63,897 bases of DNA from assembly GCA_947467625.1 (NCBI GenBank), contig CANIJN010000004.1, positions 1-63,897 of the forward strand, written 5' to 3'. Source of the stretch: Opitutia bacterium. GTDB lineage: Bacteria > Verrucomicrobiota > Verrucomicrobiia > Opitutales > Opitutaceae. The notes under the pieces are model-generated. The model made no database searches and had not been told where the DNA came from. It saw nothing but the letters and a program-made list of their open reading frames with translations. Positions 1 through 63,897 of this stretch are shown one piece after another. Position 1 is the stretch's first letter. Every line of letters starts with the position of its first letter. Both the position numbers and the translations under genes were made by a program.

Positions 1-190
1 CGTTGCGCTGGGAGATGCGGAGGATTTGGGCGGCGGAGGTGGTTGGGGTGCCGGAGGAGGCGAATTTTTCGGATTGGGAACAGGCGGAACCGATGGCCGA
101 AAAGAGGCACACCACGATGCGAGAAAAAAAAATTAGCCGGCACCAGGCGGTGGCGCTCGCGGCTACCTGGATTCCGGGTGTCAGTTGCAT
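1..190 (-). CDS. Peptide ABC transporter substrate-binding lipoprotein, N-terminal part (cut by window edge)
   Basis: Only the first 63 codons lie in the window. Translation from the ATG at 188-190 gives a hydrophobic stretch ending in a GSAC lipobox, then a low-complexity Ser/Thr linker and ILRISQRN, which is how mature SBP_bac_5 (OppA/DppA family) proteins usually begin. The same arrangement is seen in the complete gene 34 bp upstream, so the two are probably tandem paralogs in one operon. The likely role is binding of peptides at the outer face of the cytoplasmic membrane for an ABC importer. No permease or ATPase gene is visible in the window. The assignment rests on a short sequence, and the start could lie further downstream at a GTG. 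Confidence 0.6.
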   Translation of the reverse strand, partial: MQLTPGIQVAASATAWCRLIFFSRIVVCLFSAIGSACSQSEKFASSGTPTTSAAQILRISQRN

Positions 191-224
191 GAGGTGAATG
201 CGTTGTGCTGGTTGCAGCGACCCA

Positions 225-1850
225 CTATGGTTTGATCGACACGTAGCGGTAGTCGGTGTGGTCCATAGGCGTGGGCTGCCAGCCTTTCACGGCGGGGTGG
301 AGCAGATAGACGTGGGTGTTGAAATAGATGGGAATGACGGCGGCCGCGTCGAGCACGAGTGACTCGGCTTGCTGGAGCACGGCGGCGCGCTCGGTGCGGT
401 CGGCGATGGTGTTGGCGCGATCGGTGAGCGCGTCATAAGCGGGGTCGGACCAGCCGGTGTGGTTGTTGCCCGAGTCGCTGCGCCACATATCGAGGTAGGT
501 AGTGGCGTCGAGGTAGTCGGCGGTCCAGCTGCTCAGGAGAACTTGGTAATCTCCGGCGCGGCGGTTGGCGAAAACGGTCTTTTTTTCTTGGTTCGCGAGG
601 CGGACGTCGAGGCCGAGGTCGCGGTGCCACATTTGCTGGATGGCTTCGCCGACGATGCGGAGGATCTCGGAATTGTGGTAGAGAATTTCGATGGGCGGGA
701 GGCCGGCGCCGTGGGCATGGCCGGCGTCGGCCAGGAGTTGGCGGGCGGCAGCGAGATCGTAAGCGCGGCGGGTGGGCGGCGTGTAACCGACCAGGAGTGG
801 CGAGATGAACGTAGGTGCGGGCAGGCGGCCGCCGGGGAGAATCTTCGCGGCGATGGTGTCGCGGTCGATGGAGAGCGCAAGGGCGCGGCGGATACGGGCG
901 TCATGGAGCGGGGCTTTGCGGACGTTGAGACGGAAGAAATAGGTTTCGAGGTAGGGGTCGATGCGGAGATGCGGAGAGTTTTCTTTCTGGAGCGGGACGA
1001 CTTTGGAGAGTGGGAGAGCCCAGGTGACGTGGAGTTGGCCGGCGCGGAAGGCGCGGTCTTCCGCGTCGATGTTGTCGATGGGGTAGAAGTGGATCGCGTT
1101 GAGACTGACTTTGGCGCGGTCCCAGTAGGTGGGAGATTTTTCGACGACGACGCGGGTGTTGAGGGACCATTCTTTGAGGACGAAGGGGCCGCTGGAAACG
1201 AGGAGGCCGGGACGGGTCCATTTCGTGCCGCGGTTGAAGGCATCGCCGACGGCGGCGATGGAGCGCACATGGATGGGGCGCCAAGGGGAGTTGAGGAGGA
1301 TTTGCAGGAAGTAGGGGGCGGGGTGGGTCAGCGTCGCGACGAGCGTGTGGGCGTCGCGCGCGGTCGCGCCGACGGTGGAGAAATCGGTGGTCTGGCCTTT
1401 GTTGAACGCTTCGGCGCCGCGTAAGATATAGAGGAAGTAAGCGTAGTCGGCCGCGAGTGCAGGCGTGAGGATGCGGCGCCAAGATTCCACGCAGTCTTCG
1501 GCTGTGAGGGGCTCGCCGTTGGACCACTTCGCGTCGTTGCGGAGGTGAAAGGTGTAGGTGAGGCCGTCGGCGGAAATCTCCCAACGTTCGGCGAGGGCGG
1601 GAACCGGGGCCAGCGTGCCGGGCTCGTAGCTGATGAGTGGATCGAAGAGGGACTGGATGATCTTCGAGTCGCCGGTGCCGGTGACGGTCTGCGGGTCGAG
1701 ATCGGAGGGTTCGGAGCCGATGCTGAAGTGGAGGACACTTTCACGGTTGGCGCGGTCCACAGTGGATTCGCGTTTGGCGCAGGAAGGTAGGAGCGGTAGA
1801 AGCAGGGCGACGACGAAAGCGAGGAGGCGCGAGACGGTTGTAGGCGTCAT
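225..1850 (-). CDS. Peptide ABC transporter substrate-binding lipoprotein (OppA/SBP_bac_5 family)
   Basis: 541 residues. The N-terminus is a lipoprotein signal: a leucine-rich core followed by LPSC, so Cys is the predicted lipidated residue. The mature part opens with HFSIGSEPSDLDPQTVTGTG, the family's typical start, and continues with solvent-binding-protein motifs such as GEPLTAEDCVESWRRIL (about residues 105-120) and ALSIDRDTIAAKIL. Length fits OppA (about 540 aa). The ATG at 1848-1850 was chosen because it starts the signal peptide and overlaps the ispF stop as ATGA; the open frame runs further upstream but only through an Arg/Pro-rich shadow. Probably co-transcribed with ispD and ispF and followed by a second paralog. 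Substrate is unknown; oligopeptides are the family default. Confidence 0.88.
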   Translation of the reverse strand: MTPTTVSRLLAFVVALLLPLLPSCAKRESTVDRANRESVLHFSIGSEPSDLDPQTVTGTGDSKIIQSLFDPLISYEPGTLAPVPALAERWEISADGLTYTFHLRNDAKWSNGEPLTAEDCVESWRRILTPALAADYAYFLYILRGAEAFNKGQTTDFSTVGATARDAHTLVATLTHPAPYFLQILLNSPWRPIHVRSIAAVGDAFNRGTKWTRPGLLVSSGPFVLKEWSLNTRVVVEKSPTYWDRAKVSLNAIHFYPIDNIDAEDRAFRAGQLHVTWALPLSKVVPLQKENSPHLRIDPYLETYFFRLNVRKAPLHDARIRRALALSIDRDTIAAKILPGGRLPAPTFISPLLVGYTPPTRRAYDLAAARQLLADAGHAHGAGLPPIEILYHNSEILRIVGEAIQQMWHRDLGLDVRLANQEKKTVFANRRAGDYQVLLSSWTADYLDATTYLDMWRSDSGNNHTGWSDPAYDALTDRANTIADRTERAAVLQQAESLVLDAAAVIPIYFNTHVYLLHPAVKGWQPTPMDHTDYRYVSIKP

Positions 1851-2329
1851 GAACGGGAGAGGAGGGCGACGGCGTGGGCGGCGATGGCGAGGCCTCGGCC
1901 GATGTCGTCGACGCCCTCGTTGGTGGTGGCTTTGAGACCAATCTCGTCGGGGAGAAGTCCGGTGGACCGGGCGAGGGCGGCTTTCATCGCGGCAAGGTGT
2001 GGGTAAATCTTCGGTTTCTCGGCGATGACGGAGGCGTCGATGTTGGCAATGCTGAACCCGAGCTTGGTGATCTCGGCGACGACGCGTTGGAGGAGCACCT
2101 GGGAGTCGATATGCTTGTAGGCGGGATCTGTATTGGGAAAAAAATGACCGATGTCCGGGAGGCCGGCGGCACCGAGCAGTGCGTCGCAGATGGCGTGCGT
2201 CAGGCAATCCGCGTCGCTGTGGCCCTCGAGGCCGTAGTCAGTGGCGAAGCGCACGCCGCCGAGGATCATGGGGCGGTCTGGGACGATGCGGTGGATGTCG
2301 TAGCCGTGGCCGATGCGGAAAGAAGCCAT
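1847..2329 (-). CDS. ispF: 2-C-methyl-D-erythritol 2,4-cyclodiphosphate synthase
   Basis: 160 residues, the normal size for IspF. It converts CDP-ME 2-phosphate to MEcPP with loss of CMP in the MEP isoprenoid pathway. Visible signatures are the N-terminal GHGYDIHR (metal-binding Asp and His), GLEGHSDADCLTHAICDALL, DIGHFFPNTDP and the C-terminal KATTNEG. The start was set at MASFRIGHGYD, since the open frame upstream is Arg/Pro-rich and overlaps ispD. It lies 11 bp after the ispD stop, and its TGA overlaps the start of the downstream peptide-binding protein. Confidence 0.96.
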   Translation of the reverse strand: MASFRIGHGYDIHRIVPDRPMILGGVRFATDYGLEGHSDADCLTHAICDALLGAAGLPDIGHFFPNTDPAYKHIDSQVLLQRVVAEITKLGFSIANIDASVIAEKPKIYPHLAAMKAALARSTGLLPDEIGLKATTNEGVDDIGRGLAIAAHAVALLSRS

Positions 2330-2340
2330 GAGCGGTGAGC

Positions 2341-3021
2341 TTAAGCCGGGGGCCTCGCGAGGAGGAACTCGAGGTAGAGGAGGTCGGCGGGGGTCGTGAG
2401 TTTCGGATTTGGGAAATAGTTTTCGAGGAGAGCGACCGGGTGGGCGAGCTGTTCGACGGCCTGGGCATCGTCGGTGATGAGGAGGCCGCGCGCTTGGACG
2501 CGGGTGTAGGCGCGACATATAAGGTCGCGGGCAAAAACCTGCGGCGTCTCCATGGCCCAGAGGCGCGAGCGGTCGAGGGTGCGGAGGCGGGCGTCGTCGC
2601 GGTGTTCTTTGATGGTGTCCGTGACGCGGTGGGCCAGAACGACGGCGTGTTCGCGGCGGACGATCTTGTGGAGTGCGACGAGTTGTTCGGGGCGTACGAG
2701 GGGGCGGGCACAGTCGTGGATGAAGACATGCGCGATGTCGGCCGGAAGCGCCGCGAGGGCGTTCATGACTGAGTCTTGCCGCTCGCGTCCGCCGTGAACG
2801 AGTACAGAGGGAGTGGGCGCGTAGGCGGAGAGTTCCATCATCTGGCGTTGGTCGCGGTAAACGATGACGTAGAGGTCGGCGATACCGCTCTGCATGAAGG
2901 CGGCCGCAGAATGCGCAAAGACTGGACGTCCGGCGAGGGGGGCGAGGACTTTGTCGACGACGGCACCCGCCATGCGGGAGCCGCTGCCGGCGGCGAGGAA
3001 GATGGCGGCGGTGCGGGACAT
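2341..3021 (-). CDS. ispD: 2-C-methyl-D-erythritol 4-phosphate cytidylyltransferase
   Basis: 226 residues. It transfers CMP from CTP to MEP in the third step of the MEP pathway. The N-terminal nucleotide-binding loop reads LAAGSGSRMAG, followed by DKVLAPLAGRPVFAHS, HGGRERQDSVMNAL, HDCARPLV, TDTIKEHRD and METPQVF, all typical of IspD. The segment between the glycine loop and the conserved Lys is slightly longer than usual. It is directly followed by ispF in the common IspD-IspF order and preceded 46 bp away by pyrF on the same strand. Confidence 0.95.
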   Translation of the reverse strand: MSRTAAIFLAAGSGSRMAGAVVDKVLAPLAGRPVFAHSAAAFMQSGIADLYVIVYRDQRQMMELSAYAPTPSVLVHGGRERQDSVMNALAALPADIAHVFIHDCARPLVRPEQLVALHKIVRREHAVVLAHRVTDTIKEHRDDARLRTLDRSRLWAMETPQVFARDLICRAYTRVQARGLLITDDAQAVEQLAHPVALLENYFPNPKLTTPADLLYLEFLLARPPA

Positions 3022-3067
3022 CGTGCGTGGGGTGGAGCGTTGAAAACGGAGGGGTGGGGCTGGGCGA

Positions 3068-3766
3068 TTACGAGATGGCGAGCTCGTCGAGAATGGCGCG
3101 GGCGGCGGCGGCGGGGTCTTTGGCTTTGAGGATGGGGCGACCGACGACGATGTAGGTGGAGCCGGCGCGGGCGGCTTCGGCGGGAGTCATGACACGTTTT
3201 TGATCGTCGCCGCCGGATTCACCCGCGGGGCGGATGCCGGGCGTGACGAGGGCAATGTCCGGCGGGAGTTGGGCGCGGAGCAGGGGAACTTCGAGCGGGG
3301 AGCAAACGAGGCCACGGAGGCCGGCGGAGGCGGCGAGCGCACCGAGGCGGGAGACTTGGGCGTCGGGAGCGACGGAGACGCCGAGCTCGGCGAGGCCGGC
3401 TGCATCCATTGAGGTGAGGACGGTAACGCCGAGGAGAAGGAGGTCGGGTTTCGTTTGTAGCTGCGCGGCGCGGGCGGCGGCCATCATCTCGCGTCCGCCA
3501 GCGGTGTGCAGCGTGAGCATGCCGATCGGGAGCGGAGCGAGCGACTCGACCGCTTTGGCGACGGTGTGGGGGATGTCGTGGAGCTTGAGATCGAGGAAAA
3601 TGTTGAAGCCCTCATCGGCGACGGCGCGCACGTAGTCGGGACCGTAGGCAGTGAACATCTGGAGGCCGATCTTCACCCAGCGCACCGAGCCGCGGAGTTG
3701 GCGAAGGAGGGGCGCGGCGGTTTCGCGCGTGGGGACGTCGAGGGCGAGAATCAGTTCACAGGGCAT
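3068..3766 (-). CDS. pyrF: Orotidine 5'-phosphate decarboxylase
   Basis: 232 residues, TIM-barrel OMP decarboxylase of the short bacterial (PyrF group I) type, which makes UMP from OMP. The catalytic Lys-Asp array is visible as DLKLHDIPHTV (about residues 59-69). LILALDVPTRE lies near the N-terminus, VTPGIRPAGESGGDDQKRV near 180-198, and the phosphate-binding loop GSTYIVVGRPI near the C-terminus. It precedes ispD on the same strand with a 46 bp gap, so it may be the first gene of the operon pyrF-ispD-ispF-peptide-binding proteins. Divergent from ispE. Confidence 0.96.
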   Translation of the reverse strand: MPCELILALDVPTRETAAPLLRQLRGSVRWVKIGLQMFTAYGPDYVRAVADEGFNIFLDLKLHDIPHTVAKAVESLAPLPIGMLTLHTAGGREMMAAARAAQLQTKPDLLLLGVTVLTSMDAAGLAELGVSVAPDAQVSRLGALAASAGLRGLVCSPLEVPLLRAQLPPDIALVTPGIRPAGESGGDDQKRVMTPAEAARAGSTYIVVGRPILKAKDPAAAARAILDELAIS

Positions 3767-3900
3767 GAGAAGATAAAACCACTAAGGAACACTCTTGGAC
3801 AGTAATCAAAAACCAAAATGGGGATGTCGGGGAGGCGGGCGGGGAGATCTGATCAGAGGGATTGCTTCGTCGTCGGGCTCCTCGCAATGACAACAGGGCA

Positions 3901-4797
3901 ATGAGCACGCTATCGATTTTTGCGCCGGCTAAGGTGAACCTCTTCCTCGCGGTCACGGGGCGGCGGGCGGACGGATATCACGATTTGGTGTCAGTCGTCG
4001 CGCCGGTGGAGTTTGGCGACACCCTGCGAGTGGAGGTGCAGGTCGGTGGAGGTGGGGCGGCTCGATTCGAGCTCGGGTGCGACGATGCGGCGGTGCCGGT
4101 GGACGAGACGAACCTCGTGTGGAAGGCGGCGCGGGCTTTTGTGGCGGCGACGGGATGGACGGGCGGTGCGAAATTTTTTCTGGAGAAACGCATCCCGATG
4201 GGGGCGGGATTGGGCGGGGGGAGCAGTGATGCGGTGGCTGCGTTGAGGGCGTTGAATGAGCTGACCGGTGGACTGCTCTCGTTAGAGCGATTGGCGGAAG
4301 TCGCGGCCGCGCTCGGTTCGGACTGCCCGCTTTTTTTGGCGCGCGCTCCCGTGGTCATGCGTGGGCGCGGGGAGCGCGTGGAACGATTGGCGACTGAGGT
4401 GGCGGCCCGTTTGCACGGCCGGCGGGTGTTGCTCTTCAAACCGGATTTCGGGATTTCGACTCCGTGGGCCTTTGGCCGCATGGCGGCGACGCCGACGAGT
4501 TACCTTCCTGCGACGCAAGCGGAGACGAGGCTGGCTGCGTGGATGAACACTCCCGGGGCGCGGGCGGAAGAACTTTTGAGCAACAACATGGCCGACGTGG
4601 TCGGTGCGAAATTCATCGCGTTGCCGACCTTGCTGGCGTTGCTGCGGGCGCGGTTTGGGGTGGCGGCCCAGATGAGTGGCAGCGGCAGTGCGTGCTTTGC
4701 CTTGTTGGCGGACGATGCTCCGGTGGCGGCGATGACGGCGGCCATTCATGAGGCGTGGGGAGAGACCGCTTTTGTCATCGAAACGCGGATTGCGTAA
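3901..4797 (+). CDS. ispE: 4-diphosphocytidyl-2-C-methyl-D-erythritol kinase
   Basis: 298 residues, GHMP-kinase fold; phosphorylates CDP-ME at the 2-OH in the MEP pathway. Key motifs are APAKVNLFLAV and RADGYHDLVSV at the N-terminus, the ATP-binding glycine loop PMGAGLGGGSSDAVAAL (about residues 100-116) and the C-terminal MSGSGSACFALL. The ATG at 3901 starts MSTLSIFAPAKVN; an earlier in-frame ATG would add 13 Arg/Asn-rich residues not seen in the family. The intergenic space to pyrF (134 bp) must hold divergent promoters, but no convincing -35/-10 pair was picked out. Together with ispD and ispF it makes a three-gene MEP cluster. Confidence 0.95.
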   Translation: MSTLSIFAPAKVNLFLAVTGRRADGYHDLVSVVAPVEFGDTLRVEVQVGGGGAARFELGCDDAAVPVDETNLVWKAARAFVAATGWTGGAKFFLEKRIPMGAGLGGGSSDAVAALRALNELTGGLLSLERLAEVAAALGSDCPLFLARAPVVMRGRGERVERLATEVAARLHGRRVLLFKPDFGISTPWAFGRMAATPTSYLPATQAETRLAAWMNTPGARAEELLSNNMADVVGAKFIALPTLLALLRARFGVAAQMSGSGSACFALLADDAPVAAMTAAIHEAWGETAFVIETRIA

Positions 4798-4872
4798 ATC
4801 CCGCGTTGACCCATCGAGTGCCGGGCGCGTTATCGTAGTGAGCCGGTTGCAGCGTGCACGCTTGCGATTGGT

Positions 4873-6648
4873 GTGAATTTCTTGAAGCCCCCGCCCGAAA
4901 AAATCGAAGTTACCGTGCAAGGCATCGCCGCCTCGCAGGGCATCGCGTATGGGCAGATCTTTGTTTACATCCAGAGTGACGTCGAAGTGCCCAGCTACCA
5001 AGTTGAGCCGGAGAGGCGCCTTGAGGAGGTGTCGCGTTTTGATCGGGCGTTGGTGTCGACTCGGCAGCAGATTGCCAAGATCCAGGGCGAGGTGGAGAAG
5101 AACCTCGGCGCTCAGGAGGCCCTGATTTTTGACGCGCATTTGATGGCGCTCGAAGATCCCGCGCTGATCGGTGAGACCATTCGCGTATTCGAGAGCACGG
5201 GTCAGAATATTGAGACGTGTTTCAATCAAGTCTCGCAGCGCTACGTCCAGGCTTTCGCCAAGTTTGAGGATGAATACCTGCGCGAGCGGGCGAGTGACAT
5301 CCGCGATGTGGCGCAGCGCGTGTTGCAGAATTTACTCGGCCAGGCGGAGAACTCTTTGAGCCGCCTAGCGGACAAGCGGATCGTGGTCGCGAACGACGTT
5401 TCCCCGTCGGATTCGGCGAGCATTGATCGGAGTGCGGCCATCGCGTTGGTCACGGATTCGGGCAGCAAGACGAGCCACGCCGTGATCGTGGCGCGCTCGA
5501 TGAAAATGCCGGCGGTGGTCGGGGTGCGCAATCTGACCAAGCGCGCCCACAACGGTGATTGGGCAATTGTCGACGGTTACGACGGTGTGGTGATCCTCAA
5601 CCCATCGGAGTCCACGCTTTTTCGTTACGGGAAAATCCAGGAGAAAAAGAAGTCATTCGAAGCGCGCTTAATGGAGGCGAACCGGGAGTTGGCGGTGACG
5701 CTCGACGGCGTCGCCGTTTCACTGATGGCCAACATCGAAAAGGTCGAAGAGGTCGCGCAAGTGAAGGCGTATGCGGCCGAGGGAGTGGGGCTCTATCGCA
5801 CGGAGTATCTCTTTCTCAATTCGGCTCGGATTCCGACCGAGCAGGAACAGTTTCTCGCCTACCGGGCGGTGGCGCAGGCCATTGCACCGCAGCCGGTGGT
5901 GATCCGGACGCTGGATTTGGGTGGAGATAAACCGATGGAGGGCAATCCGGATTTGTTTCCCAAGGAAAATAATCCGTTCATGGGCTTTCGGGCGATTCGG
6001 TTCTGTCTGGAAAATCTGGAAATTTTCAAAGACCAGCTGCGGGCGATTTTGCGGGCGAGCGCGTGCGGCAACGTGCGCATCATGTATCCGATGATCAGCG
6101 GCAGCGAGGAAATGGTACGCGCCAATGCGGTGCTGACGGAATGCATGGCCGAGCTGAAATCGCGCGACATCGCGTTCGATGACAAACTGCAGGTCGGCGC
6201 CATGATCGAGATTCCGAGTGCGGCGATGACGGCGGATATTTTGGCGAAGGAGTGTGCTTTCTTCAGCGTCGGCACGAACGATCTGATTCAATACCTCCTC
6301 GCAATCGACCGGGTAAACGAGCGGATCGCCCATCTGTATGAACCCACCCATCCGGCGGTCGTGCGCACGCTGAAGTACATCGTGGACGAAGCGCACAAGC
6401 GCGGGGTCACCGTGAGTGTGTGCGGTGAGATGGCGGGCGACCCCGTGTTTGCCCCGTTGCTGCTCGGCCTGGGAGTCGACGCGCTCAGCATGTCGCCCGC
6501 TTGGCTGCCCTCGGTGAAATACATGGTGCGGGCCATGACGATGGCGGATGCGCGGGCGTTGGCGGCGGAGGCGCTGACGTTGGCGTCGCCGAAGGAAATC
6601 TACGCTCGCTGCGACGCGTTCTATCGCGCGCGGGTGAAAGTCGAGTGA
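4873..6648 (+). CDS. ptsI: Phosphoenolpyruvate-protein phosphotransferase (PTS enzyme I)
   Basis: 591 residues. It takes phosphate from PEP onto an active-site His and passes it to HPr. The phospho-histidine motif is SKTSHAVIVARS, with His near residue 202. The C-terminal PEP-binding barrel shows GVGLYRTEYLFL, RTLDLGGDKP, GAMIEIPSAA, FSVGTNDLIQY and VCGEMAGDP with the conserved Cys. The start is the GTG at 4873, giving MNFLKPPPEKIEV, with a short extension before the canonical GIAASQGIAYG. No Shine-Dalgarno is evident. No HPr or enzyme II gene is in the window, so it may serve a regulatory PTS or a distant HPr. Confidence 0.94.
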   Translation: MNFLKPPPEKIEVTVQGIAASQGIAYGQIFVYIQSDVEVPSYQVEPERRLEEVSRFDRALVSTRQQIAKIQGEVEKNLGAQEALIFDAHLMALEDPALIGETIRVFESTGQNIETCFNQVSQRYVQAFAKFEDEYLRERASDIRDVAQRVLQNLLGQAENSLSRLADKRIVVANDVSPSDSASIDRSAAIALVTDSGSKTSHAVIVARSMKMPAVVGVRNLTKRAHNGDWAIVDGYDGVVILNPSESTLFRYGKIQEKKKSFEARLMEANRELAVTLDGVAVSLMANIEKVEEVAQVKAYAAEGVGLYRTEYLFLNSARIPTEQEQFLAYRAVAQAIAPQPVVIRTLDLGGDKPMEGNPDLFPKENNPFMGFRAIRFCLENLEIFKDQLRAILRASACGNVRIMYPMISGSEEMVRANAVLTECMAELKSRDIAFDDKLQVGAMIEIPSAAMTADILAKECAFFSVGTNDLIQYLLAIDRVNERIAHLYEPTHPAVVRTLKYIVDEAHKRGVTVSVCGEMAGDPVFAPLLLGLGVDALSMSPAWLPSVKYMVRAMTMADARALAAEALTLASPKEIYARCDAFYRARVKVE

Positions 6649-6763
6649 CCGGGTTGCGAGGCTACATGATGGAGAGGAAAACCCCTGAAACAGTAATTTT
6701 TTTGTGACGGGTCTCTCGTTGCGAATCGAGTGGAGCTCACTATCTACAGAAGACGAAACGGGG

Positions 6764-7423
6764 ATGAATCATAGTGGATGCAATTTTTCGTCGCGGTTAT
6801 GGGTCTGGGCGGCGGTCGCGTGGGCGGCCTCGCTGCAGGCTGGCTGTGGTAATTTTCTTGTTCCGAAGCACCGGGTTTCGGTGGACGCGATTTGCGCTGC
6901 GGGGGTTACTCCGCCGGCCGGCCAGTCGTTTCGGCTGGTGGCGAGAAAATCAATTTTGGCTCAGGGGCAGGTGAATGCCGGCGTGATTTCCGCCTGCGTG
7001 GGAGCGGCGTTGGCGCACGTCGGGATGTTTGAGGCGCCGGCGATCGCGCCGCCGGATATGATCATCGAAGTGAGTTGCGGTCAGGAGGCTGGGTCCCGCA
7101 TCGATCCCAGCTCGCGGGAAACGTACTTGGAGCTTTCGGCGCGCCCGAACAGCGCCCGCGCGATGGAGCGCTCGCGCGAGCCTGAAATTTGGAACGTGCG
7201 CGTTGCGGTCCAGGGGTTGGTCGGGCGGATTGAGACCGCGCTGCCGTTACTGTCGGCCGTGGCGTCGAGCTATGTGGCGATGGATACGCGGTTTTCGATC
7301 ATGATTGAGGTGCCGCAGAACAACGCGTCGATCACGGCGGTGCGGGAGGCGGCGATGAAGACGCTCGATGCAAAGGCAGCGGGAACATCGACCGGACCCG
7401 GGACGCCAGCGGCGGCGAAGTAA
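6764..7423 (+). CDS. Putative lipoprotein of unknown function
   Basis: 219 residues from the ATG at 6764. A signal peptide with a Trp/Ala-rich core ends in LQAGCGN, a lipobox, so a lipid-anchored protein is predicted. The mature part is about 190 residues, without transmembrane segments, and contains MIIEVSCGQEAGSRIDPSS and later NVRVAVQGLVGRIETALPLLSAVASSYV. The C-terminus is a Gly/Pro/Thr tail. The overall layout (lipobox, small alpha/beta domain) recalls DUF4136-type envelope lipoproteins, but no family was recognised with certainty. It follows ptsI by 115 bp on the same strand; no terminator was seen between them. The 298 bp after it hold no gene that I can support. Confidence 0.68.
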   Translation: MNHSGCNFSSRLWVWAAVAWAASLQAGCGNFLVPKHRVSVDAICAAGVTPPAGQSFRLVARKSILAQGQVNAGVISACVGAALAHVGMFEAPAIAPPDMIIEVSCGQEAGSRIDPSSRETYLELSARPNSARAMERSREPEIWNVRVAVQGLVGRIETALPLLSAVASSYVAMDTRFSIMIEVPQNNASITAVREAAMKTLDAKAAGTSTGPGTPAAAK

Positions 7424-7721
7424 GGTCGAGCGAAGCGCAGCGCGTGGGGGCGATAGTTGTCGTCGGCGGCCACCGGCCCCGGCTGACCGTCCTCGGCTAC
7501 TCAGAGGAGCGGTGTCAGCGGCAATTCTTGCAGACGCTCGCGGAGGATTTTCATCGTCGCGAGTTATTATCCCAAGGTCCTGTGAACTCGCGGCTACCCA
7601 GCAAATCAAAGTCTGAATCTTTTAGGCGATTGTTACTCGCCGGATGTCGCGCCGATCGGGAAAGCGCTGACCACTTAGTCGAAGAGGAGTTTAAGGTTCG
7701 GAGTGCGGGCGAGCGTGGGCT

Positions 7722-7970
7722 TCATGCGAGTCGGCCCAGGATTTCCTGTGCGCGGGGGAGCTCGGGCTCGGGGACGAAGATTAGGATTTTGGCGCCCTCG
7801 GGATTCACGCCGAATTGGAGGCCGGAGAAATCGTTGGAGCCGGAGAAAGCCGACTCGTCGGTTTCGATTTCAAAGGTCACGCGGTGTTGCTCGAGCAGGT
7901 CGACGAGGCGGGTGGCTTCGGCGGGTTCAAAGGCGCCGAGTTGGTGGAAGAGGGGTTCTGCGTCGGGCAT
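7722..7970 (-). CDS. Small conserved-type protein, possibly DUF2007-like
   Basis: 82 residues: PAEATRLVDLLEQHRVTFEI, then FSGLQFGVNPEGAKILIFV, then an acidic stretch and RAQEILGRL at the C-terminus. The alternating alpha/beta pattern, the helix beginning with residues that handle a ligand, and the C-terminal helix resemble small single-domain DUF2007 (putative signal-transducing) proteins; this is a resemblance, not a proof. The composition is protein-like (acidic, hydrophobic) in contrast with the Arg-rich overlapping plus-strand frames. It sits alone, 125 bp downstream of the ArsR-methyltransferase gene on the same strand, and could be co-transcribed with it. Confidence 0.62.
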   Translation of the reverse strand: MPDAEPLFHQLGAFEPAEATRLVDLLEQHRVTFEIETDESAFSGSNDFSGLQFGVNPEGAKILIFVPEPELPRAQEILGRLA

Positions 7971-8094
7971 GGTGTCGGTGTGGCGTTGAGGTTTCCCGGT
8001 CTTGAGGACGTCCGAGCTGGCTAAGGAACGTTCATGCTTCGATCGGTTTTTAGCGAAGTCAAAATGCGAATCGCTGGCGCCGGGGAGCGGGGCG

Positions 8095-9033
8095 TTAGCG
8101 GAGCGGTTTGAGGCCGCTCGCGAGCAGCGTCTCGAAATGAGGCTCGGTGGGTTCTTTGGCTACGGCCGTGACCTCTACCTTGGTGAAGCCGGCCTTTTTT
8201 AGAAAAGCATGTAGGGCGCTTTCCTTGAAGCCGAGCCAGACGTCCGCGTAGAGCTCACGGGCCTTTTCGAAGGCGTGTTCGTTGAGATCGAGAATGAGGA
8301 GCTGGCCGCCGGGGCGAAGAATGCGAAAGGCCTCGTTGACCGCGGTCTGTGGATGTTGGGCGTGATGCAGTGCCTGACTAAGAATCGCGAGGTCGACCGA
8401 CTGGTCGGCGAGCGGGACTGTCTCGATATCGCCCAGCCGGTAAGTGAGATTGAGGAGGCCGTTTTTCTTCGCGAGTTCGGTGCCGACTTCCACCATGCGT
8501 GGGGAATTGTCGATACACCAGACGGAGCGGGCCCGATGGGCGAGGAGTTGGGAAACCAGCCCCTCGCCGGCACCGAGGTCGGCGATGTCGATCGCCGGGG
8601 TGAGGCGCAGGGCGAGGTGACCGATGGCTTCCCAAGAGCGACCGGGGCAGTGGTTTTTGCCGAGCCGACCGGCGATAAGGTTGAAATACTGTTCCTGCGT
8701 GCGCCGGCGTTTTTGGAGGATGCGCTCAAGGTTGGCGCGGTCCTCACCGACAACGGGGAGGTCGGCCACTGATTCAATGGCGGCCCGGAGCAGCGCGAGC
8801 GTTTTTTGGGTGACGCTGGTGCGGAGCGAGTAGAAGGCGTTTTTGCCCTCGCGGCGATCGGTGACGAGATTGACCTGCCGGAGCAACGCGAGCTGCGAAG
8901 AGATGCGGGACTGACCCATGCCGAGGATTTCCTGGAGTTCGGCGACGGAGAGCTCCTCGCGAGAAACGAGGGCGAGCAAACGTAGTCGGGTAGGATCGGA
9001 GAGAGTTTTGAGGATGTCCCAAGAAGCGTTCAC
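8095..9033 (-). CDS. ArsR-family regulator fused to a SAM-dependent methyltransferase
   Basis: 312 residues from the proposed GTG at 9031-9033 (an ATG at 9099 in the same frame would add 22 residues of unlikely sequence). Residues 1-85 form an ArsR/SmtB winged helix: WDILKTLSDPTRLRLLALV, ELSVAELQEILGMGQSRISS and a wing YSLRTSVTQ. From about residue 120 a class I methyltransferase follows: AIDIADLGAGEGLVSQLLA (SAM-binding glycine motif), then DIETVPLADQSVDLAILSQALHH and RILRPGGQLLILDL. No cysteine pair for metal sensing is seen in the helix-turn-helix part. Such fusions are known and are often linked to methionine/SAH metabolism genes, none of which lie nearby here. Confidence 0.87.
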   Translation of the reverse strand: MNASWDILKTLSDPTRLRLLALVSREELSVAELQEILGMGQSRISSQLALLRQVNLVTDRREGKNAFYSLRTSVTQKTLALLRAAIESVADLPVVGEDRANLERILQKRRRTQEQYFNLIAGRLGKNHCPGRSWEAIGHLALRLTPAIDIADLGAGEGLVSQLLAHRARSVWCIDNSPRMVEVGTELAKKNGLLNLTYRLGDIETVPLADQSVDLAILSQALHHAQHPQTAVNEAFRILRPGGQLLILDLNEHAFEKARELYADVWLGFKESALHAFLKKAGFTKVEVTAVAKEPTEPHFETLLASGLKPLR

Positions 9034-9432
9034 GCGGTGAGAGGGTGGGGCGTGGTGATGAGAAATGCAATTTTGGAGACGAGCCCGGAATTTTAGCAAC
9101 GGATGGACACGTCTGAAGCCGGATGAGGAGGCGTGCGACGGAGAGGGCCGGAGCCCTTTTTACCACTGGTCAGGCGCCAAAGTCGGCGAGGATATGAGCC
9201 TGAGACAAGGTTTAGGACGCGGAGGGCGAGGTGGTAGCGGTGGGCACCGAGGCCGACGCCGTTGAAACTGAGAACGAGCCACTGGGCGAGACGGAGGGAG
9301 CTGTCGGCGGTTACAAAAGCTCCGCTCCGTGGGGAGACGGCTCGCGTGGCGGCAATAAAAAACCCGCATCCGTTAGGAGAGCGGGTTGTGGCCGAAGGGG
9401 CGCAACCGAGGGCGATCGCGCGCCCCGCAGGA
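9034..9432. other. Non-coding gap between the ArsR-methyltransferase and Gre genes
   Basis: About 400 bases without a gene that I can support. The only structure recognised is the minus-strand hairpin terminator at 9355-9387 just downstream of the Gre factor gene. Open frames crossing the gap on both strands are Arg/Pro/Ser-rich and do not look like proteins. The gap must also hold the promoter of the ArsR-methyltransferase gene at its left end; no clear consensus boxes were seen. Confidence 0.5.
9355..9387 (-). terminator. Rho-independent terminator after the Gre factor gene
   Basis: Inverted repeat AACCCGC (9361-9367) and GCGGGTT (9381-9387) with a 13-base loop; read on the minus strand the stem is followed by a T-rich run (TTTTTTATTG). 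It lies 45-80 bases beyond the stop of the long Gre gene on the same strand. Confidence 0.75.
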
Positions 9433-11271
9433 TTAATTCTGGTCGGCGTAGCGGGCGATGCTGACGATGGTGTAATCATCGTCGGAGGAACCGGTCTTCA
9501 CCTTGACGGTATTGCCGACTTTCTTGCCGACGAGGGCAGCGCCCAAGGCGGTCTTATAAGAGATAATATTATTGTCGGGATCGCCGTCCCAGGCGCCGAG
9601 AATGGTGTAGGTGGTGATCTTGCCGCTGGCTTTGACTTGGACGATCGTGCCGGCGCCGACTTGTTCGGTCGTGGCGTCCTTGAAATTGCTTACGCGGGCG
9701 CGGCCGAGCTCTTTCTCGAGGTTTGTCTTTTGGGCCATGAGGACCTGTTGATCCTGTTTGGCCATCTTGTATTCGGAGTTCTCCTTGAGGTCGCCGTGTT
9801 CGCGGGCGGTGGCGATGGCCTTGGAGTTTTCTGGGATTTTTTTGGAGACGATGGTCTCGTATTCTTCGCGCTTGCGCTCGAACGAACCTTTGGAGACGAG
9901 AAGCTGCTCCTCTTTGCTCTCGGCATCCTTGGCGACCAAGGATTGGATCTTCGGGAAGAGCTTAATGAAGCGGGCGAGCAGGGACTTCTTGGTGAGTTCC
10001 TCGAAGCCTTGGTTGAGCATGAGGGTGTTCGCGAGGTCGCGAGCTGTCTCAGGGTCGGCGGTCGAAAGGAGATCCGAGATCAGGTCGGTGTCTTCGGACA
10101 GGATATCGCCGAGCGGAATGCGGCGGGCGCTGGCGGCTTGGAGTGCCTCGTAGTCGATGGCGAAGAAGATGGAACTCAGCAGGCGCGGGGTGATGAGGTC
10201 GTTGAGCAGCTTGGCGAATTTCTTCGAGTGGCGGTTCTTGACGATCCAGAGGAGGACGGGGGCGCGGAGATTTTGCTCGGTCTGCCAGCGGGTGAGCGTG
10301 GCGGCGAGTTCGGCGGAGTGATCATGTTCCACCAAGAAATTGATGCACTCGGTAGTGAACTTGCCCTGAGAAGTCTTCAGCAGGTTGAAGAGAATATCTC
10401 GGCTCTCGATGGGGTGGGTCGCGTCGACGAGTTCGAGGAAGCGGGATTGGAAATGGACCGGGATGTTTTCCGCGATCGTGGGTAGGTCGCGAACGGTGGC
10501 GACGAGGGAAGCTTGCGTGGGCTCAAAAGCCACTTCGCTACCGGTGTAGGAGGCGAGGTCATCACGCACCACGGCACCATAAAGGCGCTCGGAGGCGTCT
10601 AGCTGATTGGAGTCTTTGACGGCGTCGGCTACGCCTTTGAGCACGGATGAAAGGTCGGCTTTGATGTCCTGTTTACCGGTGGCCTCCATCATCTCCTCGG
10701 CGAGTACGATGCGGCGACGGGCGGAGCGGGTGCTGGTGAATTGCTCGAGCAATTCATCCTCGGCGGACACGGGGACGTCGCGGACGACGTAGCACTCGGT
10801 CTTCTTTTCCGGCACAGAGATGCGGGGATCTTTGGCGACGGCCTTCTTGGCGACGGACCACCATTTCTTGAATTTGTCTTCGCCCACGACCTGCGCGAGG
10901 GTGATTTCCATTTCGATGACGGTCGCGGCGGCATTCGGGTAGGCTTGGAGGGCCTCGACGACGAGCTGGGCGGGGTTTTCGGCGATGAGCTCGGCGATTT
11001 TCTTAGGCTCGGTCTCCTTGCGGACGAGCAGGTGATTGGCGGGCAACACCTCCATCGTGGTGATGCAGAAGGCCGGATCCATCGGGTGCTTTTTCTTGTC
11101 CTTAAAGTCGATGAGCAAACGCTGGGACGCCTCGTGATAGCTCTTGATTTGGCCGAAACCCCAGCTGCGGTGGACGACGTAGGAACCGGGCTCCATGGCC
11201 TCAAGTTTGGATTTAACCGCCTTGAGGGACGGGATTTTGGAGATGAGCGCGGAGACGGCTTCAGAATTCAT
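9433..11271 (-). CDS. greA: Long GreA/GreB-family transcription factor with large N-terminal extension
   Basis: 612 residues, about four times the usual 158. The last 160 residues are a Gre factor: a coiled-coil stretch with ATAREHGDLKENSEYKMAKQ (containing the acidic tip region and helix) and a C-terminal FKBP-like domain with GAGTIVQVKASGKITTYTIL and SYKTALGAALVGKKVG. Gre factors rescue backtracked RNA polymerase by stimulating transcript cleavage. The first 450 residues include YVVHRSWGFGQIKSYHEASQ (about 25-45), which resembles the start of a CarD/Mfd-type or Tudor-like RNA-polymerase-binding barrel, then a mostly helical region. Long Gre proteins of this kind are known in Chlamydia. The start ATG at 11269-11271 gives MNSEAVSAL; upstream frame is Arg/His-rich. 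A terminator follows. Confidence 0.9.
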   Translation of the reverse strand: MNSEAVSALISKIPSLKAVKSKLEAMEPGSYVVHRSWGFGQIKSYHEASQRLLIDFKDKKKHPMDPAFCITTMEVLPANHLLVRKETEPKKIAELIAENPAQLVVEALQAYPNAAATVIEMEITLAQVVGEDKFKKWWSVAKKAVAKDPRISVPEKKTECYVVRDVPVSAEDELLEQFTSTRSARRRIVLAEEMMEATGKQDIKADLSSVLKGVADAVKDSNQLDASERLYGAVVRDDLASYTGSEVAFEPTQASLVATVRDLPTIAENIPVHFQSRFLELVDATHPIESRDILFNLLKTSQGKFTTECINFLVEHDHSAELAATLTRWQTEQNLRAPVLLWIVKNRHSKKFAKLLNDLITPRLLSSIFFAIDYEALQAASARRIPLGDILSEDTDLISDLLSTADPETARDLANTLMLNQGFEELTKKSLLARFIKLFPKIQSLVAKDAESKEEQLLVSKGSFERKREEYETIVSKKIPENSKAIATAREHGDLKENSEYKMAKQDQQVLMAQKTNLEKELGRARVSNFKDATTEQVGAGTIVQVKASGKITTYTILGAWDGDPDNNIISYKTALGAALVGKKVGNTVKVKTGSSDDDYTIVSIARYADQN

Positions 11272-11371
11272 GGTTGCGTGTAGTCGGGCTTGAACCGGAG
11301 AGTTGAGCGGACAATGACTAGCCTTGTCAAACTGTGTGTCGAATCGATGGCGCAAAGCCAATTTTTAACCC

Positions 11372-11378
11372 GAGGGGG
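11372..11378 (+). promoter_or_regulatory. Shine-Dalgarno-like GAGGGGG before the RsmB-like gene
   Basis: The purine-rich run GAGGGGG ends six bases before the ATG at 11385 and supports that start over the in-frame ATG at 11334. It is notable because most genes in this window lack a recognisable ribosome-binding site. Confidence 0.55.
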
Positions 11379-11384
11379 TCGCTC

Positions 11385-12710
11385 ATGAGCACTCCTTCCC
11401 ACTCTGCGCAGGCGGCTGGAGGTGCGGGGCGCCCGGGCGGATGGCTGGCCGCCGTCAACCTGATCGCACGCTGGTTGGAGCGTCGGGAACGCCTCGATGC
11501 GCTGTTCGACACGCTGCCGGCGGGGCTCGTCGGAGCAGAGCGCGCGCGCTGCCAACATTTGGTTTTTGGCGTGGTGCGGCACTTCGGGCGGTTGGAGTCG
11601 GCGCTCGGACGGTTGATCGCGCATCCCCCGCGGTTTTCGACGCGGGCGGCGCTGTTTGTCGCTGGGTTTGAATTAATCGAAGCCCAGGGCACGGCTGAGG
11701 CGGAGGGAATCGCGGCCAAAGTGGTTCACCACGCGGTCGAGCAGACCAAGACGCTGGCCAGCGCGGCGGAGGCGCGGTTGGTCAATGCGGTGGTGCGCAA
11801 GCTCATCGTCGCGCTCGCGGGAGCGGCTCCGCCTAAGGGCGTGGCGGCGACGGCGGCGGATCTGGCGGAGTATTTTTCCCATCCGGAGTGGCTCGTGCGG
11901 ATGTGGATCGCACAGTTTGGCGCGGAGGCTACGCGGTCGTTCTTAGAGTGGAATCAACAACCGGCCACGGTGTATGCGCGTTGGCGTGCGCCGGAAGAGC
12001 CGGTGCCGGATTTCCTTAAGCCGACCGCGTGGGCCGGGTTTTTCGAGGTGGAGTCGGGCAAGTGGACGAAAGTTGAGCCGCTGCTCCGCAGCGGAAAGCT
12101 TTATCTCCAAGATCCCGGCACGCGGCTCGCGGTGGAATTGTTGGCACCGCAAGCGGGCGAAACGGTGTTGGATGTTTGCGCGGCCCCGGGCGGCAAGAGC
12201 CTCTTAATTGGGGATACGATCAAGACCGGCAAGGTGGTGGCGATGGATCTGCCCGGTGCGCGGATCGATCGGCTGAAGGAAAATCTCGCGCGGGCGAACG
12301 GGGTCGAGGTGGCGCTGGTGCAGGCCGACGTGTTGCTGGAGCCGGTGATGGCGTTGCGCGAGCACAAGCTGCCCGAGAGTTTTTCGGCGGTGTTGATCGA
12401 CGTGCCGTGTTCGAATACCGGGGTGATGCGGCATCGCGCGGATGTGAAGTGGCGCTTGCAGGAGGGTGATTTTAAGAAGCACCCGAAGCAGCAACTCGCG
12501 CTCTTGCATGCGGCGGCGCGGTTGGTGGCGCCGGGTGGTCGGCTCGTTTATTCGACGTGTAGCGTTGATGGCGCCGAGAACGACCGCGTCGTCGCGGAGT
12601 TTTTCAACAGCCGAGCCGGTGGGCCTTTCAAATTGGAGTCGAAGGTCCAGAGTTTGCCGTGGGTGACGGCCCATGACGGTGCGGCGGCGTTTTTGCTGCG
12701 GCGGAGCTGA
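11385..12710 (+). CDS. rsmB: 16S rRNA (cytosine-C5)-methyltransferase, RsmB/NOL1-NOP2-Sun family
   Basis: 441 residues. An N-terminal NusB-like helical domain (about 1-150, with LVFGVVRHFGRLESALGRLI) precedes a Rossmann methyltransferase domain. Motif I reads VLDVCAAPGGKSLLI, motif IV has LIDVPCSNTGVMRHR and motif VI YSTCSVDGAEND, supplying the two cysteines of m5C methyltransferases (the TC Cys attacks C6, the PC Cys aids release). Bacterial relatives methylate C967 or C1407 of 16S rRNA; the NusB-like part favours RsmB. The start follows a GAGGGGG ribosome-binding site. Divergent from the long Gre factor gene (113 bp apart), so the two share an intergenic control region. Confidence 0.88.
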   Translation: MSTPSHSAQAAGGAGRPGGWLAAVNLIARWLERRERLDALFDTLPAGLVGAERARCQHLVFGVVRHFGRLESALGRLIAHPPRFSTRAALFVAGFELIEAQGTAEAEGIAAKVVHHAVEQTKTLASAAEARLVNAVVRKLIVALAGAAPPKGVAATAADLAEYFSHPEWLVRMWIAQFGAEATRSFLEWNQQPATVYARWRAPEEPVPDFLKPTAWAGFFEVESGKWTKVEPLLRSGKLYLQDPGTRLAVELLAPQAGETVLDVCAAPGGKSLLIGDTIKTGKVVAMDLPGARIDRLKENLARANGVEVALVQADVLLEPVMALREHKLPESFSAVLIDVPCSNTGVMRHRADVKWRLQEGDFKKHPKQQLALLHAAARLVAPGGRLVYSTCSVDGAENDRVVAEFFNSRAGGPFKLESKVQSLPWVTAHDGAAAFLLRRS

Positions 12711-12830
12711 GCGGACCCCGAGGCGTGGGACGAGGAATCGTTCTCATTCTCGAGGTCGTGCTCGGCTTCTTGGAAGCGAGAGAACGATGACGAGATCGAG
12801 AGTGATTCCGAGCGGGGACGACGGGCGATT

Positions 12831-14036
12831 TCACGGGACGAGGTCAAAGACGGGAACGTCTTTGACCTTCTCGTGGACGCCCTCGAGGAAACGAAACGAA
12901 ACCTGCTGCGCAGTCGTGAGGAGCTGTTCGTAGCGGTTGAGATCCCATTTCGCGACGGGTTCGCCGTTGAGATGCGTGACGAGATCGCCGAGTTTGATCT
13001 CTGCCGCGTCGGCCGGCGAGCCGGGCACGACTCCGGCGATGCGCCAGTAAGCGGGGGTCTTGTTGAAACTTACGCCTGCGCTGCGACGGGGTGGAGCGAC
13101 GATGGTGTCGTAGGTGTCGCGATGGAAATAAACGCGATCGTGTTCCTGGTCGAAGGTGACGGAGAAGTTTTTGAGAATCTCGCCGCCGAGGGCAGAGAGT
13201 TCGTCGGTGAGGTCGACGATGGGGCGGGCGAGGCGGTGGTCGCCAATGGTGAGTGTTTCGGCGAGGCGGCCGATGTGCTGGGGGCGTTCGCCCGTGAGCG
13301 TGCCGACGGTGGCGCCCGCGCGCGGAGCCGAGGCAAAAGGGGGATTGAGGCCGATGGGGTTGAGACTCAGCGGTGCGTCGCTGCCGGAGTCGATCAGGGC
13401 GACAAACGTGCGGTCACCGAGGCGGACCGAGATGAGCGGGGTCTTGCTCGCGTCGTGGAGGGGGATGGCGGTGCCAGGGATGGCCGCGAGGCTGCGGGTC
13501 GATTGGAGGAGCACGCGGCCGTGGGGGTAATCGAGTGTCAGCAGGGTTTCGCGGAAAAGCGGGAAGCCGAGGATACCATCGATCTTCACGCCGAGGTGAG
13601 CGGAGAGCGCGGTGCAGTCGTAGATGAGCGCGAAGACATCGTCGAAGCGGGCTTGGCCGAGTTCGAGTTGGCGCAGTGTCGTGGGGGCCAGTTCAGTGGT
13701 TTGGCCGTCGGCTGAAAGGACGCGGACGCGCGGGGCGTCGGCGGGCGGGGCGTCTTTGGAGGCGTAGCGTTTGGCGAGTGCGGGCGTGACGAGGGTTACC
13801 GAGGAACCGGTGTCGACAAGAAAGTGATACGGGCCAAAGCGGTCCCCCTTTGCTTCTACGATGAGGACGTTGCCGATGGCCTTGGTGGGGACGATGACGA
13901 GTTGCGAGCCGAGGGAGGTGCGGCCGGGGCGCGGTGGCGTGCGGCGAAACGGTGACGGCAGCGCGTCGAGGGAAGCGCAGCCTTCGAGGAGCAGCAGCGG
14001 GATGCACGCAGCGAGCAACAGAAGGGCGCGCTTCAT
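12831..14036 (-). CDS. Lipoprotein with two retropepsin-like aspartyl protease motifs and a C-terminal PDZ domain
   Basis: 401 residues. A signal peptide (LLLLAACIPLLLLEGC) ends in a lipobox. Two aspartyl-protease active-site motifs follow: FLVDTGSSVTLV (about residue 85) and ALIDSGSDAPLSL (about 220). Each is followed downstream by a flap-type strand, for example IDGILGFPLFRE, as in PF13650/PF13975 proteins. The last 90 residues form a PDZ module: AGVSFNKTPAYWRIAGVVPG, then SPADAAEIKLGDLVTHLNGE. This is compatible with envelope quality control or regulated proteolysis, but substrates are unknown. The stop of the MFS gene lies two bases upstream of its ATG, so the two genes are likely co-transcribed. 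Confidence 0.85.
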   Translation of the reverse strand: MKRALLLLAACIPLLLLEGCASLDALPSPFRRTPPRPGRTSLGSQLVIVPTKAIGNVLIVEAKGDRFGPYHFLVDTGSSVTLVTPALAKRYASKDAPPADAPRVRVLSADGQTTELAPTTLRQLELGQARFDDVFALIYDCTALSAHLGVKIDGILGFPLFRETLLTLDYPHGRVLLQSTRSLAAIPGTAIPLHDASKTPLISVRLGDRTFVALIDSGSDAPLSLNPIGLNPPFASAPRAGATVGTLTGERPQHIGRLAETLTIGDHRLARPIVDLTDELSALGGEILKNFSVTFDQEHDRVYFHRDTYDTIVAPPRRSAGVSFNKTPAYWRIAGVVPGSPADAAEIKLGDLVTHLNGEPVAKWDLNRYEQLLTTAQQVSFRFLEGVHEKVKDVPVFDLVP

Positions 14037-14038
14037 GA

Positions 14039-15385
14039 TTACTTCACTGGTTGGGGCAGACGCTTGCAGAGGACCCAGGCGACGGCGGACAAGATGGCGG
14101 CGGAGACGAAGAGTGCGCGGGAGCCGAACATCCAAAATGCTGTGCCGGCCAAAATGGGTGTGATCGCTCGCGAGAGCGAGCCGAGGGAGCGGAAGATCCC
14201 GAGGATGCGCCCCTGTTCGGCGGCGGAGGCATACAGGGAAATGAGACCGGTGCTGGCGGGATTTACGAGGCCGGAGCCGAGCGCGAGCAGCGCGAGACCG
14301 ACGTAGAGCAACCAAGGTTGCAGCGCGAAGCCGATGACCACCAGGCCGAGCGCGGACGCGAGCAGACCGGTTGAGAGGACCTTGGTTTCGGGCCGCGTCT
14401 TGAGGAGCTTTCGCACGAGCCAGCCCTGGGTGATAATGGCGCAGAGGCCGAGAAAACCGAGGAGGTAGCCGTTTTGACGCGCGGTGTAACCGAAGCGTTC
14501 AGCGGCGAGAAAGGTGAGTGACGTCTCCATGGAGACGAAGGCGAGGGAGAAGATAAACGCGACGGCGTTGGCGCGACGCATCGCGGGATCGTCGAGCAGG
14601 AGAATGGCGCGGAGTGGATTTTTTGTGCGCGGCTCATGGCCCTCGGCGCGCGTGGCCTCGGTGAGGGTCTCGGTGAAGCGCAGGGAAATCCAAACCAAGT
14701 TCACGAGGCAGAGCACGAAGGCGATGAGCGCCGGAACGGTGAAAGGATTTACGCCGAAGCGTGCGAGGTGGGGGTAATCGTGGAGGAGATTGATGTGGGC
14801 GGTGAAGGCGCCGATCGTCGGGCCGGTGACGAGGCCGAGGCCGAAGGCGGCGCCGACGAGGCCCATGGCTTTGGAGCGGTCGGCGCGGGAGGTAACGTCG
14901 GCGACCGCCGCGGTGGCGACGGAGAGGTTCCCGCTAAACGCTCCGCTGACGAGCCGCGAGAGGAGAAACATCCAGAACGAGCCGCTGAGCATCCATACGA
15001 GGTAGCCAAGAGCGGTGCCGGCGACGGTCCAGCGGAGCACACCGCGGCGGCCGAGGCGGTCACTGAGTCCGCCCCACAACGGTGCGAAGATGAATTGGAG
15101 GATGGAAAAAACGGAGCTGATGACGCCGCCGAATAGGACGGCGGCGAAATTGCTGTCTTTACCTAGTGCGCGGGCGATGGCGTCGAGTTGCGAAAGGAGC
15201 CAGCCGAGACCGCCGGCGTGACCTTCGAGGCCGAGGTAGTGGGTGAGGAGGTCAGGCCCGAGCGGGAAGATGATCGAGAAGCCGATCAGATCGATGTAGA
15301 GCGTGAGAAAGATGACGCCGAGGGAGAGCTTGCGTGCAGGGGTGGGTGCGGGCGAAGCGGAGGGTGCGGCGATGGTGGTGGACAC
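14039..15385 (-). CDS. MFS transporter (TetA/multidrug-type)
   Basis: 448 residues from a GTG at 15383-15385 (the frame is open further upstream but the extension is not membrane-like). Twelve hydrophobic segments alternate with short loops. The MFS loop 2-3 signature is visible as GGLSDRLGRRGVLRWT. SVATAAVADVTSRADRSKAMGLVGAAFGLG resembles the TM4-TM6 region of TetA-type drug antiporters, so efflux of a small molecule in exchange for protons is the likely job; the substrate cannot be read from the sequence. A roughly 45-residue loop between TM1 and TM2 (DLLTHYLGLEGHAGGLGWLL...) is longer than usual. Translationally adjacent to the protease/PDZ lipoprotein. Confidence 0.88.
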   Translation of the reverse strand: MSTTIAAPSASPAPTPARKLSLGVIFLTLYIDLIGFSIIFPLGPDLLTHYLGLEGHAGGLGWLLSQLDAIARALGKDSNFAAVLFGGVISSVFSILQFIFAPLWGGLSDRLGRRGVLRWTVAGTALGYLVWMLSGSFWMFLLSRLVSGAFSGNLSVATAAVADVTSRADRSKAMGLVGAAFGLGLVTGPTIGAFTAHINLLHDYPHLARFGVNPFTVPALIAFVLCLVNLVWISLRFTETLTEATRAEGHEPRTKNPLRAILLLDDPAMRRANAVAFIFSLAFVSMETSLTFLAAERFGYTARQNGYLLGFLGLCAIITQGWLVRKLLKTRPETKVLSTGLLASALGLVVIGFALQPWLLYVGLALLALGSGLVNPASTGLISLYASAAEQGRILGIFRSLGSLSRAITPILAGTAFWMFGSRALFVSAAILSAVAWVLCKRLPQPVK

Positions 15386-15790
15386 AGGGGAGCGGGAGGC
15401 GGCGAAACGGAGTGAGGCGAAGAAACAAAGAGGGTGGGCACTAGGACGCCAAGGCGCAATTGGAAGTTCGCAATAGGACGTTGGTGAGGAGACGCCCAGG
15501 ACAGAAAGGAACGCGCGCTTGAGCGAATGCGGTGCGCTCCGCTGGCGCATAGTCAGGAAGCTGCCCGTGTTCTCCCGATGAGCGTCGCCGATTATCGTGC
15601 CTTCGAGGAGTCGGGTGCGGTGTCGCGCAGGCGATGAGCAAAGCTGAGATTTACGCAGGGGTATTCTGAACGCCGCCGGAAATCCGCCGAAAATATGTTG
15701 TGGCGCAACCCGCCGGCGCGGCCGCTGGCGGAAGCAAAAATAAAAAAGCCGTGCGGTGAGGCACGGCTTCGATGTCCGCCGGTAAGTGGC
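15386..15790. other. Intergenic gap between the MFS gene and glyA
   Basis: About 405 bases with no supportable gene. It contains the glyA terminator at 15736-15769 on the minus strand. The part nearest the MFS gene must carry its promoter, but no consensus boxes were convincing. Short open frames here are Arg/Pro-rich. Confidence 0.5.
15736..15769 (-). terminator. Rho-independent terminator after glyA
   Basis: Perfect inverted repeat AAGCCGTGC (15746-15754) and GCACGGCTT (15761-15769) with a 6-base loop, followed on the minus strand by a TTTTTTATTTTT run. Placed about 25-55 bases beyond the glyA stop. Confidence 0.85.
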
Positions 15791-17056
15791 TCAGAGCACG
15801 TAGGGCAACGGATGACGCGCGGTGATCGCGGCGACACGGTGTTTGACGGCGGTGAGAGCGTCCGCTTCACCGGGAGTCGCGGTGGCGGCGAGCACGGTAT
15901 CGATACAGGCGGCGATTTCTTCCATCTCGGACTCGACGAACCCGCGGGTGGTGATCGCGGGAGTGCCGAGGCGGATACCGGAGGCTTGGAAGGGCGAACG
16001 CGTCTCGAAGGGGACCGTGTTCTTATTACAGGTGATGTGAGCGCGATCGAGGGTTTCTTGGGCAACCTTCGCCGTGAGTTCAGGGAACTTGGTGCGTAGG
16101 TCGACGAGGAAGAGGTGGTTGTCGGTGCCGCCGGAGACGATCTTGTAGCCGCGGGAGATGAAGGCGGCGGCGAAGGCTCGGCTGTTTTTCACGACCTGCT
16201 CGGCGTAGGTCTTGAACTCGGGCTTGAGGCATTCGCCGAAACACACGGCCTTCGCGGCGATGACGTGCATGAGCGGCCCGCCCTGATTACCGGGGAAAAC
16301 CGCGGAGTCGAGGGCCTTGGCGTGAATCGCCTTCGAGAGAATGAGTCCGCCACGTGGGCCACGGAGGGTCTTGTGCGTGGTGGTCGTCACGAAGTCGGCA
16401 TGCGGGACGGGTGACGGGTGGACGCCCGCAGCGACGAGGCCGGCGATGTGCGCGATGTCGGCGAAGAGATAGGCGCCGACGGAGCGGGCGATCTCGCCCA
16501 TGCGGGCAAAGTCGATGATGCGGGAGTAGGCACTAGCGCCGACCGTGATCATCTTGGGTTTCTCGCGCTGGGCGACGGCGGCGAGCTCATCGTAATCGAT
16601 GAGGCCGTTGTCTTCGCGGACGCCGTATTGAACAAAATGATATAGTTTTCCGGAGAAATTCGCGGGGTTGCCGTGCGTGAGATGACCGCCGTGGCTGAGG
16701 TTCATGCCGAGGAGTTTGTCGCCGGGGACGAGGACCGCGGAGTAGACGGCGGCATTGGCTTGGGAGCCGGAGTGGGGCTGGACGTTGGCGTATTCGGCGC
16801 CGAAGAGTTTTTTGGCGCGCTCGATGGCGATGACCTCGACTTTGTCGACGTGTTCGCAACCGCCATACCAACGGCGGGCGGGGTAGCCCTCGGCGTATTT
16901 GTTGGTGAGCACGCTGCCCTGCGCCTGCATGACGGCGGGGTTGGTGAAATTTTCGGAGGCGATGAGCTCGATGTGGCTCTGTTGGCGGGCGAACTCGGCG
17001 GAGATGGCCGAGAAAATCTCAGGATCGAGGGACGGGAGCGGAGTGGCGTTGAGCAT
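15791..17056 (-). CDS. glyA: Serine hydroxymethyltransferase
   Basis: 421 residues, the usual length. It interconverts serine and glycine with tetrahydrofolate as one-carbon carrier, using PLP. Signatures are [40 protein letters not shown], the cofactor region [20 protein letters not shown] and the PLP-lysine segment [15 protein letters not shown]. The C-terminal folate/substrate-binding part includes [14 protein letters not shown]. Monocistronic by appearance: a good terminator follows, and the next gene upstream on the same strand is 188 bp away. Confidence 0.97.
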
Positions 17057-17244
17057 AATGGACGGCGAACGTGGCGTTAAAAGGAAGGGTTAAGGGGCCG
17101 ACAACTCGGGCCGGACGCAAAGATTTTCTGCGTCAGCGCGGCGCGATTTTGGGCGGCGGGCGTTGCACCGTGCCCCAGATAAAAAACGCGGTGATGACCA
17201 CGAACGGTCCACCGCATCAAATGGGAAACTGTCGCCATAGCGGG

Positions 17245-17727
17245 CTACTTGGCGAGGTGGGTCTTGATGAACTCTACGAGGCTGGGGATGGCCTCGACCA
17301 TTTCGTCACGGGTGGATTCGTACAGTTTGAGCGAGCCGCCGAAAGGATCGCCGATCTGTTTGTCTCCGCGTGGGGGCATGAACTCGCGGAAGAGAAAGAG
17401 GTTTTTCGGTGGCGGTTCGGCTTGGAGCTGAATCATCGCGCGGTGGGATTCGGTCATGCCCAAAATGAGCGAAGCCTCGTCGATCATTTTTTGGGTCAGT
17501 GGGCGGCTCGTGTGTTTCGAGATATCGAGGCCGACTTTTTTGAGGGCGAGGACGGAGTTTGCGGAGACGGAATCGCCGGCGCGGGCGGCGACGCCCGCGG
17601 AGATGATCTTGACCGAACGCAGGGGCTCGGGTTGGGCAGCCAAGGCGTGTTGCAAGAGGGCGGCGGCCATGGGGCTGCGGCAGATATTGGCCGTGCAGAC
17701 GACGATGATAATTCCGGGCTCGGTCAT
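17245..17727 (-). CDS. Low-molecular-weight protein-tyrosine (or arginine) phosphatase
   Basis: 160 residues. The phosphatase P-loop VCTANICRSPMAAALL (Cys-x5-Arg-Ser) lies at the N-terminus, and the general-acid loop reads DPFGGSLKLYE, the usual DP-containing loop. The first variable residues after the nucleophile (Thr-Ala-Asn-Ile) match bacterial LMW-PTP/arginine-phosphatase members. Start was put at MTEPGIIIVVCTAN; 14 further residues are open upstream but not typical. Function may be control of tyrosine kinases in polysaccharide export or arginine dephosphorylation; the neighbours (glyA, an unknown exported protein) do not decide. Confidence 0.88.
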   Translation of the reverse strand: MTEPGIIIVVCTANICRSPMAAALLQHALAAQPEPLRSVKIISAGVAARAGDSVSANSVLALKKVGLDISKHTSRPLTQKMIDEASLILGMTESHRAMIQLQAEPPPKNLFLFREFMPPRGDKQIGDPFGGSLKLYESTRDEMVEAIPSLVEFIKTHLAK

Positions 17728-17836
17728 GGAAACAGACGTCGAAAGGACACGGTTTTTAGGGAAAAGCAAAGCCGGAGTGCGGGGTGTGGCGCGGTGCGCG
17801 TGAACGGGTCTGAGCTTCGGGGCGGAGGCGACGGGC

Positions 17837-18538
17837 TCAGAGCTTTTTCAGGGCTTTTAGCGCGCGGTGCAGGTGTACGGCGCGTTGGAGGGCGGAGTCG
17901 ATGGGCGGCGCGACGAGCTGGGTGGGGGTGGCCGACGGCGGGGCATCGGGTGCGTCGTCGGAAAGGAGGGGAGCGGGGGTGGGGCGGCCGCGGTGTTCTT
18001 TGGCGAGCAGCGCTTCGTCGTCGCGGATTTTTTCAGGGCTGTCGTTGAGCACAGACTCGACGGTGGCGCCGGCGGCGAGTGCCTCGTAGGCGAGACGCTC
18101 TTCGGCGGGAGCGCGTTTTAGTGCAAGGTCGGGCGTGAGGCCGGGTGAGGCGGTACCGATGACGACGAGGCCAGGCGAGGGAAGACGCGCCGCGAGGGGA
18201 GCGAGGACGCTGGCGGCGGTTTCGCCATTAATGAGGAGCAAGACGGGGGTGCGCGAGGTTGCGCGGAATTTCAACCACGCGTCGAGTGCGGTGCCCGCGG
18301 CTGCGTCACCGCGGACGAAACGGAGATCGAGGACGCAGGGCTGTTTGCGGACGGCTTCGGCGGTGGGCAGATCGGCAGGGAGATTCGTGACACGGTGATA
18401 GACGAGGCCCTCACCGAGGTCGCGAGTGAAGGGCGCGGCGTGGGCGGCGGTGGCGACCGGGAGAAAGATTAAGAGAAAGAGGAAAGAGAAAGAGGCGGAG
18501 GTGCGAGGACTGAGATTGTGAGTGGGAGGTGGTTTCAT
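17837..18538 (-). CDS. Exported protein of unknown function
   Basis: 233 residues. An N-terminal signal peptide (hydrophobic SFLFLLIFLPVATAAHA, probable cleavage after AHA) is followed by an alpha/beta region, KQPCVLDLRFVRGDAAAGTA then SRTPVLLLINGETAASVLAP, that could be a degenerate rhodanese-like or crotonase/ClpP-like fold (PGLVVIGTASPG). The C-terminal third is charged and then Pro-rich (DDAPDAPPSATPTQLVAPPI), ending in a helix with ALQRAVHLHRALKALKKL. No catalytic motif was recognised. Its ATG overlaps the purD stop (ATGA), so it is translationally coupled to purD, although the functional link is unclear. Confidence 0.68.
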   Translation of the reverse strand: MKPPPTHNLSPRTSASFSFLFLLIFLPVATAAHAAPFTRDLGEGLVYHRVTNLPADLPTAEAVRKQPCVLDLRFVRGDAAAGTALDAWLKFRATSRTPVLLLINGETAASVLAPLAARLPSPGLVVIGTASPGLTPDLALKRAPAEERLAYEALAAGATVESVLNDSPEKIRDDEALLAKEHRGRPTPAPLLSDDAPDAPPSATPTQLVAPPIDSALQRAVHLHRALKALKKL

Positions 18539-19842
18539 CGGCGGTTCAGCTGACGGGCACCGATGTCGCGGCGGAAATATTTGGAGGCGCACTGGATCGC
18601 GTCGCAGGCGGCGTAGGCGCGATCGGCGGCGGCGCGGAGCGTGGGAGCGAGGGCGGTGATGCCGAGGACGCGGCCACCGTTGGTGACGATTTGGCCCGTG
18701 GAGTTTTGGGTGGTGCCGGCGTGGTAGACGGTGGTCGCGGGCGGGAGCGCGGCGGGTGCGGGAAACGTGATGACATCGCCTTTCGGATACGCGTCGGGAT
18801 AACCGCGGGCGGCGATGACGACGCACAGGGCGTAGTCGGGTTTGACGGCGAGCGGGCCGAGCGCGGCGAGCTGGCCATGGGCGGCGGCCCAGAGGAGGGT
18901 GAGCAGATCGGTGGCGAGACGAGGGAGGACGACCTGCGTCTCGGGATCGCCGAAACGAGTGTTGTATTCGATCACGCTGGGGCCGGCAGGCGTGAGCATG
19001 ATGCCGATGAAGAGCGTGCCACAAAAACTGATACCTTCGTTGGCGATCGCGTTGACGGAAGGACGGACGATTTCGTTTTCGATCCGGGTGAGGAGCTCGG
19101 CGGTCACTACTTCGGCGGGGGAGTAGGTGCCCATGCCGCCGGTGTTGGGCCCGGTGTCGCCGTCGCCGACGCGTTTGTGATCTTGGGACGTTGGGAGGAT
19201 CGCGTAGTCGCGTCCCGAGACAACGACGAGGATGGACGTTTCTTCGCCGAAGAGGCAGTCTTCCACGAGGAGTTGGTGGCCAGCGGAGCCAAATTTACCA
19301 CCGTCGAGCATGTCGCGCACGGCAGCTTCGGCTTCGAGGAGCGATTGGGCGACGATGACACCTTTTCCGGCGGCGAGACCGTCGGCTTTGATGACGATGG
19401 GGATTGAGCGCGTGCGGAGATAGGCGAGGGCGGGGGCGACTTCGCTGAAGAACGCGGCGGGGGCGGTGGGGATGTGGTGCTTCAGCAGAATCTGTTTCGT
19501 GAAAATCTTAGAAGCTTCCAAACGAGCGCCGTCGGCTTTGGGCCCGTAAACGGGAATGCCGATTTCGTGCAGGCGATCGGCGAGGCCGAGGGAGAGCGGG
19601 ACTTCGGGGCCGACGACGACGAAGTCGATTTTTTCGCGCTGAGCGAGGGCAACGAGGCCGGGGACGTCGTCGGCGGCGACGGGGACGCAGGTCGTTTCGA
19701 GGGCGATACCGGCGTTGCCGGGGGCGCAGAGCACGCGGGGTTGCGCAGGCGAGGCGAGGAGTGCACGCACGAGGGCGTGTTCGCGTCCGCCGGAGCCAAC
19801 GAGGAGGAGGGAGCGAGGAAGTGCGGTGGAAGCGGACGGCAT
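18535..19842 (-). CDS. purD: Phosphoribosylamine-glycine ligase (GAR synthetase)
   Basis: 435 residues. An ATP-grasp enzyme that joins phosphoribosylamine and glycine in purine synthesis. Motifs: LLVGSGGREHALVRAL at the N-terminus, LCAPGNAGIA, the ATP-binding IPIVIKADGLAAGKGVIVA, DHKRVGDGDTGPNTGGMGTY and the metal-ligand VIEYNTRFGDPETQVVLPRL. The start ATG at 19840-19842 gives MPSASTALPRSLLLVG; the frame stays open upstream but adds a Pro-rich stretch. Followed by an overlapping gene for an exported protein. Confidence 0.97.
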   Translation of the reverse strand: MPSASTALPRSLLLVGSGGREHALVRALLASPAQPRVLCAPGNAGIALETTCVPVAADDVPGLVALAQREKIDFVVVGPEVPLSLGLADRLHEIGIPVYGPKADGARLEASKIFTKQILLKHHIPTAPAAFFSEVAPALAYLRTRSIPIVIKADGLAAGKGVIVAQSLLEAEAAVRDMLDGGKFGSAGHQLLVEDCLFGEETSILVVVSGRDYAILPTSQDHKRVGDGDTGPNTGGMGTYSPAEVVTAELLTRIENEIVRPSVNAIANEGISFCGTLFIGIMLTPAGPSVIEYNTRFGDPETQVVLPRLATDLLTLLWAAAHGQLAALGPLAVKPDYALCVVIAARGYPDAYPKGDVITFPAPAALPPATTVYHAGTTQNSTGQIVTNGGRVLGITALAPTLRAAADRAYAACDAIQCASKYFRRDIGARQLNRR

Positions 19843-20188
19843 GAGTGAGAGAGACGGCGGGAGGTGGCGCTCAGGGAAAATGCCGCGATTGCCAGTATCG
19901 GGGTTCGCGGGAAGGAGGGGACATGGCGAGCACAAGAGGGTGATCCGCGGTAATTTCGGACTACACCGGAGATGGAAACCGGTGTGTGAACGCCCGCCGC
20001 GATCTCTGCGAACCGGGACGACCGGGACGAGGGAAGGAAGCGATGTGCGGTTCGTGGAGAGTCATGGTGCGGACTTGAGCGGGATGCGGTGGTTTTGCGA
20101 GCGGTGAAATCACGTTCGTAGGTAAGGGAAATCGCCCGCACGCAGTGCCCGCCGGCAGGAAAGGTGGCGAGAGTTGCGGGGTGAGCGC
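19843..20188. other. Intergenic gap between purD and the LOG-domain gene
   Basis: About 345 bases with no gene that I can support; overlapping frames are Arg-rich. It must contain the purD promoter (minus strand). No repeat, hairpin terminator or riboswitch-like fold was recognised by eye. Confidence 0.45.
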
Positions 20189-22096
20189 TTACAGCACCTG
20201 GAGTTTTTTGCGGTAGAAGGCCACGACCTCGTCGGGGTCGTCGGTGAAGAGAATGTAATCGGCGATCCACGCTGGGGCGCGTTTGCTGCGGATCATTTCG
20301 TTGATCTGCTTGCGGAGGTCGCCCCAGAATTTGGCGTTGAAGAAGACGTAGGGTACGCGGGGGCGGATGCCGAGCTTCAGGTTACAGAGCTCGATGCCGA
20401 CCTCCTCGAGGGTGCCGACGCCGCCGACGTTGAAGATACAAAAATCGGCGGCTTCGAACCATTTTTGGCGGAAGTGGCGGGAGGACTCTTGGAAGGTGTT
20501 GAAGAAATCAACGCCGAGCTCCGGGGGCTGGGCTTCGAGCTCGAGGAAACAGGCGCCGGTCAGGGCCCCGTTGTTACGCGCCTGATCGGTCGCGAGGCGC
20601 ATGACGCCACCGCCACCGCCGGTGAGGACGCCGAGATTGGAGCCGATGAAGCTCGTGAGTTTGTCCACGAGCGAGGAGATGCGGGCGGTGTCGGCCTCGT
20701 TGAGGCCATGGGCGGAACCGTAAAAAGCGAGGATGGTGGACTCTTGAAATTTGCGGGCCATTTCCTCGCGGACGAAGAATCCGTGCTCTTTTCTGTAGAC
20801 GTGCTGGTAGAGATCCTTGGTGAGCTCGTCATACCAGTAAACCTTGAGGCCGAGTTGATCGAACATATCGAGACGCGCGTGGGCGTTGCTCGAGAAGAAA
20901 TAACCGTGAGTGCGGGAGGGTTTGCGAAAGACGATCCGCTTTAGCTTCAGATCACCGAGGCGGGTGACGAGTTCGATGTGTTCGAGGAGGTCAGGGAAGA
21001 CGTCGGCGATGAGCGTATCGGCATCGGCCGGCGCGGCGTCGAGCGCCTGAATGAGGGTGCGGCTACCGATCGGGCAAGCGTCGGTCTCGAGGAATTTGCG
21101 GAGATCATCGTTGGAGCGGACGACGACGGAGCGATTTTCCATGGCGCCGCTTTGGCCGCGGACGGTGATCTTGGTCTTGGGTTTGGCCTCATCGGTATCG
21201 CGCGTTGGGTTGTGGTCGAGGCACTGGTAGAGGTTCGCGGAGGTGGCGAGGAGGCGTTGGCGCTTCTTCGCCAAGGTCTTGATTTCAGCATCGATACTCG
21301 CGGGTGCGCGATAGATGTCCACGGATACGACGGGGTTGACGACGGGTTGGTCGCCCGTGTTGTAAATTTCCAGCATGACATTCGTGCCGAACGTCTTGAT
21401 GGGATCGAGGAGGACGGCGCTGGTGTGAATGCCGAAGTTGCCGGGGCCGGGGTTGAGGACGACGAAGTGCTCCTTCAGATACATTGAGCAACTTGTGAGG
21501 ATGCCGGAGCGGGGGCCGATGGAAAGCGGGGAGGCTTCGTGGCGGACCTGGACCTTGTCGAGGAAACTACGGCCGGCCAGACCGCTGACCACGCGTTCGA
21601 AGCTGAGGCGGCTGAGCTTGGGGTTGAGGGTGTAGCTTACCTGATGAGGCGTGAGAAACACGCTGCCACGGCTGTCGATGCTGATCGTGTTGGGGAGCTT
21701 GAGATCATTGTGCTTAATGGCGTCCCAGATTTCCATGCTCGTCAGCTTGGCTGCGGCCGGCGCGTGGAAGAGGCGGCCGACGGGGGAACCGACGCGGAGC
21801 AGTTTCTTCCAGTAGGTGGCGTTGGGAAAACTATCGTCATAGATGAAGGCGTCGGCTTCGAGTTCGATGCGGTTGCCGGTCACGTGAGGAGAGCCGGTGA
21901 CGAGCATCTCGAGGCCGATGCGGGCCAGAGAGCTGCGCTCAGTGAAACGCAGGCTCGCGACGTGCGCCTGGAGGGCCTCGAATTCGGCAGGGTTGCGTGG
22001 CCAGAAGGCTAGCGTAAGGGTGACCGTGCGTTCGTCCTTGTTTTTGACGGTGAGGATTTGGCCGTCCAAGCTGGTCCAGAATTGATCGGGGTGCAT
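20189..22096 (-). CDS. Large protein with C-terminal LOG-type (Rossmann nucleotide-binding) domain
   Basis: 635 residues. The last 220 residues resemble the LOG / lysine-decarboxylase-like family (cytokinin riboside phosphohydrolases and relatives): STILAFYGSAHGLNEAD, LTGGGGGVMRLATDQARNN, and FNVGGVGTLEEVGIELCNLK, which corresponds to the family's PGGxGTxxE motif with the first Pro replaced by Val. The first 400 residues, which start with HPDQFWTSLDGQILTVKNKD, form an unfamiliar extension with beta-rich and helical segments (for example PHVTGNRIELEADAFIYDDS). The domain pair suggests a nucleotide-processing protein with a separate sensing or targeting part, but function is unknown. Start ATG 22094-22096; an upstream extension is not needed. 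Divergent from the FKBP gene. Confidence 0.75.
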   Translation of the reverse strand: MHPDQFWTSLDGQILTVKNKDERTVTLTLAFWPRNPAEFEALQAHVASLRFTERSSLARIGLEMLVTGSPHVTGNRIELEADAFIYDDSFPNATYWKKLLRVGSPVGRLFHAPAAAKLTSMEIWDAIKHNDLKLPNTISIDSRGSVFLTPHQVSYTLNPKLSRLSFERVVSGLAGRSFLDKVQVRHEASPLSIGPRSGILTSCSMYLKEHFVVLNPGPGNFGIHTSAVLLDPIKTFGTNVMLEIYNTGDQPVVNPVVSVDIYRAPASIDAEIKTLAKKRQRLLATSANLYQCLDHNPTRDTDEAKPKTKITVRGQSGAMENRSVVVRSNDDLRKFLETDACPIGSRTLIQALDAAPADADTLIADVFPDLLEHIELVTRLGDLKLKRIVFRKPSRTHGYFFSSNAHARLDMFDQLGLKVYWYDELTKDLYQHVYRKEHGFFVREEMARKFQESTILAFYGSAHGLNEADTARISSLVDKLTSFIGSNLGVLTGGGGGVMRLATDQARNNGALTGACFLELEAQPPELGVDFFNTFQESSRHFRQKWFEAADFCIFNVGGVGTLEEVGIELCNLKLGIRPRVPYVFFNAKFWGDLRKQINEMIRSKRAPAWIADYILFTDDPDEVVAFYRKKLQVL

Positions 22097-22245
22097 TTTT
22101 AGAGCGGAAATAAATGGCGCTGGCGGGGCGGCGAGACAAGCGGGGAGTAATTGGTTGCTTTCGGAGATGTGCGCTGGCACATCCGACGACTTTTACGGCA
22201 CAAAGCACCCTGCGCCGTGCTACTACGCCGTCCCAAACTCATCGC

Positions 22246-23043
22246 ATGAAACTGAAAACTACCGCCACGATTACCTTGCTCGCGCTCGGCCTCACCGCCG
22301 TTCGCGCAGAAGACAAAAAAATTACGGTTCCCGGAATCACGCCGGCACCCGCGGCTCCGGCCGCCGCCCCGGCCGCGCCCGCGTTTACGGAGGCCCAGAT
22401 TGTCGAAGAATTCGGCTGGTTTGTCGGCAAGCGCGTCGGGCTCACCGAGCTTGAGTTCACGCCGGCGGAGATCGCCGCGTTTGTGAAGGGCATTTCGATC
22501 GCGGCGGCGGGTAAGGACACCCCCTTTGATCTCGAGAAGATCGGGCCGCTGATGGATGAATTCATGCAGAAGAAGCAGGCCGCGTTTTCTGCGAAGGCGA
22601 AGACGAAGAGCCTCGCCGCTGCGACTGCTTATTTCACCAAACTCAAGGAAAACAAAAACGTGGTCGAGCTGCCCAGCGGACTCCGTTACGAAATCGTGAA
22701 GCCCGGCGAGGGTGCCTTCCCGAAGGCGGCCGACACCGTGAAGGTGCACTACACCGGCACGTTGGTCGATGGGACCGTGTTTGACAGCTCGGTGCAGCGC
22801 GGCGAGCCGGCGGAATTCCCGCTGGAGGGCGTGATCCCCGGTTGGACCGAGGGGCTGCAAAAGGTGAACAAGGGCGGTAAGATCAAGCTCTACGTGCCGC
22901 CCCACCTCGCCTACGGCGATGACGGTAGCAAGGGTGCGATTCCTCCGGGATCGACCTTGGTCTTCGACGTCGAGCTGCTCGAGATCAAGGCGGGCGCAGC
23001 GGCGATGCCCGCGGCTCCGGCGGCGGCACCTGGGGTGAAGTGA
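22246..23043 (+). CDS. Exported FKBP-type peptidyl-prolyl cis-trans isomerase
   Basis: 265 residues. Signal peptide MKLKTTATITLLALGLTAVRA, then an Ala/Pro linker, a helical FkpA/Mip-type dimerisation domain (about 55-150; FTEAQIVEEFGWFVGKRVG, FMQKKQAAFSAKAKTKSLAA) and a C-terminal FKBP domain: GEGAFPKAADTVKVHYTGTL, DGTVFDSSVQRGEPAEFPLE, VIPGWTEGLQ, PPHLAYGDDG and IPPGSTLVFDVELLEI. It should assist folding of envelope proteins. The start codon at 22246 begins the signal peptide. A terminator follows 46 bases after the stop. Confidence 0.93.
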   Translation: MKLKTTATITLLALGLTAVRAEDKKITVPGITPAPAAPAAAPAAPAFTEAQIVEEFGWFVGKRVGLTELEFTPAEIAAFVKGISIAAAGKDTPFDLEKIGPLMDEFMQKKQAAFSAKAKTKSLAAATAYFTKLKENKNVVELPSGLRYEIVKPGEGAFPKAADTVKVHYTGTLVDGTVFDSSVQRGEPAEFPLEGVIPGWTEGLQKVNKGGKIKLYVPPHLAYGDDGSKGAIPPGSTLVFDVELLEIKAGAAAMPAAPAAAPGVK

Positions 23044-23088
23044 CCTCGCGCCGGCAATTCACGCGCGATTCAGACGAACTTTAAGCAA

Positions 23089-23116
23089 AGCCCTCGGCGC
23101 GAGCCGGGGGCTTTTT
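23089..23116 (+). terminator. Rho-independent terminator after the FKBP gene
   Basis: Stem AGCCCTCGGC (23089-23098) paired with GCCGGGGGCT (23103-23112), a GCGA loop, then TTTTT. The T-run touches the stop codon of the convergent threonine aldolase gene, and the stem could act on both strands. Confidence 0.85.
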
Positions 23117-24170
23117 ATTTTCCGAGGGCGGCGCGGGCGTCCGTCAGAAAGGCCGCGATGTCCGCGTCGGCTGTTTCCCACGAGCACATGAGGCGGTAGC
23201 CGTGGGCGCCGACGAATGGGTAGAAATGCCAGCCCCGGGCCTCGAGCGCGGCGACGGTGGCGGGGGCGAATTCGACGAAGACGCCGTTCGCTTCCGTGGG
23301 GGCGACGAGTGGGCAACCGAGCGCAGTGAGGGCGGCGGAGAGTTTCCGTGCTTGGTGGTTGGCGTGGGCGGCGTGACGCCGCCACGCACCGTCGCTGAGG
23401 ATGGCATTCCATTGGGCGGCGGCGAAACGCATTTTCGACGCGAGCTGGCCGGTTTGTTTCACGCGGTAGGCAAACTCGCGGGCGAGATCGCGGTTAAAAA
23501 ATACGATGGCCTCCGTGTTGAGGAGGCCGTTTTTTGTGCCGCCGAAACACAAGACATCGATGCCGACTCGCCACGTGAGATCGGCCGGTGAGTGACCGCC
23601 GCGCTCGTGGAGGGCGGCGGCAGCGTTCGAAAAACGAGCGCCGTCGAGGTGAACCGCGAGATCGTGAGCGTGCGCCCAGTCGGTCACAGCGCGAAGTTCG
23701 GCGGGCGTATAGATCGTCCCGAGTTCGGTTGATTGGGTCAGCGAGAGCGCGCGCGGTTTGGGAAAATGGACGCCGTGCCCCCGCTGGAGTGCGGGCGCGA
23801 GATCGGCGGGGCGCAGCTTGGCGTCTGGCGAGTCGATCGAGAGGAGTTTGCTGCCGCCGGTGAAAAATTCGGGCGCAGCGCACTCGTCGGTTTCAATGTG
23901 GGCGCGGGCGTGACATAAAATGCTGTGATGGCGCTGACAGATAGCGGAGAGCGCGAGGGCGTTGGCGGCGGTGCCGTTGAAGACGAGGAAGACGTCGCAG
24001 TCGGTCTCGAAGAGTTCGGCGAAGATTTTTTTGGTGCGGGCGGTGTGATGATCGTCGCCATAGCTGGGGACGCAGTCGGAGTTGGCGGCGGTGAGGGCGG
24101 CGAGTGCTGCGGGACAGATACCGGCGGTATTATCGCTCGCGAACGCAACATTGGGGCGTGGGCCTGTCAT
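23115..24170 (-). CDS. ltaE: Low-specificity L-threonine aldolase
   Basis: 351 residues. A fold-type I PLP enzyme that splits threonine or allo-threonine to glycine and acetaldehyde. Visible: FASDNTAGICPAALAALTAA at the N-terminus, SYGDDHHTARTKKIFAELFE, LVFNGTAANALALSA, the substrate-pocket HIETDECAAPEFFTGGSKLL, LAVHLDGARFSNAAAAL and the PLP-lysine segment VLCFGGTKNGLL. The start ATG at 24168-24170 gives MTGPRPNVAFASDNT. Divergent from aroK. Overall fit to the family is good; other beta-eliminating lyases are less likely. Confidence 0.92.
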   Translation of the reverse strand: MTGPRPNVAFASDNTAGICPAALAALTAANSDCVPSYGDDHHTARTKKIFAELFETDCDVFLVFNGTAANALALSAICQRHHSILCHARAHIETDECAAPEFFTGGSKLLSIDSPDAKLRPADLAPALQRGHGVHFPKPRALSLTQSTELGTIYTPAELRAVTDWAHAHDLAVHLDGARFSNAAAALHERGGHSPADLTWRVGIDVLCFGGTKNGLLNTEAIVFFNRDLAREFAYRVKQTGQLASKMRFAAAQWNAILSDGAWRRHAAHANHQARKLSAALTALGCPLVAPTEANGVFVEFAPATVAALEARGWHFYPFVGAHGYRLMCSWETADADIAAFLTDARAALGK

Positions 24171-24226
24171 AGGGATTTTGGTGTTTGGCAAGGTGGCGGG
24201 CGGTGCGTTTCGTCTCAGGGCACGTG

Positions 24227-24778
24227 ATGAACGCAACGGACGTCAATCTCTACCTCGTTGGATTCATGGGCACGGGCAAGAGCACCGTGGGGCGGGCCGT
24301 GGCGCACAAGCTCGGCTTTCACATGGTCGACAGCGATCACGAGATTGAGCGGCAGCAGAAAAAAACCATCCCGGAGATCTTCGCGCAAGAAGGGGAAGCG
24401 GCGTTTCGTGCGATGGAGCGAGCGTTTATCGAGGGCGGGCATACGGGGGAGCGAACGGTGGTGTCGTGCGGGGGAGGGCTCGTGGTGCAACCGGGGATGC
24501 TCGGGTTGTTGCAGAGCCGAGGTGTGGTGGTGTGCCTCCATGCGTCGGTGGAGACGATTCTCGCGCGGACCTCACGGCAGCAGAACCGACCGCTGCTGGT
24601 GGCGGAAAATCCCGAGGAGCGCATCCGTACGCTGTTCGCGCAGCGCGAGCCGATCTACCGACACTCCGGCACGGTGATCCTCACGGATTCGCGACCGCTG
24701 ATGGATATTGCGGACCACGTGATGCGGGCGTGGAGGCGCGACGCGGTGGATTTTCTGCGGGCGCGAGGTCAACGCTGA
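24227..24778 (+). CDS. aroK: Shikimate kinase
   Basis: 183 residues. It phosphorylates the 3-OH of shikimate with ATP in chorismate synthesis. The Walker A loop reads GFMGTGKSTVGRAVA, shikimate contacts include DSDHEIERQ and the GEAAFRAMER stretch, and the lid has RPLLVAEN. CGGGLVVQ is the conserved CGGG segment. The ATG at 24227 follows a GTG; either could serve. The TGA overlaps the queG ATG (TGATG), which indicates translational coupling. Confidence 0.95.
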   Translation: MNATDVNLYLVGFMGTGKSTVGRAVAHKLGFHMVDSDHEIERQQKKTIPEIFAQEGEAAFRAMERAFIEGGHTGERTVVSCGGGLVVQPGMLGLLQSRGVVVCLHASVETILARTSRQQNRPLLVAENPEERIRTLFAQREPIYRHSGTVILTDSRPLMDIADHVMRAWRRDAVDFLRARGQR

Positions 24779-25968
24779 TGGATCCGCGGCAGGAGGAGTT
24801 GCGGCGGCGGTTGGGCGAAGTGGGTTTCGACGAGGTGCGGTTCGCGACCCTAGCGAGCGGATACGACGATGGCTTACGGGCCTGGCTGGACGCGGGCCTG
24901 CACGGGGAGATGGGTTGGATGGAGCGCACGGCGGACAAACGGATCGATCCGCAGCTCGTGCTGCCGGGCGCGCGCTCGGTGATCATGCTGGGGATCAGTT
25001 ATGCGGAGGGTGGTCAACGCGACGCAGGCGTGGCGGCTCCCACGCAGGGCGTGGGCGAGAGGGCGGGGCGACCGACGTGGGCCCGCTATGCGTTGAACGA
25101 GGATTACCACGACACGGTGAAGCTGGGGTTAATCGCGGCCGGGCGAATCATGCAGGAGCTTTATGGGATCGGCGAAAGTGACTATCGTTACTATGTCGAT
25201 ACGGGGCCGGTGCTGGAGCGGGGGTGGGCGGCGCGGGCGGGAATCGGATTTGTCGGGAAGAATGCGATGCTCATTTCCCGGCGACACGGGAACTGGCTGT
25301 TGCTGGCGGCGATTCTAACCAAGGTGGCGTTCGTGGCGGACGCACCGATTCGGAAAAAAGTGGAGAATCTCGACACGAAGCACGCGGGTGAGGTCGGGCT
25401 GTTGTGTGGAAAATGCACGCGGTGCCTCGACGCGTGCCCGACGGACGCCTTTGTGAAACCGGGTGTGGTGGATGCGCGCCGGTGCGTGTCGTATCAGACG
25501 ATTGAGAACAAGGGGGTTATTCCGCGTGAACTGCGGGCGGGGATCGGACAACGCATCTATGGCTGTGATGTCTGTCTCGAGGTGTGTCCGTGGAACCGCT
25601 TTGCACAGGAAGGTCGGAAGATGCTGCTGTCGGTGCGGGGTGACATTGCGGAACTGGAGTTGCGGGAAATCCTGGCGCTGACGCCGGTGCGGTTCGCCGA
25701 GGTGTTTCGGCGGACGGCGATCAAGCGCGTGAAGCTGGGTGGGCTGTTGCGCAACGCCTGCGTGGTGGCGGGGAATTCGGGTGATACCGCGTTGTTGCCG
25801 CCATTGGTCGAGTTGGCACGCGCCCATGATGTGGCGTTGGTGCGAGCGCATGCGGTGTGGGCGGTGTATCGCCTCGGCGGACGGGCCCTGCTGGCGGGAG
25901 CGGAGGCGACGGAGACGGACGCGACGGTGCTCGCGGAATATGCGGCGGAGGCCGGACCCGTTACTTAA
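24778..25968 (+). CDS. queG: Epoxyqueuosine reductase
   Basis: 396 residues. It reduces epoxyqueuosine in tRNA to queuosine, with cobalamin and two [4Fe-4S] clusters. Both cluster motifs are visible: CGKCTRCLDACPTDAF (about residues 215-230) and CDVCLEVCPWNRFA (about 265-278). The N-terminal cobalamin-binding part includes RYALNEDYHDTVKLGL and YYVDTGPVLERGWAARAGIG with the conserved Asp, and FVGKNAMLI. The C-terminus has a HEAT-like helical region (LARAHDVALVRAHAVWAVYR), as in many QueG proteins. The stop overlaps the end of the convergent thioesterase gene by a few bases. Confidence 0.95.
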   Translation: MDPRQEELRRRLGEVGFDEVRFATLASGYDDGLRAWLDAGLHGEMGWMERTADKRIDPQLVLPGARSVIMLGISYAEGGQRDAGVAAPTQGVGERAGRPTWARYALNEDYHDTVKLGLIAAGRIMQELYGIGESDYRYYVDTGPVLERGWAARAGIGFVGKNAMLISRRHGNWLLLAAILTKVAFVADAPIRKKVENLDTKHAGEVGLLCGKCTRCLDACPTDAFVKPGVVDARRCVSYQTIENKGVIPRELRAGIGQRIYGCDVCLEVCPWNRFAQEGRKMLLSVRGDIAELELREILALTPVRFAEVFRRTAIKRVKLGGLLRNACVVAGNSGDTALLPPLVELARAHDVALVRAHAVWAVYRLGGRALLAGAEATETDATVLAEYAAEAGPVT

Positions 25969-26362
25969 AGAGTGCGTTCATCCGCGCGACGAACGCTGCG
26001 GGTGGCCGGGTGGGACGCCCCGCGAGATCACAGAACGCATGGGCGCTCTGGCCGGTGGCCAAAAGTTCGTCGCCGCGGAAAACCTCGTACTCGATCCGGA
26101 TGCGCAAGAGCGGTTTTTCGCGAATGGTGGCGACGATCGTGAGGGTGTCGTCGTAGAGCGCAGGACGGCGGTATTTGGCGGCGACTTCGAGGACGGGAAG
26201 GCGATAGCCATCCGTCTCGAGCTGACGGTAAGGGAAGCCCTGCTCGCGGAGGAGCTGGGTCCGGGCGACCTCAAACCACGGAAGATAATTCGCGTGATAG
26301 ACGATGCCCATCATGTCGGTTTCGGCGTAGCGGACGGTGATTGGGGCGCGCGCGGAGATCAT
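25961..26362 (-). CDS. Acyl-CoA thioesterase (YbgC/FadM-type hotdog)
   Basis: 133 residues. A single hotdog domain with the 4HBT signature VRYAETDMMGIVYHANYLPW, including the catalytic Asp of the YbgC class, followed by FEVARTQLLREQGFPYRQLE. It probably hydrolyses short- to long-chain acyl-CoA or acyl-ACP in the cytoplasm. The ATG at 26360-26362 overlaps the stop of the upstream glycosyltransferase gene (ATGA), which was used to choose the start; the longer frame is Arg-rich. Position next to a lipid and glycan gene group makes a role in lipid metabolism plausible. Confidence 0.92.
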   Translation of the reverse strand: MISARAPITVRYAETDMMGIVYHANYLPWFEVARTQLLREQGFPYRQLETDGYRLPVLEVAAKYRRPALYDDTLTIVATIREKPLLRIRIEYEVFRGDELLATGQSAHAFCDLAGRPTRPPAAFVARMNALFK

Positions 26363-27525
26363 GGTTCGGTCTCGGCGTCGATCGGACTGAAGAGGGCCGC
26401 GGCCGATTCCTTCCAGCAGTTGCGCGTCGCCCAATCGCGACCGGCGGCGCCCAGCTTGCGGCGCAAGGGCTCGTCGTGGATGAGTTTTTCGAAAGCCGCG
26501 GCCAGTTGGGCGGGGCGACGGGGAGGGACGAGGAGGCCGGTGACGCCTTCCCTGACTGCCTCGGAGACCCCGCCGACGTCGTGAGCCACGACCGGCAAGC
26601 CGTGGGCGGCGGCTTCGAGGTAAACGAGGCCGAAGCCCTCGACACTCTGTTCGAGGTTGACGCTCGTCATCGCGAAGATGTCCGCGCGCTCGTAAAGATG
26701 GGAGAGTTCCTCGTCGGGAATGTTGCCAAAAAAGCGGACGGCGAGATCCGGTTTTTCGGCGGCGGCGGCGCGGAGCTGGGGTTCGTAGTTTCCCTTGCTT
26801 TGGCCGCCGACGACCCAGTACTCGAGGCGGGAGCGGACGTCGGGAGCGAGCGTTTGCAGCGCCTGCAAGGTGAGGAGTTGGCCTTTGCGCGGGTGGAGGC
26901 GGCCGACAGTGAGAATGACGATTTTTTTCCGAGCGGTCGCAGGTTTGGGCGGGACGACGGCGAAGTCCGAGCGGAGTGCGCCGGGAGTGAGAAAAATCTT
27001 TTCGGCTGCTGCAGGGAAATGGGCGACGAGCAGTTCCTGCGTGTAATGGGTGAGTGTGCTGATGCGATGGGCTCGACGGATGAGTTGTCCGGTGAGCCAG
27101 CGCCGCAAGGGATTGCGGGTGAACTTGAGGATTTCTGAGCCGTGAAACGTCAGTACGAGGCGACGCGGGCGGAAGGCTTGGAAAAATTGCAGGAGCATCA
27201 TCGTCATCATCGGCCCGGGTTCAGGCAAATAGACGGTGGCGTGGCGGAGGTCGCGGCGGTGGCGGATTAGTTCGCGCGCGAGTTGGGCCTGGCACCAGAC
27301 ATCGTGCGTGCCCTTGAGCGGAAGGCGGCGAAGGCGGAAGGGCCAGTCGGGTCGCTCGATGGTGGCCGGAGCGGATTGGGCCCAGACCTCGATGTTGTAA
27401 CCGAGGCCCGCGCTGGCACGGGCTATTTCCTCGGTGAAGGTCGCGATACCGCCCCGCACCGGATAAAACTCGTGCGTAATCAGAAAAACCGGCCGGGCGT
27501 TGGGAGCCGTTGAAATTGCGGACAT
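26359..27525 (-). CDS. Glycosyltransferase family 4
   Basis: 388 residues, two Rossmann domains of the GT-B fold. The N-terminal domain has FLITHEFYPVRGGIATFTEE and LTFHGSEILKF; the C-terminal donor-binding domain has VGRLHPRKGQLLTLQAL and the GT4 ESVEGFGLVYLEAAAHGLPV-like segment with the EGFGLVYLEAAAHG motif, ending in GGVSEAVREGVTGLLVPP. It transfers a sugar from a nucleotide donor to an unidentified acceptor. First gene of a group of envelope-related glycosyltransferases, but transcribed away from them; it is coupled to the thioesterase by an ATGA overlap. Confidence 0.9.
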   Translation of the reverse strand: MSAISTAPNARPVFLITHEFYPVRGGIATFTEEIARASAGLGYNIEVWAQSAPATIERPDWPFRLRRLPLKGTHDVWCQAQLARELIRHRRDLRHATVYLPEPGPMMTMMLLQFFQAFRPRRLVLTFHGSEILKFTRNPLRRWLTGQLIRRAHRISTLTHYTQELLVAHFPAAAEKIFLTPGALRSDFAVVPPKPATARKKIVILTVGRLHPRKGQLLTLQALQTLAPDVRSRLEYWVVGGQSKGNYEPQLRAAAAEKPDLAVRFFGNIPDEELSHLYERADIFAMTSVNLEQSVEGFGLVYLEAAAHGLPVVAHDVGGVSEAVREGVTGLLVPPRRPAQLAAAFEKLIHDEPLRRKLGAAGRDWATRNCWKESAAALFSPIDAETEP

Positions 27526-27750
27526 GCGCTGGTGTTGAGTGCGGACAGCAGGCGTGGTTCAACGCATGCGAGAAGAACGGCAGAGCGTTGGGGCGGTGGC
27601 GGAGTTCTGGCAAGCGCAGCGATGGACTTGGCGGGGGTATTTTCCCGGCAGACGCGGGAGGTGGCGCCACCCTCCGCTGACGTTGCGCGGGGACTGCGAC
27701 CAAGAAATGGATTTACATCCCGGCGTGCCGTAACCTAAAAGAAGTTAACG

Positions 27751-28749
27751 ATGCCAGACGCAGTTCTACCAAATCAGGGCACCAGCAAGCCGATCCCGCA
27801 GACGAACAAGCCCTTTTCTCCAGAGGACGAAACCGCGCTGCGCGAGGCGTTGAAGCGTTGTTCGCCCTCGGCTTTTGAATCGGCGGTACAGTTCCGCAAG
27901 ACTGGTAATGCCGAGCATGTTCCGGCGGTTGTCATCGGTATTATTGAGCGCTTTGTTGAGCCGGATTTACGCATCAAGTTGAAGGATGCGGACGATGATC
28001 TTCGGCTGATCGAGGATCTGGGAATCGACTCCCTCACGATGATGGAAATCGTCATTTTGGTGGAGGATGTGCTCCAGATGACGATCAATAATGATGAGCT
28101 CCGCAATCTCCGCACGGTCGGCGATGTGAAGACTTTTATCGACTGCAAGATCCGCGGCCTAGCGCTGCCCAAGCCGACGAAGTTCATCCCGATTGAGCAC
28201 ATTGGTGCCGTCATGCCCGTTCAGCCGCCCTTTCTCTTCCTGAATGAAGCGTCCGTGAGCTCAACGGCGGCCAATGGTAAATATAGGATCACCGGCCAGG
28301 AGTTTTTTCTTCAGGGTCACTTCAAGGACAATCCCGTGATGCCGGCCTCCATTATGTTGGAAGCATTGGGGCAACTGGCGGTGCTGTATCTGTTGGAAGG
28401 CGCGCCCACCGAAGCCGGTAAGGTTGTGAGCCCGCAGTCAATTTTCTTTACGGGTTGTGAAGGCGTGCGGGCCCATCGCATTTGCAAACCCGGCGATATC
28501 CTCTCGCTCTCGATCAAGCCGAAGCGCATGAAAATGCCCTTGGCTACCTTCGAAGGTGCGATTCGGGTTGGCCAGGAAAAGGCCGTTATCGCCGAGGAGA
28601 TTACCCTCACTTTCTTGATGGTGGACGCGGCGAATGCGCCCGTTTCGATCAATGGTTCGTTCGAGCACGCGGGGAATCTCAGCGTTTCCTCCGCGGCACC
28701 TGCGACGAGGGTGCCCCCGTTGCGCGTCGCGATGAACGCGACAAGTTGA
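27751..28749 (+). CDS. Acyl carrier protein fused to a FabA/FabZ-like hydroxyacyl-ACP dehydratase
   Basis: 332 residues. Residues about 50-135 form an ACP: LGIDSLTMMEIV carries the phosphopantetheine-attachment Ser (about residue 94) in the DSL motif. From about 150 a hotdog dehydratase follows: VQPPFLFLNEASV, LQGHFKDNPVMPASIMLEAL with a catalytic-type His (about 190) and Glu (about 204), and GEV-like beta strands. The first 45 residues are low-complexity. A fused ACP-dehydratase is unusual for primary fatty-acid synthesis and suggests a dedicated pathway. It is followed 193 bp later by a ketosynthase gene and then a reductase, which together would make a near-complete elongation module. The upstream 225 bp hold no obvious promoter, but a TTTACA and TAAAAG pair lies near the start. 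Confidence 0.9.
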   Translation: MPDAVLPNQGTSKPIPQTNKPFSPEDETALREALKRCSPSAFESAVQFRKTGNAEHVPAVVIGIIERFVEPDLRIKLKDADDDLRLIEDLGIDSLTMMEIVILVEDVLQMTINNDELRNLRTVGDVKTFIDCKIRGLALPKPTKFIPIEHIGAVMPVQPPFLFLNEASVSSTAANGKYRITGQEFFLQGHFKDNPVMPASIMLEALGQLAVLYLLEGAPTEAGKVVSPQSIFFTGCEGVRAHRICKPGDILSLSIKPKRMKMPLATFEGAIRVGQEKAVIAEEITLTFLMVDAANAPVSINGSFEHAGNLSVSSAAPATRVPPLRVAMNATS

Positions 28750-28942
28750 CGCCACGGTCGCGCCCGCTCAACGCGCGCGAGTTTGGGCCCAGCACACTTT
28801 ACGGCGACCCTGATGGTCGACGTTTTTGCGTTGGGTTGGCTGCTCCCGCGTTGACCGGCGCGTGCGAACTGCTCTCACTTCGTCTCCCGGTCCGGTGCAT
28901 TCCTTTTTGGCGGGATGTCCGCAGCCGCTCCACTACGCACGC

Positions 28943-30205
28943 ATGCCCAGAGTCTTTATCACCGGCCTAGGATTGGTCACCAGTATCGGCAACGATGCTG
29001 CGACCGTAACGCGCAGTCTCCGCGAACTGCGCCACGGTTTTGAGGTTTTCCCCCCGTTCCAGAAGCCAGAGATTCCTGTCAAGGTGATCGGTACGATCAA
29101 GGATTTCGCCACGAATTCTCCTGATCAGGAGGACTGGGTGTTTCCGGCCGGCTACACGATCAAGCGCGAACTCTTGCGCACGATGGCGCCGAATGGGCTC
29201 TTTGCCCAGTGCGCGATGCTGCAGGCGGTCGCGGACGCCAAGCTTGCGGAGCCCGATATTTCCAACCGACACACGGGACTCTACGCCGCGTCAGCCGGCT
29301 CGCCTTACCTGCTGCATTACCACAACGACCGACTCAATAAAGTCGGGGTGATGCGGTGTTCGCCGCTGGGGATCGTGGCCTCGATTGCGGGCACGCTGAA
29401 TTTCAATTTGATCGCGGCCTTCAAAATTCAAGGCTCGTCGTGCGGTTTTTCGTCGGCCTGTGCGTCGTCTGCGCACGCGCTTGGTTTCGCGTTGGATGAC
29501 CTGAAGCTCGGTCGACAAAAGCGGATGTTTGTCGTGGGGGCTGAAGATGGAAACCTCGATGCTATTTTGCCGTTTGCCGGCATGCGCACGTTGTCGCTGC
29601 AGACCGATCCGAATCTCGCATCGCGCCCGTTCGACGCCGCGCGGGACGGGTTTGTCGGCACCGGAGGCGGTGTGGCGCTGGTGCTGGAGACCGAGGAAGA
29701 GGTCGTGCGTCGCGGTGTGACGCCCTACGCGGAAGTGTTGGGTTGGGGCCAAGCGTCGGATGGTTGGAACGTCGCCATCTCGCATCCCGAAGGCAGTGGC
29801 TCGGCTGCTGCGATGACGCTCGCGCTCCGCGCCAGCGGAGTCTCCCCCGAGCAGGTGGACTATGTCAACGCCCACGCCACCTCGACGCTCATTGGTGATA
29901 TTTCGGAAGCGCGGGCCCTGCGATCCGTGTTTCAGGATTCCGCGCTGCGTCCTGCGGTGAGCAGTACGAAGGCGCTGACCGGGCACGGGCTTTCCCTCGC
30001 CGGGGTGATGGAGAGTGCGTTCTGTGCACTGGCGATCCGGGAGGGATTTATGCCGGGCAACGCGCACCTCACGAAGCTAGATCCCGAATGCGCAGGTATC
30101 AATATTCTGCGCACGACGGAGAACACGCCGCCCAAGATTGTCATTAAGAACAGCAGCGGATTCGGCGGTGCCAACGTCGCCCTGGTCTTCAAGCGGGTTG
30201 CCTAA
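28943..30205 (+). CDS. Beta-ketoacyl-ACP synthase (KAS I/II type)
   Basis: 420 residues. Condensing enzyme of the thiolase fold that extends an acyl-ACP by two carbons. The nucleophile Cys lies in SSACASSAHALGFALDDL (about residue 173); the two His residues are in NAHATST (about 311) and TGHGLSLAG (about 348), giving the elongating C-H-H triad with the Lys of KALTGH. The C-terminal NSSGFGGANVALVFK motif is typical. MPRVFITGLGLVTSIG marks the start, at ATG 28943; the longer frame upstream is not protein-like. It lies between the ACP-dehydratase and a short-chain reductase, so it probably acts with them rather than in housekeeping fatty-acid synthesis. Confidence 0.92.
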   Translation: MPRVFITGLGLVTSIGNDAATVTRSLRELRHGFEVFPPFQKPEIPVKVIGTIKDFATNSPDQEDWVFPAGYTIKRELLRTMAPNGLFAQCAMLQAVADAKLAEPDISNRHTGLYAASAGSPYLLHYHNDRLNKVGVMRCSPLGIVASIAGTLNFNLIAAFKIQGSSCGFSSACASSAHALGFALDDLKLGRQKRMFVVGAEDGNLDAILPFAGMRTLSLQTDPNLASRPFDAARDGFVGTGGGVALVLETEEEVVRRGVTPYAEVLGWGQASDGWNVAISHPEGSGSAAAMTLALRASGVSPEQVDYVNAHATSTLIGDISEARALRSVFQDSALRPAVSSTKALTGHGLSLAGVMESAFCALAIREGFMPGNAHLTKLDPECAGINILRTTENTPPKIVIKNSSGFGGANVALVFKRVA

Positions 30206-30209
30206 CACC

Positions 30210-31052
30210 GTGGCTGCCGCACGCGTTTCCGATCTGCACCGCACGGCCTTCATTACGGGTGCGAGCACGGGCCTCGGCCGGGCCTTTGCGGAAATGCTGC
30301 TCGCCGACGGGGTCCGCGTCTGGGGCACGGCGCGCGACGGCGCCCGTCTCGACGCGCTTGTCACCCAGCATGGGGAGCGGTTCACGCCAGTTATTCTGGA
30401 TCTGCGGGACGGTCCGCAGGCCGAAGCGAGGTTTCGTGCGGCCGACCGGAGTGCGGGAGGTTTCGACCTCGTGATCAACAATGCCGGCTACGGAGTGTTC
30501 GCAGAATTTGTGGCGACCGACTTTACGGTGTGGGCGGAGCAGCTGCAGGTGATGCTCATCAACACGGCGCGACTCGCGCACGCCGCGCTGGGTGGGATGT
30601 TGGAGCGGAACCGGGGCGCGCTGGTCAACATCTCGTCGCTGGCGGCGGAGTTTCCGCTGCCCTTTCAGTCCGCCTACAATATCGCGAAAGCGGGGCTCTC
30701 CGCGCTCAACGAAAGTCTCATGATGGAGGTTTCCGGCGCGAAGGTCGTCATACTCGATGTGCGTCCCGGCGACTATCGAACGGATTTCGAAGGCTCGGTC
30801 CGCCGACCGCAGTCGGCGTCGGCGCAGAGTCCGCGGTTGGCGCGGGCGTGGACGGCGTTTGTGGCGATGATGGAGTCGGGGCCGGCGCCCGCGCAGGCTG
30901 CGGTGGAGCTACGGCGCGCGCTGTTGCGGAATCGCAGCGGCACGGTGCGCATCGGACGGTTTTTCCAGGCGGTGATCGCGCCCCTGATTGCTCGCTTTGG
31001 TTCGCTGGCGCTCAAGCGCCGGATTCAAGCGACTTATTTCAAGATTTCCTGA
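30210..31052 (+). CDS. Short-chain dehydrogenase/reductase
   Basis: 280 residues from the GTG at 30210, 4 bp after the ketosynthase stop. Classical SDR fold: cofactor motif AFITGASTGLGRAFAEMLL, NNAGYGVFAEF (NNAG), a catalytic Ser in LVNISSLAAE, and Tyr/Lys in SAYNIAKAGLSAL. The R of GTARDGARLDAL after strand 2 favours NADP(H). The C-terminal part contains a hydrophobic helix (FFQAVIAPLIARFG), as in membrane-associated keto-reductases such as 3-ketodihydrosphingosine reductase. In this place it likely reduces a 3-keto intermediate made by the ketosynthase or by the alpha-oxoamine synthase; which one cannot be read from sequence. Confidence 0.87.
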   Translation: MAAARVSDLHRTAFITGASTGLGRAFAEMLLADGVRVWGTARDGARLDALVTQHGERFTPVILDLRDGPQAEARFRAADRSAGGFDLVINNAGYGVFAEFVATDFTVWAEQLQVMLINTARLAHAALGGMLERNRGALVNISSLAAEFPLPFQSAYNIAKAGLSALNESLMMEVSGAKVVILDVRPGDYRTDFEGSVRRPQSASAQSPRLARAWTAFVAMMESGPAPAQAAVELRRALLRNRSGTVRIGRFFQAVIAPLIARFGSLALKRRIQATYFKIS

Positions 31053-31056
31053 CCGC

Positions 31057-32295
31057 ATGTCCAAGCTCCGTATTCTTGTTCTCACAGCCAGCACCGGTGG
31101 TGGTCACGACGCGCGGGCGGAGGCGTTTGCCGAGTGGTGTTTTCAACTTTACCGGCACGACGTCGACGTGCGCATCGAGCAGATGCTGGAGAAATCGTCT
31201 GTGGTGAACCGCGCGGGCGTGGGCCTTTACAATCGCATCCAGCGGTTGGCCCCTTGGATGCACCGTGGGTTTTACGCCTTTGTCGAGCTCCTGAGTTGGC
31301 TCAATCGGAGCGACGTCACGTTTGGCTCCAGCTATTATTTGAAGGTCTTGCAGGACTACCAACCTCACCTCGTGTTCAGCGTGCACGACTGTCTCAACCG
31401 CGGCTATTTTCAACTCGCGCGGGCTACGCTCGGCGCCAACCGCGTGCGCTGCGCGACCTACTGCGGGGAATTTTCAGGTGGCTGGGGCTATTCGCGCAAC
31501 TGGATCGAGCCAACGGTCGACCGATATTTTTCGCGTACGCCGACGGCGGCGGACTACGCGGTCAAGCAAGGGATCGCGCCGGAGAAATCGCGCGTGCGCG
31601 GTTATCTGATGTTGCCGCGCTCGCACTTGGAGGTGCTGACCCCGGCGGACCGGCGGGTGTTTCAGGCGAAGAAACTCGGACTTAATCCCGACAAGTTCAC
31701 GGTCTTTCTCGCGACGGGGAGCAATGGGGCGAACAATCACTTCGACCTCCTCCAAGGGCTGATGAAGCACGCCGAACGCGTGCAGGCGATCGTGATTTGT
31801 GGCAAGAATAAGGAGACCTACAACGACCTCGTGCACTGGCGCGCTACGCACCCCGAGTTTGCCTGCCACATCGAGGGCTACTCGGAGATCGTTCATTTAT
31901 TCATGCAAGCGAGCGATGTGATTGTGACGCGCGGTGGCACGACGACCTGCGCGAAGGCCCTGCATTTTCAGTGTCCGATTATCTTCAATGCGTTTGGTGG
32001 GATCATGCCGCAGGAGGAGCTGACGTGGAAATTTTTCCGCAATGGCGCCGCTTCGGAGAAAGTGGAGGATGCGGTGGATTTTGCCCGGCTGATTGATCGG
32101 TGGATGGCGACCCCGGCGGCCTACGCGGCGGTGCGGGAGAATTTTCTGAAACTGCGTTACGTGGAGGATCCGACGCTGCTGATCGAGGAGCTCGTGGGGA
32201 TGGCCAACGAAGTGGTCGGAGCGAAGCTGAAGCGCTGGGCCTTTCCGCCGTCGAACGGTAGCAGTGCACCGTCCGCGCCGAGCGGGAAGGCTTAG
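31057..32295 (+). CDS. MGDG synthase-like glycosyltransferase (GT28 type)
   Basis: 412 residues. The N-terminus LTASTGGGHDARAEAFAEWC is the MGDG_synth (PF06925) glycine/His motif of diacylglycerol glycosyltransferases such as UgtP and plant MGD. The C-terminal donor domain has FLATGSNGANNHFDLL, VICGKNKETYNDLV and SDVIVTRGGTTTCAKALHFQ, like GT28/MurG enzymes. The likely reaction is transfer of a hexose to a lipid at the cytoplasmic face of the membrane. The ATG at 31057 lies 4 bp after the reductase stop and the genes are probably co-transcribed. The product would be a glycolipid if the preceding genes make the lipid. Confidence 0.88.
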   Translation: MSKLRILVLTASTGGGHDARAEAFAEWCFQLYRHDVDVRIEQMLEKSSVVNRAGVGLYNRIQRLAPWMHRGFYAFVELLSWLNRSDVTFGSSYYLKVLQDYQPHLVFSVHDCLNRGYFQLARATLGANRVRCATYCGEFSGGWGYSRNWIEPTVDRYFSRTPTAADYAVKQGIAPEKSRVRGYLMLPRSHLEVLTPADRRVFQAKKLGLNPDKFTVFLATGSNGANNHFDLLQGLMKHAERVQAIVICGKNKETYNDLVHWRATHPEFACHIEGYSEIVHLFMQASDVIVTRGGTTTCAKALHFQCPIIFNAFGGIMPQEELTWKFFRNGAASEKVEDAVDFARLIDRWMATPAAYAAVRENFLKLRYVEDPTLLIEELVGMANEVVGAKLKRWAFPPSNGSSAPSAPSGKA

Positions 32296-32365
32296 GGCCG
32301 CGATTCCGCGGTGGAACGTAATGCGCTTGGCCACGGCGCGGGTGGCGCTCTAGCTTCTCGCCACT

Positions 32366-33577
32366 TTGTCGACCGAAGCGCCTGTCATCGCCTATCTTTT
32401 TACGACGTTCCCGAAGCCCACGGAGACTTTTCTCCAGCGAGAAATCATCGCGATGCGTGCGCATGGGGTGAATCTGCGGCTCTATTCGCTCTGGGGTGGT
32501 GGGGGGACGTTTCGTGGGCTGCCGGTGGCGACCTTCAACAAGTGGCGACTGTTGACCCTTTTTTGGATGATTCCCTATGAGTCGTGGCGCCGGCCAGAGG
32601 TCTTACGGCAAGTCTTGGCCGGACTCTCCGCGCGCCGGGCGCCGTCGTGGATTAACTTTTGGGAGAATATGCTTGGGGCCGGTTTCGCCTGTATTTTTGC
32701 CCGGCATTTCAGGGGCAACCGACCGGCGCTCATCCACGCTGCGTGGGGTGGTGCGCCCGCGACAGCGGCTTGGCTGCTGTGGCGGCTCGATCAGCATCGC
32801 TTCAGTGCGGCGGCACACGCCTACGACATTTATGAGCACGGCGGCGATTGGTGGCTGAAGGATAAGTTGCAGCATGCCGCCTTCGTCCACACGTCAACGG
32901 AGATGGGGCGCAAGGCGCTGGTGGCCCGCGGGCTGGCGGCGGAGAGGATTTTTTGCATACGCCGCGGTCTTGATCGACTGCCGGCGTTGAAGCCGCTGCG
33001 AGCATCGCGTGAGCCGTTGCAGCTGGTGTGCGTGGCGCGGTTGGTGGAGAAGAAAGGTCTCGATCATCAACTGCGCGTCTATGCCGCGCTGCGCGCTGCG
33101 GGGGTGGCCTTTGAAGCGCGGATCGTGGGGGAGGGACCGTTGCGGCCGGAGCTGGAAAAACTCGCGGGCCACCTCGGGATCGCGGCGAGTCTGACGTTTA
33201 CCGGACATTTGCCGCATCATGAAGTGTGGAGCCAGCTCGCGTGGGCGGATGTCCTGTTGCACACGGGGGTGATTGCGCCCAGTGGGGACCGTGATGGTTT
33301 GCCGAATGTGATTCCCGAGGCGATGTCGGTCGGCGTGCTCGTCATCACCTCCCCGGTGGCCGCGACCACCGAGGCCGTGACGCAAGGAGTGACGGGACTT
33401 GTCGTGCCGGTGGAATCGACGGAGGTGTGGGTGAGTGCGTTGCGCCGGTTGTCGAGGGATGATGTGTTTGCCGAGAAACTGCGGCGAGCGGCGCGGGTTT
33501 GGGTGGAGGAAAACTTCAACGCGCACGGCAATGCGGCGCGCGTGCTCGCGTTGTTCAAGCGGTCGATTGAGTCATGA
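32366..33577 (+). CDS. Glycosyltransferase family 4
   Basis: 403 residues from a TTG start at 32366. GT-B fold with FPKPTETFLQREIIAMRAHG (typical of exopolysaccharide GT4 enzymes), AHAYDIYEHGGDWWLKDKL, LVCVARLVEKKGLDHQLRVY, IVGEGPLRPELEKLA and DGLPNVIPEAMSVGVLVITS (the EAM-type acidic motif). The start is uncommon, but MSTEAPVIAYLFTTFP is what the family begins with and no ATG lies closer. It overlaps the next glycosyltransferase by ATGA. Probably adds a sugar to the glycan or glycolipid. Confidence 0.89.
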   Translation: MSTEAPVIAYLFTTFPKPTETFLQREIIAMRAHGVNLRLYSLWGGGGTFRGLPVATFNKWRLLTLFWMIPYESWRRPEVLRQVLAGLSARRAPSWINFWENMLGAGFACIFARHFRGNRPALIHAAWGGAPATAAWLLWRLDQHRFSAAAHAYDIYEHGGDWWLKDKLQHAAFVHTSTEMGRKALVARGLAAERIFCIRRGLDRLPALKPLRASREPLQLVCVARLVEKKGLDHQLRVYAALRAAGVAFEARIVGEGPLRPELEKLAGHLGIAASLTFTGHLPHHEVWSQLAWADVLLHTGVIAPSGDRDGLPNVIPEAMSVGVLVITSPVAATTEAVTQGVTGLVVPVESTEVWVSALRRLSRDDVFAEKLRRAARVWVEENFNAHGNAARVLALFKRSIES

Positions 33578-34593
33578 TCCATTTCGATGTTACGAAGGCC
33601 GGAGGGGCGGGCCATCGCTCGGGATTGATGCGGGTGAGTGCACGCTTGGCCGACGGCCTGCGGGAGGTGGCGACGGAGGTGCGTTGGCCGACGTGGGATC
33701 GCGCGACGTTACGGGCGGACGATTGGTTTCTCACCGGAGAGTTATTTTCCGAGGAAGAACGGCCGGGGTTTACGGCCTTTTTGGAGCAACGAGTGGGACG
33801 GACGGCGGCGATTTTTCACGACGCGATTCCGTTGACGCACCCGCACATTACTTGGCCGCAGAGTGTGGCGCGCCATCCGGGCTACCTGAAACTGCTCGCG
33901 AAGTTCGACCGCGTCTGGGCGGTGTCGGCGGCGAGCCGCGAGGAGTTGCTGGGATTCTGGCGCTGGCAGGGGCTCGCCAAGACTCCGCCGGTCGGCGTGC
34001 TCGCGCTCGGGGCCGATTTTATTTCGGCGCCGCGGGCAACGCTGCGCGCGACGCCGGCGAGACCGAGTCTGTTGAGCGTGGGGATTCTCGAGCCGCGCAA
34101 GAACCAGATGTTTTTGCTGGATGTGAGTGAGGAGTTGTGGGGCGAAGGGCTGGAGTTTGAACTCCATCTCGTGGGGCGCGTGAATCCGCATTTTGGAGCG
34201 CCGATTTTGCGTCGGATCAAAGCGCTCAGTCGAAAAAACGGAGGGCTTCATTATCACGAAGCGGCGAGTGATGCTGCCGTCACGGCTCTTTACGCGACGG
34301 CGCGGGCCAGTGTGGTGCCGACGCTCGCGGAGGGCTGTGGACTGCCGGTGCTGGAATCGCTGTGGATGGGGGTGCCCTGTGTGTGCAGCGACTTACCGGT
34401 GTTGCGGGAAAATACGGCGGGCGGCGGCTGCCTGCCCGTGGCGCTGAATGATCGGGCCCAATGGAAGGCGGCGCTACGGCGGGTGCTGACGGAAACTACG
34501 CTGCACGCGCTGCTGGCCGCCGAGGCCACGTCGCGAGCCTTGCCTACTTGGGCTGACGCGGCCGAGACGCTGCGCAGCGCGTTGCAACGCTGA
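33574..34593 (+). CDS. Glycosyltransferase family 4 (short-form paralog)
   Basis: 339 residues. GT4: IFHDAIPLTHPHITWPQSVA, RVWAVSAASREELLGFWRWQ, LSVGILEPRKNQMFLL and LAEGCGLPVLESLWMGVPCV with the E-x7-E motif. It shares the IFHDAI and VS..SRE/D..L..(F/Y)WRW segments with the glycosyltransferase at 36046-37317 on the other strand, so the two are paralogs. No transmembrane segments. Start ATG overlaps the previous stop (ATGA). The acceptor is unknown. Confidence 0.88.
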   Translation: MIHFDVTKAGGAGHRSGLMRVSARLADGLREVATEVRWPTWDRATLRADDWFLTGELFSEEERPGFTAFLEQRVGRTAAIFHDAIPLTHPHITWPQSVARHPGYLKLLAKFDRVWAVSAASREELLGFWRWQGLAKTPPVGVLALGADFISAPRATLRATPARPSLLSVGILEPRKNQMFLLDVSEELWGEGLEFELHLVGRVNPHFGAPILRRIKALSRKNGGLHYHEAASDAAVTALYATARASVVPTLAEGCGLPVLESLWMGVPCVCSDLPVLRENTAGGGCLPVALNDRAQWKAALRRVLTETTLHALLAAEATSRALPTWADAAETLRSALQR

Positions 34594-34754
34594 ACGGGCT
34601 AGCCGTTTCCTCGCAGCAGTGAGCAGCTGCAAGTGAAGAGCTGAGCACCCGTTGTCCGGAGAGAAACTGCTCGTCGTCACGCCGGTCAACGAGCGGCACC
34701 GGCTGGTTTTGCGCGCCGCTCTCAGTACGTGGCTTTCGAATGAATGTCTGCGGC

Positions 34755-35951
34755 CTACAGTTTTTTCACCGCATACGCCATGGCATCGGCGATTTTTTCG
34801 AGCTGCTCGTCAGTGTGCAGCGCCGAGATGGCGGTGCGGATGAGGTCCTTGCCGGCGGGGACGGCGGGTGCGATCGACATGACGGTGAAGACGCCTTTTT
34901 CGAGTAGTGCCTTCCAAAACGGGTAAACGCGCTCCTTGGAGCCGAGCACGATGGGCACGGCCGGGGTTTCACTTTCCCAGGTGTCGAGGCCCAAGGACTT
35001 GAGGATCGCGCGGTATTTTTTCGTGTTGGACCAGAGTTTTTCCAGGTGCTGGGGCTCGGTTTGCATCAGCTCGAGTGAGGCTTGCGCACAGGCGACCTGA
35101 CTGGGGCTAATGGCGGCGGAGAAGACGGTCTGTTTCGAATTGGTGCGGAGATATTCGATGACCTCGCGTGAGGCGGCGACGAAGCCTCCGGTGCTCGCGA
35201 GGGACTTCGACATACTGCCGCAGATGACGTCCACCTTATCGTTGAGGCCGAAATGATCGACGGTGCCACGGCCGTGGCGGCCGAGGACGCCGAAGCCATG
35301 CGCATCGTCGAGGACGGTGAAGCAGCCGTGTTCTTCGGCGATCTCAGAAATCTCGGGGAGGCGGGCGATGTGGCCCTCCATGGAATAAACGCCTTCGATG
35401 ACCAACATCTTGGTCGCGTCGCGGTGAGTGGCGGCGAGCGCGCCGCGGAGGTCTTCGGGACTGTTGTGGGAGAAGCGCTCGACGGTCGCCATGGAGAGAC
35501 GGATGCCGTCCCAGAGACACGAGTGAATGTTTTTATCGGCGAAGATGATGTCGCCCTTTTGGGCGAAGGAGGCGATGCTTGAGAGGCACGAGATGTAGCC
35601 GGCGGCACTGACGTGACAGGCCTCACGGCCGAGGAAATCCGCGAGTTTTTCCTCAAGCTCGACGTGGAACGTGCGGGAACCGTTGGAGATGCGGGCGCCG
35701 GTCGTACTCGTGCCCCACTTGAGGAGGGCCGCGCGGCCCGCTTCGATTACTTTGGGGTTAAACGACAGCCCGAGATAATCATTGCTCGAGAGCATAACCA
35801 TCTCGCGACCATCTAGTTTTACGGTGGTTCCCTTCTGGGCCTCCATGGCGTGATAGTAGGGGGCGTATCTCAACCGCATCTTGGTCGCGTAATCATCGCG
35901 ACAGCGGGCCAGCAGTGCCTTTTTGTTTTTGGTGAAGAAGGAGAGCGCCAT
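34755..35951 (-). CDS. Alpha-oxoamine synthase, serine palmitoyltransferase-like (8-amino-7-oxononanoate synthase / KBL family)
   Basis: 398 residues, full-length PLP enzyme of the AOS family that condenses an amino acid with an acyl thioester and releases CO2. Motifs: SSNDYLGLSFNPKVIEAG, NGSRTFHVELEEKLADFLGR, DDAHGFGVLGRHGRGTVDHF and the PLP-lysine GSMSKSLASTGGFVAA (Lys near 249). Comparison by eye with Bacteroides serine palmitoyltransferase shows shared segments such as ESEPERIEKLW-like TEPQHLEKLWSNT and the C-terminal IAPAVPAGKDLIRTAI, and no fused extra domain. Serine palmitoyltransferase is favoured by the neighbouring ACP, ketosynthase and reductase genes, but BioF, KBL or CqsA-type use cannot be ruled out. 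Transcribed convergently to the cluster. Confidence 0.87.
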   Translation of the reverse strand: MALSFFTKNKKALLARCRDDYATKMRLRYAPYYHAMEAQKGTTVKLDGREMVMLSSNDYLGLSFNPKVIEAGRAALLKWGTSTTGARISNGSRTFHVELEEKLADFLGREACHVSAAGYISCLSSIASFAQKGDIIFADKNIHSCLWDGIRLSMATVERFSHNSPEDLRGALAATHRDATKMLVIEGVYSMEGHIARLPEISEIAEEHGCFTVLDDAHGFGVLGRHGRGTVDHFGLNDKVDVICGSMSKSLASTGGFVAASREVIEYLRTNSKQTVFSAAISPSQVACAQASLELMQTEPQHLEKLWSNTKKYRAILKSLGLDTWESETPAVPIVLGSKERVYPFWKALLEKGVFTVMSIAPAVPAGKDLIRTAISALHTDEQLEKIADAMAYAVKKL

Positions 35952-36045
35952 GAGGGGCAGAACGTGGGTTTGCGTTTGCGCGTTGGCAAACGGAAAGGCG
36001 GGTTTTGCCGGCGCGACGAGCGCGCGCGGCCCGCGGATTTCTGCT

Positions 36046-37317
36046 TTAGCTGCGTCGTTTCAGCGCGTGCATCCACGTGGTGAGGGTCGCGGCGTAGTCG
36101 GACCACGAGCGGAATTTCCGGGCACGGGCGGCTTGGGCGAGCGCGGCAAGTTCAGTTGGGGTGTCGAGCAGTCGGCGGACGGCGGCAGCCACGTGAGCGG
36201 CGTCGACGGAGGGCAGCGCGACGCAGCCCCCGTCGCGGGCGGATTCGCCAAGGGCGCCGCGGGCGGAGCAGATGCAGGGTTTGCCGTGTGCGAGGCTTTC
36301 GATGACGGGCAGGCCGAAGCCTTCGATGAGTGAAGGGTAAATCGTAAAGGCACAGGAGGCGTAAGCGGAATGGAGTGCGGCCTCGGTGGCGGGGCCGTCG
36401 TAGCGGAGCGGGCGTCCGGCGGCCTGGAGGACTCGCAGGCGGGTGAGGGCGGCGCGACCGGTCTGCGGATGGGCGAGGCCGATGAGGCGGAGTTCGAAAC
36501 GCGCGCCGGCGGACCAGAGTTGTTCGCAGGCGTCGAGGAGGGCGAGGTGGTTCTTACGGCCCTCGAGGGAGCCGACGCTGAGGATAGTCGGGATGGGCTG
36601 AGCGCTGAGTGGTGAGCGCCGCGTATCGGCAACGGCAACGAAAGGGGGACTGCTGGTGGAGGGCGCGGGACGTTTGTCACGTAATACGTGACAAACCGAA
36701 TCGGTGCCGAGGGGGATGGTTTGGACGGGGGGCGGCTGGGTGATGCCGAGCCAGCGCCAGTAGTCGCGCAGGGAGTCGCGGGAATCTTCGGAGACGGCAG
36801 CGATGCCGTCGAAGGCGAGGAGTTCGCGGAGATAGGCGGGAAAGCGGGCGACGGTTTTTGTCGGAGTGAGCTCGGGGAATTTGAGGGCAATGGCGTCGTG
36901 GAAAATCGCGACGCGCGGGCCGGCGACGTTGTGGAGCAGCTCGGGAAGAACGGCGGCGGTGTCGGCAGAGAAGACCTCGGGGACGAGGAGGCCGAACGAG
37001 GCGTGGAGCGTGGAGCGTGGAGCGTGGAGAGACGGCGAGCCGGAGGAGCCGAGGAGGCGGTGGGCGAGGCCGCGAAGTTGGGCGGAGAGAGGCCACGTCG
37101 TGCCGCGTTTTTCGGAGGGGGCGGCGGTGAGACTCTCCGCTTCCCACGGCTCGAGGGCGCGCCAGGTGCGGGCGTGGGGGTCGTAAGTGATGGCGCGGGC
37201 TTCGGAGCCGAGCGCGGTGTGGAGGGAGCGCGCGACGCGTTGGATGCCGGTGCGCGCACGCGTGTGGCTTGTGTGGGTGAGGTCGATGAGGATCGGAGCG
37301 GGCATGGCGGCGCTCAA
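36046..37317 (-). CDS. Glycosyltransferase family 4 (paralog of the gene at 33574)
   Basis: 423 residues. GT4 features: LTHTSHTRARTGIQRVARSL at the N-terminus, VAIFHDAIALKFPELTPTKT, AAVSEDSRDSLRDYWRWLGI, LSVGSLEGRKNHLALLDACE, and YPSLIEGFGLPVIESLAHG (donor-binding E-x7-E). Between residues 90 and 110 it carries a low-complexity patch coded by a 7-bp tandem repeat, and near residue 210 a patch coded by a perfect palindrome, both listed separately. It starts within 4 bp of the stop of the upstream membrane-protein gene (ATGA). Expected to work on an envelope glycan. Confidence 0.86.
   Translation of the reverse strand: MSAAMPAPILIDLTHTSHTRARTGIQRVARSLHTALGSEARAITYDPHARTWRALEPWEAESLTAAPSEKRGTTWPLSAQLRGLAHRLLGSSGSPSLHAPRSTLHASFGLLVPEVFSADTAAVLPELLHNVAGPRVAIFHDAIALKFPELTPTKTVARFPAYLRELLAFDGIAAVSEDSRDSLRDYWRWLGITQPPPVQTIPLGTDSVCHVLRDKRPAPSTSSPPFVAVADTRRSPLSAQPIPTILSVGSLEGRKNHLALLDACEQLWSAGARFELRLIGLAHPQTGRAALTRLRVLQAAGRPLRYDGPATEAALHSAYASCAFTIYPSLIEGFGLPVIESLAHGKPCICSARGALGESARDGGCVALPSVDAAHVAAAVRRLLDTPTELAALAQAARARKFRSWSDYAATLTTWMHALKRRS
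36672..36696. repeat. 25-bp perfect palindrome inside a glycosyltransferase gene
   Basis: Arms GTTTGTCACGT and ACGTGACAAAC flank a 3-base loop (AAT). It lies inside the coding frame of the GT4 gene at about residue 210 and reads in frame as CHVLRDK. It looks like a small inserted palindromic element or a protein-binding site; no second copy was noticed in the window. Confidence 0.6.
37001..37028. repeat. Four tandem copies of a 7-bp unit
   Basis: The unit GCGTGGA is repeated four times without change within the GT4 coding frame (on the minus strand it codes for an alternating His/Ala/Pro/Arg/Ser/Thr patch). As the period is not a multiple of 3, a gain or loss of one unit would shift the frame, which makes it a possible contingency (phase-variation) site. 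Confidence 0.6.
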
Positions 37318-38873
37318 GGTTCTGGCAGCGTCAGCCGCAGATCATAAAGCGCAAACGACAGGTCGCGGGCGTTGGCATGCGGGCCTTCGCGCTGGGGTGG
37401 GGTGTCGCTGGAAAACGCGAGGGTGGCGCGCCCGTGCTCACTGCGCACGGTGATGGTATGGTGCGAGCGTGTCGGGCCAACGGCGGCGCGCCAGATTTCA
37501 CGGCCGTCGTGGTGGCAAACGACGGTGCGCGCAGTGACGGCGCGGAGGGAGAAATCGAGCTGCACGGTGGCGCTGTGGCGGGGCCACGTCTCAAGGGTGA
37601 CGGTGCCCTGTCCGCTGCACCAAGACCAGCGGTGGCGCCCGTGTTCCTCGCGGCCGGACCAGCCCTCGCCGGTGCGCGCGATACCCGCCGTCCCGGAGGA
37701 GCTGAAGGCGGCGAGTTCGCGGGGATCGGCCGGCACATCACGGAGACCCACAAGGCCGGCGAACACGGTGAGGTTGCCGATGAGCAACCAAGCGAGCGGC
37801 GCGCGGGTACGTTGGACGAGGACGTTAAAGGCGAGCGTGAGGGGTAGGAGCACACGCAGCGCGGCACCGGGGAAATCCTCCCAGACGGCGGTGCCGAGAA
37901 AGAGGAGGAGAATCGTGTAAGCGATGCCGATACGCCACCAGCGGTCGTCGAGACGCCAGCGGGTGGCGAAGAAGACCGCCTGCGTGGTGAGGCCGAGGGT
38001 CGCGAGCCACGTGGTGAAGGCGAGGCTGTGGTCAGGGACCGTGAACAGGGCGGACGTGGCGGCGGCCCATTTTTCGACGAGACCGGAGCCGGGGAAAGTG
38101 AAGTTGGCCCAGCCGGCATCGGCGGGGCCGATGCGCCAGCGGAGGTAAACGAGCCAGGCGGCGAGCGGAAGAGTCACGAGGAAGGCACGCACGACATTGC
38201 GGAGGGACCAGAACGGGTGTTGGGCGAGGCCGGCGAAGGCGAGGAGTGCGGTCTCGCGGGCGAGGGTGGCAGCAGCGAGGAGGGCGGTGGCGGGGTGTTG
38301 ACGCGACCGTTCGGCGGCGCGGATGGCGGCCGCGAGAATCGTGAGGGCGATGAGGTCGGTGAGGGCGAGGCGCACGCTGGCGAGGGCCCCGGCGGAAAAG
38401 AGCACCCCGGTCCACGCGAGGAGGCCGCGGGGGTCGGAGACGGCGAGGAGTTTCCAGAGGAGGATGGCGAGGGTGAACCACGCGATGAGGTTGAGGAGTG
38501 GATACGTGTGGATGATCCAAGCGGGCTGGCCGGCACCGAGGAGCCACGCGAACACGGGCGGGAGAATGCGGCGCGCACGGTAGCCGAGGTTGTCCATCGC
38601 ACGAGGGAGTTCGGGGTCGCGCAGCGTCGGGTCGTGGGCGATTTGCGCGTAGTAGAGTCCATCGTAGCCGCCGTTGTCGCGGTGCACGAAAACGGGCAGT
38701 TCGCGGAAGGCGGTGATCTTCAGTTCGTCGTTGGGCGCGTCGAGTTGGATGAGCGATGTGAAGCCGTAGACGGGGTGCCAGAAGCGGGCGATCAAACCTA
38801 AAAATAGCGCGGCCGCGGCCATGGCGGCGGCGCGGAGCAGCCAGCGGTGACGAGATGAGGCAGAGGCGGTCAT
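37314..38873 (-). CDS. Polytopic membrane protein with C-terminal beta-rich domain
   Basis: 519 residues from ATG at 38871-38873. One N-terminal transmembrane segment, then an extracytoplasmic part with NGGYDGLYYAQIAHDPTLRD, then about eight further hydrophobic segments to residue 385, and a soluble C-terminal domain of about 120 residues (RHRWSWCSGQGTVTLETWPR through DLSFALYDLRLTLPEP). The GYDGxYY..A..PTL..PEL block is shared with the divergent protein at 40506-42110, so they are paralogs. The topology resembles GT-C mannosyltransferase-like proteins, but no DD or DE catalytic pair could be confirmed. Likely role: assembly or transfer of an envelope glycan. Confidence 0.78.
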   Translation of the reverse strand: MTASASSRHRWLLRAAAMAAAALFLGLIARFWHPVYGFTSLIQLDAPNDELKITAFRELPVFVHRDNGGYDGLYYAQIAHDPTLRDPELPRAMDNLGYRARRILPPVFAWLLGAGQPAWIIHTYPLLNLIAWFTLAILLWKLLAVSDPRGLLAWTGVLFSAGALASVRLALTDLIALTILAAAIRAAERSRQHPATALLAAATLARETALLAFAGLAQHPFWSLRNVVRAFLVTLPLAAWLVYLRWRIGPADAGWANFTFPGSGLVEKWAAATSALFTVPDHSLAFTTWLATLGLTTQAVFFATRWRLDDRWWRIGIAYTILLLFLGTAVWEDFPGAALRVLLPLTLAFNVLVQRTRAPLAWLLIGNLTVFAGLVGLRDVPADPRELAAFSSSGTAGIARTGEGWSGREEHGRHRWSWCSGQGTVTLETWPRHSATVQLDFSLRAVTARTVVCHHDGREIWRAAVGPTRSHHTITVRSEHGRATLAFSSDTPPQREGPHANARDLSFALYDLRLTLPEP

Positions 38874-40396
38874 TGGGCGATGGGGGCAGGAGCGGCGGCG
38901 ACGAGGCGCCAGAGGCTGATGCTCCCGTGGGTCGAGAGCTTGATCCACTCCCCGGGACAGCGGTCGCGGAATACTCCGTCTTCTTCCGCGGCGGAAATTG
39001 CGGCGTAGAGCGGGATACTGGCTGAGCGAGCGAGGCTGGCGTAGCGGGCGAACTCGGTTGCGTTGATAAAATCCCAGCGCAGCACGGGGAAATCAGTGTA
39101 ATAGTAAACGGCACCGCTGGTTTGGCCGCAGACAATTACCGCGTTCGAAGGAATCTTCGTGCGGGCGGCTGCGGTAGCTGTGGCGTAGGGTTGTTCATAG
39201 CCCTTGATGAAGAGAATGCCGAGTTTCCGCGTCCAGTGCCACGAAGCGGCCAACGCCCACATGCTGAGGATGGTTGCGGCGATCAGGCGAATCCGCGGGG
39301 CGGATGGAGACGTTGAACTCGTGAGTGCGTTGACGCCCAACAGAGCCGCGAAAATGAGCGCGGGCAGCGCCGGGAGAATGAAACGAAGGCAGGACCAGTC
39401 TTCCTGTGAAATCGCGTAAAAAACGTAGGGCGCAGCCAGGGCGAAGAACCATGTCGCGAGCGCGGTGAGCTGACGAGTGCGGGTGGCGTGGCGAACGAGG
39501 GCGACGAGCGGAAGAACGAGCAGCGCAGCGGGCAAAAATGTGCCGAGTGTGCGGCCGAAATGGAGGATGGTGGGCCAAGCGTAGCTCAGCGCAAAGGCGG
39601 TTTCGATGCCGGGATAACCTGAGCGAAAAACTCCGCCGTAGAGCGTGTAATTGTAAGTGGCGAACCACACGGCGCCGGGCAGACCAGCGAGTGTGAGGGC
39701 GGAGATTCTTTTGAAATTTGGCCCGACTAAGATAAGGAGCGAAGGGTATAAGAGGACATTGGTCGGACGAACGAGGACGGCGATCGACAGGGCGAACCCA
39801 CAGGTGAGCGACCACGCTGCCGATTGGGACGCGCGAAGTGCGGCAAAGACGGCGGCGAGGCACCAGGCTGTCGCCAGCACGTCACTCAGTGGTTGGATGC
39901 TGGAAAAAATCAGCGGCGGGAAGGACGCAAGGCAGACCGCGCCGGCAACCGCCAGCCAGCGGTCCAGCGCAAGCTCGCGGGCGATGAGGTAGCAGAGGCA
40001 CAACGTGCCAACAGCCGCGAGGAGCGAAACGGCGAGCGGCCCAGCCGTCCACCCCAGCAGCAAACCAGCGGCTGCGTAGTGGAGCGGAAGTCCCGATGGG
40101 TAGGTAGGTGGCAGGAGTGGGTTGTCGGCGGTGGGGTAAAAACCGTGCGGCGAAAAGTGGAGGCGACTGGCGGAGGGCACCGGCAAGAACGGGGTGGGGA
40201 GGCGCCAGTCGGCTTGCCGGTGACCGCTGGCTAGAAGCCGGGCGCTGTTAAGATAACCCGAAGAATCGGCACCACCGGCGACCGTCGAGGTGTTGAGCGC
40301 GAGAAAAATTGCATAGCCGGCGAGCAGAAGGACGGCCAAAGCAACGAACCAACGGGGGGCACGCAGAGCGATGGCAGGGGGATTCGGATTTGACAT
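38870..40396 (-). CDS. GT-C family membrane glycosyltransferase (PMT/ArnT-like)
   Basis: 508 residues with about eleven hydrophobic segments. The first loop after the N-terminal transmembrane helix, AGGADSSGYLNSARLLASGH, has the Asp-Ser-x-Tyr pattern typical of the GT39/ArnT family acidic loop, and NPLLPPTYPSGLPLHYAAAG is like the family's PPxxP loop. A final extracytoplasmic part of about 90 residues contains PSNAVIVCGQTSGAVYYYTD. It probably transfers a sugar from a polyprenyl-phosphate donor to an acceptor outside the cytoplasmic membrane. ATG at 40394-40396 was chosen (the upstream frame is not membrane-like). The stop overlaps the next gene's start (ATGA). Confidence 0.82.
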   Translation of the reverse strand: MSNPNPPAIALRAPRWFVALAVLLLAGYAIFLALNTSTVAGGADSSGYLNSARLLASGHRQADWRLPTPFLPVPSASRLHFSPHGFYPTADNPLLPPTYPSGLPLHYAAAGLLLGWTAGPLAVSLLAAVGTLCLCYLIARELALDRWLAVAGAVCLASFPPLIFSSIQPLSDVLATAWCLAAVFAALRASQSAAWSLTCGFALSIAVLVRPTNVLLYPSLLILVGPNFKRISALTLAGLPGAVWFATYNYTLYGGVFRSGYPGIETAFALSYAWPTILHFGRTLGTFLPAALLVLPLVALVRHATRTRQLTALATWFFALAAPYVFYAISQEDWSCLRFILPALPALIFAALLGVNALTSSTSPSAPRIRLIAATILSMWALAASWHWTRKLGILFIKGYEQPYATATAAARTKIPSNAVIVCGQTSGAVYYYTDFPVLRWDFINATEFARYASLARSASIPLYAAISAAEEDGVFRDRCPGEWIKLSTHGSISLWRLVAAAPAPIAQ

Positions 40397-40505
40397 GGCG
40401 CGCTCGCGTTCTGTGATGCGGAAAACTGCACGTGATAAATTTGGATGACAAGCGCCCGTATCGGTCTCGTCCGCACCCCCGGCCACGAGGAGGGCGGAGC
40501 GAGGA

Positions 40506-42110
40506 ATGAACACGCTCGGAGGGCCCAAGAATGTCGGTTGGTTGCGGACGATGCTCGCGTCGCCCTGGCGGGTGATGTGCGTGGTGAGCGCAGTCTTTTT
40601 TCTGTCGGAAGTGCAGAAATTTTACGATCCGAACACGGGGTTTTCGAGTTTGATCTCGATCGGTGACCGGGTGGGGGAGCACAAGGTGACGCAGCTGAAG
40701 GACGTGCGGCACTATGTGTATGAGGATTCTTCGGGTTACGACGGGGCTTATTATGTCCAGCTGGCGCTGAACCCGACGCTCGACAATCCGGAGCTGAAAA
40801 CGTCGATCGATAATCTGCCGTATCGGGCGAAGCGCATTTTATTTTGTTGGACGGCGTGGGTGCTCGGGCTCGGACAACCGGCGTGGATCGTGCAGGCGCA
40901 TGCGTTGCTCAATGTGCTGTGCTGGCTGGCGCTCGGCTGGGTGTTGCTGCGGTGGTTTCCGCCGACGAGTGGGGAGGATTTTCTTCGGTGGGCGGCGGTG
41001 ATGTTTTCGCACGGGGTGTGTATGAGCGTGCGACATTCGTTGGTGGATGGGCCCAGCCTGCTGCTCGTGGCGCTGGCGATGCGCTGGGTGGAAGACGGCC
41101 AGCGGACGCGGGGAGCGGCGGTGTTGGCTTTGGCGGCAATGGGCAAGGAAACGAGTCTACTCGCGGTGGCGGGGGTGGCGGATTTCGACTGGCGCGCGCC
41201 GCGGACCTGGAGGCGGCCGGCGCTGACGGCGGTCGCGGTGGCGCTGCCGCTGTTCGCTTGGATGGGCTATGTGCGGTGGAAATTTGGACCGGCGGACGAT
41301 CCGGGGCTGGGCAACTTCACGCTCCCGCTCGCCGGTCTCGCTGAAAAATGGGGCGATGCTGTGGGCCATCTCGCGTCGCGGGGCGACTCGCCGCTGAAGT
41401 GGGCGACGGTCGCGGTGACCGCGGCTTTGACGATGCAGTGGCTGTTTTTTGCACTACGCTGGCGGCCGGCGGACGCATGGTGGCGGATCGGCGCGGCGTT
41501 TGCGGGCATGATGGTGTTCCTCTCGACGCCGGTGTGGGAGGGGTTTCCCGGCGCGTCGACCCGCGTGCTGCTGCCGATGACGCTGGCGTTTAATATCCTC
41601 GTGCCGCGCGGGAGAAAATGGCTGGCGGTGTTGATCGTGGGCAATCTGACCGTGGTCGCCTCCTACAAGGAATTCGCGCCGCCAGCGCGGGAGTTTTATC
41701 ACGTGGCCGGGGAGACTGCGGTGGTTGGAGCGGTGCGGGTGGAGTTGCAAGGCGGGTGGTCCGGGCCGGAGAATTTCCATGGTGACCGTTGGCGCTGGAG
41801 TGAGGGCGACTCGCGATTGCGGCTGCGCAACGAGGCGGGCGGGCCGTTGACGCTGGTGGTGCGCGGTAATGTCGCGGCACTCGATGCGCGCACGCTGCGG
41901 ATCTTCGCGGGTGAGGCATTGGTGTGGTCGGGGGAAGTGGGCGAAAAGAAGGCGTCGTTTAAGTTTGGCTGCGTGCTGCCGGAGAGTGGCGTGGGGCTAC
42001 GGTTTGTGAGCGACAAGCCGGGGCGCAAGGTCGGCAGTGATCCGCGCCAGCTGTCGTTCAGTGTTTTTAATTTGGAGTTCGTCGTGACGCCGTCCGACGG
42101 GCCACCCTAA
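40506..42110 (+). CDS. Polytopic membrane protein with C-terminal beta-rich domain (paralog of the gene at 37314)
   Basis: 534 residues. N-terminal transmembrane helix (RVMCVVSAVFFLSEVQKF), an extracytoplasmic segment with SSGYDGAYYVQLALNPTLDN matching the paralog on the other strand, about eight further membrane segments, and a soluble C-terminal domain starting near residue 390 with DRWRWSEGDSRLRLRNEAGG and ending QLSFSVFNLEFVVTPSDG. The two paralogs are divergently placed around the PMT-like gene (109 bp between starts at 40396 and 40506). Function is unknown. The methyltransferase gene follows 6 bp later, so they may be co-transcribed. Confidence 0.78.
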   Translation: MNTLGGPKNVGWLRTMLASPWRVMCVVSAVFFLSEVQKFYDPNTGFSSLISIGDRVGEHKVTQLKDVRHYVYEDSSGYDGAYYVQLALNPTLDNPELKTSIDNLPYRAKRILFCWTAWVLGLGQPAWIVQAHALLNVLCWLALGWVLLRWFPPTSGEDFLRWAAVMFSHGVCMSVRHSLVDGPSLLLVALAMRWVEDGQRTRGAAVLALAAMGKETSLLAVAGVADFDWRAPRTWRRPALTAVAVALPLFAWMGYVRWKFGPADDPGLGNFTLPLAGLAEKWGDAVGHLASRGDSPLKWATVAVTAALTMQWLFFALRWRPADAWWRIGAAFAGMMVFLSTPVWEGFPGASTRVLLPMTLAFNILVPRGRKWLAVLIVGNLTVVASYKEFAPPAREFYHVAGETAVVGAVRVELQGGWSGPENFHGDRWRWSEGDSRLRLRNEAGGPLTLVVRGNVAALDARTLRIFAGEALVWSGEVGEKKASFKFGCVLPESGVGLRFVSDKPGRKVGSDPRQLSFSVFNLEFVVTPSDGPP

Positions 42111-42116
42111 TGCGCC

Positions 42117-43040
42117 ATGAGATTCGGGCTGCGAGCTATTTTGCGGTGGTGGCCGGAATTCCGCCGGTGGGAGCGGGAGTATGCGCGGATGCGCGAGCAG
42201 CAGGCGGAGTGGGCGCGGTTTTTTCCGCCCGGGCATTTTTATTCGCCGCTGCCGTCGCGCGATGAAGTCGCCGCGGTCTTCGCGCGGGGCGGATTTGGGC
42301 CACCGTTTCCCGGCGTCGATTTGAACGAGACGGGACAGGTGGCGCGGCTCGAGCGCTTCGCCCGATTCTACGCCGAGCAACCGTATCCGGAAAAGGAGGT
42401 CAAGGGCCGGCGGTTCTTTTTGGACAACCCCTCCTACGGGCACTTCGATGCGATCATGTTGTGGGCGATGCTGCGCGAGGCCCAGCCGAAGCGCATTATC
42501 GAGGTGGGGTCGGGCTTCAGTTCGGCGGCGATGCTGGATGCGCGCGATCATGGCGGCATCGGGGCGCCGGAATTCACGTTCATCGATCCCGACATGGCGC
42601 GGTTGCGGCCGCTGTTGCGGGCTGGCGACGAAGGGCGGGTGACGCTTATCGAGAACATTGTGCAGGATGTACCGCTGGAGACGTTCGCGGCGCTTGGAGA
42701 AAATGACGTGTTGTTCATCGATTCATCGCACGTCAGTAAAATTGGAAGTGACGTGAATCGGCTATTTTTCGACGTGCTGCCGATCTTGGCTCCGGGCGTG
42801 ATTATCCATATCCACGATGTGGCGGGAAACTTGGAGTATCCGCGGGAGTGGCTCGACGAGGGACGGGCTTGGAACGAGCAATATTTACTCCGCGCGTTCT
42901 TGATGAACAACCCATGCTACCGGATCGAACTGTTCACGGGGTGGTTGTTCAACACCCGGCACGCGTGGTTCCGCGAGCACATGCCGCTGTGCGCGCGCGG
43001 TGGCGGCGGGCAGATGTGGTTGCGCAAGCTCGCGCGGTAG
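42117..43040 (+). CDS. SAM-dependent methyltransferase (class I, Methyltransf_24-like)
   Basis: 307 residues. After a roughly 110-residue N-terminal region, a Rossmann methyltransferase is seen: RIIEVGSGFSSAAMLDARDH (SAM-binding motif), EFTFIDPDMARLRPLL, VLFIDSSHVSKIGSDVNRLF with the acidic residues typical of the Methyltransf_24 group, and ILAPGVIIHIHDV. The C-terminus contains CYRIELFTGWLFNTRHAW. Probably modifies a sugar or glycan in the surrounding pathway. It begins 6 bp after the membrane-protein gene. Confidence 0.86.
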   Translation: MRFGLRAILRWWPEFRRWEREYARMREQQAEWARFFPPGHFYSPLPSRDEVAAVFARGGFGPPFPGVDLNETGQVARLERFARFYAEQPYPEKEVKGRRFFLDNPSYGHFDAIMLWAMLREAQPKRIIEVGSGFSSAAMLDARDHGGIGAPEFTFIDPDMARLRPLLRAGDEGRVTLIENIVQDVPLETFAALGENDVLFIDSSHVSKIGSDVNRLFFDVLPILAPGVIIHIHDVAGNLEYPREWLDEGRAWNEQYLLRAFLMNNPCYRIELFTGWLFNTRHAWFREHMPLCARGGGGQMWLRKLAR

Positions 43041-43060
43041 AGCGGGGACGCGAGTTGCGA

Positions 43061-43717
43061 GTGGTGGACCCGGTGGTCACGCTCGCGCTGGCGGTCGGGT
43101 TGGGCGTGGCGTTGTGGTGAGGGCAACGCGGGGCGGCCTGGGCGGGGCTGGCGGTCGCGGCGAGTTATTTGGCGTTGGGCGCGGTGCAACGTGGGCGGGC
43201 CGTGGACGCGCAGGCGGCGCTCGCTGCGTCGCGAGGCCATCAGCCGGAGCGGATCGAGGTGATGCCGACGCTGGGCAATCGGGTCGTGTGGCGCGCGCTC
43301 TATGCGTGGGAGGGGGAAATCTATGCCGACCGTATTCGCGTGGGGCTTACGGGCGAGGCGACGGTGCGGGCGGGGTGGGCGTTGGCCCAAGTGGGCTCCG
43401 AGGATCTCACGGCGGCGGAGCGAGCGCGGGACCGGCGGCGGTCGTTTGCGCGGCTGGCGTAGTTTTGTGAGGGGTGGTTGGCGCGGAGTCCGGCGGATGC
43501 GGGCGTGCTGGGCGATATGCGGTATTCGCTGTCGATGGAGGCGTTCGATCCGATTTGGGGTATCCGTTTTACGGAGCCGGGCGAGAGGGCAGAGGTGGCG
43601 TGGGTGAATCGTTCGCGGGACCGGCGGATCCGTTTAGGTGAAACGTGGAGCGAGTGGAGGGGGCTGGACACGCGGTTTGTCGCGGTGCCGAGAACCACGC
43701 GGAGCCGGAGCTGGTGA
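43061..43717 (+). pseudogene. Decayed DUF457/YdjM-like membrane hydrolase, C-terminal part
   Basis: One reading frame carries a protein-like sequence broken by stops: VVDPVVTLALAVGLGVALW, TGA at 43118-43120, then AGLAVAASYLALGAVQRGRA, RIEVMPTLGNRVVWRALYAW, then TAG at 43460-43462 and FCEGWLARSPADAGVLGDMR, ending at TGA 43715. The layout (hydrophobic helix, a P..LGN.VVWRALY block, a Trp-Gly motif near DPIWGIRF) matches the C-terminal half of LexA-binding/YdjM-type metal-dependent hydrolases. The N-terminal half, with the metal-binding His residues, is absent and its place is taken by the methyltransferase gene. Nothing upstream gives it a start, so it is probably a non-functional remnant. Confidence 0.6.
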
Positions 43718-43949
43718 GCGAACAACCGCGGTCACGCGTCGCTGCAGCGTGGCTCGGAAGATCGCGATGATGGTTTGCACGGAGGGCCCGCTTTGCGGCC
43801 GCCAAGCACGGCGACGGACGTGTTGCCGGTTCGCCTGACGCGTCACGTCACCGTCGTTTCTGCGCTGGGCTGCGGAGCGCCTATTGGTCGGTCGACGTTG
43901 AGACGAGGAGACCGGTGGGTTTGCTCCGACCTCGTTCCGCTCGGCCTTT

Positions 43950-46901
43950 TTAATACGTTAGTTTAAGCCCAGTCGCGTACAGCGTGCCCTGTTTCTGAGA
44001 ATTATATTTCAGGCCGCCTTCCCGCACAAATGTTTGGTTAAACTCATTGGTGAGATTCAGGATATCCAGATAGACTTCGCAGCGGCGGTTGATCCGGTAT
44101 TGGGCCTTGAAATCGACGATTAGCCGAGGGTCGCTGTAGACGGAGGCATTGCCTTCCCCGCTGCGGTAGTAACGGCCGTTCCAGTTTCCGAGGAGTCGTA
44201 ATTGCGCGCCGCGGCCGACGTAGGAGAGGCCGGCGTTGGCGACGCGCGGGCGTTGGTTTGCCAGTTGTCGCTGAAAGGTCGTCGTGCCGAAATCTCCCTC
44301 GGCTTGCGTGTAGCTGAAGTTGGCAAACGAGCCGAAGCCTCGCCAAAAACTTGGCAGAAACGTGTACTGCTGTTGGTAGCTCACTTCGAAACCCCGAATG
44401 CGCGCGCTGCCCGTATTCTGCACTTGGCGGAGCGTGTAGCCGGTAAACTGCCCTTCGAAACCGTTGTCGGCGCCGCCCATGAGCGCCGTGTCAATCGAAC
44501 GCGTGTAATTCGTGATTTCCTTCAAAAATACGCTGACCTCGAAGAGCCCGACCGGCTCAAAATATTTTTGCACGGCCACTTCGAAATTATCTGCGGTGTA
44601 GGGCCGCAGGTCAGGATTTCCGGCGGTGATGATCCGCGTCTCCTCGTTGACGTTGGTGGTCGGGAGTAAGCTGCCCACTGCTGGCCGGGTGATGGAGGCG
44701 TGATAACTGGCGCGTAGTTGTAGCCGCGACCAGGGTTCCGCCACCACATGGAGTCCGGGAAATACATTCACATAATGACCGGTCGTCGTGAATTGTCCGA
44801 GCGCGAATTGGGCCCGCGCCCGCGCTGCATTCTGTGCGGGCGGCAAGGTCGTAAGCGAGGTGGTGCCGCCCGCCGCTGAGGTCCTGCGACGGTAGGCGGT
44901 CCCGGTGTTCTCGGTCTGCTCGGCGCGCACGCCCCCGAGGATGCGCACGTTGCCCAAGGTCAGCCCGCCCAGCGCATAAGCCGAGTCGATCACCTCTGCG
45001 AAGCGCGCGTCCCCGGACAGCGAACTCGTGACGCTGTTGTAGGCATCGGCCGCGGTTTGCGTCCAGAGGTCCGGTCGTTCCGCCAGATCCCGACTCCCGC
45101 CCGCACCCGGCGCGAGGACAAAGGGGAAGGGTCCATAGTGGCCGGCCCCTTGCTTGAATTGCGCCCCGAGAAACGGCGTGATCCCGCGCGCTCCGGTGAA
45201 CGTGTAGTTTTCTAAATTAGTATCCTGCTCCCGCCGATCCAGCTCATGGCGGGCCCCCACTTTCCAATAAGCGGGGATCGCGGTAGCGAGATTGCGCCGG
45301 AGATCGGCGCGCAGCCCGATACGCTCGGCCGGCGCCCGATAGGAGCGACGGATATAGGAGCGTGGCGTGTAGTTCGCGGGGTCGTAGATCGAGGGGCCCG
45401 CGGTCTGGGTAAACGCCGGATACCACGCAGGCTGGTTGCGCCGATCGATCTGCCAGCCGATACCAGTCACATCCGCGATGATGTCCGCATTAATAGGATA
45501 CCAGGTCGTCGCGCGAGAATAGCTCGCATCAAAGGTCAGCAATCCCGCTCCGCCGGCGAGTTTATGCTCCAGTCCGGTCGAAGCCGCATACGTGGTGGCT
45601 TTTTTTCGCGACTGGCCGGAGAACACTTCGGAGCGGGAGCCCGCGATGGGCAACGCGCGCTGCCACTCGTAGGTGCTGCCGGGCTCGTAACTGGCGGCTG
45701 CGGCCGTCGTGGATGTGGTTTGTCGATAAATGCTCGCGACCTCCGGCGTCAGGTTGAGGTTGCCGGTATTTCTGAGGTAAATGAAGGAGCGGTCGCCCAG
45801 CTTGTAATCCAGATTAAGCCCAAGGTTTTGCTTATGCGTGGGCGCATAGGTTTCACCTGAGCCCATCGCCCGCAAGAGCGGCGAGGTGAGCCCGTTCGTC
45901 GCAGTGGGCAACACATGTCCCGCGCCTGCCGCCGCGACGCCGATGCCACCCACGGCGTCCGTCAGCGTTGGCGCCGAGCGATGGCTGACATTGAAGGCGA
46001 CGCCGAGGTTTTTCTGGCCACCAAAGACGCTGAAGACATCGGAATAATTGACCGTGATTAGGTCCAGTTGCGCGCGATCTTTCGCCGGGCTCTTGCCTGC
46101 GTAGAAATCGGTCCAGCGCGTGCCGAGCGTCAGATCGAGGCGGCGGCCACGCCGATCAAAACCGCGTTTGGAAACCAGATTGAGATAACCTGCGATCGCA
46201 TTCGCGGGCATGTCGGGGGTCGGTGCGCGGACAATTTCTGCGGACTCGATGTTGCCCGTGTCGAGTGCGGTGAGTTGGAAATCGCGGCTTGAGGAGGTCC
46301 CGACAGACGAGGCGAGCGTATTCCCGTCCGTCATTAGCGAGATGAAACTCGTGCCCATGCCCCGCATGAAAATCTCCACTGCCTCGCCCGAAACAAAGTT
46401 CACGGCGACGCCCGGCAGGCGCATGAGGAGTTCGCCGGGATTGGCGGCGGGGTTGCCGAAGGTGTCGGTCGCGGCCACGGTTTTGGCGTGGTCGGCTTGG
46501 CTTTGTAACTGAATCGCCAAGGCCTGTCCCTCGCGTAATCCGCTCACGGTAAATTTCTCGAGCTGGTAAATTGCGGCGGTGAGGCCGACTTCGGTCTTTA
46601 CCTCGCCGCCCGCGGGGACGAGTACGGCCACGCGCTTCGTCTCGAGACCAGCAAAGGAAATGATGAGCGTGGTCGGCCCGGCCGGAGCGGGAAACGTGAA
46701 GACGCCCCCGCGTTCGCTGCTTGTTTCACCGGGGAGGCCCTCGACTTGAATACGTGCCCCCGCGAGGAGATCCATCGTGGCGAGATTCACGACTACGCCC
46801 GTGATCAAGCCGGGCGCCGGCGTCGCGGCCGCCAGAGACGTCAGCGCGACAGTGTTCGCGAAAAAGGCGACGCACACCGTGAGGAGAGAGGGGATTTTCA
46901 T
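43950..46901 (-). CDS. TonB-dependent receptor with N-terminal carboxypeptidase-regulatory domain
   Basis: 983 residues. Signal peptide (MKIPSLLTVCVAFFANTVAL), then a CarboxypepD_reg-like domain with GLITGVVVNLATMDLLAGAR and ERGGVFTFPAPAGPTTLIIS, a plug domain (NPGELLMRLPGVAVNFVSGE, VEIFMRGMGTSFISLMTDGN) and a large beta-barrel ending in an aromatic-rich C-terminus (LYATGLKLTY). Uptake of a large substrate or iron complex across the outer membrane, driven by TonB, is expected; the ligand cannot be read. The start at 46899-46901 was chosen because it begins the signal peptide; the frame continues upstream in a Pro/Ser-rich shadow. It stands apart from the glycan genes on both sides and may be unrelated to them. 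Confidence 0.88.
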   Translation of the reverse strand: MKIPSLLTVCVAFFANTVALTSLAAATPAPGLITGVVVNLATMDLLAGARIQVEGLPGETSSERGGVFTFPAPAGPTTLIISFAGLETKRVAVLVPAGGEVKTEVGLTAAIYQLEKFTVSGLREGQALAIQLQSQADHAKTVAATDTFGNPAANPGELLMRLPGVAVNFVSGEAVEIFMRGMGTSFISLMTDGNTLASSVGTSSSRDFQLTALDTGNIESAEIVRAPTPDMPANAIAGYLNLVSKRGFDRRGRRLDLTLGTRWTDFYAGKSPAKDRAQLDLITVNYSDVFSVFGGQKNLGVAFNVSHRSAPTLTDAVGGIGVAAAGAGHVLPTATNGLTSPLLRAMGSGETYAPTHKQNLGLNLDYKLGDRSFIYLRNTGNLNLTPEVASIYRQTTSTTAAAASYEPGSTYEWQRALPIAGSRSEVFSGQSRKKATTYAASTGLEHKLAGGAGLLTFDASYSRATTWYPINADIIADVTGIGWQIDRRNQPAWYPAFTQTAGPSIYDPANYTPRSYIRRSYRAPAERIGLRADLRRNLATAIPAYWKVGARHELDRREQDTNLENYTFTGARGITPFLGAQFKQGAGHYGPFPFVLAPGAGGSRDLAERPDLWTQTAADAYNSVTSSLSGDARFAEVIDSAYALGGLTLGNVRILGGVRAEQTENTGTAYRRRTSAAGGTTSLTTLPPAQNAARARAQFALGQFTTTGHYVNVFPGLHVVAEPWSRLQLRASYHASITRPAVGSLLPTTNVNEETRIITAGNPDLRPYTADNFEVAVQKYFEPVGLFEVSVFLKEITNYTRSIDTALMGGADNGFEGQFTGYTLRQVQNTGSARIRGFEVSYQQQYTFLPSFWRGFGSFANFSYTQAEGDFGTTTFQRQLANQRPRVANAGLSYVGRGAQLRLLGNWNGRYYRSGEGNASVYSDPRLIVDFKAQYRINRRCEVYLDILNLTNEFNQTFVREGGLKYNSQKQGTLYATGLKLTY

Positions 46902-47034
46902 GGGAGGTAGTGAGCCGGGGGGCCGGGGGTGCGGGGTTCGATCCGGTGATAGGGTGGTGGCCACGCGGCGGGGAGGCGAGCTCGGTGGAGGCGCCGCGAA
47001 GACGACGCTGCCGAGAAATCTACCGACGCTGGGT

Positions 47035-48744
47035 TCAGAACGTGGCGATGGCTTCGAGGCGGCGGCGGTAACGGGTGCCGATGGCAGCGGGAGAAAAACG
47101 GGACTCGATGGTTGCGCGGGCGGCGGCGCCGAGCGCGGCACAGAGGGCGGGATCGGCGAAGAGGCGGCGCATGTACTCGGCGGCGTGCGCGGGATCGGGG
47201 TCAGCCCACGTGGAGCCTTTGGCGTAAGGGCCGTGATTGCGCTCGAGCGCGACCAGCGGTGCGCGGACGGGGCAGCCGTTGGACGTGTTGACGAATTCGG
47301 AGGTCGCGGACCAGTCGGTGGAGATGACGGGTTTGCCGAGATACATCGCTTCGGCGACGGCGAGGCCGAAACCTTCGGAGCGGTGGAGGGACACGAAGCA
47401 ATCGCAGGCGGCTTCGAGGGCGTAGATGTCGGCGCGGGATAGCGTTTCGGTGAGGAGGACGGTGCCGGGGAGATCGGCGACGCTGGCGCGCAGGGCGGCG
47501 AAGTCGGTTTCGTTGCCGGTGACGTTTTGGACTTTGATGACGAGGGCGGGGTCGGAGCTGGGGGCGATGTCGGCAGTTGGGAAACCGCCGCTCCGTGCGG
47601 AGGCGGAAGCGGCGGTGAAGGCGAGGCGGAAGGCGGCGATGACGGCGCGGGGGTTTTTGCGTTCGGCGTAGGAGTTGAGATCGAAGAGAGTGAGGAAGAG
47701 AAATTTTCCGGCGGGGAGGCCGAGGCGGGCGCGGAGGGTGGCGGTGGTTCCCGTGGGGCGCGCGAAGGAGATCGCGTGCGGCATCGTGAGAACGGGGAGC
47801 GGTGACTTCTGCGCGATGGCGGTGGTCGCGAAATCGCTGGGCGTCCAGATTTCGTCGTAGTAGTCGAAGGCGGACGTCCAGGCGTCGGGAAACTCGGGGA
47901 GCTCCCAAGCGAAATAGCCGATATTATATTTGTCGGCGCGGAAGGCGGGGCCGTGGTGGTGGTCAAGATCGCGCGAGGCGGGCGGATCAATGTGGACGAC
48001 ATTTACGTCGTGGGGATTTTCGGCTTGGAGGCGGGCGGCGTAGGTTTGGTCGCCTTGCCGGTTTTTGCAGTTGAGCTTGAGTGGGACGAGGGTGGCGGTG
48101 AGACCGGCGGCATCGGCGGCGCGGACCATGCAGCGGGCGGATTCACCGACGCCGAGGTCGGCAGTGAGAAAGCCGGCAATGTTGAGTCCGAGTGGGGAGT
48201 GGGTACGGGCGAAGGCGGACGAATAGGGCGCGTGGCGGACGGAGAAATCGTAGATGAGCTCGCCGTCGGGGGTGGCGATGCTGACGAGACGGAGCTGGCG
48301 GTTTTTGTTTTGGGAGCGGAAGCGTTGGAGCGAGGCGAGACCGGAGACGCGGCCGAGCCACGCGAGGGTATTGGTGACGGAGGTGCCGGTGAGGCGGAGG
48401 GTGAGCGTGAGGCTCTGGGGTGTGGAGTCTGGGGGGGGCGGCAGCGTGAGGGTAATTTCCCAAGGGCCGGGTAGGAGGGCTGAGACGGAGTCGACGGAGC
48501 GCTCGTTGAGGAGAACGTCGAGGCCGGGCGCAGCGGTTTCAAGTCCGCGGGCGTTGGGGTGGGGACGGAATTCGCCGCGGAGGACGAGTGTGTGCACGCG
48601 GCCGAGCGGCGGGAGGTGAATCGTGCCGCACTCGCGAATCCAGGCGGAATCGGGAGCAAATTCGTCGAAAAAAATACCCGCGTAGTCGGTGAAGCGCCGG
48701 GAGAAGGCGCCGCCGGCGGGAGGCGTGCGGTGAGCGGAACGCAT
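47035..48744 (-). CDS. Glycosyltransferase family 4 with N-terminal beta-rich extension
   Basis: 569 residues from ATG 48742-48744. The C-terminal 380 residues are GT4: FLTADLGVGESARCMVRAAD, YNIGYFAWELPEFPDAWTSA, LFLTLFDLNSYAERKNPRAV, and LHRSEGFGLAVAEAMYLGKP. The first 180 residues have no transferase motif; segments such as RVHTLVLRGEFRPHPNARGL and ITLTLPPPPDSTPQSLTLTL suggest a beta-sandwich that resembles the C-terminal domains of the membrane proteins nearby. It may be a scaffold or a carbohydrate-binding addition. Same strand as the UPF0104 gene 47 bp upstream. Confidence 0.82.
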   Translation of the reverse strand: MRSAHRTPPAGGAFSRRFTDYAGIFFDEFAPDSAWIRECGTIHLPPLGRVHTLVLRGEFRPHPNARGLETAAPGLDVLLNERSVDSVSALLPGPWEITLTLPPPPDSTPQSLTLTLRLTGTSVTNTLAWLGRVSGLASLQRFRSQNKNRQLRLVSIATPDGELIYDFSVRHAPYSSAFARTHSPLGLNIAGFLTADLGVGESARCMVRAADAAGLTATLVPLKLNCKNRQGDQTYAARLQAENPHDVNVVHIDPPASRDLDHHHGPAFRADKYNIGYFAWELPEFPDAWTSAFDYYDEIWTPSDFATTAIAQKSPLPVLTMPHAISFARPTGTTATLRARLGLPAGKFLFLTLFDLNSYAERKNPRAVIAAFRLAFTAASASARSGGFPTADIAPSSDPALVIKVQNVTGNETDFAALRASVADLPGTVLLTETLSRADIYALEAACDCFVSLHRSEGFGLAVAEAMYLGKPVISTDWSATSEFVNTSNGCPVRAPLVALERNHGPYAKGSTWADPDPAHAAEYMRRLFADPALCAALGAAARATIESRFSPAAIGTRYRRRLEAIATF

Positions 48745-48791
48745 GGATTCGGGAGCGGAGGGAAGGGCGGGGTGACGACGTTGGCAACGGC

Positions 48792-49832
48792 TTATGCGGA
48801 GGCGGAGAACGGCAGCAGTCGGCGTGCAAAAAGTGCGGCGATGCCACCGAACAGACTCCAGATCACGCTCACGGCCCAGACGAGCACGGCGAGGAGGAGG
48901 GCGAGTTGGCGGGAGGCATCGTCCGGGAGGAGTCCGAGTAGAGCGAGCATGCCGAGCAGGGTGCCTTCGCGAAGGCCGTGGCCGCCGACACTCACGGGTA
49001 GCACGGTGGCGGCGTAGGCGACGGACATGGCGAGCGAGACTTCGATGAACGGGAGCGGCAGACCGACGCTGTGGGCGAGCAGCCACACGGAGAGGAAATC
49101 CAGGAGCCAGATGGCGTAGCTCATGACGAGGGCGGAGATGAAAACCGAAGGAGTCGCGCGCGCGCGGATGAAAATGTCGGCGAGGGTGGCGGTCCGCTGT
49201 TCGCCGAGACTGCGAGCGAGCCAGGCTGGAGGACGGCGGCAGAGAAAAACACAGGCGACGACGCTCGCCACTGAGAGAGCGGCGCAAAGCGCCAGGAGGA
49301 GGCGTAACTCGGGATGCCGGGCGACCGTATCCAGTTTTAGCAGTAACGTGACGACAGCCAAGCTGAGGAGAACGACGAGGCCGAGAATGCGGTCGAGGAC
49401 GGTGGCGGCAAGGCCGGCGGCTGAGGCGGACACAGACAAGGCGATGGCAGACACGGGCGGGATGCTCATGCCGCGTCTGTGGGTGGGCGCGTCGCGGCAA
49501 ACGTAGAAGGCGCGGGCGGCGTCGCCGCCGAGTCCGCCGAGGAGGAAGGCGTTGTAGAAATTACCGATCCAGGTGACGACGTGGGCCCAGTGCAGCGACA
49601 GGGTGAGACCTTGCGCGCGAAGGAGGAGCCACCAACGCCACGCGTGCAACGGGAAGGTCGTGCCGGCGACGAGCGTGGCGGCCCCGACGGGGCCGAGGGA
49701 GAATTTTCCGCGGAGGCCGGAGAATTGGTGCCAGTCGATGCTCCCGACGAGGGCGGCGACGAGAAGAGCAGAGCAGGCGTAACGGGCGGCGCGACCGGCG
49801 GGGGTGTCGAGGAGGGCGAGGAGGCGGCGCAT
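48792..49832 (-). CDS. UPF0104/AglD-like integral membrane protein (flippase-type)
   Basis: 346 residues, eight or nine hydrophobic segments. It shows the LPG_synthase_TM (PF03706) pattern: WRWWLLLRAQGL, GNFYNAFLLGGLGGDAARAF and LPVSVGGHGLREGTLLGMLA. Members are membrane parts of lysylphosphatidylglycerol synthases, hopanoid-linked proteins and AglD-like dolichol pathway proteins. No catalytic domain is fused here. Likely function: moving or handling a polyprenyl- or phospholipid-linked substrate. The start at 49830-49832 is preceded, 96 bp away on the other strand, by the methyltransferase gene. Confidence 0.8.
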   Translation of the reverse strand: MRRLLALLDTPAGRAARYACSALLVAALVGSIDWHQFSGLRGKFSLGPVGAATLVAGTTFPLHAWRWWLLLRAQGLTLSLHWAHVVTWIGNFYNAFLLGGLGGDAARAFYVCRDAPTHRRGMSIPPVSAIALSVSASAAGLAATVLDRILGLVVLLSLAVVTLLLKLDTVARHPELRLLLALCAALSVASVVACVFLCRRPPAWLARSLGEQRTATLADIFIRARATPSVFISALVMSYAIWLLDFLSVWLLAHSVGLPLPFIEVSLAMSVAYAATVLPVSVGGHGLREGTLLGMLALLGLLPDDASRQLALLLAVLVWAVSVIWSLFGGIAALFARRLLPFSASA

Positions 49833-49928
49833 GAGCACAGTAAACGTAGAGAGGACCGAGGACAGCGGCGGGCGGCAATGGATAATGTTGCGGGCAGGCG
49901 GCACGGTGATCCCAATGGCGAGACCTGC

Positions 49929-50726
49929 ATGAATAACGAAGAATATCTGAAGCTCGCGGAGGTCGAGGACCGGATGTGGTATTTCCGGTCGCTGCATGCG
50001 CATATCGCGCGCCAGTTGGCGCGAGTGGACGCAAGGGACGCAAGTGGCGCGGTGGGGGCACGGCAACCCCAGGGAGAAAAACGCGTGCTGGATGCGGGTT
50101 GTGGGACGGGCGGGATGATCGTGCGGTTGGCCGGACAACAACCCGGTTGGACGTGGAGCGGCATCGATTTTATGCCGATCGCGTGTGAGCTGGCGCGGCA
50201 GCGATGCGGGAAGGGAACGGATATTCGCGAGGCGAGTGTGACGGCACTGCCGTTTGCAGACGCGAGTTTTGATGCGGTGGTATCGGCGGACGTGATTTGC
50301 CAAGTGGACGCCGCGGATGTGGCGATGCAGGAGTTTTTCCGGGTGTTGAAACCGGGCGGCGTGGTGGTGATCACGGTACCGGCCTATATGTGGATGTGGT
50401 CGTATCATGACGATTCGTGTCAGACGAAACATCGTTACACGCGGCCCGAAGTGGAGACGCTCATGAGGGAAGCTGGGTTGGTGGATCGCTGGAGCACGCA
50501 TCTGAATGCGCTGCCGTTTCCGTTGCTGTGGGCGAAGCGCAAGCTGTGGCGGTCGGCGAAGGACACGAGCGACATGAAGGACTATCCGGCGGTGGTGGAT
50601 GCGATGTTCCGTCTATTGGTCGCGCCGGAACATGCGTGGTTGCGGGCCGGCGGGCGGTGGGCGTGGGGTTCGTCGGTATTTGCGGTGGGGAGAAAGCCGG
50701 ACGGAAAGCTGAGCGTCGAGGGCTGA
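49929..50726 (+). CDS. SAM-dependent methyltransferase (Methyltransf_11/23 type)
   Basis: 265 residues. MNNEEYLKLAEVEDRMWYFR at the N-terminus, VLDAGCGTGGMIVRLAGQQP as the SAM-binding motif, SVTALPFADASFDAVVSADV (acidic loop) and EFFRVLKPGGVVVITVPAYM. The N-terminal YFRSLH and the motif with W..HDD.C.H.RRY-like (SYHDDSCQTKHRYTR) are often seen in sugar or lipid-linked methyltransferases. A short C-terminal part has KRKLWRSAKDTSDMKDYPAV. It precedes the large membrane protein by 31 bp and is likely in the same operon. Confidence 0.87.
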   Translation: MNNEEYLKLAEVEDRMWYFRSLHAHIARQLARVDARDASGAVGARQPQGEKRVLDAGCGTGGMIVRLAGQQPGWTWSGIDFMPIACELARQRCGKGTDIREASVTALPFADASFDAVVSADVICQVDAADVAMQEFFRVLKPGGVVVITVPAYMWMWSYHDDSCQTKHRYTRPEVETLMREAGLVDRWSTHLNALPFPLLWAKRKLWRSAKDTSDMKDYPAVVDAMFRLLVAPEHAWLRAGGRWAWGSSVFAVGRKPDGKLSVEG

Positions 50727-50757
50727 GCGCTGAGGGCGACGTGCAAGACCCTGAAAC

Positions 50758-53010
50758 ATGATTCACTTTTTCGTCGCATGTGTAGTGCTGCTCCACGTGC
50801 TGTTTTGGGGCGCGGGGTTGGCGATGCTGGCGATGCCGCGGGCGTGGCGGCGGTTTTGGCCGGTGCTCGTGGTGCCGGCGGGGTGGGCCCTGCAGTCGGC
50901 GGTGGTGTGGGCGGGGGCGATGGGGGGCCTGAAGGGCACGAACGGATACGCGTGGTGGAGTGAAGTGGTGCCGGTGGCTTTGCTGGCGGTGGGGGTGGGG
51001 CGCGTGGGGCGCGGCGGGAAGGGATCGCCCGTAAGCGGGCTCCTACCTCGGAGGGCGTGGGTGGATATGCAGCGAATCGGCGTGGTGTGGCTCGCCAGTG
51101 TGGGGGTGCTCGGGCTGTTGGTCGTGCCCCTAGCGTGGGCGTCGAAGGTGTTGACGACCCTCTCGCTGGCGAGCTGCGATGCGGGCGACTACGCGGCGGG
51201 GGCGCGGGTTTTGCAGGAGTTTGCACGCGCGGATCGCAGTGGGTTTCTCGGTTTGACCGAGGTGGTGCGGGTGCACGGAGCGGATAATTTTTTCGAATAC
51301 TGGACGCGGTTGAATCACTTCACGCCCTCGGCGCTGATCGCGTTTAATGGATCGGTGCTCGGGTGCAGGCCGGACGAGCTGACGAGCCTGCTGACGATGG
51401 TGCTGTTGGCGGGGTCGCTGCCGGTGGTGTTTTGGATGGCGCGGGCGGTGATTGGTTTCAGCGGAGCGCCGAGTGCGGCGGTGGCGGTGCTCTACGGGCT
51501 GAGCCCGCTGAATTGGTATGTGGTCGGGCACGTCGCGCCCGGACAGCTGTTGGCCGCGATGGCCGTCGGGCTGATCACGTGGACGGGGGTGGCGCTGTGG
51601 CGCGGGCGACTGACGTGGGCGCGCGGGCTGAGCTTCGCCGGGGTGCTGGCGATCGGTTACTGGCTGGTGTTGGGGAGCTATAATTTTTTCGTGGTCCTGT
51701 GCTTGGTGCCGGCGTTGGCGTATGCGAGCGGGTTGGCGCTGTGGCACGGTGAGTGGCGGCGATTGGGCCAATGGTGCGTGGTCATGGTGGCACCGCTGGC
51801 GGTGTGTGGCGGGGTGTTTGCGGGCCGCGTGGCGGGTTTGCTCGAACGGTTTCAGCTGCTGCGAACGTATGATTTTGGTTGGAATATTCCGGCGCTGACG
51901 CCGGAAGGTTGGCTGGGGTTGGTGAGCGGGCCGGAGTTAGCGCCGTGGGGTTGGGGTGGGGTCAGGTGGGTGTTGGCGGCGGCGGTGATCGGGCTGCTCG
52001 GCTGGGCCACGCTGCGCGCGGTGAGTGAGCGGCGGAAAAAAACCTGGATCGCACTCGCGGTCACGCTGCCCGTGTTGGCGGGGTATGCGTTTCTTCAATG
52101 GCGAGGGGCGCAGCTGGGGACGAACGCGAGCTATGATGCGTTCAAGGTGTTCACGGTTTTCTATCCGGTGATGCTGCCGGCGTTTTGCTGGTGGATCACG
52201 CTACGATGGAGCCAGCGATTGACGGAGTGGATCGGGGTGATGGGCGTCGCGGGTGTGGTGTTGCTGGGCAACGTGGTCGGCACCGGCATGATTGCGTGGC
52301 GGCTGGCCGCGGCGCCGCGGATCGTCGACGGAGGGCTGCGGGACGTGCGCAAGATCGAAGCGATGGCGGACGTGGTGTCGGTAAATGTGTTGTTACCGGA
52401 CATGTGGTCGCGCCTGTGGGCGAACGCATTTTTGCTCCGGAAGCCGCAGTATTTTTTGACGGATACCTACGAAGGGCGCTGGCACACGGCGTTGCGGGGC
52501 GAGTGGGATCTCGAGGGTGGGATGATTACAGTAAAGCCAGCGGAGGGCGGACGGAGGCAGATCGCGCCAGGGATCGCGCTGGTGGATACGCGGAGCGCAG
52601 ATTTCTTGAGAGTGACGGTGGGCGAAGGCTGGTATGAGGAAGAGAGCGAGGCGCAGGCGGGGACGCGTTGGCGGTGGACGAAAGGCGAGGGGACGCTCCG
52701 GATCGAGAACCCGCACGCGTGGTCGCTGCGGGTGACATGCATGCTGGACGGATGGAGTCTGGGCGCGCGCGACTTGACGCTGGAGGTGACGGGGGCGAAG
52801 GGTGAGGGCGGAGGGGCGCCGGGCGGCGCGGTGGCGTCGAGGAATCTGAGTGGGCAGAGGGTGAGAACATTTTTTCCGGAGATCGTCGTGCCGCCAGGCG
52901 GGGCGACGGTGACGCTGAAGTCGGCGCAGCCGTGGCTGGGGGCGGTGGGCGGGGAGACGCGGGCGCTGGGGCTGTGTGTGTTTGGGCTGGAGTTTGCGGT
53001 GCGGCGCTAG
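50758..53010 (+). CDS. Large polytopic membrane protein with C-terminal beta-rich domain
   Basis: 750 residues. About twelve hydrophobic segments spread over the first 520 residues, with an extracytoplasmic-type loop containing LASCDAGDYAAGARVLQEFA. The C-terminal 150 residues are soluble: TRWRWTKGEGTLRIENPHAW, then DLTLEVTGAKGEGGG and finally ALGLCVFGLEFAVRR. This end shares the pattern (R-W-W/S-x, short beta-strands, and a last strand with F/L-x-L-x-F/L) with the proteins at 37314-38873 and 40506-42110. Membrane topology is like a GT-C transferase, but the family was not recognised. Follows the methyltransferase gene. Confidence 0.77.
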   Translation: MIHFFVACVVLLHVLFWGAGLAMLAMPRAWRRFWPVLVVPAGWALQSAVVWAGAMGGLKGTNGYAWWSEVVPVALLAVGVGRVGRGGKGSPVSGLLPRRAWVDMQRIGVVWLASVGVLGLLVVPLAWASKVLTTLSLASCDAGDYAAGARVLQEFARADRSGFLGLTEVVRVHGADNFFEYWTRLNHFTPSALIAFNGSVLGCRPDELTSLLTMVLLAGSLPVVFWMARAVIGFSGAPSAAVAVLYGLSPLNWYVVGHVAPGQLLAAMAVGLITWTGVALWRGRLTWARGLSFAGVLAIGYWLVLGSYNFFVVLCLVPALAYASGLALWHGEWRRLGQWCVVMVAPLAVCGGVFAGRVAGLLERFQLLRTYDFGWNIPALTPEGWLGLVSGPELAPWGWGGVRWVLAAAVIGLLGWATLRAVSERRKKTWIALAVTLPVLAGYAFLQWRGAQLGTNASYDAFKVFTVFYPVMLPAFCWWITLRWSQRLTEWIGVMGVAGVVLLGNVVGTGMIAWRLAAAPRIVDGGLRDVRKIEAMADVVSVNVLLPDMWSRLWANAFLLRKPQYFLTDTYEGRWHTALRGEWDLEGGMITVKPAEGGRRQIAPGIALVDTRSADFLRVTVGEGWYEEESEAQAGTRWRWTKGEGTLRIENPHAWSLRVTCMLDGWSLGARDLTLEVTGAKGEGGGAPGGAVASRNLSGQRVRTFFPEIVVPPGGATVTLKSAQPWLGAVGGETRALGLCVFGLEFAVRR

Positions 53011-53206
53011 GAGAGGGTTTCGGCGGGGACCGGAGACGGGAGTGTTAACCGCGGATAGCGCGGATGGGGCGGATCAAGGCGGTGCGCTACGGAGGTTTCA
53101 GCCGCGAAAATTGCGCCAGCTACGACGACGAATTTTGCGTTGCGGAAGGCGGACCGAAGTCCGTTGGAGTTTCGGATGGCGCGTGGGGCGGGGGGCTGTT
53201 TGCTGA

Positions 53207-54214
53207 ATGCCCATGGCTGAAGCGAAAAATTTACGGCGAGTTTATGCGGGAAAACGCGTGCTGATCACGGGTGGGCTGGGCTTTATTGGCTCGAATCTCG
53301 CGCGGGAGTTGGTGCGGCTCGGGGCGAAGGTGAGCGTGTTGGATTCGCTGATACCGGAATATGGTGGGAATCGGCGCAACCTGGCCGGGCTGACGGGGAA
53401 GGTGCACGTGCACGTCGCCGACGTGCGTGACTGGCCGAAGTTGCCCGCGCTCGTGCGGGGGCAGGATTTTCTGTTCAATCTCGCTGGGCAGACGAGTCAC
53501 ATGGATTCGATGACGGATCCGCAGACGGATTTGGATATTAACGGGCGGGCACAGCTGGCGATCCTCGAGGCGTGTCGCGTGCACAATCCCGGCGTGAGAA
53601 TTGTGTTTGCGAGCACGCGGCAGATTTATGGGAAGCCCGATTATTTACCGGTGGACGAGAAGCATCCGCTGCGGCCGGTGGATGTAAACGGGATCAACAA
53701 GCTCGCGGGCGAGTCGTTTCACCTGCTGTATTCGCGGGTGCACGGGATTCGGGCGACGGCGTTGCGGCTGACGAACACGATCGGGCCGCGCATGCGGGTG
53801 AAGGATGCGCGGCAGACCTTTGTGGGCGTGTGGATTCGCCGGCTCGTCGAAGGGGAGGCGATTGAAGTATGGGGTGGGGAGCAGCTGCGCGATTTCACCT
53901 ATGTCGACGATGCGGTGGAGGCGTTTCTCCTCGCAGCGGCAAAAGATGCGGCGATTGGCGCAGTCTTTAATTTAGGCGGGCCGCCGCCAGTCACGCTGGA
54001 AGAACTTGCGGCGACGCTCGTGGAGCTGAACGGCGGTGGCTATTATGTGGTGAAGACGTTTCCGGCGGAGCGGAAGAAGATCGATATCGGGGACTACTAT
54101 GCGGACGACCGGTTGATTCGGAAGAAACTGGGCTGGCGGGCGCGGACGGACTTGCGCACGGCTCTGAAGCGGACGCTGGCGTATTATCGGAAAGAGCTGC
54201 GGCATTACGTCTGA
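53207..54214 (+). CDS. NAD-dependent epimerase/dehydratase-like protein, catalytic Tyr replaced by Asn
   Basis: 335 residues. Extended SDR fold: VLITGGLGFIGSNLARELVR (NAD-binding GxxGxxG), LAGQTSHMDSMTDPQTDLDI and FASTRQIYGKPDYLPVDEKH. The active-site segment reads DVNGINKLAGESF: the Lys (about 165) is present, but the position of the usual Tyr, four residues earlier, is Asn (about 161). LRLTNTIGPRMRVKDARQTF is also present. Either the enzyme uses another acid/base or it does something other than classic 4-keto chemistry. Lies upstream of a GT2 gene; the substrate is probably a nucleotide sugar. Confidence 0.83.
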   Translation: MPMAEAKNLRRVYAGKRVLITGGLGFIGSNLARELVRLGAKVSVLDSLIPEYGGNRRNLAGLTGKVHVHVADVRDWPKLPALVRGQDFLFNLAGQTSHMDSMTDPQTDLDINGRAQLAILEACRVHNPGVRIVFASTRQIYGKPDYLPVDEKHPLRPVDVNGINKLAGESFHLLYSRVHGIRATALRLTNTIGPRMRVKDARQTFVGVWIRRLVEGEAIEVWGGEQLRDFTYVDDAVEAFLLAAAKDAAIGAVFNLGGPPPVTLEELAATLVELNGGGYYVVKTFPAERKKIDIGDYYADDRLIRKKLGWRARTDLRTALKRTLAYYRKELRHYV

Positions 54215-54302
54215 GCTTGGCCGCGAGCAGGCGCAGGAGGCGCAAAAAAAGATCCAAGGGTTTTCTTGCGGGTGAGAGGTGTTTTGCGACTATGCAGCGC
54301 AG

Positions 54303-55259
54303 ATGCCCCAACCTGCTCTCAGTTTTGTCATCCCGCTTTATCGCAGTGCCGAGACCATCGGAGCGGTGGTGCGGGCGATTGAGGAGCTGCCGATCGAGGG
54401 CGGGCACGAGATTGTGTTGGTCAACGACGGGAGTCCGGATGGGACGGCGGACGTGTGCCGGGAGTTGGTCAAGAACGCGCGGGTGCCGATCACCTATGTC
54501 GAGCACGCGCGAAATTTCGGAGAGCACAACGCGGTGCTCACGGGGTGGCGGAACGCACGCGGGGCGCACCTCGTCAATCTCGACGACGATGGGCAGAATC
54601 CGCCGGTGGAAGCGGTGCGGCTGTGGCGGCATGCGCAGGCGACGGGGCTCGACGTGGTGTTTGGCCATTACGCGGTGAAGCAGCACTCGGCGTGGCGGAA
54701 TCTCGGGAGTTGGTTCACGAACCGCATGACCGATTGGGCGCTCGACAAACCACCGGGATTTTATCTGTCGAGTTTTCGTTGTGTGACTGCGTTTGTGGCG
54801 AAGGAAGTGGTGAGTTACCCTGGGCCCTATCCGTATATTGACGGGTTGTTGCTGCAGGTGACGCAACGCATCGGGTCGATAGCCGTGAAACACGAGGCCA
54901 GGGTGGCCGGTGAGAGCACTTATACCTTAAGCCGGTTACTGCGGCTATGGCTGAGTGCGTGGATCAATTTTTCAGTGCAGCCGCTGCGCGTGGCGACGGT
55001 GCTTGGGCTGATCATGGCGGCGGTCGGCCTAGTGGCGCTAGGTGTGGTCGCGTGGCTGTGGTGGTGGGATCAGGGGCCGGCGACGGGCTGGGGCTGGCTG
55101 ATGGCGGCGATGCTGATTTTTTCCGGAACGCAGCTGGTGCTGTTGGGGCTGATCGGCGAATATGTCGGCCGAATGTTTCTCGCGGTGAATCAGCGACCGC
55201 AGGCGGTGGTGCGGGACGTGCGCCGTGGAGGCGCCGGTGGCGCTGGTGGCGCCAGTTGA
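54303..55259 (+). CDS. GT2 glycosyltransferase with C-terminal membrane segments (DPM1/GtrB-like)
   Basis: 318 residues from ATG 54303. GT2 N-terminal domain: LSFVIPLYRSAETIGAVVRA, EIVLVNDGSPDGTADVCREL (DxD-like acidic), NLDDDGQNPPVEAVRLWRH and a Q/R..W-like segment. Two C-terminal transmembrane helices (VATVLGLIMAAVGLVALGVV and LMAAMLIFSGTQLVLLGLIG), as in polyprenyl-phosphate glycosyltransferases of the GtrB/ArnC type. It could make a polyprenyl-phosphate sugar for the GT-C proteins of the region. Convergent to the next GT2 gene, 17 bp apart. Confidence 0.9.
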   Translation: MPQPALSFVIPLYRSAETIGAVVRAIEELPIEGGHEIVLVNDGSPDGTADVCRELVKNARVPITYVEHARNFGEHNAVLTGWRNARGAHLVNLDDDGQNPPVEAVRLWRHAQATGLDVVFGHYAVKQHSAWRNLGSWFTNRMTDWALDKPPGFYLSSFRCVTAFVAKEVVSYPGPYPYIDGLLLQVTQRIGSIAVKHEARVAGESTYTLSRLLRLWLSAWINFSVQPLRVATVLGLIMAAVGLVALGVVAWLWWWDQGPATGWGWLMAAMLIFSGTQLVLLGLIGEYVGRMFLAVNQRPQAVVRDVRRGGAGGAGGAS

Positions 55260-55276
55260 AGGAACTGAGTTGAAGT

Positions 55277-56224
55277 TTAAGGCGAAGGAACGGAGGGGAA
55301 TATTTTTTCCCAGCGGGCGAATTCGCGGGCGAGCGCGGCGGTGAGGGCGGCGAGGGCCTCGGGTGGCGGCGTGCGGGAGAGGCCGTGCAGGAAAAGAAAC
55401 GTGCGGAAGGCGAGCTCGGGGTCGTGGTCGCGGGGCTCGGGGAGAATGGTATCGAAATGATGGCGACACCACTCGCGGATCGCACCGGCGTCGTTGGAGA
55501 GCTCAGCGCGCCAGCGGCGGGCGAGGCGGTAGGAGTTCGCTTCGTCGTGGAGTTTCCGGCCGACGGAGGCGCTGATGTGGTGGCGGACGACGCTGCGAAG
55601 GGCGACTGCGTTGGTGCGACCGATCGCGCGGGCCCGGAAACAAAGGTCGACGTCTTCACCGCCGTTGACGTAGCCCTCGTCGAATCCGCCGAGTTCCAGC
55701 CACAGGGCGCGTTTGACGAGCACGCAGGCCCCGGTGAGGGCGGGGACGGGGCGGACGGAGGAAAATAAACGCGAGCGACACGCGGGGAGGGCGCGGTCGT
55801 GGACGGGTTTGCCCTGCTGATTGATGATGATGCCGGTGTGGTCGATGGCACCGGTGCGGGCGTCGAGCTGAATGTTGCCGATGAGGCCGGCGCGGTCGGC
55901 GAGCGAGCGGTGGGCGCCGAGCATGGGTTCGAACCAGCGCGGGAGGAAAACGAGATCGTTATTGAGGAGGGCGAGCACGTCGCCGCGGGCGTGGGCGATG
56001 GCGCGGTTGTTGGCGGCGGCGTAACCGAGATTGCGGTCGTTGAGGACGACGCGGAACGGCGGAGTGAGTGTGCTGAGCCAAGCGCGCGTAGCGTCGGTGC
56101 TACCGTCGTCGACGAGAATGATTTCGTGCGTGAGGCCGTCGGGGAGCGTGGCTTGCAGGCTCGCAACACAGGCGCGGGTGAGCGCGAGGTTGTTGAAAAG
56201 GGGAATGATGAAGCTGACCTGCAC
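55277..56224 (-). CDS. GT2 glycosyltransferase (rhamnosyltransferase-type)
   Basis: 315 residues from a GTG at 56222-56224 (VQVSFIIPLFNNLALTRACV). GT2 motifs: EIILVDDGSTDATRAWLSTL, LALLNNDLVFLPRWFEPMLG (DxD-like), ALTGACVLVKRALWLELGG and GFDEGYVNGGEDVDLCFRAR (ED-x-D motif). The C-terminal part has PEPRDHDPELAFRTFLFLHG, of unknown function. Located downstream of rfbA on the same strand, so it may use the dTDP-rhamnose made by the preceding genes. The start is uncertain, because an open frame runs further upstream. Confidence 0.82.
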   Translation of the reverse strand: MQVSFIIPLFNNLALTRACVASLQATLPDGLTHEIILVDDGSTDATRAWLSTLTPPFRVVLNDRNLGYAAANNRAIAHARGDVLALLNNDLVFLPRWFEPMLGAHRSLADRAGLIGNIQLDARTGAIDHTGIIINQQGKPVHDRALPACRSRLFSSVRPVPALTGACVLVKRALWLELGGFDEGYVNGGEDVDLCFRARAIGRTNAVALRSVVRHHISASVGRKLHDEANSYRLARRWRAELSNDAGAIREWCRHHFDTILPEPRDHDPELAFRTFLFLHGLSRTPPPEALAALTAALAREFARWEKIFPSVPSP

Positions 56225-56304
56225 GCGAGGGCGCGGGATGCGCGGCGCGCCCCGCGAGTTTAAGTTTAAGGTGACGGGGAGCGGCGCGCTGACGAGCGGC
56301 GGCC

Positions 56305-57231
56305 CTACGCTTCGGAGGCGAGGCGGCGGAGGTAGGCGCCGTAGGAGGATTTGCCGAGACGGGTGATGTTGGCGTTGAGGCCGGCGCGGTCGATCCAACC
56401 TTTGCGGTAGGCGATCTCCTCAAGGCACGCAATTTTGAGGCCTTGGCGGTTTTCAATCACGGAGACGAATTGAGCGGCCTCGAGGAGGGAGTCGTGCGTA
56501 CCGGTGTCGAGCCAAGCGGTGCCGCGGCCGAGGAGTTCCACGCGGAGAGTGCCGGCGTCGAGGTAGAGCCGGTTGAGGTCGGTGATCTCGAGTTCACCGC
56601 GTTTGGAGGGCTTGAGGGTGCGCGAGATTTTGACGACATCAGCGTCGTAGAAATAGATGCCGGGGATGGCGTAGTTGGATTTTGGTTGCGCGGGTTTTTC
56701 CTCGAGGGAAAGGACGCGACCATCTGCGGCGAACTCGACGACGCCGTAGCTGGTGGGATCGGCGACGTGGTAGCCAAAAATGGTGGCTCCGCTGGTGCGG
56801 GCCCCGGCGGCTTCGAGCGAGCGCGTGAAATCGTGGCCGTAGAAAAGGTTGTCGCCGAGGACGAGGGCCGAGGGTTCGGAGCCGGTGAGGAAGCCGGTGT
56901 CGCCGGCGATGTGGAAGGCTTGGGCGAGGCCATCGGGGCTGGGCTGCTCGGCGTAGGAGAGCTTGAGTCCGAGGTTGGTGCCGTCGCCGAGCAGTTTTTT
57001 AAAGAGCGGGAGATCGGTGGGGGTGGAGATGACGAGGACCTCGCGAATGCCGGCGAGCATCAGGACCGACAGCGGGTAATAGATCATCGGTTTATCGTAA
57101 ACCGGCATGAGCTGCTTGGAGACGGCGATGGTGAGGGGCCAGAGGCGCGTGCCGGAGCCTCCGGCGAGAATTATCCCGCGACGGGAGGACGCGCCAGTTG
57201 AAGTGGGAAGTTGCAGTGGAAGAGAAGGCAT
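56305..57231 (-). CDS. rfbA: Glucose-1-phosphate thymidylyltransferase
   Basis: 308 residues. It makes dTDP-glucose, the first step toward dTDP-rhamnose. Signatures: [20 protein letters not shown] with the nucleotidyl-transfer loop, [71 protein letters not shown] and [16 protein letters not shown]. All active-site residues of RmlA appear kept. It has a short N-terminal extension (about 17 residues) before the glycine loop. Part of an operon with rfbB and a reductase-like gene upstream; no rfbC is present. Confidence 0.96.
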
Positions 57232-57275
57232 CGGAGGGAGTCTTTAGCGGTCGAGGGATTTGATGAGGCCGTGGA

Positions 57276-57599
57276 TCATGCGGGAGATTTCGCGGAGTTC
57301 GGCCACGAGGACGAGCCCAGTGTCCGCAGCAACGAAAGATAGCGCGATCGCCGGAGCATCTGCGAGCGGGTCTCGCCAGCGGAGCCTTTGGCGTAGCCGA
57401 GGAACTGCTTGAACTCAGCTTTGCTGGTGCGCTCTACGCCCTCAGCGATGTTGTCGGAAATGCTGTTTGCCGAGCGTGTGATCTGATCCTTGAAGCCCCA
57501 GTCGCGGCAGTCGGCGAGGAGGCGATAGACCTCAATGCTCAACCCGTGCGAACGGCGCCAAACCTCAAGCTTCTCGAAGGACTCGTCGGCAGACTCCAT
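57276..57599 (-). CDS. Four-helix bundle protein (23S rRNA intervening-sequence type), probably frameshifted
   Basis: 107 residues as read. The start is SFEKLEVWRRSHGLSIEVYR, with ITRSANSISDNIAEGVERTS and FKQFLGYAKGSAGETRSQML, which match TIGR02436 four-helix bundle proteins. The end, LRTLGSSSWPNSAKSPA, does not. In another frame the expected ending VAELREISRMIHGLIKSLDR is present up to TAA at 57244-57246, so the gene seems to have lost one base (or gained two) somewhere near 57300-57345. Such small proteins appear as mobile islands between genes; function is unknown. It lies between rfbB and rfbA in the same direction. Confidence 0.68.
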   Translation of the reverse strand: MESADESFEKLEVWRRSHGLSIEVYRLLADCRDWGFKDQITRSANSISDNIAEGVERTSKAEFKQFLGYAKGSAGETRSQMLRRSRYLSLLRTLGSSSWPNSAKSPA

Positions 57600-57638
57600 G
57601 ATGCTTCGACTTAAACTTATTGCTTAAACTGCCGGCGT

Positions 57639-58706
57639 TTAGCCGGCGTGGCCGAGACGTTCACGGGCGTATTTCTTGGCGGTGATGTCGGCGGCCCAGC
57701 TGCGGTGGGTGAGATACCAGTCGACGGTTTTAGCGATGCCGGTGGTGAAATTTTCCTGGGGGGCCCAGCCGAGCTCGGACTGGAGTTTCGTGCAGTCGAT
57801 GGCGTAGCGACGGTCGTGGCCGGGGCGGTCAGCGACGTAGGTGATTTGGGAGGCGTAGGGTTTACCGTCGGCGCGCGGGGATTTTTTGTCGAGGAGGGCG
57901 CAGATGGTGTTAACGATTTCGATATTCGGTTTCTCGTTCAGGCCGCCGATGTTGTAGGTCTCGCCGAGGCGGCCCTTTTGGAGGACGAGCCAAATCGCAG
58001 CGGCGTGGTCTTCGACGTAGAGCCAGTCGCGGATCTGCATGCCGTCGCCGTAGACCGGGAGATGTTTTCCCTCGAGGGCGTTGAGAATGACGAGCGGGAT
58101 GAGTTTTTCTGGGAAGTGAAAGGGCCCGTAGTTGTTCGAGCAGTTCGTCGTGAGGGTCGGGAAATGATAGGTGTGCTGGAAGGAACGGACGAGGTGGTCG
58201 CTGGAGGCTTTGGACGCCGCGTAGGGAGAATTAGGGGCGAAGGGAGTCTCCTCGGTGAACGCTGGATCGGTGAGGGAGAGGGTGCCGTAGACCTCGTCGG
58301 TGGAGACGTGGAGGAAGCGGAAGGCGGCTTTCTTAGCCTCGGGGAGTTTTGACCAGTAAAGACGCGAGCAGTTGAGGAGGCGGAGGGTGCCGACGACGTT
58401 CGTTTGGATGAAGGGCTCGGGGGAATCGATGGAGCGGTCGACGTGGGACTCGGCGGCGAAATTCACGACGGCGTCGATCTGGTGTTCGGCGAGGAGGCGG
58501 GTGACGAGGGCGGTGTCGCCGATATCGCCGTGCGCGAAAACGTAGCGCGGGTCGTTCGCGAGGTCGGCGAGGTTAGCCGGGTTGCCGGCGTAGGTGAGCG
58601 CGTCGAGGTTGATGAGCTTGGTCAGCGGTGAGCCTTTTTCAGTGAGGCGCTGACGGATGAAGTTGCTGCCAATAAAGCCGGCGCCGCCGGTGACGAGGAG
58701 GTTCAT
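57639..58706 (-). CDS. rfbB: dTDP-glucose 4,6-dehydratase
   Basis: 355 residues. Extended SDR that makes dTDP-4-keto-6-deoxyglucose. Motifs: [53 protein letters not shown], the catalytic triad in [20 protein letters not shown] (Tyr-x3-Lys), [20 protein letters not shown] and [17 protein letters not shown]. The active site Asp-Glu pair STDEVYG is kept. Its ATG overlaps the stop of the toxin-like gene (ATGA), so translation is coupled to it. Confidence 0.97.
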
Positions 58707-58960
58707 GGAAGGGGAGTTATTTCCGTTACGCGGATGCTTTGAGTAGCATGGTCAGCGTGATAGCTGATGAGGTGGCCCTCGTTTTCGACGACCGCCAAGG
58801 GCAGTCCATCGTCGTCTTGCAGGGTGAAAAGCGAGGGCTGAAACGGGTGGAGGGCAAGCGCCTCGATCGCGCGTTCGAGTTGCTTGCGGCGGCGCTTCGA
58901 TAGGCCGGACAAATAATAATACGCGGCACCTTCAACCGACCAGGAATAGTCGAGATTCAC
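58703..58960 (-). CDS. Small toxin-like protein (RelE/ParE-type candidate)
   Basis: 85 residues from the GTG at 58958-58960. Sequence: a tyrosine-rich start ([20 protein letters not shown]), a basic helix, [20 protein letters not shown], then [20 protein letters not shown] and [11 protein letters not shown]. The helix followed by a C-terminal beta-sheet with HLISYHADH is what is seen in RelE/ParE-type ribonuclease or gyrase toxins, but family membership is unproven and typical catalytic residues could not be assigned. It overlaps by four bases with the small gene before it and with rfbB after it. Confidence 0.55.
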
Positions 58961-59187
58961 GCGGCCTTGCGTTTCCGTACCTTGCTTTGATCGAGCGCGC
59001 GGACGCGCCGGTAATATTCCTCCGACGTGATTTCGTTGCCCGCCTGCATACTCCGGCGTCGCCGTGTCATCTCGGACCTCCAGGCGGGATTGCTGGCGCG
59101 ATCTTTCGCGAACAGATACGCTTTCATCCAAGCCCGCTCCTTGGCGGTCAATTTGTCCGCAGTCTGCTTGAGTTCGGCGATCGACAT
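58957..59187 (-). CDS. Small antitoxin-like protein
   Basis: 76 residues. MSIAELKQTADKLTAKERAW at the N-terminus, a basic middle (NPAWRSEMTRRRRSMQAG) and ITSEEYYRRVRALDQSKVRK at the end. An N-terminal helix followed by charged stretches is usual for antitoxins; no DNA-binding motif (ribbon-helix-helix or HTH) can be assigned with certainty. Its stop overlaps the GTG of the toxin-like gene (GTGA). The pair lies inside the rhamnose operon, 16 bp after the reductase-like gene. Confidence 0.55.
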   Translation of the reverse strand: MSIAELKQTADKLTAKERAWMKAYLFAKDRASNPAWRSEMTRRRRSMQAGNEITSEEYYRRVRALDQSKVRKRKAA

Positions 59188-59203
59188 GGGGGCACGTTAC
59201 GGC

Positions 59204-60076
59204 TCAGGCCGCCCTTTTCCAGTTTTTTAGGTCGCGGGCGACGGCCTCGTGGACCTCGGTCATGACGATGCCGACGGAGGCGAGCTTGGCGGAGGTCATG
59301 ACGCAGTTGGAGCGCGGGGTCTTCGCGGCGGTGTGCATGAAATCATTTTCGTCTTTGAAAAAAACGTAGTTCTTCGGGCAGACGCCGCTCTTCAGGATGA
59401 GGTCGACGACCTCGTGGGTGGTGACGTGGCCGGGATTGGTGACGTTGTAGGTGCCGAAGGGGACGCGTTTTTCCCAACAGGCGAAGGTGGCGGCGACGAA
59501 TTCCTCGAGTTGAGAAATGGAATTTTCCGCGGCGAGGAGCGTCTGGTAGCGCATCAGCTTGGTGAGGTAGTTGCGTGGGTTTTCCTCGTGGTTGAAGGGA
59601 ATGCGGAGGCGCCACGTGTAGACGTGGGGCGTGCCGGCGAGGACTTCTTCACCGAGGGCTTTGGTGCCGCTGTAGAAAGAGCAGTTGTTGGTACGGAACG
59701 TAAAATTAGGTGTGTCCGTCTCGCTGAAGCCGGTGCCGTCGGGACGGGAGCCGGTGTAGATGCAGCCCGAGGAAACGTGTCCCCACGGGACGCCAGCGTC
59801 GGTGCAGGCGGAGGCGACGATGCCAGGAAAGACGCCGTTGCCGAAGAGGCATTCCGCGCGGTGGAGTTCGCAGGCGTCGACGTTGGGCTTACCGGTGTAG
59901 CCGGCGGCGTTGATGAGAAACTCGGGCCGGTCGCGGAGGAGGGCGTCGCGGAGGACGGCGGGGTTGGTGTAATCCACGTCGGCGCGGCGCAGATTGCGAA
60001 AGGGGATACCTTTGCGCGCGAGCAGCGACTGATAAGCTTGGCCGACGTAACCGGAACCACCGAGCAGATAAATCAT
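59204..60076 (-). CDS. Sugar-nucleotide epimerase/reductase, similar to plant UER1/NRS-ER (bifunctional dTDP-rhamnose synthesis)
   Basis: 290 residues from the ATG at 60074-60076. Rossmann start IYLLGGSGYVGQAYQSLL; FLINAAGYTGKPNVDACELH, SGCIYTGSRPDGTGFSETDT, SFYSGTKALGEEVLAG (Tyr near 135, Lys near 139), NPRNYLTKLMRYQTLLAAEN, YNVTNPGHVTTHEVVDLILK and TPRSNCVMTSAKL. These blocks match the plant bifunctional 3,5-epimerase/4-reductase (UER1) better than bacterial RmlD. In UER1 a Cys and a Lys serve the epimerase step, as I recall; equivalents are Cys near 105 and Lys near 173. If so, it would replace both RfbC and RfbD. The first of the operon rfb genes. Confidence 0.85.
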   Translation of the reverse strand: MIYLLGGSGYVGQAYQSLLARKGIPFRNLRRADVDYTNPAVLRDALLRDRPEFLINAAGYTGKPNVDACELHRAECLFGNGVFPGIVASACTDAGVPWGHVSSGCIYTGSRPDGTGFSETDTPNFTFRTNNCSFYSGTKALGEEVLAGTPHVYTWRLRIPFNHEENPRNYLTKLMRYQTLLAAENSISQLEEFVAATFACWEKRVPFGTYNVTNPGHVTTHEVVDLILKSGVCPKNYVFFKDENDFMHTAAKTPRSNCVMTSAKLASVGIVMTEVHEAVARDLKNWKRAA

Positions 60077-60187
60077 AGAGGAAACAAGCAAAGGGGCGCG
60101 GGACGGGGGAACAAGGGTTTTTTAGGGAGAAGGGCGAAGGCGGCTGGTCGGCTGCGCCGCTGTGCTGCTCGCGATGATGAAGGTGGA

Positions 60188-60224
60188 AAAGAAAAACCGC
60201 CATTCCTGGGGAGGGATGGCGGTT
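60188..60224 (-). terminator. Rho-independent terminator after the Oar-like receptor gene
   Basis: Stem AACCGCCATTCC (60195-60206) pairs with GGGATGGCGGTT (60213-60224), allowing a T-G pair, with a 6-base loop; on the minus strand the run TTTTTC follows. Lies about 50-85 bases after the receptor stop at 60272. Confidence 0.82.
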
Positions 60225-60271
60225 GGAAACTGCAGCGAAGAAGGAAGCGGGTGGTCCGCCCGCGCTGGCCG

Positions 60272-63200
60272 TTAGAATTTCAGCTTGGCGCCGAATTGGA
60301 GACGCCAGCGGGATTGGACGTTTTCGAAGACGAAATTGCTGTTCGGGACGGGTGAGTTGAAAGTCGGCGCGATCTTGCCGGCGGCCGTGTAAGTGGCGCC
60401 GCCGAGATTGAGACGGCGGAAGACGTCGTTGCTGATCAAAATCGGCTCCTCGTAGTAGTTGAACAATTTTTTGCTGAGGAAGGAGCCTAAGTTGACGAAG
60501 TCGGCGAACACCTCCAGCTGCACGTGCGAGTGGAGCGGGATGGTCTGCGAAATCTTGAAGTCGAGGCGGTTGACCCACGGCTGCCGGAAGGCGTTTTTCG
60601 GAGCGAAGTCACCGGCGAATTTTGCGAGACCGCGAGTGTTGATAAAATCGAAGTAGGCTGCCTGCGTCGTGGCGGACATTCCGGAAAAATCGAAGCGGGC
60701 GTCGGCCGGGCCGGACGGGACGGCGACGAGATCGTTGTCGGCGCGGCTGTCGCCGTTGAGGTCGGTGTTGTACACATAGCTGAAGGGATTGCCGGAGCGA
60801 CCCTCGTAGTAGAGGGACGTGAGCGTCTTCCACTGTTTCTTGAGCTCGAATTCGCGGGTGAGTGTGAGCTGGAAGCGATCGCGGACCTCGAAGTCCGAGT
60901 GGGCCTCTTCGACGGCGCCCTGATTGAAGACGGGGTTGCGCTGCCAAGTGCCGGAGGCGGTCGTCTGGCCGAAGGCTTGGGCTTCGGTGGAGCGACCGCG
61001 GGTGTAACTGAAGTTGGAGGCCCAGCGGTTTTTCAGGGGACGGTCCCACATGAACGTGAGGTAGCCGGATTCACCGGTGGCGCGTTGGCTGACGTGGTAG
61101 ACGTTTACAAATTCGGCGAAGCGGGCGTTGGCGATCGTGCTGGGGTTGCCGGCGAAGCGCTGGCGACCATCGGCGCCGCGCGTGGTCGGACGGAGGTTGT
61201 CGTTGGTGACGAAGAGGGTCTTGTCGTTGTAAGTTTGGACGAACTCGAGCGACACGATGGAGTCGAAGAGCGCGAGTTTGCGCTCGACGGCGAGGTTGCC
61301 GCGCCAGACGGACGGGAGTTTGATTCTGTCGTCGCTGAGATTGATCTCGTAGCGACCGCCGGCGGGGATCGCAGCGGCTGAGCCGATGGCGTTGGCGGGA
61401 TCAAAGGTGCTTTGCACGTACGGGACGAGGCCGGCGGGGGGCGTCAGGATGTTGAAGCGGCCGACGCCGGGATTCGAGTAGGAGTTGGAGAAGAACACCC
61501 ACGGCGCGCGGCCCATGAAGTGGCCGACGCCGCCGCGAAACTGGACGGTGCGGTCGTCGGTGGGCGTCCAATTAAAGCTGAGACGCGGCGAGACGGTGGA
61601 AGTGCCGTCGACCGTGCCGTCGTTGCGATAGCCGAAGCGATCGAGGAAGAGTGGGTTGAACGGGGGGCGGGTGCCGCTGGCGACCATGTCGTAGCGGAGG
61701 CCGGCGAGCAACGTGAGGCGCGAGTGCACGTTCCATTTTGCTTGGCCGAAGAGGCCGGTGACGGCGGATTTGCTGACGTCGGCGGGCGGGGTGCCCTGCA
61801 CGTAGAAGGCGCGGCTGAACGAGCTGATCGTGTCGGCCTGGAAGGCGGCGAGGTTGGCGAAGTCGAAGAGGCCGTAGGAACCGGCGCGGAAGAGATTGTA
61901 GAAATCGTTTTCCTCGCGGTCGAAGCCGCCCGAGAACGTGAAGTCTTTCCAGAAATAATCGCCGGTGGCGCTGTAGCTCTTGGTGTCGACGAAGACCTGG
62001 TTCCCCTGGCGAAACTGTTCGGTACCGGCGACGAGGACGCCGTTGGTGACGGGATTGCCGCCGCGATCCAGACCAGGGAGGCCGAAGATGTGGATCTCAG
62101 GCAGGGTGGCGACGGTGGGGGTGAGCTGGTCCTGCTGGATGGTATTGAAGCGGACCTCGGTTTTGAAGTCGGGCGACCATTGGCTGAAGAGCGAGGTGGC
62201 GAGGGTCTTTTCCTTGCGGCTCTGCGCGTAGAAGTTCGAGGAGTAGGCCGTCGTGGCGCCGCCCGCGAGGGACACGCCGTTGAACGTCGTGCTGCCGTAG
62301 CTGCCGAATTGAGGTACGGTGCCCTCGGTCTCGCTGTAGCGGACGGAGAGGCGCTGGCCGGTGATGATATTCCAGTCGAGCTTGGCGAGTTGCTTTTTGT
62401 CTTCGGACTCGTTGGTGGCGTTGCCGCCGACGGTGCCCCACGGGGAGGTCTTGCCGCTCTGGGTATTGATCTGGGCGAGGCGGGCATCGACGGCGCTGAC
62501 GGTGGCTGCGGAAGGCGTGAAGCCGGCCTGCAACGGAGCCGTGATGCGGTTGAACTTCTCGTAGTTCAGGAAAAAGAAGAGTTTGTTTTGGATGATGGGG
62601 CCGCCGAGGGTGGCGCCCATGGTCGTGCGTTTGAGCGCGGGGACGATGCCGAGTGTGGGGCCGGGGGCGATATCGGCGCCCTGACCGCGGAGGCCGAAGA
62701 TCCGGTCTTTGGAGAGGAGGTAATAGGCCGAGCCGTGGAACTGGTTGGTACCGCTCTTGGTGACGGCGTTGATGGAGGCACCGGTGAAGCCGCTCTCGCG
62801 GGCGTCGTAGGGGGAGACCTGCACGGAGAGCTGCTCGAGGGTGTCAACCGAGAGGGGATTGAAGAAGGAGGCGAGGCCGCTGCCGTTGAGACCGAACTGA
62901 TCGTTGATGCGGGCGCCGTCGATGAGGATGGAATTGTAGCGGTTGTTTTGGCCGAGGGCGGTGAGGTGAGCCTCCTCACGGTCGTTGGCGCTCGACATCG
63001 AGCGGAGCGTGACGAACGGCGAGGCGCTGATCACATCGGCGAACGAACGCTGCGTGGTGGGTTTGGCGGCGAGGCGGGCGGCGTTGAGGAGGCTGCCGGC
63101 CCCGGTGGCGGCGGAGTCGAGTTCGTTGGACTCGCCTTTGACGGTGAATTTTTCGAGCGAAACGATATCACCGGCCGAAGGTGTGACCGCGAAATTCACC

Positions 63201-63547
63201 TCGACCTCGGAGCCGAGCTGAGTGGTGAGATCGGTGCGTTCGGCGGCCTTGAGGGACGTGCCGCTCACGGTCACGGTGTAGGGGCCGCCGGAGATCAGTC
63301 CGCGGAAATTATAGCGGCCGTTCTCGCCGGTGGCGGCGCTGTAGGCGGTGCCCGTGGGAGTGTGAGTGGCGGTGACGGCGGCACCGGCGACCAGCTTGCC
63401 GCTGGTGTCGCGGACGACTCCGGTGATACCCGAAGTGATGATGCCTTGGGCAAAGGCTAGCGGCGCGAGCGCTAGGCCGAGAATCGCGAAGGCTGCGCAC
63501 ACAGAGCGGGCAGTCGTCGCGAAGGATGAGCGGTGAGACGAGTTCAT
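60272..63547 (-). CDS. Oar-like TonB-dependent receptor with carboxypeptidase-regulatory domain
   Basis: 1091 residues. Signal peptide (AAFAILGLALAPLAFAQ), CarboxypepD_reg domain (ITGVVRDTSGKLVAGAAVTA and AATGENGRYNFRGLISGGPY), a plug with FADVISASPFVTLRSMSSAN and NRYNSILIDGARINDQFGLN, then a roughly 800-residue beta-barrel ending WRLQFGAKLKF. The FFFLNYEKFNR and GGFDREENDFYNLFRAGSY stretches are Oar-type. Outer-membrane receptors of this kind import glycans, siderophores or peptides, or act in adhesion; the ligand is unknown. Good terminator after the stop. The start is an ATG at 63545-63547. Confidence 0.92.
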   Translation of the reverse strand: MNSSHRSSFATTARSVCAAFAILGLALAPLAFAQGIITSGITGVVRDTSGKLVAGAAVTATHTPTGTAYSAATGENGRYNFRGLISGGPYTVTVSGTSLKAAERTDLTTQLGSEVEVNFAVTPSAGDIVSLEKFTVKGESNELDSAATGAGSLLNAARLAAKPTTQRSFADVISASPFVTLRSMSSANDREEAHLTALGQNNRYNSILIDGARINDQFGLNGSGLASFFNPLSVDTLEQLSVQVSPYDARESGFTGASINAVTKSGTNQFHGSAYYLLSKDRIFGLRGQGADIAPGPTLGIVPALKRTTMGATLGGPIIQNKLFFFLNYEKFNRITAPLQAGFTPSAATVSAVDARLAQINTQSGKTSPWGTVGGNATNESEDKKQLAKLDWNIITGQRLSVRYSETEGTVPQFGSYGSTTFNGVSLAGGATTAYSSNFYAQSRKEKTLATSLFSQWSPDFKTEVRFNTIQQDQLTPTVATLPEIHIFGLPGLDRGGNPVTNGVLVAGTEQFRQGNQVFVDTKSYSATGDYFWKDFTFSGGFDREENDFYNLFRAGSYGLFDFANLAAFQADTISSFSRAFYVQGTPPADVSKSAVTGLFGQAKWNVHSRLTLLAGLRYDMVASGTRPPFNPLFLDRFGYRNDGTVDGTSTVSPRLSFNWTPTDDRTVQFRGGVGHFMGRAPWVFFSNSYSNPGVGRFNILTPPAGLVPYVQSTFDPANAIGSAAAIPAGGRYEINLSDDRIKLPSVWRGNLAVERKLALFDSIVSLEFVQTYNDKTLFVTNDNLRPTTRGADGRQRFAGNPSTIANARFAEFVNVYHVSQRATGESGYLTFMWDRPLKNRWASNFSYTRGRSTEAQAFGQTTASGTWQRNPVFNQGAVEEAHSDFEVRDRFQLTLTREFELKKQWKTLTSLYYEGRSGNPFSYVYNTDLNGDSRADNDLVAVPSGPADARFDFSGMSATTQAAYFDFINTRGLAKFAGDFAPKNAFRQPWVNRLDFKISQTIPLHSHVQLEVFADFVNLGSFLSKKLFNYYEEPILISNDVFRRLNLGGATYTAAGKIAPTFNSPVPNSNFVFENVQSRWRLQFGAKLKF

Positions 63548-63664
63548 AGGTTTGGTTAGGTCGGGATGGACAAACCGATGCTTTTCGGGGCGTTAATGAC
63601 CTAAGTCCAGCGCCGAGTAGGGGGCCTTCGGCAACAATTCTGCGACAAGCGAGTGGGGCTTTGT

Positions 63665-63897
63665 CTAGCGCCGACGATAATCCCCGCGGCTGAAGTATTT
63701 CTCCAGCCACACATACATGCAGATAAAGAAGTAGCGGCTGCCCATTTCCTTGATCTTGAGCTTGGCGACGCCGTGTTTGCGGTTTTCCCACGAGATCGGA
63801 GTCAAGGTCCACGAGTAGCCGCGGACGATGGCCTTGAGGGGGAGTTCGACGGTGAGGTTGAAGTGCGGGGCGATGAGCGGGCGGCAGCCTTCGATGA
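63665..63897 (-). CDS. C-terminal end of a GT2 glycosyltransferase (cut by window edge)
   Basis: Only the last 76 codons lie in the window, ending at TAG 63665-63667. The translation contains FNLTVELPLKAIVRGYSWTL, ENRKHGVAKLKIKEMGSRYF and FICMYVWLEKYFSRGDYRRR. The G-x-A-K-L-K-I-K-E-M-G-S-R-Y-x-F ending is typical of bacterial GT2/DPM1-like polyprenyl-phosphate glycosyltransferases. Separated from the receptor gene by 117 bp. Confidence 0.75.
   Translation of the reverse strand, partial: IEGCRPLIAPHFNLTVELPLKAIVRGYSWTLTPISWENRKHGVAKLKIKEMGSRYFFICMYVWLEKYFSRGDYRRR

Follow-up and report, generated by a model that had tools for sequence, protein, structure and literature searches.

In the window (the whole 63,897-nucleotide stretch of Opitutia bacterium DNA that was analysed, from a genome of Opitutaceae type, Verrucomicrobiota), an alpha-oxoamine synthase (AOS) of the serine palmitoyltransferase (SPT) type stands at the end of a run of genes for chain building, ketone reduction and sugar transfer, and this locus, to judge from sequence, has about an even chance of making a glycosylated long-chain-base (sphingolipid-type) lipid by means of a dedicated module of acyl carrier protein (ACP), beta-ketoacyl-ACP synthase (KS) and dehydratase (DH) that would feed the AOS. 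The genes concerned are the following:

26359-27525, minus strand: GTup, a GT4 glycosyltransferase divergent from the cluster (PF00534/PF13439)
27751-28749, plus strand: ACP-dehydratase fusion (ACP-DH; PF00550, PF07977), with two N-terminal helices, an ACP (S94) and a FabZ-like hot-dog dehydratase (H190/E204)
28943-30205, plus strand: KS, elongating, KAS I (FabB)-like (PF00109, PF02801, NCBIfam; C173-H311-H348)
about 30225-31052, plus strand: SDR, a putative 3-keto reductase (Pfam adh_short)
31057-32295, plus strand: GT28/MGDG-synthase-like glycosyltransferase (PF06925 and PF04101, both above cut-off)
32366-33577, plus strand: GT4a, a GT4 glycosyltransferase (PF00534; syntenic)
33574-34593, plus strand: GT4b, a GT4 glycosyltransferase (PF13692; syntenic within the family)
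34755-35951, minus strand: AOS, an SPT-type alpha-oxoamine synthase by trees, residues (PLP Lys249, Ala279, Arg372; Ser246 replaces Thr) and nearest PDB relative
36046-37317, minus strand: GTdn, a GT4 glycosyltransferase past the AOS (PF00534)

The seven genes of the original prediction (ACP-DH to AOS) are all where it had placed them, according to the open reading frame list and the Pfam and NCBIfam scans, and its description of a close-set plus-strand run met by a convergent AOS agrees with the spacing from ACP-DH to GT4b (gaps of 193, 19, 4 and 70 bp, with the last two genes overlapping by 4 bp) and with the 161 bp between the end of that run and the AOS. The two flanking minus-strand GT4 genes, GTup and GTdn, had been absent from it. 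For the MGDG-like gene, the nearest NCBIfam model is a diglucosyl diacylglycerol synthase, with a score under the cut-off.

As far as sequence comparison goes, the AOS is of the SPT type and distinct from BioF, Kbl and ALAS: it groups with SPTs in both trees (92/90 in the first; 98/90 and 96/85 in the second, which omits Rufibacter_c because of its long branch in the first; SgaB itself is absent from both), and its nearest PDB relative is the S. multivorum SPT, at 326 bits. AOS-family enzymes work with a PLP lysine, a stacking His, an Asp/His pair, a carboxylate Arg and an Asn, and the corresponding K249, H143, D215/H218, R372 and N57 align with those of SPTs, these residues being common to other AOS too. 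Position 279 is Ala in all 14 window-type rows of the alignment and in the SPT rows, Lys in SulA, and Thr or Asn in BioF, Kbl and ALAS, the significance of Ala versus Lys (Lys281 of SulA) being treated in the accessible part of PMC9304779. The trees and residue 279 together rule out a BioF, Kbl or ALAS identity, and with it the fallback of the original prediction that the AOS was a KBL or BioF unrelated to its neighbours; a sulfonolipid enzyme (SulA) is ruled out by Ala where SulA has Lys. In an active-site alignment of the kind suggested as a check, the listed residues, Ala279 included, match SPT, with two differences: the PLP-phosphate position holds Ser246 in 14/14 window-type rows and Thr in 20/20 other AOS rows, and just before the active-site loop all but one of the 14 window-type rows have V or L, versus N in nine of ten SPT-group rows. 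The former is a conservative change, and Thr at that position is not, to our knowledge, defining for SPT. The AOS, which is the single one found in its own 96%-complete genome, scores under all three NCBIfam SPT cut-offs (388 against 640, 351 against 500 and 288 against 670 bits), and its structure model is of low confidence (pLDDT 67.6, six sequences).

For the acyl module, S94 and H190/E204 are invariant in ACP-DH alignments of 19 and 16 rows (the L110 fusion having been left out of one of them) and C173, H311 and H348 in 17 rows, the last agreeing with the C-H-H triad that had been read from the ketosynthase; the catalytic roles of all these residues are assumed from their families. The AlphaFold model of the fusion has a pLDDT of 79.3, and all 50 Foldseek PDB matches listed are FabZ-type, while the dehydratase domain is under the NCBIfam FabZ cut-offs (65.3 against 113 and 58.7 against 155 bits); the nearest PDB relatives of the KS are KAS I enzymes. 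Since the genome encodes four PF02801 proteins including the KS, and three PF07977 proteins including the dehydratase, both are extra copies. The SDR, with FabG-type reductases among its nearest solved relatives, scores higher with a generic oxidoreductase model (131.9 bits) than with the KdsR model NF049977 (92.7 bits against a cut-off of 400), and its orthologue in G135, a distant member of the class, has KdsR as its best model (160.2 bits, under the cut-off), closely followed by a generic one at 158.6.

The tie of the AOS to this module is real, and the joining of the two in the original prediction holds up in gene order as well as in co-occurrence with both ACP-DH and KS. In counts that are all raw and ignore kinship, the nine genes stand together in 14 of 29 fetched loci of the same family, and in a 387-genome phylum sample (at most four candidates scored per genome) 25 of the 45 AOS genomes have AOS and KS no more than 20 kb apart, three of the 25 being outside the family, against 0.46 expected if relatedness is ignored, so the cluster is more than chance. 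A KS of the locus family (at least 46% identity) is present in 45/45 of those AOS genomes (AOS at least 53%). Among 57 relatives, the ACP-DH, fused or split, accompanies the AOS (identity at least 59%) in 42 of 43 genomes, the sole exception being 50%-complete, and lies at most 20 kb from it in 23 of the 42 with both (four of them outside the family), as a dedicated ACP would in an AcpR/AasR-type supply. The flanking genes are kept as well: GTup adjoins ACP-DH in 25 of 30 loci (own locus included) and also in G306 and G135, and of the 17 wide family loci holding an AOS, all but one have GTdn. In these same G306 and G135, which represent two other families of the class, GTup, ACP-DH, KS, SDR, MGDG-like, GT4a and AOS genes recur together.

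In the proposed pathway, the ACP of the fusion would carry the growing chain, which the FabB-like KS would elongate and the fused FabZ-like domain dehydrate, with housekeeping enzymes completing the elongation cycle; the finished acyl-ACP would then go to the SPT-type AOS for condensation with serine or a similar amino acid, CO2 being lost, the SDR would turn the 3-keto product into an amino alcohol, and the MGDG-synthase-like enzyme would add a first sugar for the GT4 enzymes to extend. Enzyme families, catalytic residues, SPT placement, conserved linkage and co-occurrence are the observations from which we infer the hand-over of substrate, the order of steps, the ketone taken by the SDR, the amino acid, the identity of the sugars, any N-acylation and the destination of the lipid. 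Of the extension, condensation, ketone reduction and glycosylation foreseen originally, the SPT-type AOS tied to ACP-DH and KS stands, reduction is favoured by the KdsR-leaning orthologue in G135 rather than by the SDR of the window itself, and a glycosylceramide as end product gains no support. As the module comprises a KS, a reductase-type SDR and a carrier-fused dehydratase, and no enoyl reductase, there is also an outside chance that it hands trans-2-enoyl-ACP directly to the SPT-type enzyme, which with serine would give 3-keto-sphing-4-enine; the Delta-4 double bond of sphingosine would in that event be made during chain building, with neither desaturase nor oxygen.

The glycosylceramide is not indicated because a search for CerS/CerR homologues, as had been recommended, returned neither bCerS (protein query and profile) nor CerR (protein query, E 1e-10) in the 96%-complete genome, which also rules out a canonical ceramide operon of SPT, bCerS and CerR. 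Elsewhere, bCerS matches occur in 4 of the 57 genomes by protein query (E 1e-5) and in 5 by profile (E 1e-3; the profile was built partly from two of these), and CerR matches in 8. The queries were genes of Caulobacter sp. that were taken as bCerS and CerR. They were assigned by their place around the SPT, in part following the gene order in the available portion of PMC11324152, and the assignment is upheld by matches in G017 that share a contig with a canonical SPT and by a Rubrobacter operon that matches both.

It is somewhat unlikely that ACP-DH and KS are instead a general fatty-acid module making unsaturated or special chains for ordinary lipids, as FabA/FabB- or FabN/FabO-like routes do, with the AOS as a separate SPT that uses any acyl thioester. 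The KS is indeed most like KAS I (FabB), and a KS of its family occurs without an AOS in nine of the 387 genomes, as does ACP-DH in six of the 57 (the six include the fragmented assemblies G003 and G005); KS and ACP-DH adjoin in G056, and likewise in G055 and G051 with ACP and dehydratase split or partly matched. The other 20 of the 45 AOS genomes show no AOS-KS pair within 20 kb, and the KS counted in these may be a paralogue, given the paralogues at 51-60% identity within the same family; among 15 loci with a placeable AOS, mostly chosen as unlinked, nine have none of the cluster genes within five ORFs of it, and no shared acyltransferase was seen beside the unlinked AOS, its companions in some loci being GT4, SDR and MGDG-like genes. 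A module serving ordinary lipids, however, fits poorly with an AOS that lacks ACP-DH in just that one incomplete genome of 43, with linkage so far above its expectation, and with a genome that already has other KS and FabZ-type genes and one fatty-acid-desaturase match. A further point against the proposed pathway is that G053 and G039 have ACP-DH grouped with the AOS but lack an adjoining KS.

A locus for LPS core or surface glycan, in which the acyl module would build a specialised chain for lipid A or a glycan anchor, with the AOS as a bystander, is unlikely. In its favour are the number of glycosyltransferases, the Kdo-transferase-like gene that comes after the KS in G051 and the GT9 heptosyltransferase-like genes that adjoin the AOS in G049 and G040, but a bystander would hardly keep GT4a, GT4b, SDR and MGDG-like genes in G016 and G020, where ACP-DH and KS are elsewhere, or stay with the greater part of the cluster in G306 and G135. 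It is more doubtful still that the AOS takes alanine or glycine, with a 1-deoxy base or aminoketone as the product, for although the clade-specific Ser246, the V or L ahead of the loop and the scores under the SPT cut-offs would allow it, the other listed residues match SPT, and genes for sugar transfer would suit a hydroxyl-headed lipid.

Among known systems, as described in the accessible parts of the papers cited, SPTs preferring a dedicated ACP (PMC9386255) bear out what the original prediction had said of bacterial SPTs, and the rhodobacterial (aasR, cerR, acpR, spt, cerS) and Caulobacter ceramide genes (PMC9386255, PMC11324152) likewise include those for a dedicated ACP and a reductase near that for an SPT-type AOS; the locus differs in that its ACP forms one protein with a dehydratase and adjoins a KS, that no acyl-ACP synthetase (AasR) was found among the nine locus proteins scanned, and that the genome has no bCerS or CerR match. 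In PfSgaAB(C) of Pseudomonas fluorescens MYb115 (PMC12134224), a type I PKS supplies an AOS that has SPT activity, a homologue of KDS reductase has been put forward and long-chain sphinganines are among the products, so a dedicated chain-building enzyme and a candidate ketone reductase are shared, whereas SgaA is a single iterative multidomain PKS and the parts here are separate type II ORFs with several glycosyltransferases. The built-in FAS-like module, which the original prediction had regarded as new, has precedents in the dedicated ACPs for SPT and in this PKS. The Bacteroidota SPT/KdsR pair (S. multivorum SPT 3a2b/8guh; BT_0972, PMC9278070) offers the nearest solved AOS relative and an SDR-type ketone reductase, but acyl-CoA is described as the donor for those SPTs (PMC11324152), which lack the fused ACP. 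SulA, a cysteate acyl-ACP transferase (PMC9304779), shares the AOS fold and the acyl-ACP donor proposed here, and differs in Lys281 and in score (204 versus 326 bits). FabZ and FabB of type II fatty acid synthesis share fold and catalytic residues with the module, which is set apart by being made of extra copies, by the ACP-DH fusion and by scores under the NCBIfam cut-offs.

SPT-like genes have been counted in Verrucomicrobiota metagenomes (22 MAGs), with no pathway given in the accessible part of PMC11334938, and a literature search for Opitutae returned no described sphingolipid pathway and no useful lipid report. The locus gives such genes a concrete gene set conserved in Opitutae, from which a glycosylated sphingoid lipid is predicted; a discrete type II module would be a third acyl supply to SPT besides AasR loading and the type I PKS SgaA, and the carrier-to-SPT hand-over becomes testable with two proteins.

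Kinship with SgaAB was also sought through homologues of SgaB on plasmids (Burkholderia, Streptomyces), which gave no useful comparison: the B. multivorans match groups with Kbl and has no KS resembling that of a PKS in the stretch fetched around it, and the B. glumae match groups with BioF. The nearest plasmid relative of the AOS is that of Rubrobacter (45.5%), the operon of which matches SPT-bCerS-CerR; it is sister to the AOS in the 92/90 tree at 91/93, below the level starred by the tree tool, and unresolved in the other. The Rubrobacter and Aureispira enzymes likewise score under the NCBIfam SPT cut-off.

Every gene of the seven-gene lipid locus put forward in the original prediction was found at the coordinates assigned to it, within a genome of 5.59 Mb (362 contigs, completeness 96.1%). 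These genes and the two flanking GT4 genes are as follows:

26359-27525, minus strand, flanking GT4 (GTup)
27751-28749, ACP-FabZ-like dehydratase fusion (ACP-DH)
28943-30205, ketosynthase (KS)
about 30225-31052, short-chain dehydrogenase/reductase (SDR)
31057-32295, MGDG-synthase-like glycosyltransferase
32366-33577, GT4 gene (GT4a)
33574-34593, GT4 gene (GT4b)
34755-35951, alpha-oxoamine synthase (AOS), convergent with the run from ACP-DH to GT4b
36046-37317, minus strand, flanking GT4 (GTdn)

A 4HBT-type thioesterase (25961-26377) lies immediately past GTup.

The AOS, the sole one detected in this genome at E 1e-5, is closest among solved relatives to the S. multivorum serine palmitoyltransferase (SPT; 326 bits), followed by Thermus BioF/Kbl (265 bits), the S. 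paucimobilis SPT (255) and, lower in the ranking, SulA (204). In two maximum-likelihood trees of 34 and 37 rows, each holding 14 window-type AOS, these 14 form one group (support 100/100 and 100/99) nested within the SPTs and apart from BioF, Kbl and ALAS, and the active-site comparison likewise turned out SPT-like, residue 279 being Ala in the window AOS and SPT, Lys in SulA, and Thr or Asn in BioF, ALAS and Kbl (PMC9304779 gives the meaning of Ala versus Lys here, SPT versus SulA), all of which speaks against the alternative, raised at the outset, of a KBL or BioF. At position 246 the group has Ser, against Thr in each of the 20 remaining rows. None of the NCBIfam SPT model cut-offs was reached by the window AOS, and the Rubrobacter and Aureispira AOS are likewise under them. 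The first tree (34 rows) gives the group, as its nearest sister, an enzyme from a Rubrobacter plasmid (support 91/93, short of the level that the tool stars); the operon of this enzyme has matches to bCerS (36%) and CerR (33%) of a Caulobacter. The second tree (37 rows) does not resolve the sister. A Rufibacter AOS (L192), having Lys at the SulA position, is likely a sulfonolipid enzyme.

In the AlphaFold model of the fusion (mean pLDDT 79.3), a pair of helices at the N terminus accompanies a helical domain like that of ACPs and a domain of the hot-dog fold, and the 50 Foldseek matches listed are all FabZ-type dehydratases. S94 of the ACP is invariant across 19 aligned rows, as are H190/E204 of the dehydratase across 16, while C173, H311 and H348 of the KS, which is closest to KAS I among solved structures, are kept across 17. 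Among the matches listed in the named-genome scan, the whole fusion occurs in at least 16 loci (L101-L116), which carry the labels Opitutaceae, Opitutae, Opitutia, Puniceicoccales, Puniceicoccaceae or Verrucomicrobia; in the 64 remaining loci kept, the match covers little or nothing beyond the dehydratase. The window's genome is probably of Opitutaceae type.

We take it that the fused ACP, with the KS and dehydratase, supplies the SPT-type AOS: the KS and dehydratase would extend a chain on the fused ACP, which would hand it to the AOS, the SDR would reduce a ketone (either the 3-keto base or a 3-ketoacyl-ACP), and the glycosyltransferases would attach sugars. The leading alternative would be a fatty-acid module of general use, alongside an SPT that works independently of it. 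As the genome encodes four PF02801 and three PF07977 proteins (one of the latter within a 446-residue frame, which we take to be an LpxC-FabZ fusion), the KS/dehydratase pair of the locus is an extra one. All nine genes recur in 14 of the 29 fetched loci of the same family, the shortfall in the remainder being explained only in part by contig boundaries, relocated blocks and low-scoring matches. Among 57 relatives, the AOS (counted at ≥59% identity) is present in 43, and ACP-DH, fused or split, accompanies it in 42 of these, one copy of which (in G013) has internal stops; the lone exception is a 50%-complete genome, and the two lie within 20 kb of each other in 23 of the 42 (neither count being corrected for relatedness), including G039, G040, G049 and G053, which come from four other families. 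ACP-DH without the AOS was seen in six genomes. In a phylum sample of 387 genomes (AOS ≥53%, KS ≥46% identity), the KS is present in all 45 AOS carriers and in nine genomes without the AOS, and the two lie within 20 kb in 25 of the 45 versus 0.46 expected (uncorrected for relatedness), three other families (G208, G306, G135) included; since the window's own family also has KS paralogues of 51-60% identity, a KS counted outside linked loci may be a paralogue.

The G306 and G135 clusters hold GTup, ACP-DH, KS, SDR, the MGDG-like gene, GT4a and AOS within about 14 and 17 kb, respectively, without GT4b and GTdn. They have, in addition, a class III aminotransferase, a gene of the GT1 type, an unassigned probable membrane protein and a weak match of the SCP2-like kind. 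Against linkage, ACP-DH and KS lie elsewhere in G016 and G020, the AOS remaining with the SDR, MGDG-like and GT4 genes, and in nine of 15 loci with a placed AOS (most chosen as unlinked) no cluster gene falls within five ORFs of it. G053 and G039 have ACP-DH, GT4a and AOS together, with no adjoining KS.

A dedicated-ACP supply of the kind we propose has a precedent in the Rhodobacteria SPTs, which, according to PMC9386255, favour a dedicated AcpR loaded by AasR, and supply of an SPT by a type I PKS is described for SgaB (PMC12134224). The window locus has a type II module of discrete proteins, together with glycosyltransferases, an arrangement that searches of the open-licence PMC literature did not yield.

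For the SDR, the best model is a generic oxidoreductase (131.9 bits; KdsR, 92.7 bits), and its nearest solved relatives include FabG-type reductases; for the G135 orthologue, KdsR comes best (160.2 bits, cut-off 400) and a generic model next (158.6). Ceramide-pathway homologues, which the original prediction had proposed to look for elsewhere, were found in this genome neither for bCerS (Caulobacter protein query, matching 4/57 relatives; five-row profile, matching 5/57) nor for CerR (query matching 8/57). One relative, G017, carries an SPT over the cut-off with bCerS and CerR homologues on one contig (L218, G017:C13) and the window-type AOS on another, which indicates that the canonical and window-type systems are not the same thing. 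In three members of the window's own genus (G006, G007, G008), a bCerS homologue accompanies the window-type AOS, the sole AOS there, which makes N-acylation possible in those three.

Elsewhere in the window's genome, a KS and a FabA-fold dehydratase about 5 kb or less apart (G000:C123) make up another specialised acyl module. In G023, a second KS paralogue (58% identical; L224, G023:C3) sits with ACP-like and other lipid-like genes, in an arrangement resembling an aryl-polyene-type cluster. At L230 (G000:C80), L231, L232 and L233, the ACP part of the fusion has free-standing paralogues (51-62% identical), which adjoin large receptor-like or secreted-repeat proteins (TonB/FecR, as we read the sequences), and the window itself encodes a TonB-dependent receptor-like protein of 1350 residues at 43950-48002.
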